Positions 1 through 35,763 of a DNA stretch of 35,763 nucleotides are shown in pieces. Below the pieces are notes generated by a model. The model was not told where the DNA came from. It saw only the letters and a program-made list of their open reading frames with translations, and made no database searches. The position numbers and the translations under genes are program-made. Source of the DNA: Gemmatimonadota bacterium (GTDB taxonomy: Bacteria > Gemmatimonadota > Gemmatimonadetes > Gemmatimonadales > Gemmatimonadaceae); the NCBI GenBank assembly GCA_025362095.1, contig JANYIJ010000148.1:1-35763 (forward strand), written 5' to 3'. The stretch's first letter is position 1; the number at the start of each line of letters is the position of its first letter.

Positions 1-1668
1 GGAATAGTTGTTGCCCTCGAAGCGAACCGCGGTCGTCTGCTTGAACGCGTCGCGAATCACCTTGAGCACGGCGTCGTCGCGAGAATCGGTGCTCTTCAAT
101 TCCTTGCGGATCGCGTCCGTGAGCTCGCCGATCGCCTCAGCGACCGTCGCATTGAGCAGCATCACCGGGAACGCGATAGACTGGCTCGAGCCCACCGCGC
201 GGAATTCAAATTTCGCGCCGGTGAACGCGAACGGGGACGTGCGGTTGCGGTCGGTGTTGTCTTTCGCGACGTCGGGCAGCTTGGCGACTCCGAGCTGGAT
301 CATCGCCTGCGCCGCGCCCTGCTTGCCCGTCTTGCCGGCCGCGATGTCGTCGATGACGCGCGTCAGCATGTCGCCCATGAAGACGGAGATGATCGCCGGC
401 GGCGCTTCGTTCGCGCCGAGGCGGTGCTCGTTGCCCGACGTCGCGATGCCCGCGCGAATGAGACCCGCGTGCTTGTGCACGGCTTTCAGCACGGCCGCGA
501 GAATCAGGAGAAACCGGATGTTCTGATGCGGCGTCTTGCCCGGCTTCAGCAGGTTCACGCCGTCCAGCTCGTTGTCGGAGGTGATTGCCATCGACCAGTT
601 GCAGTGCTTGCCCGAACCGTTGATTCCGGCGAACGGTTTCTCGGCGAGGAGCGCCTGCAGTCCGTGGCGCAGCGCGACCTTCTTGAGAATCGACATCACA
701 AGCTGGTTGTGATCGACCGCGATGTCGGTCTCTTCGAACACCGGCGCCATCTCGAACTGACACGGCGCGACTTCGTTGTGCCGCGTCATGATCGGCACGC
801 CGAGCTTGTACAGTTCGAACTCAACTTCCGCGATGCAGGCGAGCACTCGCTCGGGAATTCCGCCGAAGTAGTGGTCTTCGAGCTGCTGGCCGCGCGGCGG
901 CGGCGCGCCGATGAGCGTGCGGCCGCCCATGACGAGATCCGGACGCAGCGCGAACATCGTGCGGTCGATCAGGAAATATTCCTGCTCGGGTCCGAGTGTG
1001 GTGAACACCCGCAGCGCTCCCTTGTCGCCGATCAATTCAAGCAGCTCGATGGTCTTCTGCGAGAGGATGTCGCTCGAGCGCAGCAACGGCGTGAGCTCGT
1101 CGAGCGCCTCGCCGTGGTAGCCGATGAACGCCGACGGAATGCAGAGCGTCTTGGTGCCCGGCGATTCCAGAATGAACACCGGCGACGCTGGGTTCCACGC
1201 CGTGTAGCCGCGCGCTTCCCATGTGGCGCGAAGACCGCCGGAGGGAAAGCTCGATGCGTCGGGCTCGCTCTGAATGAGCTGGTCGCCTGTGAACTGTTCG
1301 ACCGGAAGCTTGTTCTCGTCGATAGCGAGGAAGCTGTCGTGCTTTTCTGCGGTGAGCCCGGTCTGAGGCTGGAACCAGTGGCAGAAGTGGGTCACTCCGC
1401 GCGAGAGCGCCCACTCCTTGATGACGGATGCCACTGCCGGCGCGATGTCGAGGTCGAGTTTTTTGCCGAGGCGGATCGACGCGACGAGCTTGGCGTAGAT
1501 CTCCTTCGGCAGCTTGTCGCGCATCTGTCGCGCGCCAAGCGTGTTCATGCCGAAGTACTGCGATGCGGGAACCGGAGTGTCGCTCGATGCCGGGATGTCG
1601 GGTGAGGCAACGACGCGCGTGGCGATCGCGCGCATGGCGGCGGAGCGCGGAGAGACGGAGGAGGACAT
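1..1668 (-). CDS. glnN: Glutamine synthetase type III (3'-truncated by window edge)
   Basis: This makes glutamine from glutamate, ammonia and ATP in the cytoplasm. The ORF track lacks it because its stop lies beyond the left edge; I translated it by hand. It starts MSSSVSPRSAAMRAIAT, and 556 codons are visible. GSIII-type signatures are THFCHWFQPQTGLTAEKHDSF (about residues 90-112), MTRHNEVAPCQFEMAPVF (about 294-311), the nucleotide/metal-site block GINGSGKHCNWSMAI (about 347-361) and VRFEGNNYS at the edge. GSIII proteins usually have about 700-730 residues, so roughly 150-170 C-terminal residues are missing here. These motifs are distinctive of GSIII rather than GSI or GSII. A clear Shine-Dalgarno is not seen before the ATG at 1668, and a second in-frame ATG lies 11 codons downstream. 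A plausible sigma70-type promoter lies about 75 nt upstream. The gene is separated from the upstream receptor gene by a long inverted repeat. Confidence 0.95.
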   Translation of the reverse strand, partial: MSSSVSPRSAAMRAIATRVVASPDIPASSDTPVPASQYFGMNTLGARQMRDKLPKEIYAKLVASIRLGKKLDLDIAPAVASVIKEWALSRGVTHFCHWFQPQTGLTAEKHDSFLAIDENKLPVEQFTGDQLIQSEPDASSFPSGGLRATWEARGYTAWNPASPVFILESPGTKTLCIPSAFIGYHGEALDELTPLLRSSDILSQKTIELLELIGDKGALRVFTTLGPEQEYFLIDRTMFALRPDLVMGGRTLIGAPPPRGQQLEDHYFGGIPERVLACIAEVEFELYKLGVPIMTRHNEVAPCQFEMAPVFEETDIAVDHNQLVMSILKKVALRHGLQALLAEKPFAGINGSGKHCNWSMAITSDNELDGVNLLKPGKTPHQNIRFLLILAAVLKAVHKHAGLIRAGIATSGNEHRLGANEAPPAIISVFMGDMLTRVIDDIAAGKTGKQGAAQAMIQLGVAKLPDVAKDNTDRNRTSPFAFTGAKFEFRAVGSSQSIAFPVMLLNATVAEAIGELTDAIRKELKSTDSRDDAVLKVIRDAFKQTTAVRFEGNNYS

Positions 1669-1746
1669 GTGGTTTTTCAGTCCGGGGCGGAGGTCGTGGC
1701 TGGGCGGCGGTCTGCAGAATGCTTCTCATTTTGTGCAGATATTGCA

Positions 1747-1775
1747 AATCTATGCGAGCAACTACGCAATTTCAA
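1747..1775 (-). promoter_or_regulatory. Putative promoter of the glutamine synthetase gene
   Basis: On the minus strand TTGAAA (1770-1775) is followed after 17 nt by TAGATT (1747-1752), a fair sigma70-like pair inside an unusually AT-rich patch. Predicted transcription would begin near 1740 and give a leader of about 70 nt. The patch is flanked by an imperfect inverted repeat, ATTGCAAATCTATGCG against CGCATAATTTGCAAAT, which could be a regulator site. Promoter consensus in this phylum is not certain, so this is inference. Confidence 0.45.
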
Positions 1776-1843
1776 CGCATAATTTGCAAATTTGACCGCT
1801 CAAGGGCGCTCTGACTTCCGAGGTCAGTCAAGCACACCTCTTA

Positions 1844-1896
1844 AAACTTCAGTTCCCCACTGCAAACTTGGAGTCTACAGTGGGGAACTGAAGTTT
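1844..1896 (-). terminator. 19-bp perfect inverted repeat; likely terminator of the TonB receptor transcript
   Basis: AAACTTCAGTTCCCCACTG (1844-1862) is exactly complementary to 1878-1896, with a 15-nt loop. It lies about 50 nt beyond the stop of the TonB receptor gene. On the minus strand the stem is followed by a short T run (TTTTAAGAGG), which suits an intrinsic terminator. The perfect arms and modest U tract also fit a mobile repeat (REP/MITE-like) or an mRNA 3'-end stabiliser. Confidence 0.6.
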
Positions 1897-1943
1897 CGGG
1901 ACTGCAGTGCGCTGTCCGGTGAAGTCAGATAACTCGACTATCC

Positions 1944-4900
1944 CTATTGCGGAGGCCGTCCGCCCCCGCGGCCGCCGCCGCCGCCCTGAATAGGTCCGAA
2001 GACCGACTGTGGATGCTTCACCTGCTCCGGCAGCTTGGCCCACTGCTCCTTCGTCAGGATGATCTCGGCTTCCGCGATCGACTTCGCGCCGAGATTCTGC
2101 GCGTCGGCGAAGACGCCGCGGAGTTGCACTTGCACCGCAGCCTGATCCGCGTTGTTGCCCATGCCGCGCATTTTCGCGGCGACCTTGTTGCCCAGCGTGT
2201 CGATCTGCTTCACGAGCGAGTCGGCCATCACGGTGAGCAGCGCCTTCTGCGATTCAGTGAGGACGAGCTTGAGCGTGTCCGCGCGCTGGAGGATCGTGCG
2301 GAAGATGTTCGGCACATAGCGTTGGACCATGCGGCTGTACTGCAGCATGGTGTCGGCGGGCGCGCCATTGCCGCCGCGACCGCCACGCGCCGCCTGCTGC
2401 GCCGCCAGCTGTGCCGCGCGCGCGTAGTCTGGCCCGATCGTGTACCGCGCCGTGAGCTGCACTTGGAACGGCCGCGTGATGATCAACTGGTTCGAACGCT
2501 GGTCGCCGAACTTTTCGTTCACGGAATACTTGAAGTTGTTCGTCACCGGATCGAAGCCTGTCACGTACAGCAGCTGGCTGTTCGCGCGGATCGGCTGTCC
2601 CCATCCCTGCAGATGGTTCTCGCCGTGCAGCAGGAGGTCCATGCCGGCGATCGGGTTCGTGAGCGCAAACGAGATCATCAGGTTGCGCTTCAGCCCGAGG
2701 CGGTCGGGACGATAGTTGACCTGCATGCTGACGTTCGGCGTCCACATCGTGGTGCATGAATTGCGGCCGGCCACGGTCCCAAGCTGTGACTCGAGGCAGC
2801 TCTTGATGCGCGAGGGCGCCGACGCGATCAGGTGATTGATGCCGTTGGCGATCGCCGTATCCGCGGTCGTCGCCGGATTGTAGATGAACGCCCGGTCGTT
2901 GGATGCGCCGTCGCCGTTGATATCACCGCCCACGAGCGGCGTATACGGTGAGCCGGACTGATAACTCACGACTGCCGTCAGCTCGACCGATGGATGCACC
3001 GGCCACGTCGCGATGAGCTGAATGTTGTGGCGCCGCTCGTTGTCGCTGGTGCCCCACTGCGTGACGTTCGGATTGCCCGCCGTCGTCGGCGACCGGAACA
3101 AACCGCCGGCCGAGCCGCCCGCCGCCGTGCTCTGATCGCGCGAGCGCTGGTACGTATACGACAGCGACATGTTGATGCCCTGCGGCGTGAACCCGTTGAT
3201 CGATGCCGTCACCTGTTTGGCTTCGGAGCCGAGGTTGGAGTTCACGCTGTACACGCTGCCGTACGCGCCTTGCACTCGCGAGTTGAGCGACTGCAGCGCT
3301 CCGGTCGTGGGCACGATCGCGAGCGGCGACACGTACACCGGGCGGTTGCCTTCATTCCCGAGTGTGAACTGGGGTGCCGACGTGTTCAGGTTGAGATCGG
3401 TCACGCCGTAGTAATTGGTGCCGCGCGCATACGTCGCGTCGATGTTGACGGTGTAGCGCTGGAGAATGCGGCGCTGCACGCCGAGCGAACCGCGCCACGC
3501 GCGGGGCGCTTCGAAATCGGGAGCGAAGGTCGTGACGTTCGGCTTGTTTGCCGAGAGGAGCGACGGGGCGGAGTTCGCACCGCCGAGGCACTGATTGGGA
3601 ATCGCCGACGGACTGTTGATCATCGCCGACCAGTTCGGTATCGGCGTCGCGCTGCCGATGCAGACGAGCTGAGTCTCCGAACCCGCGAGACCAGTCGCGT
3701 CGAGCGCGTTGGTGAACACGCTCGTAGGCGCCTTGCCGCGGAATTCGCCGATGCCGCCGCGAATGACGGTCGTCGAAAGACCCTGGAACATGTTCGGCCC
3801 GCCGCCACCGGGACCACCGCCGCCACCGCCGCGGCCACCGCGTCCGCCGCCGCCGCCGAATCCACCACCGCCACCCTGATCCTGACCGCCGCCCTGACGA
3901 CCGTTGTTGCGGTTCGTCGTGTCGCCCGGCGCGCGCGGCGGAGGTGCCGGCGGAAGTCCGGAGGTCCATGTGAAGCCGAGACGCGGACTGAGGTGCGTCT
4001 CCGACGGGAAATCACTCGTATTGCGACCAAACAGCGTCTGGATGTCGGGATTGTACTGGGGTCGACCGTCGAAACGCGTTGCCTCGGCGCGCACGCCATA
4101 CACCATCTGGAACGCGCGCGACACACGCCATGCATCGCCCACGTATACCGCCGCATTCTCCGTGTCGCCCGTGTGAACCGTTGGCGTCAGCGTTCGCGTG
4201 AACTGGCTCGGGAGGTTGTTGTCGAAATCGGCAAGCGAATTGTAGCTCCACGATCCGAGCTGGTTGGTCGTGTTGTTGTTGTTGAACGAAGTGATGTTTC
4301 CGAAGAAACCAACCTTGAAGCGATGCGCGCTGCCCGCTTTGAAGTAGCTCGCTTCGTCGGTGAGCTCGATCTGCTTCGTCTCGCTCGATGTCGGCATGCC
4401 GGCGTTGCCGCCGAACACGAAGTTGCTGATGCCGGTGAGGCTGTCGGGGAGCGCGGAGGTCACGCGCACCGATCCTTGCGGCATGGTGAGGAACGGCTGC
4501 GCGTTGTTCGTCGCGTCGGCCATGTAGAGCCGCACCTCGTTGATGATGCCGTTGTCGAACTGCGAGCTCAGCGATGTCATGAGCCCGCCGCCGAGCGACT
4601 TGGTGTCGCCGCCATGCAGCGGAACCGAGAGCGTGCTCAGGCGCGTCGCGTCGAGCGCGGTCCAGTTCCAGTCGCCACGGACCGTGAGCGTGTGGCGATC
4701 GCCGAGCGCGAAGTCCATGCGCGTGAGCGCGGTCGAACGATCGGTGAGCGCATCGTTCGGAACGACGAGCGACGACGTGGGAATTCCGTAATGGCTCAGG
4801 TTGCTGAGAAAATGCGCCACGGAATCCGGCGCGGCGTTCGAACGCTGAAGCAACAGGTTGTTCGCATTCAGCAGGGTGTTGATGTCCTGGATGCGCGCGC

Positions 4901-5792
4901 TGCCATTTGCGGAGACGAACCAGAACGACTGATCCTGCACGAACGGGCCGCCGACGCCGAAGCTCAGCTGGTTGGATGTAAAGCGCGCGGTTGTCTGCGA
5001 TGAAGTGTCGGGGAACTGGAAGTCCGGCTGGTTCATCACATAACCGGCCGATCCTTGAATGACGTTCGTGCCGCTGCGCGTGGTGCTCGCCACCTGGCCG
5101 CCGGTGAACTGCCCGCGGGCCACATCGTACGTGTTCGTGATCACGCGCGTGTTGCGCACGGCTTCCGACGGCACGCCTCCCGAGCCGAATGAGAGGCCGT
5201 CGAGCGTGATCTGGTTTTGGTCCGCGCGCTGGCCGGCGATCACGAACGAATTCGCACTGGAATCCGAACCGCCGAGCAGAATGACGCCCGGCGCGAGCGA
5301 AGCGACGAGCGCCGGATCCGACGCGTCAACCGGCAGGCGATAGAGCTGTTCGCCCGAGAGCACTTTCTCGGTGCTGCCGGCCGTCGGACGCTCGTTGCCA
5401 TTGGGGTTTGGCGCCGCGCGAACGACGATCTGCCCTAGACGCTGACTCGTGGGGCTCATCTTCGCGTCGGCCTCAAGACGGTCTTCATCAGCCTGACGAT
5501 TCACGTTCAGGACGAACGGCGCCATGCCAATTGCCTTGAAGGTCACGCGATAATTTCCTCCGCCATCCGGATAGAGCAGGGTGTACTGCCCCTTCTCGTT
5601 CGTCGTGCGGAAGCGGGTGACCTGCGTTTCGAGCGACAATACCTCGACGCGCGCGCCCGCGATGGGCTCGCCGTTGGGTCCGGTGACTTTACCGGTGATG
5701 ATGTCTGTGGTCGATCCAACCTGAGCGCGGGCCATTGCCGGCACGCCGAGCGCCACTGCGAAGAGGGCGACGGCGATGAGTAGTCGTTTCAT
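1944..5792 (-). CDS. TonB-dependent outer-membrane receptor with N-terminal CarboxypepD_reg domain and C-terminal LTxxQ extension
   Basis: This is an outer-membrane, TonB-energised importer or receptor of unknown substrate. I start it at the ATG at 5792 (MKRLLIAVALFAVALGVPAMARAQ), which gives a clean signal peptide; the track start at 5828 adds 12 residues. Order: a carboxypeptidase-regulatory-like beta-sandwich (GKVTGPNGEPIAGARVEV to about residue 110); a plug (LDGLSFGSGGVPSEAVRNT, FTGGQVASTTRSG); then a large beta-barrel ending near QVQLTARYTIGP. Inside the barrel is a Pro- and Gly/Arg-rich insertion (about 3790-3962), probably an external loop. Unusually, about 160 residues follow the final barrel strand. 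They hold two LTxxQ motifs (LTESQ, LTKEQ) in predicted helices and a GGGGGRGGGRPPQ tail. It lies 58 nt downstream of a DASS anion transporter on the same strand, so co-expression is possible. Substrate cannot be read from the sequence. Confidence 0.9.
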   Translation of the reverse strand: MKRLLIAVALFAVALGVPAMARAQVGSTTDIITGKVTGPNGEPIAGARVEVLSLETQVTRFRTTNEKGQYTLLYPDGGGNYRVTFKAIGMAPFVLNVNRQADEDRLEADAKMSPTSQRLGQIVVRAAPNPNGNERPTAGSTEKVLSGEQLYRLPVDASDPALVASLAPGVILLGGSDSSANSFVIAGQRADQNQITLDGLSFGSGGVPSEAVRNTRVITNTYDVARGQFTGGQVASTTRSGTNVIQGSAGYVMNQPDFQFPDTSSQTTARFTSNQLSFGVGGPFVQDQSFWFVSANGSARIQDINTLLNANNLLLQRSNAAPDSVAHFLSNLSHYGIPTSSLVVPNDALTDRSTALTRMDFALGDRHTLTVRGDWNWTALDATRLSTLSVPLHGGDTKSLGGGLMTSLSSQFDNGIINEVRLYMADATNNAQPFLTMPQGSVRVTSALPDSLTGISNFVFGGNAGMPTSSETKQIELTDEASYFKAGSAHRFKVGFFGNITSFNNNNTTNQLGSWSYNSLADFDNNLPSQFTRTLTPTVHTGDTENAAVYVGDAWRVSRAFQMVYGVRAEATRFDGRPQYNPDIQTLFGRNTSDFPSETHLSPRLGFTWTSGLPPAPPPRAPGDTTNRNNGRQGGGQDQGGGGGFGGGGGRGGRGGGGGGPGGGGPNMFQGLSTTVIRGGIGEFRGKAPTSVFTNALDATGLAGSETQLVCIGSATPIPNWSAMINSPSAIPNQCLGGANSAPSLLSANKPNVTTFAPDFEAPRAWRGSLGVQRRILQRYTVNIDATYARGTNYYGVTDLNLNTSAPQFTLGNEGNRPVYVSPLAIVPTTGALQSLNSRVQGAYGSVYSVNSNLGSEAKQVTASINGFTPQGINMSLSYTYQRSRDQSTAAGGSAGGLFRSPTTAGNPNVTQWGTSDNERRHNIQLIATWPVHPSVELTAVVSYQSGSPYTPLVGGDINGDGASNDRAFIYNPATTADTAIANGINHLIASAPSRIKSCLESQLGTVAGRNSCTTMWTPNVSMQVNYRPDRLGLKRNLMISFALTNPIAGMDLLLHGENHLQGWGQPIRANSQLLYVTGFDPVTNNFKYSVNEKFGDQRSNQLIITRPFQVQLTARYTIGPDYARAAQLAAQQAARGGRGGNGAPADTMLQYSRMVQRYVPNIFRTILQRADTLKLVLTESQKALLTVMADSLVKQIDTLGNKVAAKMRGMGNNADQAAVQVQLRGVFADAQNLGAKSIAEAEIILTKEQWAKLPEQVKHPQSVFGPIQGGGGGRGGGRPPQ

Positions 5793-5850
5793 GCTCTCTA
5801 AGACGCATGAGACGACCTCTGCGTTCATCGCTGAACAGCCTGATTCTACC

Positions 5851-7251
5851 CTACCACCACCCCAGCAGTTTCCACCATCCCAGACCGGTTACTGTCCAGA
5901 TCGTGATGGTCGCGACCGACACGAGCAGCCCGAGTCTCCACCAGTCTTTTTGGGTGATGTAGTCGGCGCCGAAATAAATTGGCGCGGTAGTCGTGCCGTA
6001 GGTGGTGAGCGACGCGCTCAAGTTCGAGAAATATGCGAGAAAAAGCACGGCCATCAGCGGGGGCGCGCCCGCCGCGACGACCACGAGAAGGAACGGCGTG
6101 AACATGGCTGTTACGTGCGCGGTGATGCTCGCGAATCCGTAGTGGGCGTAGAAATAAATCAGCAGCAGAACCGCCAGCGCAGCGCCCCACGCCCACCCCG
6201 AAGTCATCGCCGCGGAGCCGTGCGCGAATCGCGAGGTGACGCCACTCTGGCTCAGCGCCTCCGCCATCCCCAGCAGTCCGCCGTACCATATGAATACATC
6301 CCACGCCGGACGCTCGCCGGTGATCTCGTCCCACGTGAGCACGCCGCTGAGGAACAGCACGCTGATGCCCAGCAGCGCGACCACGGCGTAGTTGATGTGG
6401 TGAAGACCGGTGGTCATCCAGAGCCCTGCGACCAGCGCGAACACTCCGAGCATGATGCGCTCCTCGCGCCGCATGGGTCCGATCCGTTCGAGCTCTTCCT
6501 GCGCGAGCCGCGAAGCATCGGGGGTGTGCGTGATGCCCGGCGGATAGATCTTGAAGAGGAACCACGGAATGAACGCGAACGAGATCAGCGCCGGAATCGA
6601 CGCGCCGATCAGCCATTTCGAATATGTGAGATCGACGGCGACGGCATCTTTCGCGAATTTCGCGACGAGCACGTTCGATGCCTGCCCTGTGAGAAATGTG
6701 GCGCATGCGATGACGTCGCACTGATATATCGTGAATAGCAGATAGGCGCCGAGTCGCCTCGCCGTGGGTCCCGGCTGCGAGTCGTACGCTTCGGCGAGAC
6801 TGCGCGCGACAGGGAACACCACGCCGCCGGCCCGCGCACTGTTCGACGGGAGGAACGCAGCGAGCAGCGAGTCGGTGGATACGAGCGCGTACGCGAGTCC
6901 GAGCGAACTCCGCCCGAGCGCGCGAATGAAGAGGAACGCGATCCGCCGGCCGAGTCCGGTCTTGAGCACGCCGCGCGAGAGGAAAAACGCGCAAAGCACG
7001 AGCCAAACTATTGGATCGGAGTATCCGCTCAGCGCTTTCGCCGTGGGGAGTGTGTTCGTGAGCGCGATCGTGGAAACGCCGAGGAAGACGATCGCGCCCG
7101 CCGGCACGGGGCGCACGATGGAGCCGACGATCGTGCCGGTGAAAATCGCTAGAAGCCGCCACGACTCGACCGTGACTCCCGCTGGCACAGGGAAAAGCAG
7201 CACGATGACTGCTGATGCGACGACGGCAATCCAGCGATTGAGAGTAGACAT
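5851..7251 (-). CDS. DASS/SLC13-family anion (di/tricarboxylate or sulfate) permease
   Basis: This inner-membrane secondary transporter has 466 residues and many hydrophobic segments. The family signatures are the N-terminal SN-S/T block LPSNSARAGGVVFPV and the C-terminal block YFSNLSASLTTYGTTTAPIYFG. The latter closely resembles CitT and plastid 2-oxoglutarate/malate translocators and corresponds to the sodium- and carboxylate-binding hairpins. Size and motif order match full-length DASS proteins. By family it probably moves dicarboxylates (malate, 2-oxoglutarate, succinate) or citrate by sodium symport or anion exchange; sulfate is less likely given the CitT-like motif. It is the first gene of a possible two-gene unit with the TonB receptor. 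No strong Shine-Dalgarno precedes the ATG at 7251. Confidence 0.88.
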   Translation of the reverse strand: MSTLNRWIAVVASAVIVLLFPVPAGVTVESWRLLAIFTGTIVGSIVRPVPAGAIVFLGVSTIALTNTLPTAKALSGYSDPIVWLVLCAFFLSRGVLKTGLGRRIAFLFIRALGRSSLGLAYALVSTDSLLAAFLPSNSARAGGVVFPVARSLAEAYDSQPGPTARRLGAYLLFTIYQCDVIACATFLTGQASNVLVAKFAKDAVAVDLTYSKWLIGASIPALISFAFIPWFLFKIYPPGITHTPDASRLAQEELERIGPMRREERIMLGVFALVAGLWMTTGLHHINYAVVALLGISVLFLSGVLTWDEITGERPAWDVFIWYGGLLGMAEALSQSGVTSRFAHGSAAMTSGWAWGAALAVLLLIYFYAHYGFASITAHVTAMFTPFLLVVVAAGAPPLMAVLFLAYFSNLSASLTTYGTTTAPIYFGADYITQKDWWRLGLLVSVATITIWTVTGLGWWKLLGWW

Positions 7252-7316
7252 GCGCCGCAGAATATACCGGGACGATGCGAAGTGCGGAGGAGGAATGCGG
7301 AAAAGCGCATTTCGAC

Positions 7317-7345
7317 TTGAGTACGACTCACGCGCGGACTAGTTT
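7317..7345 (+). promoter_or_regulatory. Putative promoter of tRNA-Cys
   Basis: TTGAGT (7317-7322), a 17-nt spacer, then TAGTTT (7340-7345) would place the transcript start about 12 nt before the mature tRNA. Position and spacing suit a tRNA promoter, but the -10 match is weak (3 of 6). Confidence 0.35.
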
Positions 7346-7363
7346 CCTCTCGACGTACCGTGC

Positions 7364-7435
7364 GGCGCCGTAGCCAAGTGGTAAGGCAGGAGACTGCAAA
7401 TCTCCCATTCGTCGGTTCGATTCCGACCGGCGCCT
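7364..7435 (+). tRNA. tRNA-Cys (anticodon GCA)
   Basis: A full cloverleaf can be drawn: acceptor GGCGCCG (7364-7370) pairs with CGGCGCC (7428-7434); the D arm is GCC/GGC; the anticodon arm is GGAGA-CTGCAAA-TCTCC with anticodon GCA; the T arm is GTCGG-TTCGATT-CCGAC. The discriminator is U73, a known identity element of bacterial tRNA-Cys. CCA is not encoded (TCTTAA follows), so it must be added by nucleotidyltransferase. Confidence 0.97.
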
Positions 7436-7446
7436 CTTAACTGCAG

Positions 7447-7474
7447 TTCATGGTTCGTGGTTTATGGTGCATGG
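7447..7474 (+). repeat. Four tandem degenerate heptamers (TTCATGG-like)
   Basis: TTCATGG, TTCGTGG, TTTATGG and TGCATGG follow one another without a gap, 11 nt after the tRNA. Each unit differs from TTCATGG by one or two bases. The pattern resembles short tandemly repeated repetitive (STRR-type) heptamers known from some bacterial intergenic regions; function unknown. Confidence 0.6.
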
Positions 7475-7571
7475 TGTGCGAAAAAAAACTATTGCACGAA
7501 TGCCCCTTGGTGTTGTAGCGTAGTGCCGTCGCCCTGGAGACGCGTCCGGGCGCACCGGGACGACGGAATTG

Positions 7572-7609
7572 CAGAAGGCCGGAAACTCGAGAGAGTTACC
7601 GGCCTTCTG
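7572..7609 (+). terminator. Strong hairpin, probable terminator of the tRNA-Cys (or a small RNA) transcript
   Basis: CAGAAGGCCGGAAACTC (7572-7588) pairs with GAGTTACCGGCCTTCTG (7593-7609) with one mismatch and a 4-nt loop. It is followed by TCTTAATG on the plus strand. The stem is terminator-like, but the U tract is poor. Confidence 0.6.
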
Positions 7610-7787
7610 TCTTAATGAACCCTTATTGTCCGTCCTCATCACTCGTCACGTCGCGCGCATCATCCACTGCATCGCCCACGCCTCGAGCCCTCCCTCGCTT
7701 CCCTGAAAGTGACGGATCCAGTTACTCTGCAAGTAAGTACTCGTGTCACCTCGCGACGGTGGAGATGCGGACAGGGGAGAGGGAGCG

Positions 7788-8654
7788 ATGCTGCGACGGC
7801 TGACCAGCGCAATCACGTTCACCGCGATTCTCAGCGCGGGGCTGGCGGCTCCGTTTTCCGGAGCGGGCGCCCAGCAGCGCATCATTCGCGTGATGGGCGA
7901 TGACGGTCAGCCGGTCGCGTACGCAAACGTCACCGTTGCCGGTGAGCGGCCGCGAATCACGAACGAGAAGGGGCAAGTGGAGGTCGGCTCGTCGGCGCGG
8001 CCGGAATTCACCGCAGATGCGCGCCGGCTCGGCTACGAAGCGTGGTCGGGCAAGCTCAACCTCGGCGACACAGCCACGAGCGCGCTCATCACGCTGCATC
8101 GGATTTCGCGCCGCCTGTTCAAAGTGACGATCACCGACAGCTCGCGTGGCATATCCGCGAACCTGCGCGGGTTCTACGAGCGAATGCTCGCGCGGCAGCG
8201 CGGCGTCGGCAGCGGCATTTATCTCACGCCAGAAGAAGTCGACAAGCACAACGCCGTTGCGGCGAGCGCGCTGCTCAACGGCCTGAACGGCGTCTCGCTG
8301 CAGCGCACAGCCACGGGCAAGACAGTCGCAATGAGCTCGGGAGGCACCTGTCAGATGACGGTGCTTATCGACGGACGCCGCGCGTGCCCGGATAATGGAT
8401 GCAGCAGCGGAGCGAGTGCGCCACCTCCGCCGGACAATTCCACGGGCCCGCCGCGCCGCGGTACGCGCCAGGTTGTCGTTCCGCCGCCGCCGCGCGATGA
8501 AGAATTCGTTCTGCTCGACAATCTCGTCGGCGTGAGCGAAGTTGCGGCGATCGAGCTCTATCCGCGGGGCGCATCGATTCCGTCGTCGCTTCCGACGCCG
8601 GATGCTTCGTGCGGGCTCATCGCGTTCTGGACGGGCGGCAGAAAAGCGCCGTAA
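7788..8654 (+). CDS. Secreted CarboxypepD_reg protein with plug-like C-terminal half and no beta-barrel
   Basis: I start this at ATG 7788 (MLRRLTSAITFTAILSAGLAAPFSGAGAQ), which has a strong Shine-Dalgarno (GGGGAGAGGGAG) and gives a signal peptide; the track start at 7743 is 15 codons too early. The mature protein begins with a carboxypeptidase-regulatory-like fold (RVMGDDGQPVAYANVTVAGERPRITNEKGQ to about residue 105). Its second half resembles a TonB-receptor plug (HNAVAASALLNGLNGVSLQ, TVLIDGRRACPD, LVGVSEVAAIELYPRG) and ends SCGLIAFWTGGRKAP, without barrel strands. A Pro-rich linker (SAPPPPDNSTGPPRR) interrupts it. Several cysteines (TCQM, RACPDNGC, ASCG) could form periplasmic disulfides. 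Proteins of this layout are known to me only as uncharacterised; a receptor partner or signalling role is inference. It stands alone, convergent with the next gene. Confidence 0.8.
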   Translation: MLRRLTSAITFTAILSAGLAAPFSGAGAQQRIIRVMGDDGQPVAYANVTVAGERPRITNEKGQVEVGSSARPEFTADARRLGYEAWSGKLNLGDTATSALITLHRISRRLFKVTITDSSRGISANLRGFYERMLARQRGVGSGIYLTPEEVDKHNAVAASALLNGLNGVSLQRTATGKTVAMSSGGTCQMTVLIDGRRACPDNGCSSGASAPPPPDNSTGPPRRGTRQVVVPPPPRDEEFVLLDNLVGVSEVAAIELYPRGASIPSSLPTPDASCGLIAFWTGGRKAP

Positions 8655-8684
8655 GCGCTGCAGCTGTCGATCCGGGGCGGCGGT

Positions 8685-10103
8685 TTAGTCGTGAACCACC
8701 GGCAGTGCCTCGCGATTCCATTCATCGTAACCGCCGCGGAGATTGATCACGTCACGCACGCCGTGCGCGAGCAGCACACTCGCCGCGATTGCCGAGCGCG
8801 TGCCCCCCTGGCATTGGACGAGCACCGGCCGCTCTCGCGGAATTTCGCCGACTCGCTCTCCGAGATACCCAACCGGAATGTGCAGCGCGCCCGGAAGGTG
8901 CCCGTGTGCCCACTCCGACGCGTTGCGCACGTCGACCACGGTGACCTCACCGCTCTTCACGCGATCTGCAATCAAGGACGACGTCGTTTGCGTCACGCGC
9001 TCCATCGTGCCGCCGTCCGACCATGCGCTCAGCGAATCGGCAGGGAACCATCCGGCGACGTGATCGAGACCGATCTTCGCCATCTCGCGAGACGCGCGCG
9101 CGGCATCGGCTTGCGATTCGGCGATCAGGCACACGTCGCGGTCGTACGGTAGAAGCCAGCCGGCCCAAGTCGAAAACGATTTTCCCAACGGAATATTCAG
9201 GGTGCCGGGAACGTGTGCATCGGCGAACGCGTCGCCCGAGCGCGTGTCGACGACGACCTGATGTTCGGCGAGCGCGCCGCCCAGCCGCGCGGGGTCGAGT
9301 CGATCGGGTTGCGGCCACTCTTTGAGAATCGGAGGGCCGTCGCGATTGATGCGTTTCATTTCCGCGAAATACGCCGGCGGCTCGGGTTGGCCGGCGAGCA
9401 CCTCCGCCACGAACGCGCTTTCATCGAGCGTGGTGAGTCCCCAGTTCGCGATGCGTTCGTAGCCGATCGTCGATTGGGGCAGCGAGCCAAGCGCCTTTCC
9501 GCAGGCTGAGCCGGCGCCGTGTCCTGGCCAGAGCTGCACGTGGTCCGGCAGCTCGCGAACGCGCTTCAGGGAGCCGAAGAGCGCGTGCGCGGAATCTTCC
9601 ATCGTGTTCGCGATCTTCGCCGCGCGCTCGAGCAGGTCGGGGCGACCGACGTCGCCGACGAACACGCAATCACCAGAGACGAGCCCGACCGGCCTATCCG
9701 AGGTCGCGAGATCCGTGACGAGAAACACCAGGTGCTCGGGCGTGTGTCCCGGTGTGTGCAGCACGTCGAATCGCACACGCCCTGCGTGGAACGCATCGCC
9801 GTCGTGCAGCAGTCTCGCGCCGTCGTCTGCGGCGAACGCGTACTGCCAGTCGCGGCCGCCTTCCGCCGAGAGGAGCAGCGTCGCGCAGGCGCGCTGCGCG
9901 AGTTCGCGGCTGCCCGACACGAAATCGGCGTGGATGTGCGTTTCGGTGACGCTCGTGATCCGGAGGCGCTCGGCCGCTGCAGCCGCGAGGTACTGCGAGA
10001 CATCGCGGTTCGCGTCGATCACGACCGCCTCGCCGCTGGCCTCGCAGCCGATCAAATAGCTCGCCTGCGCGAGGCCTTCATCGTAGAAACGCCTGAAGAA
10101 CAT
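8685..10103 (-). CDS. MBL-fold persulfide dioxygenase-like hydrolase fused to two rhodanese domains
   Basis: This cytoplasmic sulfur enzyme has 472 residues. Residues about 1-250 form a metallo-beta-lactamase domain with THIHADF (56-61), HTPGHTPEH (115-123) and SGDCVFVGDVGRPDL (about 142-156). These match the iron ligands of ETHE1-type persulfide dioxygenases. The second His of the dinuclear HxHxDH motif is Phe here, as expected for a mononuclear iron site. Two rhodanese domains follow. The first (VVVDTRSGDAFADAHVPG) has no Cys in its active loop (IAESQADA) and is probably inactive. The second (VLVQCQGGTRSA) keeps the catalytic Cys. By analogy with CstB and ETHE1-rhodanese fusions it would oxidise persulfides to sulfite or thiosulfate. 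The TauE/SafE exporter lies just upstream in the same operon, 21 nt away, which supports this. GGGAGA precedes the start. Confidence 0.9.
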   Translation of the reverse strand: MFFRRFYDEGLAQASYLIGCEASGEAVVIDANRDVSQYLAAAAAERLRITSVTETHIHADFVSGSRELAQRACATLLLSAEGGRDWQYAFAADDGARLLHDGDAFHAGRVRFDVLHTPGHTPEHLVFLVTDLATSDRPVGLVSGDCVFVGDVGRPDLLERAAKIANTMEDSAHALFGSLKRVRELPDHVQLWPGHGAGSACGKALGSLPQSTIGYERIANWGLTTLDESAFVAEVLAGQPEPPAYFAEMKRINRDGPPILKEWPQPDRLDPARLGGALAEHQVVVDTRSGDAFADAHVPGTLNIPLGKSFSTWAGWLLPYDRDVCLIAESQADAARASREMAKIGLDHVAGWFPADSLSAWSDGGTMERVTQTTSSLIADRVKSGEVTVVDVRNASEWAHGHLPGALHIPVGYLGERVGEIPRERPVLVQCQGGTRSAIAASVLLAHGVRDVINLRGGYDEWNREALPVVHD

Positions 10104-10124
10104 CCGTCGGTCTCTCCCGGGCGA

Positions 10125-10877
10125 CTACAGTCGCGAGTAGTTCTGCCAGAACACCAGCACCGCTATTACGAGCAGGAGCACGGCGAATCCCTGTTTCAGC
10201 GCGCGTTGCGGCACGGAGCGGGCGAATCGCGCGCCCGCGACGATTCCGACAATTGTGAACGCAGTAAAAGTAGTCACATCACGCCATGGGATCGCGTCGA
10301 TGTTTCGCTGTCCGGCATAGCCGGACACACAGTTCATCGCGATGACCAGCAGCGACGTTCCCACGGCCTCGCGCATGGGCACCTGGCCGAACAGCACGAG
10401 CGCGGGAACGATGAGAAAACCGCCGCCAATCCCGATGAGTCCCGTGAGACCGCCGACTGCGAACGCGACCACGTACAGTGCACGAGACGGCGCGCGCAGT
10501 GGTGCCAGGATTGAAGTGTCACGCGAGGCGGAGCGGAGCATCAGCATCGCGGCCGCGGCCATGACGACGCCGAGAATCAAGAGTTGCATGCGCCCGCTCA
10601 CAAGCACCGATGCGCGCGCGCCCGCGAACGACCCCGCCATCGCGACGAGACCAAATAGCAGCGCGCCGGTGAGCCGGACGTTTCCCGCGCGCCACTGTCC
10701 GATCGCTCCAACGAGGCTCGTGGCGCCAACGATCGGAAAACTCATCGCGATCGCCAGCTTCGGATCGATGCCGAGCACGTACACCAGGACTGGCACGGTG
10801 AGAATTGAGCCGCCGCCGCCGAACAAACCGAGTGTCAGCCCGATGATCAGGGCGAGAGTCAATGCGAGCGCGGTCAC
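10125..10877 (-). CDS. TauE/SafE-family sulfite (sulfonate) exporter
   Basis: This inner-membrane permease has about 250 residues and eight or so hydrophobic helices. It carries the two family half-motifs GLFGGGGSILTVPVLVYVLG and GLIGIGGGFLIVPALVLFG. The track start at 11192 is wrong: its first 100 residues are an Arg/Ser-rich shadow of the amidase. I choose GTG at 10877 (VTALALTLALIIGL), one nucleotide past the amidase stop, implying translational coupling. Together with the downstream MBL-rhodanese it resembles the cst-type arrangement, in which sulfite formed from persulfide is exported. Substrate is inferred from family and context. Confidence 0.88.
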   Translation of the reverse strand: MTALALTLALIIGLTLGLFGGGGSILTVPVLVYVLGIDPKLAIAMSFPIVGATSLVGAIGQWRAGNVRLTGALLFGLVAMAGSFAGARASVLVSGRMQLLILGVVMAAAAMLMLRSASRDTSILAPLRAPSRALYVVAFAVGGLTGLIGIGGGFLIVPALVLFGQVPMREAVGTSLLVIAMNCVSGYAGQRNIDAIPWRDVTTFTAFTIVGIVAGARFARSVPQRALKQGFAVLLLVIAVLVFWQNYSRL

Positions 10878-10878
10878 G

Positions 10879-12576
10879 TCACTCGTCGAGCAGCGGATAC
10901 CACCGGCGCGGCTTCTTGCGATCGACGATCTGTTCCGCTGCGGCCGCGATCCGCAGGAGCATGCGCTCGCCCCACGGTCTGCCGATCGCCTGCATGCCGA
11001 TCGGAAGTCCGCCGGAATCGTAGCCCGCCGGAAAACTGATCGCGGGATGACCGGTGAAGTTCGATGGAAAAGCGAACCGCATGATCTCGGTGGTCGTCGA
11101 CAGATCCGATTCCCCGTGGGGCTGTGCGGCGGGATTGATTCGCGGCGCGGCGATCGCAGTGGCGGGCGTGATGATCGCATCGACGCCTTCAAAAGCGCGC
11201 CGAAAGATCGCCATCGCGCGCGTCCGGATCCGCTGCGCCTTCACGTACTCGGCAGCGGTCGAGCCGCGCGCGCTCGCGAGATTCGCGCGCGCATCGAGGC
11301 CGAACTGGCGGCGGTGCTCGCTGTCGTATGGGGTCATCGCCGCGACCATCTCGCTGGTGATGCTCACAATGTGCCCGATGCGCATGAGATCGAGCTCAGG
11401 AATATCCACTTCCCTGATCACAGCGCCGCGATCGACAAGCGAACGCACGAGCGACTCACACCGCTCCACCACCTCCGGCGTCGCGTGTCGGAACCATGGC
11501 CAGTATACGCCGAGCGTCACGCCGCGAAGATCAGCCGGTGGAGCGTCGTCGATTTCCACGGCGGAGTGGCCGATACTGAGCGGGTCGAGCGGATCGGGTC
11601 CCGCCAGGAGTTCGTACATGCGCGCGCAGTCACGCACGTTCGCCGTCATCGGCCCGATGTGCGCGAGACTCCAGCAGAGCGGAAACGCGCCGTGCTCGCT
11701 GATGCGGCCGAAGGTCGCTTTGAGTCCGACGATCCCGCAGAGCGCGGCGGGCATGCGAATCGACCCGCCGCCGTCGGCGCCTATCGCGATGGGCGCGAGA
11801 CCTGAAGCAACCACCGTCGCCGGTCCGCTCGACGATCCGCCCGTGTGAAATCGATCGTCGTACGGATTGCGCGTGGTGCCGTGATGCGGGTTGAGGCCGG
11901 TGACGTTTATTCCGAGCTCGTGCATGTTCGTCTTCCCGACGAGCAGTGCTCCGGCTGCGCGCATGCGCGCCACGACGGTCGCATCGTGCGCGGCGCGCGA
12001 GGTGCCGATGAAACTCGTGCCGGCGGTTGTGGCGTAGCCGCGCTGATCGAGTTCGTCTTTCACCGCTGACGGAACGCCGTCGAACGGGCCCAGCGGCGCG
12101 CCCGCGCGCCAGCGTATTCCCGACGCCTTTGCCTGCGCCATCACGTCGTCGCGATCGACGGCGATGAAGGCCTTCAGACTGGGCGCATCGCGCTCACTTT
12201 GGTCTAGCTGCGATAGAAAACGTTCGGCCACTTTCTCGGGGGACGTACGGCCCTCGCGATACGCCTGCGCGAAATCGTCGACACCGGGAAAGTGAAATCC
12301 TGGCGGAGACTGGGACGTGCTGCGCGCGAGCGGCGGCGACGCGCGATCGTCTGGATCGAGAAACGGAAAAAACGTCGGCGGCTCGTCGACGCGCTCCGTG
12401 CTGATGCGGTTGAGGCCCGCGTCTTTCCGGAGCTTTCCGACCAGCGCCGGGCCCGTGATGGGATTCTCGAGCAGCTCAGTGACGACGCGGAGTGCGGCGG
12501 TGCCGAGCCGCGGCAGATCGAGCGAGCGAAGATCGTACGTCAATCGTGGCTCACTTCGGCGCGCCGTATTTCGCAA
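10879..12576 (-). CDS. Amidase-signature (AS) family amidase
   Basis: This hydrolyses a carboxamide bond; the exact substrate is unknown. The Ser-cisSer-Lys triad is visible: Lys173 in VPSAVKDELD, the cis-Ser in TGGSSSGPA (about 245-252) and the nucleophile Ser272 in GADGGGSIRMPAALCG. The 565-residue length is long for the family because about 90 N-terminal residues precede the usual start of the fold (FPGVDDFAQAYREGRTSPEKVAERFL). No signal peptide is seen, so it is probably cytoplasmic. The ATG at 12576 overlaps the upstream Asp-box gene by 26 nt; a TTG at 12543, just after that gene's stop, is an alternative start. It could be an aryl-acylamidase, a GatA-like paralogue or an amide-degrading enzyme. 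No GatB or GatC lies nearby, so a transamidase role is unlikely. Confidence 0.88.
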   Translation of the reverse strand: MRNTARRSEPRLTYDLRSLDLPRLGTAALRVVTELLENPITGPALVGKLRKDAGLNRISTERVDEPPTFFPFLDPDDRASPPLARSTSQSPPGFHFPGVDDFAQAYREGRTSPEKVAERFLSQLDQSERDAPSLKAFIAVDRDDVMAQAKASGIRWRAGAPLGPFDGVPSAVKDELDQRGYATTAGTSFIGTSRAAHDATVVARMRAAGALLVGKTNMHELGINVTGLNPHHGTTRNPYDDRFHTGGSSSGPATVVASGLAPIAIGADGGGSIRMPAALCGIVGLKATFGRISEHGAFPLCWSLAHIGPMTANVRDCARMYELLAGPDPLDPLSIGHSAVEIDDAPPADLRGVTLGVYWPWFRHATPEVVERCESLVRSLVDRGAVIREVDIPELDLMRIGHIVSITSEMVAAMTPYDSEHRRQFGLDARANLASARGSTAAEYVKAQRIRTRAMAIFRRAFEGVDAIITPATAIAAPRINPAAQPHGESDLSTTTEIMRFAFPSNFTGHPAISFPAGYDSGGLPIGMQAIGRPWGERMLLRIAAAAEQIVDRKKPRRWYPLLDE

Positions 12577-13639
12577 TGCGGCCGCGGGGGCCGACCGCCC
12601 ATCCCGTGTTTCCCGCGAAACTCACGCCCCAATAAGTGAGTGTATCGCCGAACGACCACGTCGCGCCGAGGTCGCGCGTGATCGCAGCGCCGTGCGCGCC
12701 AACCGCCGCGAACACCGGCGGATTGCTGCCGGGCATGAACACGAGGCCGGTAGACACACCGTCGGGGCTTGCCGTGTTCGCGCCGGACCACGTCACGCCG
12801 CCGTCGCTCGTGCGGATCGCGCGATCCGATGGGCCTCGTGCGATCGCGTAGTCGCCGCCCACGGCGAGTCCGTGCATCGCGTCGGAGAACGCGATGCCGA
12901 ACAAACCGGAACTCGTGCCGCCCGGCAGTCCGCTGGACGACGCCGTCCAGGAGCGGCCGCGATCGGTGGAACGGAACACGCGTGCTTCCTTGCCGCCCCC
13001 GGTGGCGATCCACGCGTTCGATGAACCCTGCACGGTGAGCTGCGTGTTGCTCGCGGCGAACGCGGCTTCGTTTGGAAGCACGGGCGGAATGTTCGCAGGA
13101 GCAGTTCGCGTCCAGTTCGATCCGCCGTCGTCCGTCGTGAGGATCACGAATTTTCCGCCGACCGGATCGCTGAACGTGAAACCGTGCCGCGCATCCCAGA
13201 ACGCAATGCCGTCGAGAAAAATTCCTTTCGTGGTGTCGCTCCACGTGAGCGACCAGTGTTTTCCGCCGTCGACGGTCCGATAGAGGTGCGCCTGTCCCTG
13301 CTCGGCCGGCCCTGCGCTCGCGATCACCGCGGTGTTCGCATCGAACGCTTTGATGCCGCGAAAATCAAGCCGCGCTGCGCCGGGAACGGTATCGGCGTCC
13401 CAGGTGGCTCCGCCATCGACCGTGCGAAAGACGTGGCCTGCGGTGCAGCCTGCCCAGGCGACGAGCGCGCTCGCCGCGGACATGCTTCGGCAGCTTGCGG
13501 TTGAGGGCACCGTCTGTCTCTGCCAGCGCGCAGGCTCGGGCGCAGAGTTTCCGGATGCAACTGCGGGCCTGTTTGCGCCGGAGCATGCGGCAAGCGCGAA
13601 AGCCGCAAACAGAATGGAGCGGCGAACTCGATCGGTCAT
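12551..13639 (-). CDS. Asp-box/BNR beta-propeller lipoprotein (Ycf48-like)
   Basis: The start is ATG 13639 (MTDRVRRSILFAAFALAACSGANRP), which gives a lipoprotein signal with lipobox LAAC. The track start at 13945 adds about 100 Arg/Ser/Ala-rich residues antisense to the SCO gene. The mature chain (362 aa with signal) has repeated Asp-box motifs: RTVDGGATWD, RTVDGGKHWS, TTDDGGSNWT, RSTDRGRSWT, RTSDGGVTWS and a degenerate RDLGATWS. These predict a six- or seven-bladed propeller similar to the photosystem II assembly factor Ycf48 and sialidase-like folds. Sialidase catalytic residues are not recognisable, so binding or assembly is more likely than hydrolysis. It leads the amidase-TauE-rhodanese unit and is divergent from the SCO operon with 74 nt between starts. 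Confidence 0.85.
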   Translation of the reverse strand: MTDRVRRSILFAAFALAACSGANRPAVASGNSAPEPARWQRQTVPSTASCRSMSAASALVAWAGCTAGHVFRTVDGGATWDADTVPGAARLDFRGIKAFDANTAVIASAGPAEQGQAHLYRTVDGGKHWSLTWSDTTKGIFLDGIAFWDARHGFTFSDPVGGKFVILTTDDGGSNWTRTAPANIPPVLPNEAAFAASNTQLTVQGSSNAWIATGGGKEARVFRSTDRGRSWTASSSGLPGGTSSGLFGIAFSDAMHGLAVGGDYAIARGPSDRAIRTSDGGVTWSGANTASPDGVSTGLVFMPGSNPPVFAAVGAHGAAITRDLGATWSFGDTLTYWGVSFAGNTGWAVGPRGRIAKYGAPK

Positions 13640-13713
13640 CGGGAAAAGTGATTCGCCGTCATCTGTCCGCTTTCGCGCTCCGAAGGTGGGGACTGCCGCG
13701 TTACATTCCACCA

Positions 13714-14307
13714 ATGATGATGCCTGCGACCGTCGTTCGCACCTGCTCGGTGCTGCTGGCTGCCACATTGATCGCGGGGTGCGACGGGAAGCCGCCCGAG
13801 CACGGCACGCTGATCGACCCGCCTCAGACCGCGCCGCCGCTGCACCTCTCGTTCGTGGACGGGAAGGAATTCGATCTCGCGGCGCAGCATCTGCGGCTGA
13901 CGTTCGTGTACTTCGGTTACACACACTGCCCGGACGCGTGCCCAACCACCCTCACGGACTGGGCGCGCGCACGGGCGCTTCTCGGCTCGAGTGCAGCGAA
14001 AGTGCATTTCATTTTCGTGAGCGTGGATCCTTCGCGCGACACACCGGAAATCGCGCAGCGATATGCGAGGCAGTTCGACTCGACGTTCGTCGGGCTGGTC
14101 GCGACGCCCGAGCAGGTCGCAAAAATCTCGAAAGACTGGGGGTTCGCCGTCGACCATGAGGAAATGCCTGGGATGAAGATGGGCGAGTACGGAGTGTCGC
14201 ATCCCGCAGGCGTGTATTTCGTGGATGGCGAGAACCGCTGGCGGTTCGTGTTCGCTCCGGAGACCAAGCCGGCGGATATCGCGTCAGATCTCAAGCGGTT
14301 GATGTGA
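13714..14307 (+). CDS. SCO1/SenC/PrrC-family copper chaperone lipoprotein
   Basis: This thioredoxin-fold periplasmic protein delivers copper to the CuA site of cytochrome oxidase or reduces its cysteines. Both metal ligands are present: CPDAC (Cys72, Cys76) in YFGYTHCPDACPTTL and His163 in VSHPAGVYFVDG. VDPSRDTPE is also typical. The N-terminus MMMPATVVRTCSVLLAATLIAGCDG carries a lipobox (IAGC). Three consecutive ATGs begin at 13714; the track start at 13495 is spurious. TACATT ends 6 nt before the first ATG and could be a -10 element of a leaderless message, though this is weak. It overlaps the next gene by 4 nt. No oxidase gene is in the window. Confidence 0.93.
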   Translation: MMMPATVVRTCSVLLAATLIAGCDGKPPEHGTLIDPPQTAPPLHLSFVDGKEFDLAAQHLRLTFVYFGYTHCPDACPTTLTDWARARALLGSSAAKVHFIFVSVDPSRDTPEIAQRYARQFDSTFVGLVATPEQVAKISKDWGFAVDHEEMPGMKMGEYGVSHPAGVYFVDGENRWRFVFAPETKPADIASDLKRLM

Positions 14308-15896
14308 GCGCGTCGCGCGCGGTGTCGTTTTCGCGAATTATCGCCGTGGCCGCGAGCCTCGGCGCGATGCCGGCGGCGCTCATGGCGCAGCCGGGCGCAC
14401 GTTCCGTTTCTCCCGCGGCCGCCGCCGCCGCCGCCGCAGCGCCCTGTCCGCAATCGGACACGGCGTGCGTGCCGCCACGCGTCGCGCGCGAGTTTCGCGG
14501 CGTGTGGGTCGCGAGTGTGCGCAATCTCGATTGGCCGTCGCGGCCGGGACTGCCGCCGTCGCTCGCGAAAGCCGAGTTGATCGCACTGCTGGATCGCGCG
14601 GCCGCGATCGGACTGAACGCCGTGCTGCTGCAGGTGCGCCCCGCCGCCGACGCGCTCTACGAATCGAAGATCGAGCCGTGGTCGGAGTACCTCACAGGAA
14701 AGCAGGGACTCGCGCCGGCGCCGCTGTGGGATCCGCTGCAGTTCGCGGTCGCGCAGGCGCACGCGCGAGGACTGGAGCTCCACGCGTGGTTCAATCCGTA
14801 TCGCGCGAAGGAGCCGTCGGCAAAAGGCCCGCTCGCTTCGAATCACATTGCGAAGCGTCACCCGGAGCTCGTGAAGAAATACGGGACGCAACTCTGGATG
14901 GATCCGGGCGAACCGGCGGTGCGAGCGCAGACGTTGCGCGTGGTGCTCGACGTCGTGAAACGCTACGACATCGACGGTGTGCATCTCGACGATTACTTCT
15001 ATCCGTATCCCGAGCGCCGCCCGAACGGGTCCACCGATTTTCCCGACGAGCGCAGCTGGAAGGCCTATAAGAAGGGCGGCGGAAAACTCGCGCGCGATGA
15101 CTGGAGACGGTCGAACGTCGACGAACTCATCGAGACGCTGCACAAAGAGATCGCGAAGGAAAAGCCCTGGGTGAAGTTCGGCATCTCGCCGTTCCAGCTC
15201 TGGCGTCCAGGATATCCGGAGCAGATCACCACCGGACTCGATGCGTTCGCCACACTGTATGCCGATTCGCGGAAGTGGTTTGTGAATGGGTGGGTGGACT
15301 ATCTCTCTCCGCAGCTCTACCGGCGCGTGGACGAAGAGCGCAGCTATGGCCTGCTTATGCGCTGGTGGGCGGCGCAGAACGCGCGCCAGCGACATCTCTG
15401 GCCGGGACTCTACACGTCAGGCGTGCGAACCGGCGCGGCCACCGAGTGGCGGCGCGGCGAGATTGTCGCGCAGGTGCTCGCGACGCGCGATCAGCCCGCT
15501 GTCGACGGTGAAGTGCACTTCTCGATGGAATCGTTCCTCACGGATCGCGACAGTGTGGGCACGCTGCTCCGGCGCACGGTTTACGCGCAGCAGGCGCTCG
15601 TCCCTGAGTCACCGTGGATGATGCCGGGAACGCCCACCACTCCGACGACCGGATTCAAGCACGGCGCGGACGGCGATTCGGTGACGATCGTCGCCGGGAC
15701 GGGAACAGCGCCGCGCTGGTGGATGGTGCAATTGCGCACCGATGGTGCGTGGGAAACGCATATGATCGACGCAGCCGCGCGTGCCTACGGCATTCCGGTT
15801 TCATTCTCCACGAAGGCGCGCCCGGATTTGATCGCCGTCACCGCCGTCGATCGCGTGGGGAACGCGAGCGGCGTGTCGGCATTGCGCCTCCCCTGA
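14304..15896 (+). CDS. GHL10 (DUF187) family glycoside hydrolase-like, DigH-related
   Basis: This exported TIM-barrel protein has 530 residues. It begins at GTG 14304, overlapping the SCO stop codon (ATGTGA), so translation is probably coupled. A signal peptide ends near ALMAQ and is followed by an alanine run of nine. The GHL10 signatures are EFRGVWVASVRNLDWPS, AVLLQVRPAADALYES, HAWFNPYRA and DGVHLDDYFYPYPE. E. coli DigH of this family cleaves denuded peptidoglycan glycans at the divisome, so a cell-wall role is the best guess. The C-terminal 120 or so residues (about 410-530) look like an Ig- or FnIII-like sandwich, ending GVSALRLP. A second in-frame GTG at 14322 is possible. Confidence 0.9.
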   Translation: MSASRAVSFSRIIAVAASLGAMPAALMAQPGARSVSPAAAAAAAAAPCPQSDTACVPPRVAREFRGVWVASVRNLDWPSRPGLPPSLAKAELIALLDRAAAIGLNAVLLQVRPAADALYESKIEPWSEYLTGKQGLAPAPLWDPLQFAVAQAHARGLELHAWFNPYRAKEPSAKGPLASNHIAKRHPELVKKYGTQLWMDPGEPAVRAQTLRVVLDVVKRYDIDGVHLDDYFYPYPERRPNGSTDFPDERSWKAYKKGGGKLARDDWRRSNVDELIETLHKEIAKEKPWVKFGISPFQLWRPGYPEQITTGLDAFATLYADSRKWFVNGWVDYLSPQLYRRVDEERSYGLLMRWWAAQNARQRHLWPGLYTSGVRTGAATEWRRGEIVAQVLATRDQPAVDGEVHFSMESFLTDRDSVGTLLRRTVYAQQALVPESPWMMPGTPTTPTTGFKHGADGDSVTIVAGTGTAPRWWMVQLRTDGAWETHMIDAAARAYGIPVSFSTKARPDLIAVTAVDRVGNASGVSALRLP

Positions 15897-15918
15897 CCAG
15901 CGCCTTTCTTCTTCCGTC

Positions 15919-17190
15919 GTGAAACGTCTCTTCCGTAATCTCACCGCGCAGGTGCTGTTCGCCGTCCTGTGCGGTGTCGCGCTCGGCGTGCTCGATCCGG
16001 CGCTCGCCAAACAGATGCGGCCGCTCGGCGACACGTTCGTGAAGCTCGTGAAGATGGTGATCGGCCCGATCATCTTCCTGACGATCGTGCTCGGCATCGC
16101 GCGCATCGCCGACGTGAAAAAGATCGGCCGGGTGGGCGGGAAGGCATTCCTCTATTTCGAAATCGTCACGACGTTCGCGCTCGCGATCGGCGTCACAGTC
16201 GTGAACATCACCAAACCAGGCGCGGGGCTCGATGTGAGCGCGATGCCCAAGGGCGACGTCTCCGCATACGCGGCGCAGGGACAGGGGCTGAAGTTCAGCG
16301 ACTTCGTCACGCACATTGTGCCGTCGAGCGCAGTGGATGCGTTCGCGCAGGGCGACATTCTGCAGATCGTATTTTTCGCGGTGCTCTTCGGCTTCGCCGT
16401 CGTGACGCTCGGACGGAGCGCTGCGCCGCTGACAGGCGTCCTGGAGACGACGCTCGACGTGTTCTTTCGGATCGTCGCGCTCATCATGAAGGTCGCGCCG
16501 CTCGGCGCGTTTGGCGCGATGGCGTTCACCGTGGGGAACTTCGGGCTGCAGACGCTGCTCCCGCTCGGCCGGCTGATGCTCGACGTCTATCTGACGATGT
16601 TTCTCTTCGTGTTCGTGGTGTTGAACCTGATCATGCGCTGGTACGGGTTCAGCCTCTGGCAGTATCTCAAATATATTCGCGAAGAGTTACTAATTGTCCT
16701 GGGGACGAGCTCGTCCGAGGCCGCGCTGCCGGGCATCATGGCAAAGCTCGAGCGCTACGGGTGCGCGCGGCCGGTCGTCGGGCTCGTGATTCCGACGGGA
16801 TATTCGTTCAACCTCGACGGCACGAGCATCTACCTCTCGATGGCGACGATCTTCCTCGCGCAGGTCTACAACGTGCCGCTGACGCTTGCGCAGCAACTCG
16901 GGATCATCGCGGTGCTCATGATCACGTCAAAGGGGGCGGCCGGCGTTACCGGATCGGGATTTATCGTGCTCGCGAGCACGCTCGCGGCGATGAAAGTCGT
17001 GCCGATCGAGGGGATTGCGCTGCTGCTGGGCGTCGACCGTTTCATGAGCGAGGCCCGCGCGATCACCAATCTGATAGGCAACGGCGTCGCGACGCTGGTG
17101 ATTTCCCGGAGCGAGAACGAGTTCGATGAAACCATGCGCGCCTCGGCGATTGCAGAACTCGCCGAGGCGCGCATGGTCACGAACCGCTGA
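15919..17190 (+). CDS. dctA: Dicarboxylate/amino acid:cation symporter (DctA/GltP family)
   Basis: This inner-membrane transporter has 423 residues, normal for the family. The re-entrant hairpin and substrate motifs are all visible: LGTSSSEAALPG, GYSFNLDGTSIYLSMA, MITSKGAAGVTGSGFIVLAS and GVDRFMSEARAITNLIGNGVATLVI. These match C4-dicarboxylate (DctA) more than neuronal-type glutamate carriers, though GltP-like specificity cannot be ruled out. It begins at GTG 15919, 22 nt after the GHL10 stop, so it probably belongs to the SCO-GHL10 transcript. Its stop lies 1 nt from the convergent VPS10/BNR stop. Confidence 0.92.
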   Translation: MKRLFRNLTAQVLFAVLCGVALGVLDPALAKQMRPLGDTFVKLVKMVIGPIIFLTIVLGIARIADVKKIGRVGGKAFLYFEIVTTFALAIGVTVVNITKPGAGLDVSAMPKGDVSAYAAQGQGLKFSDFVTHIVPSSAVDAFAQGDILQIVFFAVLFGFAVVTLGRSAAPLTGVLETTLDVFFRIVALIMKVAPLGAFGAMAFTVGNFGLQTLLPLGRLMLDVYLTMFLFVFVVLNLIMRWYGFSLWQYLKYIREELLIVLGTSSSEAALPGIMAKLERYGCARPVVGLVIPTGYSFNLDGTSIYLSMATIFLAQVYNVPLTLAQQLGIIAVLMITSKGAAGVTGSGFIVLASTLAAMKVVPIEGIALLLGVDRFMSEARAITNLIGNGVATLVISRSENEFDETMRASAIAELAEARMVTNR

Positions 17191-17191
17191 A

Positions 17192-20100
17192 TTATTTTTT
17201 GATCTTTCGCATCATCTCGTCGAACGCGCCGCCGCCGCCGCCCGTTCCGTTGGCGCGCTCGACATGCAGGACCTGCTTCTGCGTCTGCCCATTGATCGTG
17301 ATCGACACGAGGTAGTCGCCCGTTCCAACGACCGGCGGAGGACCGCCTCGTCCGCCGCCGCCGAAGATCAGCGCGAGCGCGGAGCCACGACCGCCCCCGC
17401 CGAGCGCGGCGAAGATCGTTTGTGGATCAAGCGGAGGTTCGGCGCCCGGCGCGCCAGCCGGAGCCGCGGCCGCCGGAACAGCTGCCGGAGGAACAGCGCC
17501 GGCAGGAACAGCGCCCGCGGGAGCAGCGCCACGTCCACCGCCAGCACCCGCACCGCGCGCGCCTGGAGCCGGCGTCATGTTCTCGCCGGGCCGGTCCTGG
17601 AATCCGCGTCCGCCGCCACCACCACCTCCCGTGAATCCCTGCGGGAACAGCGCCTGAATTCCTTCGCCACTCGCCATCACCGTGCGAATGCGATCGAGGG
17701 TGGACTTCGGAAGCGTGCCCTCTTTCTCAACTGTGTCGAGCAGCGCGCTCAGCTTCTGCGCATTGCGCACGGAATCGCGAAGGCCCGCCGGTGAGAGCGC
17801 GATGGCCGCAGGCGCCTTGCCGCGATAGTTCCAAACCACGCGCTGGATGCCGGCGCGGCCGGGGCCGTTGAGCGTCGCGAGCGTGTCGCCGCGCGCATCC
17901 TGCACGATCACTTTCACGGAGCCGGTGACCGGCTGCGTCACACGATAGACGATCTCCGCTCCGAACTGCGGGCTTTGCGCCTCATAGAGTTTCTGCCCGA
18001 CCGACTGCCCGTCGAACGCGCGTTCACCCCACTGGAAGCCGGTCTTCGGGGCGAAGAGATGCACGGCCTTGTCAGCGATCTGCGCGCTCCATTGTTGCAG
18101 CGGCGCGATGTCCACGATCCAGAAGCTTCTCCCGTGCGTGGCGGCAATCAGCTCGCCGTCGCGCGGATGAATCTGAAGGTCCATCACCGGCGTCGTGGGA
18201 AGTCCGGTCATGAACTTCTGCCAGCTCTGTCCGCTGTTCGTCGAGACATATGCTCCGACATCCGTGCCGACGAAAAGCAGGTTCTTGTTCTTGAGATCCT
18301 CGCGAATCACGTACGCGAAATCTGGTCCGCCCGTCGGGAGGTTCGACGAGATGGACCGGAACGTCTTGCCTCCGTCGCTCGTCGCGAAGACGTATGGCGT
18401 GAAATCATTCCGGCGGTGGTTGTCGTACGTGACATAGAACGTGAGCGAATCGAAATGCGAGGGCTCGATGCGCGAGACGTACGTGCCGGCAGGCACCACA
18501 GGCACGTTCTTCGTCACCTCATTCCAGCTGCCGCCGTCGTTCCACGTTACCCAGACGCGGCCGTCGTCCGTTCCGGCGAACAAGATGCCGGCGCGAATCG
18601 GCGACTCGTTGAGCGACACCACGTTGGCGAACGTCTCGGCGCCCGTCGCGTCGGTCGTGATGCCGCCCGTGGTTTGCGTAGAAATGCGAATCTTGGCGGT
18701 ATCGGCATACGAGAGATCGGGCGAGATCGGAAACATGTCGTCGCCAGACTTCGTCGACTTCAGCACGCGGTTCGCGCCGAAGTACAGCACCTGCGGGTTG
18801 TGCTTCGAGATGAAGAACGGCGTGTTCCAGTTCCAGCGCATATCGAGATCGATCGAGTCGCGTTTCTGCACGGCGCGAAACGCGTCGACGCGCTTCTTGT
18901 CGTCTTTCGAAAGCGGCTTGGTCGTATCCGGCCACGCGACGACGATGGAGTCTTCCCACTGGATGTACTTCGGCCGCCACTGCGGCTTCGCGAGCCCGAA
19001 GCGTTCGCCGGTCGACACGTAATAGCGCCCGATGTTACCGCCCTGCGACTCGCCGTAAATGATGTCGGGGTTCGTCGGATCCTGCGCGGTGACGAATCCG
19101 TCGCCGCCGTTGAACGTGTACCACATCGAATTCGTGATCGTGCCGGCGCGGCGGCGGCTCGGGCCGCACCACGCGCCGTTGTCCTGCGCGCCACCGCACA
19201 CATTGTACGGCACCGCCATGTCAAACGAAACGTTGTAATACTGGCCGATCGGGAGCTGGTTCATCGAGTCCCAATTGCCGCCGGCATCCCACGTCTGCGC
19301 CACGCCGCCATCATCTCCAACAATGATATGCGATGGATCCTTCGGGTCGATCCACATCGCGTGATGATCGACATGCACATTGTTCGTCGTGTTGCCGGTG
19401 GTCTTGCCGCCGTCGAGCGAGAACTTGATCGGCGTGCTCGACCAGAACACATGGTTCGGGTTCGTGGGGTCGACGCGCACCTGCGAGTAATAGAACGGGC
19501 GCGTGTTCTCGTCGTTCGCCTTCTCCCACGATTTGCCCGCATCCGCGGAGCGATACAATCCGCTCGGCGATTTTGCAGGCTTCACTTTCGCGTCCTTTTT
19601 CGTATTCGGCAGCGTGTCGGCCTCGACCTGCGCGTACATCACATTCGGATCCGATGCCGCGATCGCGACGCTGATGCGTCCTTTCACCGTCTCCGGAAAT
19701 CCGCCACCCTTCACCTCGGTCCACGTTTCGCCCGCGTCGTTGCTCTTCCAGAGCGCGGAGCCGGCACCGCCGGACTGGAGGAAATACGGGCCGCGCACGC
19801 GCTCGTAACTCGCCGCCCACACGACGTTCGGATCGCGCGGATCGAGCGCGACATCCACGAACCCCGCTTTGTCGCTGATGAATTTCTTCAGCGCCCAGGT
19901 CTTGCCGCCATCGGTCGTCTTGTAGAGTCCGCGCTCCTTGTTTGCTCCCCAGGCGTGGCCGAGTGCGGCGATGTACACCGTGTTCGGATCACGCGGATGC
20001 ACGACGACGCGGCCGATCTGCTCCGTTTCCTTGAGGCCGATGAATTCCCAGCTCTTTCCGCCGTTCACCGTTTTGTACACGCCGGCGCCTGGAGAAATCG

Positions 20101-20449
20101 AGTTGCGCGAGTTTGGCTCGCCGGTGCCGTAGTACACGATGTTCGTGTCGCTCGGCGCGATCGCGAGCATTCCGCCGGATGACACATGCTCGTTCTCGAA
20201 CACTGGCCGGAACGTCGTGCCGGCGTTCGACGACTTCCATACGCCGCCGCCTGCGCTCGCGACGTAAAAGGTGCGCGACGGCCACGGAATTCCCGCCACG
20301 TCCGTCACGCGACCCTGGTGATTCGCCGGTCCGATCCCCCGCCAGCGCATGCCGGCGATCGTGAGAGAGTCGGCTTGCTGCGCCGCGAGTGGAGCGGCGA
20401 AAGCGATAGCGACAAGTGCCAGGAGCGGCAGCGTTCGAACTATGCGCAT
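17192..20449 (-). CDS. Large secreted VPS10/sortilin-like BNR-repeat protein
   Basis: This 1085-residue exported protein starts MRIVRTLPLLALVAIAFAAPLAAQQ (signal peptide). Many Asp-box blades follow: KSSNAGTTF, KTVNGGKSWE, KTTDGGKTW, KSNDAGETW, RSADAGKSWE, WNDGGSWNE, TSDGGKTF, STNSGQSW, along with family-typical GRVVVHPRDPNTVYIAALGHAWG and LFVGTDVGAYVS. The pattern fits the bacterial proteins annotated as VPS10/sortilin N-terminal or glycosyl hydrolase (WD40/YVTN/BNR-like). About residues 960-1050 form an Ala/Pro/Gly-rich linker (AGAVPAGAVPPAAVPAAAAP) leading to a short beta-domain (GTGDYLVSITINGQTQKQVLHVE). Catalytic function is unproven. It is last in the ADOP-rhomboid-MsrA unit, 16 nt after MsrA. 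Confidence 0.88.
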   Translation of the reverse strand: MRIVRTLPLLALVAIAFAAPLAAQQADSLTIAGMRWRGIGPANHQGRVTDVAGIPWPSRTFYVASAGGGVWKSSNAGTTFRPVFENEHVSSGGMLAIAPSDTNIVYYGTGEPNSRNSISPGAGVYKTVNGGKSWEFIGLKETEQIGRVVVHPRDPNTVYIAALGHAWGANKERGLYKTTDGGKTWALKKFISDKAGFVDVALDPRDPNVVWAASYERVRGPYFLQSGGAGSALWKSNDAGETWTEVKGGGFPETVKGRISVAIAASDPNVMYAQVEADTLPNTKKDAKVKPAKSPSGLYRSADAGKSWEKANDENTRPFYYSQVRVDPTNPNHVFWSSTPIKFSLDGGKTTGNTTNNVHVDHHAMWIDPKDPSHIIVGDDGGVAQTWDAGGNWDSMNQLPIGQYYNVSFDMAVPYNVCGGAQDNGAWCGPSRRRAGTITNSMWYTFNGGDGFVTAQDPTNPDIIYGESQGGNIGRYYVSTGERFGLAKPQWRPKYIQWEDSIVVAWPDTTKPLSKDDKKRVDAFRAVQKRDSIDLDMRWNWNTPFFISKHNPQVLYFGANRVLKSTKSGDDMFPISPDLSYADTAKIRISTQTTGGITTDATGAETFANVVSLNESPIRAGILFAGTDDGRVWVTWNDGGSWNEVTKNVPVVPAGTYVSRIEPSHFDSLTFYVTYDNHRRNDFTPYVFATSDGGKTFRSISSNLPTGGPDFAYVIREDLKNKNLLFVGTDVGAYVSTNSGQSWQKFMTGLPTTPVMDLQIHPRDGELIAATHGRSFWIVDIAPLQQWSAQIADKAVHLFAPKTGFQWGERAFDGQSVGQKLYEAQSPQFGAEIVYRVTQPVTGSVKVIVQDARGDTLATLNGPGRAGIQRVVWNYRGKAPAAIALSPAGLRDSVRNAQKLSALLDTVEKEGTLPKSTLDRIRTVMASGEGIQALFPQGFTGGGGGGGRGFQDRPGENMTPAPGARGAGAGGGRGAAPAGAVPAGAVPPAAVPAAAAPAGAPGAEPPLDPQTIFAALGGGGRGSALALIFGGGGRGGPPPVVGTGDYLVSITINGQTQKQVLHVERANGTGGGGGAFDEMMRKIKK

Positions 20450-20465
20450 GGGTCAGGGGGTTGGG

Positions 20466-21068
20466 TTACGGGCGGTAGAGCTCGGGATATTTCGACTTGA
20501 GGTTCGCGACCTTGGGCAGATCGTTGTAAACGATGTACGGCTGCGTGAGATGATGCGCCAGATAATCCTGGTGATAACCTTCCGCCGCGTAGAACTCCTT
20601 CAGCGGCACCACCTGCGTGACGATCGGTCCCCTGTATGCTTTCGCCTTCGTGAGATCGTCGATCGAGGCCTTCGCAGCCTTCTGCTGCTCAGCGCTGGCG
20701 AAAAAAATCACCGACCGGTACTGCGTCCCTTCGTCCGGACCCTGACGATTGAGCTCGGTGGGATCGTGGGCGACCGAGAAGAACACCTTCAACAGCGTGG
20801 AGTACGTGACGATCGAGGGATCGAACGTCACCTGAACCGACTCGGCATGACCGGTCGTCCCCTCGCTCACGATCTCGTAATGTGCGGTCGAGGCTTCACC
20901 GCCGGAATAGCCGGAGACCACACGAGTCACGCCTTTGACGTGCTTGAAAACCGCGTCGACGCCCCAGAAGCATCCGCCGGAGAAAACAGCGGTCTGTGTC
21001 TGCGCGGCCGCTGCGAGCGGAAACAGCGCGACGAACAACAGAGCACGAGCGACAGAAGAGCGCGCCAT
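20466..21068 (-). CDS. msrA: Exported peptide methionine sulfoxide reductase A with a single cysteine
   Basis: This reduces methionine-S-sulfoxide in proteins. The true start is ATG 21068 with a good Shine-Dalgarno (AGGAG, 8 nt). It gives MARSSVARALLFVALFPLAAAAQ, a Sec signal peptide, so the enzyme acts in the periplasm. The track start at 21260 lies inside the rhomboid gene. The catalytic motif GGCFWG holds Cys33, the only cysteine in the protein; the C-terminal resolving cysteines of E. coli-type MsrA are absent. YSGG, GHAESVQVTFDP and YHQDYL are family-typical. It lies 26 nt after the rhomboid gene. Confidence 0.94.
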   Translation of the reverse strand: MARSSVARALLFVALFPLAAAAQTQTAVFSGGCFWGVDAVFKHVKGVTRVVSGYSGGEASTAHYEIVSEGTTGHAESVQVTFDPSIVTYSTLLKVFFSVAHDPTELNRQGPDEGTQYRSVIFFASAEQQKAAKASIDDLTKAKAYRGPIVTQVVPLKEFYAAEGYHQDYLAHHLTQPYIVYNDLPKVANLKSKYPELYRP

Positions 21069-21094
21069 CGAAAAGCTCCTGATATTGTGGACGA

Positions 21095-21865
21095 CTAGGA
21101 TGCGGGCGGTACGCGATCGTCCGGTGGCACAAAATTGGAGAGAAACTGCTTCTCCTGCACGGTGAGGCTGCTGAGTCCTTGCGCGCTGATCTTGTCGAGA
21201 ATGCGATTCACTTCGTCGCGGTTGAGCTCGTGCACGGACTGGAGGTTCACGCGCTTCCAACCGGCGAGCTGTTGCAGCGGCGGTGCCTGGACCGCGAGCT
21301 CGCGGAAGCGCTTGCTTCCCTTTGTTTCTTCGAGCCAGCGCAAATACAGATACGCGCCGACATAGCCGCCCAAGTGGGCGAAATCAGCGACGCCTGCGGT
21401 GGATCCGTTCAGCCCGCTGTAGATCGCCATGACCACGGTGATGATCACGAGCCAGCGCGCCTCGAGCGGGAGAACGCCGTAGATATAGATCTTGTCGGTC
21501 GGCCAGAAGCGCGCGAACGCCAGCACGACTCCGTACACCGCAGCCGACGCGCCGATCAGCGCTGCGTGCGGCGCGAGCCAGAACGAGAGCAGGGCGCCCG
21601 AAATGCCGCTGAGGAAATAAAGCCAGAGAAAACGGTTCGCTCCGAGTCGCTGTTCCACGCGCGGTCCGAAGAAATACAGGCCGAGCATGTTGAAGAGGAT
21701 GTGCGTGATCCCCCCGTGCAAGAACATGTACGTGATGATCGTCCACGGCCGAAGCAGTGCGGCGTATGGCACGAACATCAGCGACTCGGTTACACCGGGC
21801 ATCGTCTGCTGGACGAAGAACATCCCGATGTTGGCGATCAACAGGCGCTTGATCCATGGCGTCAT
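21095..21865 (-). CDS. Rhomboid-family intramembrane serine protease
   Basis: This six-helix membrane protease has 256 residues. The catalytic dyad is Ser107 in LIGASAAVYG and His164 in ADFAHLGGYVGAYLY; the preceding HGGITHILFNMLGLYFFG is the conserved TM2 region with oxyanion residues. After the last helix about 75 cytoplasmic residues end with NRILDKISAQGLSSLTVQEKQFLSNF, a helical tail shared with many bacterial rhomboids (DUF6576-type). Substrates are unknown. It starts 29 nt after the ADOP gene and is followed by MsrA, suggesting one transcript for envelope maintenance. Confidence 0.93.
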   Translation of the reverse strand: MTPWIKRLLIANIGMFFVQQTMPGVTESLMFVPYAALLRPWTIITYMFLHGGITHILFNMLGLYFFGPRVEQRLGANRFLWLYFLSGISGALLSFWLAPHAALIGASAAVYGVVLAFARFWPTDKIYIYGVLPLEARWLVIITVVMAIYSGLNGSTAGVADFAHLGGYVGAYLYLRWLEETKGSKRFRELAVQAPPLQQLAGWKRVNLQSVHELNRDEVNRILDKISAQGLSSLTVQEKQFLSNFVPPDDRVPPAS

Positions 21866-21894
21866 GGCTTCAATATATCGGCCTCACGCAAGGG

Positions 21895-24378
21895 TCACTC
21901 GTCGCGCAGCGCTGCGATCGGATCGAGCCCGGCGGCGCGCCGCGCGGGAAGCCAGCAGGCGATTGAGGCAATTGCTCCGAAGAGCAGCGCCACCGCGGCG
22001 AAGGTCGCCGGATCGATTGGCGCGACGCCAACCAGCATGCTGCGCATCACCCGCGTGAGCGCGAGCGAGGCCGCCAGTCCAAGCGCGATGCCGGAAAGGC
22101 TCAGCCGCATCCCCTGCCCGATGACGAGCCGAAAGATCTCCTGCTTCGACGATCCGAGCGCCATCCGGACGCCGATTTCCGCTGTGCGCTGACGAACCAC
22201 TGTCGAGAGAACTCCGTAGAGTCCCACGCCGGAAAGCACGACGGCGATTCCCGCAAAAATCCCGATGCAAATGAGAGCAAAGCGCGTCGGCGCCCTAGCC
22301 GCCTTCACGTAGTCCGACATCGGCTTCAATTCCGCAACGGGCACGAGCGGATCGACCGACGCCATCACCGCGCGCGCCGGGCCGGCCAGCAGCGCCGGAT
22401 CGCCGTTCGTCCGAAGCACCCAGTGCGATCCCGTGCCGTATCCGAACTCCCCGTCGATCATATACACAGTCTCGCGGCCGTCGGTCGCGAGTCCCTGATG
22501 GCGCTGATGCTGCACGACGCCGATCACGTCCATCCACTCCGGCTCGTTCGACCGCGAACGCATAAAAATTCGTTTCCCCACCGCGTGCTCACCGGGAAAC
22601 GCCTTCGCGGCGAGCAGGTTGTCGATGAGAATCGCGTGGCCGAGCGGAATGTTGTCCGCCTCGGTGAAATCGCGGCCCTCGAGGATCTTGGTGCGCATCG
22701 CGTCGAAGTAACCCGGAATCACAATGAACAGATTCGCCTGCTGAAACGCGGCGGGATCGGAGACAGCGCTCTCCGTGCCGTAGCGCACGTTCGCCTCGTT
22801 ACCGTTGAGCGGGAGCGGAAAAACAAAACTGACAGCGGTCACGCCGGGAATCGCCGCGAGTTTTTGGTGGACCGCCTGGACGATCGCCGCGCGTTCGTCG
22901 GGCGTTCGTCTCGCAATCTGAACGCTAAAAGTGAACAGGCCGTTTGGATCGTATCCGGGATTCGTGTTCGCAAGCGTGATGAAGCTTCGCACCATCAGCC
23001 CGCTCCCAATCAGCAGCACGAATGCGAGCGCCACCTCGGCCATCACCACTCCGTTGCGCAGAAAGCGTCCGCCGCCGAGCTCCGACATTCGTCCGCTCTG
23101 GCGCAGCACGCCGATGAGATCCGGCCGCGACGCCCGCAATGCCGGCACGATGCCGAATGCCGCTGCGGAGACGAGACCGGCCAGCATCGTGAACATCAGA
23201 ACGGTTGCATCCAGCCTGACATCCTCCACGCGTGGAAGGTTCGCAGGCCCGATGCTCAGCAGCAGCTGAACGCCCGCGTCCGCGAGAACGATCCCGAGCA
23301 GTGAGCCCCCCACAGACAGCACGATCGCTTCCGCGAGCATCTGTCGGACGAGCCGAGCGCGGCCTCCGCCAAGCGCGGCGCGCACGGCGAGCTCGCGCTC
23401 CCGGCGTGACGTTCGAACGAGAATGAGGTTGGCGACGTTCGCGCAGGCGATGAGCAGCACGAATACCACGGCGCCCATGAGCGAGAGCACGATCGGTCGC
23501 ACATCTGCGACCAGATTCTCATGCATCGGCTCCGCGCGGAAATACACGCCAGCCGTGTTCTTGATTGGGAAGCGCTGGCGCAGGTCGGCGCCGAGGGCAT
23601 CGAGCTGCGTCTGAACCGCAGCGAGATTCGACGCCGGCTGCAGGCGGCCGATGAGCCGAAACTGCACGTTGATGCGCGAGGCGGCGTCGAAGTTGATCCG
23701 CGTCGCAAGAAGAAGATCGGGCACGCGCGTGATGCTCATGCGCGCAGGGAAGAGCAACTCGAAGTTCGGCGCCGCGACACCGACGATTTCGGCGCGATTG
23801 TTTCCCAGGCTCACGATCTTTCCAATCGCCTTCGGGTCGCCGCCGTATCGGCGCTGCCAGAACTGGTAGCTGATGATCGCGCTGAACGTGATCGGCGGCG
23901 GCGCGACGATCGGGAACGCCGCCCCCGGAGGAAGTGCGGGCGGCGGCGGCGTCGCGTCGCTGTCGTTGAAGTCGCGTCCGGCAGCCATCTTCACGCCAAG
24001 GAGCGAGAAGAGATTCACCGTCGCGTTGCCCCCGCGCACCTGCTGCGGTTCGACTCCGTCTTCGATGAGCGAAACAGGGAATGTGTTTAAGCCGGCGATT
24101 CCGCTCAGCGACTTGACCTCAACCCACATGTCCTTCAAATCGCCCGGCGCGATCTGAAAGTCGGTCACATGCCTGTTCCGCATGTCCGACGTCACGATCA
24201 CCAGCCGATCCGCCTGTGCGTACGGCAGCGGCTTGAGAAGCACAGCGTTCACAACGCTGAAAATGGCAGTGCTCGCGCCGATGCCCAGCGAGAGTGTCAC
24301 GAGCGCGGTGATCGCGAACGCCGGATTCTTTCGCAGCGTTCGGATGCCAAACGCGAAGTCTTTCAGCCAGGTTTCCAT
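21895..24378 (-). CDS. MacB/FtsX-type permease of the ADOP (acidobacterial duplicated orphan permease) family
   Basis: This 827-residue inner-membrane protein duplicates the MacB_PCD plus FtsX arrangement. The N-terminus METWLKDFAFGIRTLRKNPAFAITALVTLSLGIGASTAIFSVVNAVLLKPLPY is the hallmark of ADOP proteins. The first FtsX unit follows near VLSLMGAVVFVLLIACANVANLILVR; the second periplasmic domain begins after FLRNGVVMAEVALAFVLLIGSGLMVRSF; and the C-terminus has RTAEIGVRMALGSSKQEIFRLVIGQGMRL. The family lacks a fused ATPase and none is adjacent here, consistent with the orphan label. Its role is presumably efflux or mechanotransmission; substrate unknown. Confidence 0.92.
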   Translation of the reverse strand: METWLKDFAFGIRTLRKNPAFAITALVTLSLGIGASTAIFSVVNAVLLKPLPYAQADRLVIVTSDMRNRHVTDFQIAPGDLKDMWVEVKSLSGIAGLNTFPVSLIEDGVEPQQVRGGNATVNLFSLLGVKMAAGRDFNDSDATPPPPALPPGAAFPIVAPPPITFSAIISYQFWQRRYGGDPKAIGKIVSLGNNRAEIVGVAAPNFELLFPARMSITRVPDLLLATRINFDAASRINVQFRLIGRLQPASNLAAVQTQLDALGADLRQRFPIKNTAGVYFRAEPMHENLVADVRPIVLSLMGAVVFVLLIACANVANLILVRTSRRERELAVRAALGGGRARLVRQMLAEAIVLSVGGSLLGIVLADAGVQLLLSIGPANLPRVEDVRLDATVLMFTMLAGLVSAAAFGIVPALRASRPDLIGVLRQSGRMSELGGGRFLRNGVVMAEVALAFVLLIGSGLMVRSFITLANTNPGYDPNGLFTFSVQIARRTPDERAAIVQAVHQKLAAIPGVTAVSFVFPLPLNGNEANVRYGTESAVSDPAAFQQANLFIVIPGYFDAMRTKILEGRDFTEADNIPLGHAILIDNLLAAKAFPGEHAVGKRIFMRSRSNEPEWMDVIGVVQHQRHQGLATDGRETVYMIDGEFGYGTGSHWVLRTNGDPALLAGPARAVMASVDPLVPVAELKPMSDYVKAARAPTRFALICIGIFAGIAVVLSGVGLYGVLSTVVRQRTAEIGVRMALGSSKQEIFRLVIGQGMRLSLSGIALGLAASLALTRVMRSMLVGVAPIDPATFAAVALLFGAIASIACWLPARRAAGLDPIAALRDE

Positions 24379-24511
24379 AAGAGATCCGCACTCCGCATTG
24401 GTATCGGCAATTCCCCGCCTACACGCAGAGCATCAAACGTGCCGCCGCAGTGCTCGACTAACTCACGGCGGCGTCAGCGATTGGACACTGACCCTTCATA
24501 TGATGGTTGTG

Positions 24512-24540
24512 CGGATCTGGGACATGGCGTCCCAGATCCG
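24512..24540. terminator. 12-bp perfect hairpin downstream of the RND operon
   Basis: CGGATCTGGGAC (24512-24523) pairs exactly with GTCCCAGATCCG (24529-24540) around a 5-nt loop. It lies 26 nt past the stop of the second RND gene, between it and the ADOP gene. No U tract follows on either strand, so a classic intrinsic terminator is doubtful; a 3'-end stabiliser or Rho-aided end is possible. A weaker GCCGCCG/CGGCGGC stem lies at 24441-24472. Confidence 0.45.
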
Positions 24541-24565
24541 AACTCAGGCGCTGCGTAGGCCTTGC

Positions 24566-27500
24566 TTAGGCGCTCACGGGATGCGCGCCGCCAACCTCGA
24601 TCGGCGCTTCTTCCTTCACGCGATTGCGCCGCAGCCAAGTCTGCAGTTCGTCGAGGTACGTGTAGAACACGGGTGTTACGTACAGCGTCACCAGCTGTGA
24701 AAACGCGAGTCCGCCCACCACCGCGACGCCGAGCGGACGCCGCGTTTCCGCGCCAGCGCCCCAGCCAAATGCGATCGGCAGCGCGCCCATCAGCGCGGCC
24801 ATTGTGGTCATCATGATCGGCCGGAATCGCACACTCGCCGCCTGCAGGATCGCCTCGGCCGGCGGCTTGTGCTCGTTGCGCTCCGTCTCGATCGCGAAGT
24901 CGATCATCATGATCGCGTTTTTTTCCACGATGCCCACAAGCATGATGATGCCGACGAATCCGTAGATGTCGAGGTCGAGGCCAAAGAGAATCAGCGTGAC
25001 CAGCGCGCCGAATGCGGCGAACGGCAGTCCGGTGAGGATCGTGATCGGGTGGATGAAGCTCTCATACAGCACGCCGAGGATCATGTAGATCACGAACACG
25101 GCGAGCACGAGCAACAGCGCGAGTCCCTGCTGCGTGGCCATGAACGCCTGCGCGGTGCCCGCGAAACGCGCGGAGACGTTCGGCGGCAGGAGCGTTGCCG
25201 CCTCCTTGGTGATCGCGTCGACCGCGGTGCCGAGCGAAGCCGTGGGCGCGAGGTTGAACGAGATGGTCACCGACGGCAGCTGGCCCGAGTGATTCACGGT
25301 GACCGGCCCGACGGAGTACGTGAATTTGGCGACGGCGCCGAGCGGCACGAGTGGCCCCCGCGTCGAGCGCACCCAGAGTTTGCCGAGCGCGTCGACGTCC
25401 TGTTGATACTTCGGGAGCAGCTCCATCACCACCCAGTATTCGTTGGTCGAGGTGTAGATGGTGGAGACCTGACGCTGGCCGAACGCATCGTACAGGTTGT
25501 TCTCAATTTCGGCTGCAGACACACCGAGCTGGCCCGCCGCCTCACGGTCGATCTCGACAGTGACCTGCGGATTCTCGATGAGCAGATCGCTCGTGACGTC
25601 GGCGAGAATCGGCAGCTGCCGGAGACGCGCCTCGAGCTGGGCGGCGGCGCTGTTGAGCGTGACGATATCGCCGCCCTGCAGCGTGTACTGATAGAGACTC
25701 TTCGACGCGAGTCCACCGATCGAAATCGCCGGAGGATTTTGCACGAACACCGTGATGTCCGGCACCGACTGCAGTGTTCTTGAAAGGTCGCGGCCGATTT
25801 GGTCGGCGCTGCGCTTGCGCTCGGTGATCGGCTTGAGGTCGATCGTGAGCTGTCCCTGGTTTGCCGCAGCCGTGGTGCCGACCGACGACGTCACGGACTT
25901 CACGTCGGGATCTTTCCTCACTGCCGCGGCGACTTCCTGCTGGTGCGCGACGAGCGCGTCGAAACCCACGCCCTCGGCCGCTTCCGTCGTCGCGAGAAGC
26001 TGGCCCGTGTCGTCAGTGGGGAAGAGGCCTTTCGGCGTGGACCAGAACAGGTAGCCCGTCGCCACGAGGATCACAAACGAGAAGACCAGTGTCGCGGGCC
26101 GGTGACGCATGACCGACGCGAGCGTGCGTTCGTAGAGTCCGAGCCACGCGTCGAAGAAACGCTCGCTCGTCTGGTAGAGCTTGCCGTGATTGTCCGAATG
26201 CGACGAGCGCAGAAAACGGCTCGAGAGCATCGGCGTCAGCGTGAGCGACACGAATCCCGACACGAGAATCGCGACGCCGATCGTCACCGCAAACTCGTGG
26301 AACAGCTTGCCGATGATTCCGCCCATGAAGAGGAACGGAATGAACACTGCGGCGAGCGAGAACGTCATCGAGAGAATCGTGAACCCGACTTCCGAGGCGC
26401 CGTCGATCGCGGCCTGCAACTTTGGTTTTCCCATCTCGAGATGGCGCACGATGTTCTCGAGCATCACGATCGCGTCGTCCACGACAAATCCGACCGCCAG
26501 CGTGAGCGCCATCAAACTGAGATTGTCGAGACTGTAGTTCAGCAGGTACATCACCGAGAACGTGCCGATGATCGACATCGGCAGCGCCAAGCTCGGAATG
26601 AATGTCGCGGAGAAGTTGCGCAGGAACAGGAAGATCACGAGCACGACCAGCGCGAGGGTCAGCTCGAGCGTGAAAGTGACGTCCTCCACCGACGCCTGAA
26701 TCGTCGCGGAGCGGTCGTACAGAATATCGACCTTCACCGACGGCGGAATCTCGGTGCGGATCTTTGCGAGCGCTTCCTTCACGTGCGCCGAAACATCCAC
26801 GGTGTTCGTGCCCGGCTGGCGCTGAATCGCAAGTACGATCGATCGCGAGCCGTTATACCAGCTCGCGGTCTTGTTATTTTGCACGTCGTCGGTGATGTGG
26901 CCGACCTCGCTCAGATGCACCGGCGCGCCGTTCTTGTACGCGACGATGATGTCGCCGAACGCGCTCGCGCTGTCGAGCTGGCCCGTGGCCTGCACTGTGA
27001 GCGCGGTCTTCGGGCCCCACAGCACGCCCGTGGGCAAGTTCACGTTCTGATTTGTTACGGCGGTCATGATGTCTTCGAGCGCGATGCCGCGCGTCGCGAG
27101 CGCCGACGGATCCATCTGCAGGCGCACTGCGTATTTCTGCGCGCCGTACACCAGCACCTGCGCCACGCCGCCGACCATCGAGAGGCGCTGTGCGATCGTG
27201 GTCTCGCCGTATTCATCCAGCGTTGAGAGCGGCACTTCGCTCGAGGTGAGCGCGAGCGTCATGATCGGAGCGTCTGCCGGATTCGTCTTCTGGTACGACG
27301 GCGGGATAATTCCCTGCGGCAACTGGCGCAGCGTTTGCGCGATCGACGCCTGCACGTCCTGCGCGGCCGCGTCCACGTTGCGGTCGAGCGCAAACTGTAC
27401 GACGATCTGCGTCTGCCCGAGGCTGGACGTCGACGTCATGTTGTCGATGCCGGCGATCGTCGAAAACGACTTCTCGAGCGGCGTCGCCACTGTCGCCGCC

Positions 27501-27676
27501 ATGGTCTGCGGGCTCGTGCCCGGCAGCAGCGCGGTTACCGTGATCGTCGGAAAATCGACGTTCGGCAGGTCACTCACCGGCAGCTGACGGTACGACACAA
27601 TGCCGAACACGAGAATGCCGATCATAACGAGAGTTGTCATGACCGGACGCTTGATGAACAGGGTCGTGAAATTCAT
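24566..27676 (-). CDS. RND multidrug efflux permease, second of a tandem pair (MdtC-like)
   Basis: This inner-membrane, proton-driven exporter subunit has 1036 residues, the usual length for HAE1 permeases. MNFTTLFIKRPVMTTLVMIGILVFGIVSYRQLPVSDLP is the standard start. The proton-relay aspartates are in AVGFVVDDAIVMLENIVRHLEMG at about residue 400. The late motifs FVGIIMLVGIVEKNAIMMIDFA and RPIMMTTMAALMGALPIAFGWGAG are also present. The gene begins only 3 nt after the first permease stops, so translation is coupled. Two distinct permeases with one adaptor resemble MdtABC, where MdtB and MdtC form a heterotrimer. The ordinal label MdtC-like is by position only. Confidence 0.95.
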   Translation of the reverse strand: MNFTTLFIKRPVMTTLVMIGILVFGIVSYRQLPVSDLPNVDFPTITVTALLPGTSPQTMAATVATPLEKSFSTIAGIDNMTSTSSLGQTQIVVQFALDRNVDAAAQDVQASIAQTLRQLPQGIIPPSYQKTNPADAPIMTLALTSSEVPLSTLDEYGETTIAQRLSMVGGVAQVLVYGAQKYAVRLQMDPSALATRGIALEDIMTAVTNQNVNLPTGVLWGPKTALTVQATGQLDSASAFGDIIVAYKNGAPVHLSEVGHITDDVQNNKTASWYNGSRSIVLAIQRQPGTNTVDVSAHVKEALAKIRTEIPPSVKVDILYDRSATIQASVEDVTFTLELTLALVVLVIFLFLRNFSATFIPSLALPMSIIGTFSVMYLLNYSLDNLSLMALTLAVGFVVDDAIVMLENIVRHLEMGKPKLQAAIDGASEVGFTILSMTFSLAAVFIPFLFMGGIIGKLFHEFAVTIGVAILVSGFVSLTLTPMLSSRFLRSSHSDNHGKLYQTSERFFDAWLGLYERTLASVMRHRPATLVFSFVILVATGYLFWSTPKGLFPTDDTGQLLATTEAAEGVGFDALVAHQQEVAAAVRKDPDVKSVTSSVGTTAAANQGQLTIDLKPITERKRSADQIGRDLSRTLQSVPDITVFVQNPPAISIGGLASKSLYQYTLQGGDIVTLNSAAAQLEARLRQLPILADVTSDLLIENPQVTVEIDREAAGQLGVSAAEIENNLYDAFGQRQVSTIYTSTNEYWVVMELLPKYQQDVDALGKLWVRSTRGPLVPLGAVAKFTYSVGPVTVNHSGQLPSVTISFNLAPTASLGTAVDAITKEAATLLPPNVSARFAGTAQAFMATQQGLALLLVLAVFVIYMILGVLYESFIHPITILTGLPFAAFGALVTLILFGLDLDIYGFVGIIMLVGIVEKNAIMMIDFAIETERNEHKPPAEAILQAASVRFRPIMMTTMAALMGALPIAFGWGAGAETRRPLGVAVVGGLAFSQLVTLYVTPVFYTYLDELQTWLRRNRVKEEAPIEVGGAHPVSA

Positions 27677-27679
27677 CGA

Positions 27680-30600
27680 TCAGTTTCCCGCGGACGTGGA
27701 CGCGTGCGCGAGGCCGGGCTCGAGCGCGCTGCCTTTCGGCGCACGCGCGCCTGCACGACCGAACCACGACTGCAGTTCGTCCAGATATGTGTAGAACACC
27801 GGTGTGACGAACAGCGTCACCACCTGCGAAAATACGAGCCCGCCCACAACGGCGATGCCCAGCGGCCGCCGCGACGCAGCGCTCGCGCCGACGCCGATCG
27901 CGATCGGCAGCGTGCCGATGATCGCGGAAAACGTCGTCATCATGATCGGCCGGAACCGCACGACCGCCGCGCGCATGATGGCCTCGGTGGGCGGCGAGTG
28001 CTCTGCCCGCTCCGTGGCGATCGCGAAATCGATCATCATGATCGCGTTCTTCTGCACGATGCCGATCAGCATGATGATTCCCACATATCCGTAAACGCCG
28101 AGCTCCACTTTCGTGATGTACAGCGCGAACAGCGCGCCGAACGCGGCGAACGGAAGCCCGGTGAGGATCGTGATGGGATGGATGAAGCTCTCGTACAGCA
28201 CGCCGAGAATCAGATAGATAATGAACACGGTGATCAGCAGGAGAAGGCCGAGCCCCTTCTGCGATTGCTCGAACGCCTGCGCCGTGCCGTTGAACGCCGC
28301 CGTGATGTTCGCTGGCAGCGATTGTGTCGCAACCTGCTTCACGTGATCTACCGCGCCGCCGAGCGCGATGCCCGGCGCGAGATTGAACGAGATCGTCACC
28401 GACGCCATCTGCCCCGAATGCGGAATGCTCAGTGGCCCTACGACATTTTCGAAGGTCGCGACGTCGGCGAGCGGAACAAGCTTGCCGCCGGAGCCAGGCA
28501 TGTAGAATTTCTGAAGCGCGGTGGCGTCGAGCTGCGCCGACGGCACGGTCTCCATCACCACCCAGTACTCGTTGGTGGGCGTGTAGATCGTGGAGACCTG
28601 TTGCTGGTTATAGGCGTTCGCGAGCGCGTTCTCGATGCTCGCCGGCGTGACGCCGAGCGAGAGCGCGCGATGGCGGTCGATGCGGATGCGAACGATCGGA
28701 CTGCGGTTGAGCAGGTCCGATGTCACGCCGCTGAGCATCGGCTCCGCCTGCAACTTCGCGAGCAGCTTCGCCGACTCCGCGTACAGCTGCGTGATGTCGG
28801 GCCCGCGAAGTGTGAACTGATAGAGCGTCTTCGCCGAGCGCCCGCCGATTCGAATCACGGGGGGGTTCTGGAAGTACACGGCGAGTCCCGGAATTCCGCT
28901 GAGCCGGCGCGTAAGCTCGACGACCATCGCGTCGGCCGTCGGACGCTTGCCCTGCGGCTTGAGCGTGACGCTGAGATTTCCCTGATTTCCGCCGCTGCCG
29001 CCGAACCCGCCAAGCGATGACGTGAACGACACAATATTTGTGTCCTTCGCGAGTCGCTCCATCGCGATTTTCTGCAGCCGCACCATATCGCCGAACGATG
29101 TGCCCTGTGCGGCCTCGGTCGTGCCGTTCAGCGATCCCGTGTCGTCGGGCGGGAAGAGTCCCTTGGGTATGATCGTCCAGAGCGTGCCGATCAACGCGAG
29201 GATCACCGCGGAAAACACGAGCGTGACCGGACGGTGGCGCATCACCCAGCCGAGTGAACGCGCGTACGCTTCCTTCGCATCCTCGAAGATCCGCTCGGTC
29301 GCCTCGAACAGTTTGCCGTGCTTCACCGTGCCGTGCGCCTTGAGCAGACGGCTGCATAGCATCGGCGTCAGCGTGAGCGAAACGAATCCGGAGACGAGCA
29401 CCGCGACCGCGATGGTGATCGCGAACTCGCGGAACAGCCGGCCGATGATGCCGCCCATGAACATCAGCGGGATGAACACCGATGCGAGCGACAGCGTCAT
29501 GGAGAGAATCGTGTAGCCGATTTCGCGCGCGCCGTCAAACGCCGCCTGCATCGGCGGTTTTCCCATCTCGAGATGACGATAGATGTTCTCGAGCATCACG
29601 ATCGCATCGTCGACCAGGAACCCGACCGCAAGCGTCAGCGCCATCAACGACAGGTTGTCGATGCTGAAATGCAGCAGCGCCATGATCGAGAACGTGCCCA
29701 CGATCGCCATCGGCAGCGTGAAGCTCGGGATCAGCGTCGCCACCACGTTCCGGAGGAAGACGAAGATCACCATCACCACCAGCCCGAGCGCGAGCAGCAG
29801 CGAGAACTTCACGTCGTTGACGGAATTCTGAATCGACACCGAGCGGTCGTACTGGATGTGCACGCTCAGCGTCTTCGGCAGTCCTTTCTCGATTTCCGCG
29901 AGCACGGCCTTTGCCTTCTTCGCGATGTCTACGGTGTTCGTGCCGGGCTGGCGGTTGATCATCAGGAACACGGTGCGGTCGTTGCCGAACCACGCGCCGC
30001 CTTTGTTGTTCTGAATGTCGTCCAGCACGTTTCCGAGATCGCCGAGCCGCACAGGCGCGCCGTTCTTCCAGGAAACAATCAGCTTCCTGAAGTCGGCGGC
30101 GTTCGACATCTGCCCCGTCGCCTGGATCGTGAGCGTCTTGTCCTTGCCGTAGAGCACGCCCGTCGGGAGCAGCACGTTGTTGTTCTTGATCGCGTTCGCA
30201 ACCTGCGTGACGCCAATGCCCAGGCTCGCGAGCTTTGCCGGATCGAGCTGCACGCGCACCGCGTACTTGCTCGCGCCCATCACGTTCACCTGCGCGACGC
30301 CCTCGACCATGGAGAGCTGCTGCCCAATTGTTGTCTCGGCGAATTCGTCGATGTCCTGCATCGACAGCACGCTCGACGTGAGCGTGATGTTCAGAATCGG
30401 CGATGCCGCCGGATTCTGCTTGCGATAGTTCGGCGGCAGGATGTTCGGCGGAAGGAACGCCAGCGTCTTGGAAATCGCCGCGTTTACGTCCTGCGCGGCC
30501 GATTCGATATCGCGGTCGAGCGCAAACGTGAGCGTGATGTTGGTGGAGCCGAGGCTGCTGTTCGAGGTGATCTCGTCGATGCCCGCGATCGCCGAGAACG

Positions 30601-30808
30601 ATTTCTCGAGCGGCGTCGCGACCGTCGCAGCCATCGTCTCGGGACTCGCGCCCGGGAGATTTGCGCTGACGTTGATCGTCGGATAGTCGATCGTGGGGAG
30701 ATCGCTCACCGGAAGTTGCTGATATCCGATGATCCCGAACACCAGAATCCCGATCATGACGAGCAGCGTCATGACCGGGCGCTTGATGAACAGTCCGGTG
30801 AGGTTCAT
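27680..30808 (-). CDS. RND multidrug efflux permease, first of a tandem pair (MdtB-like)
   Basis: This 1042-residue RND permease is paralogous to its downstream neighbour. It starts MNLTGLFIKRPVMTLLVMIGILVFGIIGYQQLPVSDLP. The relay aspartates are in AVGFLVDDAIVMLENIYRHLEMG (about residue 400), and YVGIIMLIGIVQKNAIMMIDFA and RPIMMTTFSAIIGTLPIAIGVGASA lie near the end. The C-terminal tail (GRAGARAPKGSALEPGLAHASTSAGN) is polar and short. It follows the adaptor by 39 nt. The two permeases share family motifs but differ in the porter domains, which suggests an old duplication and a hetero-oligomeric pump rather than a recent copy. Substrates are unknown. Confidence 0.95.
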   Translation of the reverse strand: MNLTGLFIKRPVMTLLVMIGILVFGIIGYQQLPVSDLPTIDYPTINVSANLPGASPETMAATVATPLEKSFSAIAGIDEITSNSSLGSTNITLTFALDRDIESAAQDVNAAISKTLAFLPPNILPPNYRKQNPAASPILNITLTSSVLSMQDIDEFAETTIGQQLSMVEGVAQVNVMGASKYAVRVQLDPAKLASLGIGVTQVANAIKNNNVLLPTGVLYGKDKTLTIQATGQMSNAADFRKLIVSWKNGAPVRLGDLGNVLDDIQNNKGGAWFGNDRTVFLMINRQPGTNTVDIAKKAKAVLAEIEKGLPKTLSVHIQYDRSVSIQNSVNDVKFSLLLALGLVVMVIFVFLRNVVATLIPSFTLPMAIVGTFSIMALLHFSIDNLSLMALTLAVGFLVDDAIVMLENIYRHLEMGKPPMQAAFDGAREIGYTILSMTLSLASVFIPLMFMGGIIGRLFREFAITIAVAVLVSGFVSLTLTPMLCSRLLKAHGTVKHGKLFEATERIFEDAKEAYARSLGWVMRHRPVTLVFSAVILALIGTLWTIIPKGLFPPDDTGSLNGTTEAAQGTSFGDMVRLQKIAMERLAKDTNIVSFTSSLGGFGGSGGNQGNLSVTLKPQGKRPTADAMVVELTRRLSGIPGLAVYFQNPPVIRIGGRSAKTLYQFTLRGPDITQLYAESAKLLAKLQAEPMLSGVTSDLLNRSPIVRIRIDRHRALSLGVTPASIENALANAYNQQQVSTIYTPTNEYWVVMETVPSAQLDATALQKFYMPGSGGKLVPLADVATFENVVGPLSIPHSGQMASVTISFNLAPGIALGGAVDHVKQVATQSLPANITAAFNGTAQAFEQSQKGLGLLLLITVFIIYLILGVLYESFIHPITILTGLPFAAFGALFALYITKVELGVYGYVGIIMLIGIVQKNAIMMIDFAIATERAEHSPPTEAIMRAAVVRFRPIMMTTFSAIIGTLPIAIGVGASAASRRPLGIAVVGGLVFSQVVTLFVTPVFYTYLDELQSWFGRAGARAPKGSALEPGLAHASTSAGN

Positions 30809-30847
30809 GCCCCGCTCATCTCCGTATCACGCTTGCTTCAGCCTGCT

Positions 30848-32155
30848 TCACGGTGCGGGTGGTGCTTTTCCGCCGCGTCCGCGTCCGCCCCGGCCGCCGC
30901 CGCGTCCGCCCCGGCCGGCTCCGCCGCCACCACCGCCCGCCGAATCCTTCGCGCTGCGGAGATCAACGGGAGCGCCGGGCGTGAGGCGCGACTGGCCGTC
31001 GGAAACCACGCGCTCACCCTCGCTGAGCCCGGACGCGATCACCGAGAGTCCGTTCGCCGTGCGCTCGACGCTCACCATCCGCAGCGACGCCGTGCTCGCC
31101 GAGTCCACTACGTAGACGTAGGTGCCGCGCTGTCCGGTCACCACGCACTGCGAGGGAACCACGAGCGCCCCTTCCTCCGTGAACAGCTTCATCGAAACCG
31201 CCATGAACTGTCCGGCCCAGAGCGAACCGCCGGCGTTGTCGAACTTCGCGCGCAGCTGCACCGTGCCCGTCGTCGTGTCCACGGCGTTGTCGATGAACGT
31301 CTGTACGCCGTATCCATCCGTATTCGCCGCGGCCGGATCGACTGCAACGGTTTGCGAATTTCCCTTCTTCGCGGCGTCCATCGACGGGCTCGCGGTGTCT
31401 TTCGGCGCAGTCGGCGACGAGGCCGCGCTCGGCATCGCCGTCACCGGCAGCCCGCCCTTCGCGCCGTACTGGAGCACGAGAGGCAACAGTGAACCCGGCA
31501 CCGAGTATCGGACGTAGATCGGCCGCACCTGGTTGATCACCACGAGCGGAGTCGACGCGCCCGCGCGCACAAGATTTCCGTTCTTCACGAGCAGGCCGCC
31601 GGTGCGCCCCGAGATCGGCGCGCGAACGGTCGTGTTGTCGAGATTGAACTTCGCGTTGGACACGGCGGCGATGTCGGCCTCGACGACCGCTTGCGTGGAG
31701 GCGGCAGTCGTGGATTTGAGCTCTGCGTCGGCAGCGGACACGACGTTCTGCTTTCGGAGCGACTCGAAGCGATCGTAGTCCCGCTTCGCGTTCTCGGCGA
31801 TGGCCTTGTCGCGCGCGAGCTGCGCGAGCGCCACGTCGTACGCGGCCTGATACTGATGCGGTTCGATCTTGAAGAGGATCTGCCCCTTCTTCACTTCGGC
31901 GCCTTCGGAGAATGGCACGTCGACGATGATGCCATCGACCTGCGAGGCGACCGACGCCGCCTGGATCGGCGTGACGATGCCGTTCGCTTCGACAGTGTAG
32001 GGGAGCGCCATCTTCTTCACCGGCACGACTGCCACCGAGATCGCGGGCCGCTGCGGCTTGACCGGCGCTTTGGAGCACGCGCTGATGGCAAACATCGCTC
32101 CGACGCCCAAGGCCGTGAAACGAGTGCCGTGCGCGGAGAGTCGCTGACGCTTCAT
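30848..32155 (-). CDS. RND periplasmic adaptor (membrane fusion) lipoprotein, MdtA/AcrA-like
   Basis: This bridges the RND permeases to an outer-membrane channel. The N-terminus ends with lipobox ISAC (MFAISACSKAP), so it is probably lipid-anchored in the inner membrane. Domains in order: lipoyl half-motif (VASQVDGIIVDVPFSEGAEVKKGQILFKIEP), alpha-hairpin (about residues 105-165), second lipoyl half (NLDNTTVRAPISGRTGGLLVKNGNLV), beta-barrel and membrane-proximal domain (GQFMAVSMKLFTEEGALVVPSQCV). Two features are odd. An insertion of about 45 residues (SAASSPTAPKDTASPSMDAAKKGNSQ) splits the barrel region. The C-terminus is a Gly/Arg tail (GGGGGGAGRGGRGGGRGGRGRGG). The gene heads the three-gene pump unit. 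No clear Shine-Dalgarno is seen. Confidence 0.94.
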   Translation of the reverse strand: MKRQRLSAHGTRFTALGVGAMFAISACSKAPVKPQRPAISVAVVPVKKMALPYTVEANGIVTPIQAASVASQVDGIIVDVPFSEGAEVKKGQILFKIEPHQYQAAYDVALAQLARDKAIAENAKRDYDRFESLRKQNVVSAADAELKSTTAASTQAVVEADIAAVSNAKFNLDNTTVRAPISGRTGGLLVKNGNLVRAGASTPLVVINQVRPIYVRYSVPGSLLPLVLQYGAKGGLPVTAMPSAASSPTAPKDTASPSMDAAKKGNSQTVAVDPAAANTDGYGVQTFIDNAVDTTTGTVQLRAKFDNAGGSLWAGQFMAVSMKLFTEEGALVVPSQCVVTGQRGTYVYVVDSASTASLRMVSVERTANGLSVIASGLSEGERVVSDGQSRLTPGAPVDLRSAKDSAGGGGGGAGRGGRGGGRGGRGRGGKAPPAP

Positions 32156-32282
32156 CTGAGAATATTCGCTCGAAAGTTGGACGGTGCTGAACGGGTTCCT
32201 TCAGGGCCGCAGCATCGCGAATTACCTCTACGCACGAGAGGCGAAAGTCGCTTGCGGCCGCCCTCCCGCACCTTCGGGTCGG
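32156..32282. other. Intergenic gap upstream of the RND adaptor
   Basis: This stretch should hold the end of the PAL-like transcript and the promoter of the RND operon, both reading leftward. A GGCCGCA/TGCGGCC inverted repeat with a loop of about 40 nt and a small CTCT/AGAG hairpin are visible. I see no clear promoter match or Shine-Dalgarno. Confidence 0.4.
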
Positions 32283-33371
32283 TTACGGGTGCAACGTGAG
32301 CTTCTGCAGGCGCCAGTTCAGGATTTCGGCAACGTAAAGCGTGTTCTCGGAGGGGCAGGAGATCTCGTGAATCCAGCCGAATTGCTTGAGTTGCTTGCCC
32401 GCTTCGCCAAGCGTCCCGACCACCTTCCCCTCGAGGGTAACTTTGTAGATCCGGCCCGGCACCGCGTCGGCCACATAGAGGAACTGGTTCGCTCCCGGAT
32501 TGATGCAAATTGCCCACGGCGAACCCGAGGCCATCGTGGCGCCGCCGCCTGCGGGTGCACCGGCGACGGGCATCGCGCCATTCATGATGTTCGGCTCGCC
32601 GGCAAAGGGCACGTCGATCGTGAATTGACGAAGGAACCCTCCATCGCTGTCAAATACCTGAATGCGCCGGTTGCCCCGATCCGCCACATACACGTTGCCC
32701 TTTGCGTCGGCGGCGATCGAGTGCGGCGTGTTCAGCTGGCCCTGACCCGATCCGCGTTCGCCCCACGTCTTCACCCATTTGCCATTCTTATCGACTTTCA
32801 CCACGCGCGAGTTGCCATATCCATCGCTGATGAACGTGTTTCCCTGCGGGTCCCACGCGACGTCGGTCGGGCGGTTGAACGTGCCCCAGCCCGCAGCGGG
32901 CGCGGGCGCTCCAGCCGGTCGCGGCGCGGCGGGTTCGGCGGCTTCTTCGCGCCGCCCGAGCACCATCGTCACGCGGCCGGCGGAATTGAATTTGATGATC
33001 ATGTTCGTGCCTTCGTCGGTCGCCCAGATGTTGTCGTCGCCGTCGACGCGAACGGTGTGGGCAAACGCAAATCCGTATAGCTCTTTTCCGATCTCGCGAA
33101 TGAACACGCCATCGGCGCCGAATTCGAACAGCTGCGCCGCGGTCGCGCCATGCACCGTCGAGCGCTCGCCGGTGCGGCTGTACACGAACACATGTCCCTT
33201 CGAGTTCACTGCGACGCCCGCGACCTCGCCGAGGTACAGGTTCGCAGGCATCTTGAGGAAATCGATGCTTGCGTCGAATCGAATGGCGGGCACCGACTGC
33301 GCGGAAATCGGTGAAACAGTCGGCGCGGTGAGCGCGACTGCGGTGAGCATCAAGGCCGGAAAACGTCTCAC
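32283..33371 (-). CDS. Secreted NHL/PAL-like six-bladed beta-propeller
   Basis: It starts at GTG 33371 with Shine-Dalgarno AGGAG 8 nt upstream. MRRFPALMLTAVALTAPTVSPISAQ is a signal peptide. The 362-residue protein has NHL-type blades: GEVAGVAVNSKGHVFVYSR, HTVRVDGDDNIWATDEGTNMIIKFN, FNRPTDVAWDPQGNTFISDGYGNSRVVK, LNTPHSIAADAKGNVYVADRGNRRIQVF and SPWAICINPGANQFLYVADAVPGRIYKV. The layout resembles peptidyl-alpha-hydroxyglycine alpha-amidating lyase (PAL) propellers, which bind zinc and calcium, but lyase activity cannot be claimed. An Ala/Pro-rich loop (EEAAEPAAPRPAGAPAPAAG) interrupts it. It is divergent from the TolC gene and sits between it and the pump operon. Confidence 0.85.
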   Translation of the reverse strand: MRRFPALMLTAVALTAPTVSPISAQSVPAIRFDASIDFLKMPANLYLGEVAGVAVNSKGHVFVYSRTGERSTVHGATAAQLFEFGADGVFIREIGKELYGFAFAHTVRVDGDDNIWATDEGTNMIIKFNSAGRVTMVLGRREEAAEPAAPRPAGAPAPAAGWGTFNRPTDVAWDPQGNTFISDGYGNSRVVKVDKNGKWVKTWGERGSGQGQLNTPHSIAADAKGNVYVADRGNRRIQVFDSDGGFLRQFTIDVPFAGEPNIMNGAMPVAGAPAGGGATMASGSPWAICINPGANQFLYVADAVPGRIYKVTLEGKVVGTLGEAGKQLKQFGWIHEISCPSENTLYVAEILNWRLQKLTLHP

Positions 33372-33524
33372 GATTTTGACTCCTGTTCGATGCGCGGTGA
33401 ACGGTCAACCTATCCGGCTCGACGTGCCGCCGCGAGTCGTCCACCGACGTCCGTGTTCGCTTTCGAACCGCCGATTCCCGAATTCGAACGCCGGGTCTCG
33501 AAACCGCAGTGGTTCGCCAGACGT

Positions 33525-33573
33525 AACTCACTGTGGCGGAGTGAGTTGAGGCAGCATCGCCTCGGCATACAAG
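33525..33573 (+). promoter_or_regulatory. Putative TolC-gene promoter with overlapping palindromic operator
   Basis: TTGAGG (33546-33551), 16 nt, then TACAAG (33568-33573) form a candidate sigma70-like promoter about 50 nt before the TolC start. The palindrome AACTCACT-7 nt-AGTGAGTT (33525-33547) overlaps the -35 element, a typical place for a dimeric repressor. Further upstream TTCGAAC occurs twice (about 33463-33490). No regulator gene is in the window. Confidence 0.4.
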
Positions 33574-33623
33574 TTGCCATTCAGCACTGCGTCCCTTTAT
33601 CGCACCATGACAGGAGAAGCAGC

Positions 33624-34949
33624 ATGAGACGGATCCGAAATCACGTCGCCGTTGTCGCTTTCATTTTCGCGCCTGCTTTTCTCCCGGCACAGCAGGGCGC
33701 GGATGGCTCGCGTCCCGTTTCACTGGAGGAGGCCGTGCGGCTGGCGCAGCTCAATTCGCCCGTGACGGTAGGCGCCAGAAATGCGCTCCGCACCGGGCGG
33801 CTCACGCAGCTGAATGCGCTCGGTCAATATCTGCCAAACCTCAGCGTCAGCTACGGCGCGTCGAATTTCTCCGGCGGAATTTATCAGCAGGGAGAGCTTC
33901 TTCCGTACAAGGGCGATCCCTGGAACTATGGCAAGGGATACAACGCGAGCATCGTGCTGTTCGACGGCGGCCAGCGATACTTCGGCTATCGGCAGGCGGT
34001 GGCGGGTCAGCGCGCGAATGAAGAAAACGAAACCCTTCAGCGCTATGGCGTGGCGACCACGGTGAAGCAGCAGTACTTCGCGGTGCTTCAGGCACGTGAG
34101 CTTGAGGCCGCCGGCGCTAGCGCGCTCGAGCAAGCGCAGGTCGCATTGAACGCATCGGCGGCGAAAGTAAAAATCGGTCAGGTCGTTCGAACGGATTCCC
34201 TAAAGGCGGCGATTCAGGTTGGCGCCGCCCGACTGCAGTTGCTCAACGCGCGCGCCAGTCTGCGCGATGCGAACGCGGCGCTCACGCGTCTTGTGGCATC
34301 GAATGTTCCCGTGACCGCGATCGCCGCCGACACCAGCGACATTCCGAAACTCGACGTGGACGACGCCTCTCTCGCGCGCATGGCCGATGACGGCCCGGGT
34401 ATCAGGCAGGCGGCCGCGAACCTGGAGGCGGTAAAACAGGGGCGTCGCGCGACGATGACCTCGCAGTACATCCCGCAGGTTCGCGCCAACTACAACTACA
34501 ACGCGAGCGGGTTCACGTCACCGACGTTCAACTGGGGCGGTGGGCCCGCGGCGTCTACGCAGACGCAATATTCGTTTTCCATCGGGTACACGATTTTCAA
34601 TGGCTTCACCCGGGAACTGAACGCGATGCAGGCGACGGTCCTCGCCGACAACGCCGAGGCGGTGCTTCGCGACGCGCGATTCAATGCGAAGTCGCAGCTC
34701 GCGCAACTGATCGATCAGTTTCGCACTGCGGCGCAGACGGTCGAATTGCAGAGGCTCCAGATCGCTGCGGCCCAGGAGGATCTGTCGGCCCAGCAATCCC
34801 GCTACGCGCTCGGCGCATCGTCGTATCTCGATCTGCTCACCTCGCAGACGGCGCTCGACTCCCAGCGGATTCTGCTGATCAACGCGCGCTTCACCGCGCG
34901 CACGGCTCGGGCCGCGATCGAGGCTTTCATCGGGCGTGACTTGAAATAG
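33624..34949 (+). CDS. TolC-family outer-membrane efflux channel
   Basis: The start is ATG 33624 with a clear Shine-Dalgarno (AGGAGA, 7 nt); the track start at 33390 is 78 codons too early. MRRIRNHVAVVAFIFAPAFLPAQQ is a signal peptide and the protein has 441 residues. Two OEP repeats are visible: SLEEAVRLAQLNSPVTVGARNALRTGRL with LGQYLPNLSVSYGAS, and ADDGPGIRQAAANLEAVKQGRRATMTSQYIPQVRANYNYNAS. The helical-barrel residues end with GASSYLDLLTSQTALDSQRILLINARFTARTARAAIEAFIGRDL. It has no N-terminal lipobox. The nearby RND/adaptor operon lacks its own channel, so this is its likely partner, though in a separate, divergent transcript. Confidence 0.93.
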   Translation: MRRIRNHVAVVAFIFAPAFLPAQQGADGSRPVSLEEAVRLAQLNSPVTVGARNALRTGRLTQLNALGQYLPNLSVSYGASNFSGGIYQQGELLPYKGDPWNYGKGYNASIVLFDGGQRYFGYRQAVAGQRANEENETLQRYGVATTVKQQYFAVLQARELEAAGASALEQAQVALNASAAKVKIGQVVRTDSLKAAIQVGAARLQLLNARASLRDANAALTRLVASNVPVTAIAADTSDIPKLDVDDASLARMADDGPGIRQAAANLEAVKQGRRATMTSQYIPQVRANYNYNASGFTSPTFNWGGGPAASTQTQYSFSIGYTIFNGFTRELNAMQATVLADNAEAVLRDARFNAKSQLAQLIDQFRTAAQTVELQRLQIAAAQEDLSAQQSRYALGASSYLDLLTSQTALDSQRILLINARFTARTARAAIEAFIGRDLK

Positions 34950-35008
34950 CGGGGAAGGTGGCGCAAGTTGCTCCACGGAGTTCGGTCTTCCCCCACGAGG
35001 TTGTGACC

Positions 35009-35683
35009 ATGCGCTCGCACATTCGATTCACCGCCTTTCCGCTGCTGTTGATCGCGGCTGCATCGTGCTCGCAGCAGAAGCCGGCGGCCGCGCCTGCACC
35101 GGCGTCCGGCACTGGAGCTGCAGCAGCTCCCGCATCCGCTGCTCCCGCTGGACGCGGCGCGACGGCACCCGCGGGCGCGCCGGCTGGAGCGCCCGCTGGA
35201 GCTCCCGGAGCACCGGGCGCAGGCGGTCCTCCGGGCGGAGGGCGCGGCGGTCCGCCGCCGATGACGCCCGAACAGCGCGCCGCGCGCCGCGATTCGATCG
35301 CCACGCTTCGCGCAGCCTCGAATGCACAACTAATGAAGCAGATTGCCGGTCGCGAAAACGAACCGGCCGGCACGGTCTTCAAGAACGTACAGGTTGCGAT
35401 GAACAAGGCGATGCCCGCCGGACGGTTCCTTGTCATGATGGATTCGACGTACGGCCGCGGACTTGGCCGCAACTGCGTCGATTGCCACGTCGCGAACCAG
35501 TGGGCGAGCGACAGTCTCGCGCGCAAGAAAACCGCGCGTATCATGGCCGAGCTGGTGGAAGCGGTGAACACGACGCAACTCACGAAACTCGCGCCGCGGC
35601 CGGGTGCTCCGCCGCGCGCCATCAATTGCATTTCGTGCCATCGAGGCAACCCTGGTGGTCCTGGGCAGGCATTGATGCCGTAG
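35009..35683 (+). CDS. Di-haem cytochrome c lipoprotein, reaction-centre cytochrome subunit-like (CytoC_RC)
   Basis: The start is ATG 35009 (MRSHIRFTAFPLLLIAAASCSQQ), a lipoprotein signal with lipobox AASC; GAGG lies 8 nt upstream. The track start at 34958 is 17 codons early. Residues about 24-90 are an Ala/Pro/Gly-rich linker. Two haem motifs follow: NCVDCH (Cys156) and NCISCH (Cys207). Each is preceded by a Met-bearing helix (MPAGRFLVMMDSTYGRGLGRNCVDCH; TARIMAELVEAVN...INCISCHRG). This spacing matches half of the tetrahaem cytochrome subunit of photosynthetic reaction centres (PF02276), which also occurs in non-phototrophs. No photosystem genes are seen. An electron-transfer role at the inner or outer membrane is likely; partner unknown. 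It begins 59 nt after the TolC gene. Confidence 0.87.
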   Translation: MRSHIRFTAFPLLLIAAASCSQQKPAAAPAPASGTGAAAAPASAAPAGRGATAPAGAPAGAPAGAPGAPGAGGPPGGGRGGPPPMTPEQRAARRDSIATLRAASNAQLMKQIAGRENEPAGTVFKNVQVAMNKAMPAGRFLVMMDSTYGRGLGRNCVDCHVANQWASDSLARKKTARIMAELVEAVNTTQLTKLAPRPGAPPRAINCISCHRGNPGGPGQALMP

Positions 35684-35703
35684 CAACCGTAACGAAGTGA
35701 ACT

Positions 35704-35731
35704 GTTAACCACTAACTGTTGGTCGGTTAAC
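35704..35731. repeat. Small inverted repeat at the right edge
   Basis: GTTAACC (35704-35710) and GGTTAAC (35725-35731) flank 14 nt, beginning 21 nt after the cytochrome gene stop. It could be an operator for a gene beyond the window or a weak terminator; no U tract is seen. Confidence 0.3.
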
Positions 35732-35763
35732 CAAGGTGTAAGAATCAGCCCGGGCTACGAACC

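Follow-up and report, generated by a model that had tools for sequence, protein, structure and literature searches.

A helical domain probably related to LTxxQ proteins follows the barrel of Oar-like TonB-dependent receptors in Gemmatimonadota

Background

TonB receptors and LTxxQ chaperones are each well studied. In 22-strand TonB receptors, both ends of the barrel are on the periplasmic side. CpxP and CnrX count among the LTxxQ proteins, and CnrX and ZraP are LTxxQ-like metal-binding proteins. A barrel that is followed by a periplasmic C-terminal domain is familiar from OmpA-like proteins. In Myxococcus, the protease PopC is secreted only with the help of Oar, whose N-terminal make-up is similar to that of the receptor described here (PMC6434023).

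We analyzed a stretch of 35,763 nucleotides from a Gemmatimonadota bacterium (contig JANYIJ010000148.1), which we call the window. It encodes a receptor whose chain continues well beyond its barrel. A sequence-only reading had proposed that the additional part is a periplasmic LTxxQ domain of the kind that marks chaperones and metal sensors, and that it might couple ligand occupancy to stress sensing, chaperone glycine-rich loops or dock a partner. We found that an appended, helical, LTxxQ-homologous domain on the periplasmic side stands up to analysis, but that a metal-sensing or loop-chaperoning function does not.

Results and discussion

Organization of the receptor

The receptor gene occupies positions 1,944 to 5,828 of the reverse strand, as do all features of the gene given below. 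The ORF listing has 1,294 codons. The probable start is the ATG at 5,792 (M13), which yields a protein of 1,282 amino acids and, from the ORF and our reading of the sequence, directly precedes the signal peptide. The signal-peptide-like N terminus, MKRLLIAVALFAVALGVPAMARA (5,724–5,792), was recognized by eye and is also kept in the related receptors L046 and L047. A carboxypeptidase regulatory-like domain comes next (residues 44–116; 5,481–5,699; PF13620, E 4.4e-14). The segment LGQIVVRA (residues 131–138; 5,415–5,438), likewise read by eye, precedes the plug, and its xLxxVxVxA pattern recurs in most homologues; we liken it to a TonB box.

The remaining architecture emerges from an AlphaFold model of residues 130–1294 (pLDDT 81.5, pTM 0.76), whose input comprised 48 sequences from the window and from genome contigs. 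The plug region (residues 153–250; 5,079–5,372) is evident in this model and matches PF07715 weakly (E 1.1); the same Pfam family gives E 9.6e-5 in the C59 paralogue. Residues 258–1131 (2,436–5,057) form a beta barrel in the AlphaFold and Foldseek results, and its DSSP string gives 22 strands. Foldseek finds that the model resembles the TonB-dependent transporters YddB/PqqU, FusA, FepA and FpvA, with E-values down to 4.2e-28, and OMP_b-brl_4 (PF25183) is matched above its cut-off (E 1.7e-33). The gene thus encodes an Oar-like TonB-dependent transporter, made of a plug and a 22-strand barrel, where the likeness to Myxococcus xanthus Oar is by description (PMC6434023). There are six TonB_C proteins in the genome.

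The barrel itself contains a disordered, glycine-rich insert, some 50 residues long, that separates modelled strands 12 and 13 (3,780–3,935; model residues 503–554, pLDDT <50). Counting strands by parity, this insert would be a periplasmic turn, on the same side as the extension.

End of the barrel and start of the extension

The last barrel strand in the model spans residues 1121–1131, the RPFQVQLTARYTIG region (2,436–2,468), and non-extended homologues end here. Plasmid-borne homologues from Bacteroidota align only as far as query residues 1129–1131, and a Spirosoma CDS terminates at this same point. Within the genome, one paralogue terminates at the equivalent strand (...YSMQLTMKYSF), while an extension of this type is present in two of the other three barrel proteins that belong to the family. 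A chain usually ends at the last barrel strand, though this is no strict criterion for membership, and the window receptor has 161 residues more. The beta-signal is therefore internal.

Everything after residue 1131 is helix or coil in the model, with helices from residue 1135. We thus reject the idea that the extension consists of further barrel strands. The 161 residues occupy positions 1,947–2,429. Together with the stop codon, they are the final stretch (1,944–2,429) of the 1,294-residue frame, in agreement with the coordinates that the sequence-only reading had assigned, and with its estimate of about 160 residues beyond a barrel end at QLTARYTIGP. From what is established about the topology of 22-strand TonB receptors, the extension would lie in the periplasm, as that reading had also proposed.

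Motifs and predicted structure of the extension

We collected 76 extensions into a family alignment and profile, A3. Modelled alone, the window's extension forms a helical hairpin with both LTxxQ motifs at helix starts (AlphaFold, pLDDT 84.3, pTM 0.69), and it is helical as well in the model that includes the barrel end. The first motif, LTESQ, occupies extension residues 57–61 (2,247–2,261), with L57 present in 72/76 sequences and Q61 in 73/76. The two long helices of the hairpin cover residues 59–90 (2,160–2,255) and 96–124 (2,058–2,144). The second motif, LTKEQ (residues 125–129; 2,043–2,057), is followed by W.KLP; here, L125 is kept in 72, Q129 in all 76 and P134 in 74 sequences. At the end is a Gly/Arg-rich tail (1,947–2,015) with low pLDDT that is probably disordered, and tails of relatives average about 35% glycine. 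The two motifs, helical sequence and Gly/Arg tail that had been read from the letters are thus corroborated by the alignment and the model.

In addition to the four motif positions and P134, D51 and N41 are near-invariant. At least two motifs could be located in 61 members, and 47 of these have them 68 residues apart. Given that the motif residues are retained in 72–76 of 76 relatives, mostly with this spacing, we reject a chance pair of motifs. The core of the extension is basic, with a median pI of 9.5 over the 76 relatives. His, Met and Cys predominate in no column of the core, the highest count being Met in 21/76 sequences at position 43, and a core has on average 0.03 Cys and 0.84 His residues.

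Relationship to LTxxQ proteins

The window receptor's own sequence scores 15.8 bits (E 0.024) against PF07813 (LTXXQ), which is below the gathering cut-off of 24.3 bits. The Pfam model matches 31 of the 76 A3 members at E-values up to 0.01 (best E 1.2e-8), and several relatives exceed the cut-off, at 24.4–36.0 bits among those scanned alone. One of these belongs to Gemmatirosa kalamazoonensis (28.8 bits). An independent PF07813 scan of the phylum also yielded above-cut-off matches in frames of about 1,220–1,460 amino acids. When A3 was compared by hhalign with five LTxxQ proteins (standalone proteins together with Spy/CpxP), the probability was 96.2 and the score 60.2, against a maximum of 16.8 in 100 column shuffles and 15.2 with reversed profiles. 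With Spy/CpxP alone, the score was 35.1, against 16.1 and 10.8, respectively. The kinship that had been suggested from two short motifs is therefore borne out at the profile level, and remote homology of the extension to LTxxQ proteins is likely from these sequence comparisons.

Structural searches bear on whether the resemblance could instead be convergent, such that any helical hairpin with a helix-capping L-T-x-x-Q would look similar. In keeping with convergence, Foldseek found no significant match to the extension in the PDB (best E 0.49), with CpxP at rank 19 (E 2.5, TM 0.24–0.31). A profile hmmsearch of the PDB gave weak hits in which CpxP and Spy are mixed with designed bundles and stathmin (E 0.03–2.7), and a single-sequence phmmer search of the PDB with the extension found nothing. 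However, convergence does not readily account for the many frames of about 1,250 amino acids that match LTXXQ above a curated cut-off, for hhalign scores far in excess of shuffled and reversed controls, or for the same motif order with near-equal spacing (68, versus 73 in Spy) and basic pI. We consider it improbable. Given the lack of a significant Foldseek match, the three-dimensional fold may differ from the Spy cradle. A Spy-like tertiary structure is plausible. We are nonetheless highly confident that this is a TonB-dependent transporter with a helical domain of the LTxxQ family, related to Spy/CpxP, fused behind its last barrel strand.

Separately, the phylum contains frames of about 290–360 amino acids with two tandem LTXXQ matches each (G140:C8, G029:C1, G016:C26 and G127:C3), which suggests free LTxxQ proteins with a double domain.

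Distribution and history

A first profile, built from the three extensions in the window's own genome, matches 147 of 298 Gemmatimonadota genomes, and nearly all of the best matches are in frames of about 1,200–1,400 amino acids. The A3 profile matches 134 of 200 genomes, mostly in frames of about 1,250 residues, where some of the weak matches in distant families could be free LTxxQ proteins. Orthologues across the phylum have thus retained the extension. The extended receptor of G. kalamazoonensis is plasmid-encoded. The absence of the extension outside of Gemmatimonadota rests on a plasmid collection, which supplied the homologues from Bacteroidota.

Judged by sequence, the extension is under purifying selection: relative to the nearest relative (L046), dN/dS is roughly 0.10 in the barrel, compared with 0.21 over the whole extension and 0.31 in the extension core. 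In a tree of barrel sequences, whose root is unsure given the long branches of the outgroups, extended receptors cluster separately from the outgroups, all of which lack the extension. Two non-extended receptors, L103 and L117, nest among the extended ones, which we read as loss. It is well supported that the fusion is old, being common to two large clades of Gemmatimonadota receptors and occasionally lost. We searched for a genuine split into two genes. L118 and L089 encode the domain in another frame, which suggests a frame-shift or an error in sequencing or assembly, and the domain was looked for downstream of the L102, L103 and L117 receptors and not found there.

One contig in the tree (L115, CALQGY020000003.1) is labelled Candidatus Kuenenia stuttgartiensis, but groups firmly with receptors of Gemmatimonadaceae. 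It is probably mislabelled or mis-binned.

Paralogues and gene neighbourhood

The C124 paralogue (L009:1028-6792), in the window's own genome, has the same extension and occurs within an operon of ECF sigma factor, FecR and STN receptor. The extension therefore occurs both in receptors that signal and in receptors that apparently do not. The signalling part of the C124 protein is its N-terminal STN domain. An alpha-L-fucosidase gene on the opposite strand comes after this operon, and the C124 receptor is likely a glycan-responsive TonB transducer.

In the second clade of extended receptors, a gene for a secreted protein of about 475–550 amino acids lies directly downstream of the receptor at some 20 loci (among them L101, L106 and L123). 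This protein has no Pfam match in the one copy that was scanned and looks like a beta-propeller by eye (for example L008:4258-5682). The window receptor is instead adjoined by a glutamine synthetase gene. For receptors of the window's type, a conserved neighbourhood was sought, and neighbours are common to nearest relatives only. A sensor gene adjoining the window receptor gene was also looked for and not found.

Upstream of the receptor ORF, about 25 bases separate it from the end of a gene for a Na+:sulfate (DASS) symporter on the same strand (5,854–7,251, reverse strand). The L046 receptor is likewise preceded by a homologous gene. Symporter and receptor possibly form an operon of two genes, which would hint at an anionic substrate. 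Further along the reverse strand, a metallo-beta-lactamase/rhodanese protein is encoded beside a TauE/SafE exporter (8,688–11,192), a pair reminiscent of sulfur metabolism, and two adjacent AcrB-type RND pump genes lie beside a gene for an FtsX/MacB-type permease (21,898–30,808).

Possible functions

The earlier idea that the domain chaperones the receptor's own glycine-rich loop is not supported by the relatives. The insert is variable and found in only some of them, most extended relatives have a turn of just 9–22 residues at its site, and glycine counts in loop and tail are uncorrelated (-0.05). Given that most extended receptors lack the insert, chaperoning it cannot be a general function, and we reject this candidate. 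We likewise set aside metal sensing in the manner of CnrX or ZraP, which is unlikely because the extension core has no conserved Cys or His in the 76 relatives.

Our tentative proposal, by analogy, is that the extension is a tethered periplasmic binding module. The helical hairpin, which is basic and connected by a flexible linker, would be placed where the barrel opens to the periplasm and would hold flexible or amphipathic segments of polypeptide there, as free Spy holds unfolded clients. These segments could belong to the receptor itself (its plug and its N-terminal domain, while TonB pulls on them) or to a peptide or protein substrate in transit. Tethering would provide one such module per channel. 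The basic pI of the core is a property in common with Spy. Spy and CpxP act as dimers, and a tethered monomer may not form the cradle. Given the role of Oar in PopC secretion (PMC6434023), polypeptide traffic is a live option. We regard the combination of an LTxxQ-domain fusion with a tethered binding module as the best explanation as a whole, with a probability that we would put slightly short of even. It is quite unlikely that these receptors are a phylum-wide class with its own Spy-like holdase, which moves flexible polypeptides and prevents their misfolding or aggregation at the barrel. If true, such receptors would import polypeptides, or export them as for Oar and PopC.

The extension might alternatively be a docking or assembly domain that binds one fixed periplasmic partner and positions the receptor, and has no unfolded clients. 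Peptidoglycan, TonB, a Tol or BAM component or a downstream binding protein are candidate partners, and the secreted protein of the second clade could be one. In favour of docking, conservation is concentrated in the helix-capping LTxxQ motifs, N41, D51 and W.KLP and is not spread over a broad surface. However, the gene for that secreted protein is not beside the window receptor, and no known docking domain was matched, so we think docking somewhat unlikely. A sensor that informs a signalling protein of the inner membrane about ligand occupancy or the state of the envelope, comparable to CpxP with CpxA or CnrX with CnrY, would fit the operon of the C124 paralogue and the membership of CpxP and CnrX among LTxxQ proteins. 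Yet signalling by C124 is assigned to its STN domain, the window gene adjoins no detected sensor gene, and the scarcity of Cys and His leaves no conserved residues of the metal-binding type; a sensor is accordingly a poor prospect. Finally, loss of the domain in L102, L103 and L117, its frame-shifts in L118 and L089, and its faster evolution than the barrel could indicate a dispensable, near-neutral relic of fusion with a neighbouring LTxxQ gene. We consider this very unlikely, in view of the dN/dS of about 0.2–0.3, the near-invariant motifs and the retention of the domain in two divergent receptor clades.

Regardless of which function applies, a fusion conserved across much of a phylum makes it directly testable whether a chaperone-type domain assists TonB-dependent transport. 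Automatic labels such as "TonB-dependent receptor" or "carboxypeptidase regulatory-like protein" overlook the conserved second module.

Comparison with known systems

Among the titles and abstracts of the open-licence literature, we found no description of an LTxxQ domain fused to a TonB receptor, and within that literature the earlier statement that no such receptor had been described stands.

Like the window receptor, Oar-type transporters (OMP_b-brl_4, PF25183) have a carboxypeptidase-regulatory-like N-terminal domain, a plug and a 22-strand barrel. The window receptor differs in its extension of about 160 residues past the last strand, whereas the plasmid-borne Bacteroidota homologues end at the barrel. 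Escherichia coli Spy and CpxP (LTXXQ, PF07813) share with the extension two ordered LTxxQ motifs, a helix-rich and basic character and an expected location in the periplasm. However, the extension is fused to a barrel and not a free soluble protein, its motifs are 68 residues apart versus 73 in Spy, its match to their fold is weak, and it has a conserved W.KLP after the second motif. With CnrX and ZraP there is only the broad LTxxQ kinship, since the extension has no conserved His or Cys ligands, and PF13801 (Metal_resist) is matched only at E 0.8, in one relative. OmpA-like proteins follow the same principle, in that a membrane barrel carries a soluble C-terminal domain in the periplasm. In the window receptor, by contrast, the barrel is that of a 22-strand TonB transporter, and the domain is of the LTxxQ type and not the peptidoglycan-binding OmpA_C. 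The fusion thus combines two known modules in a new way, and it is conserved across the phylum.
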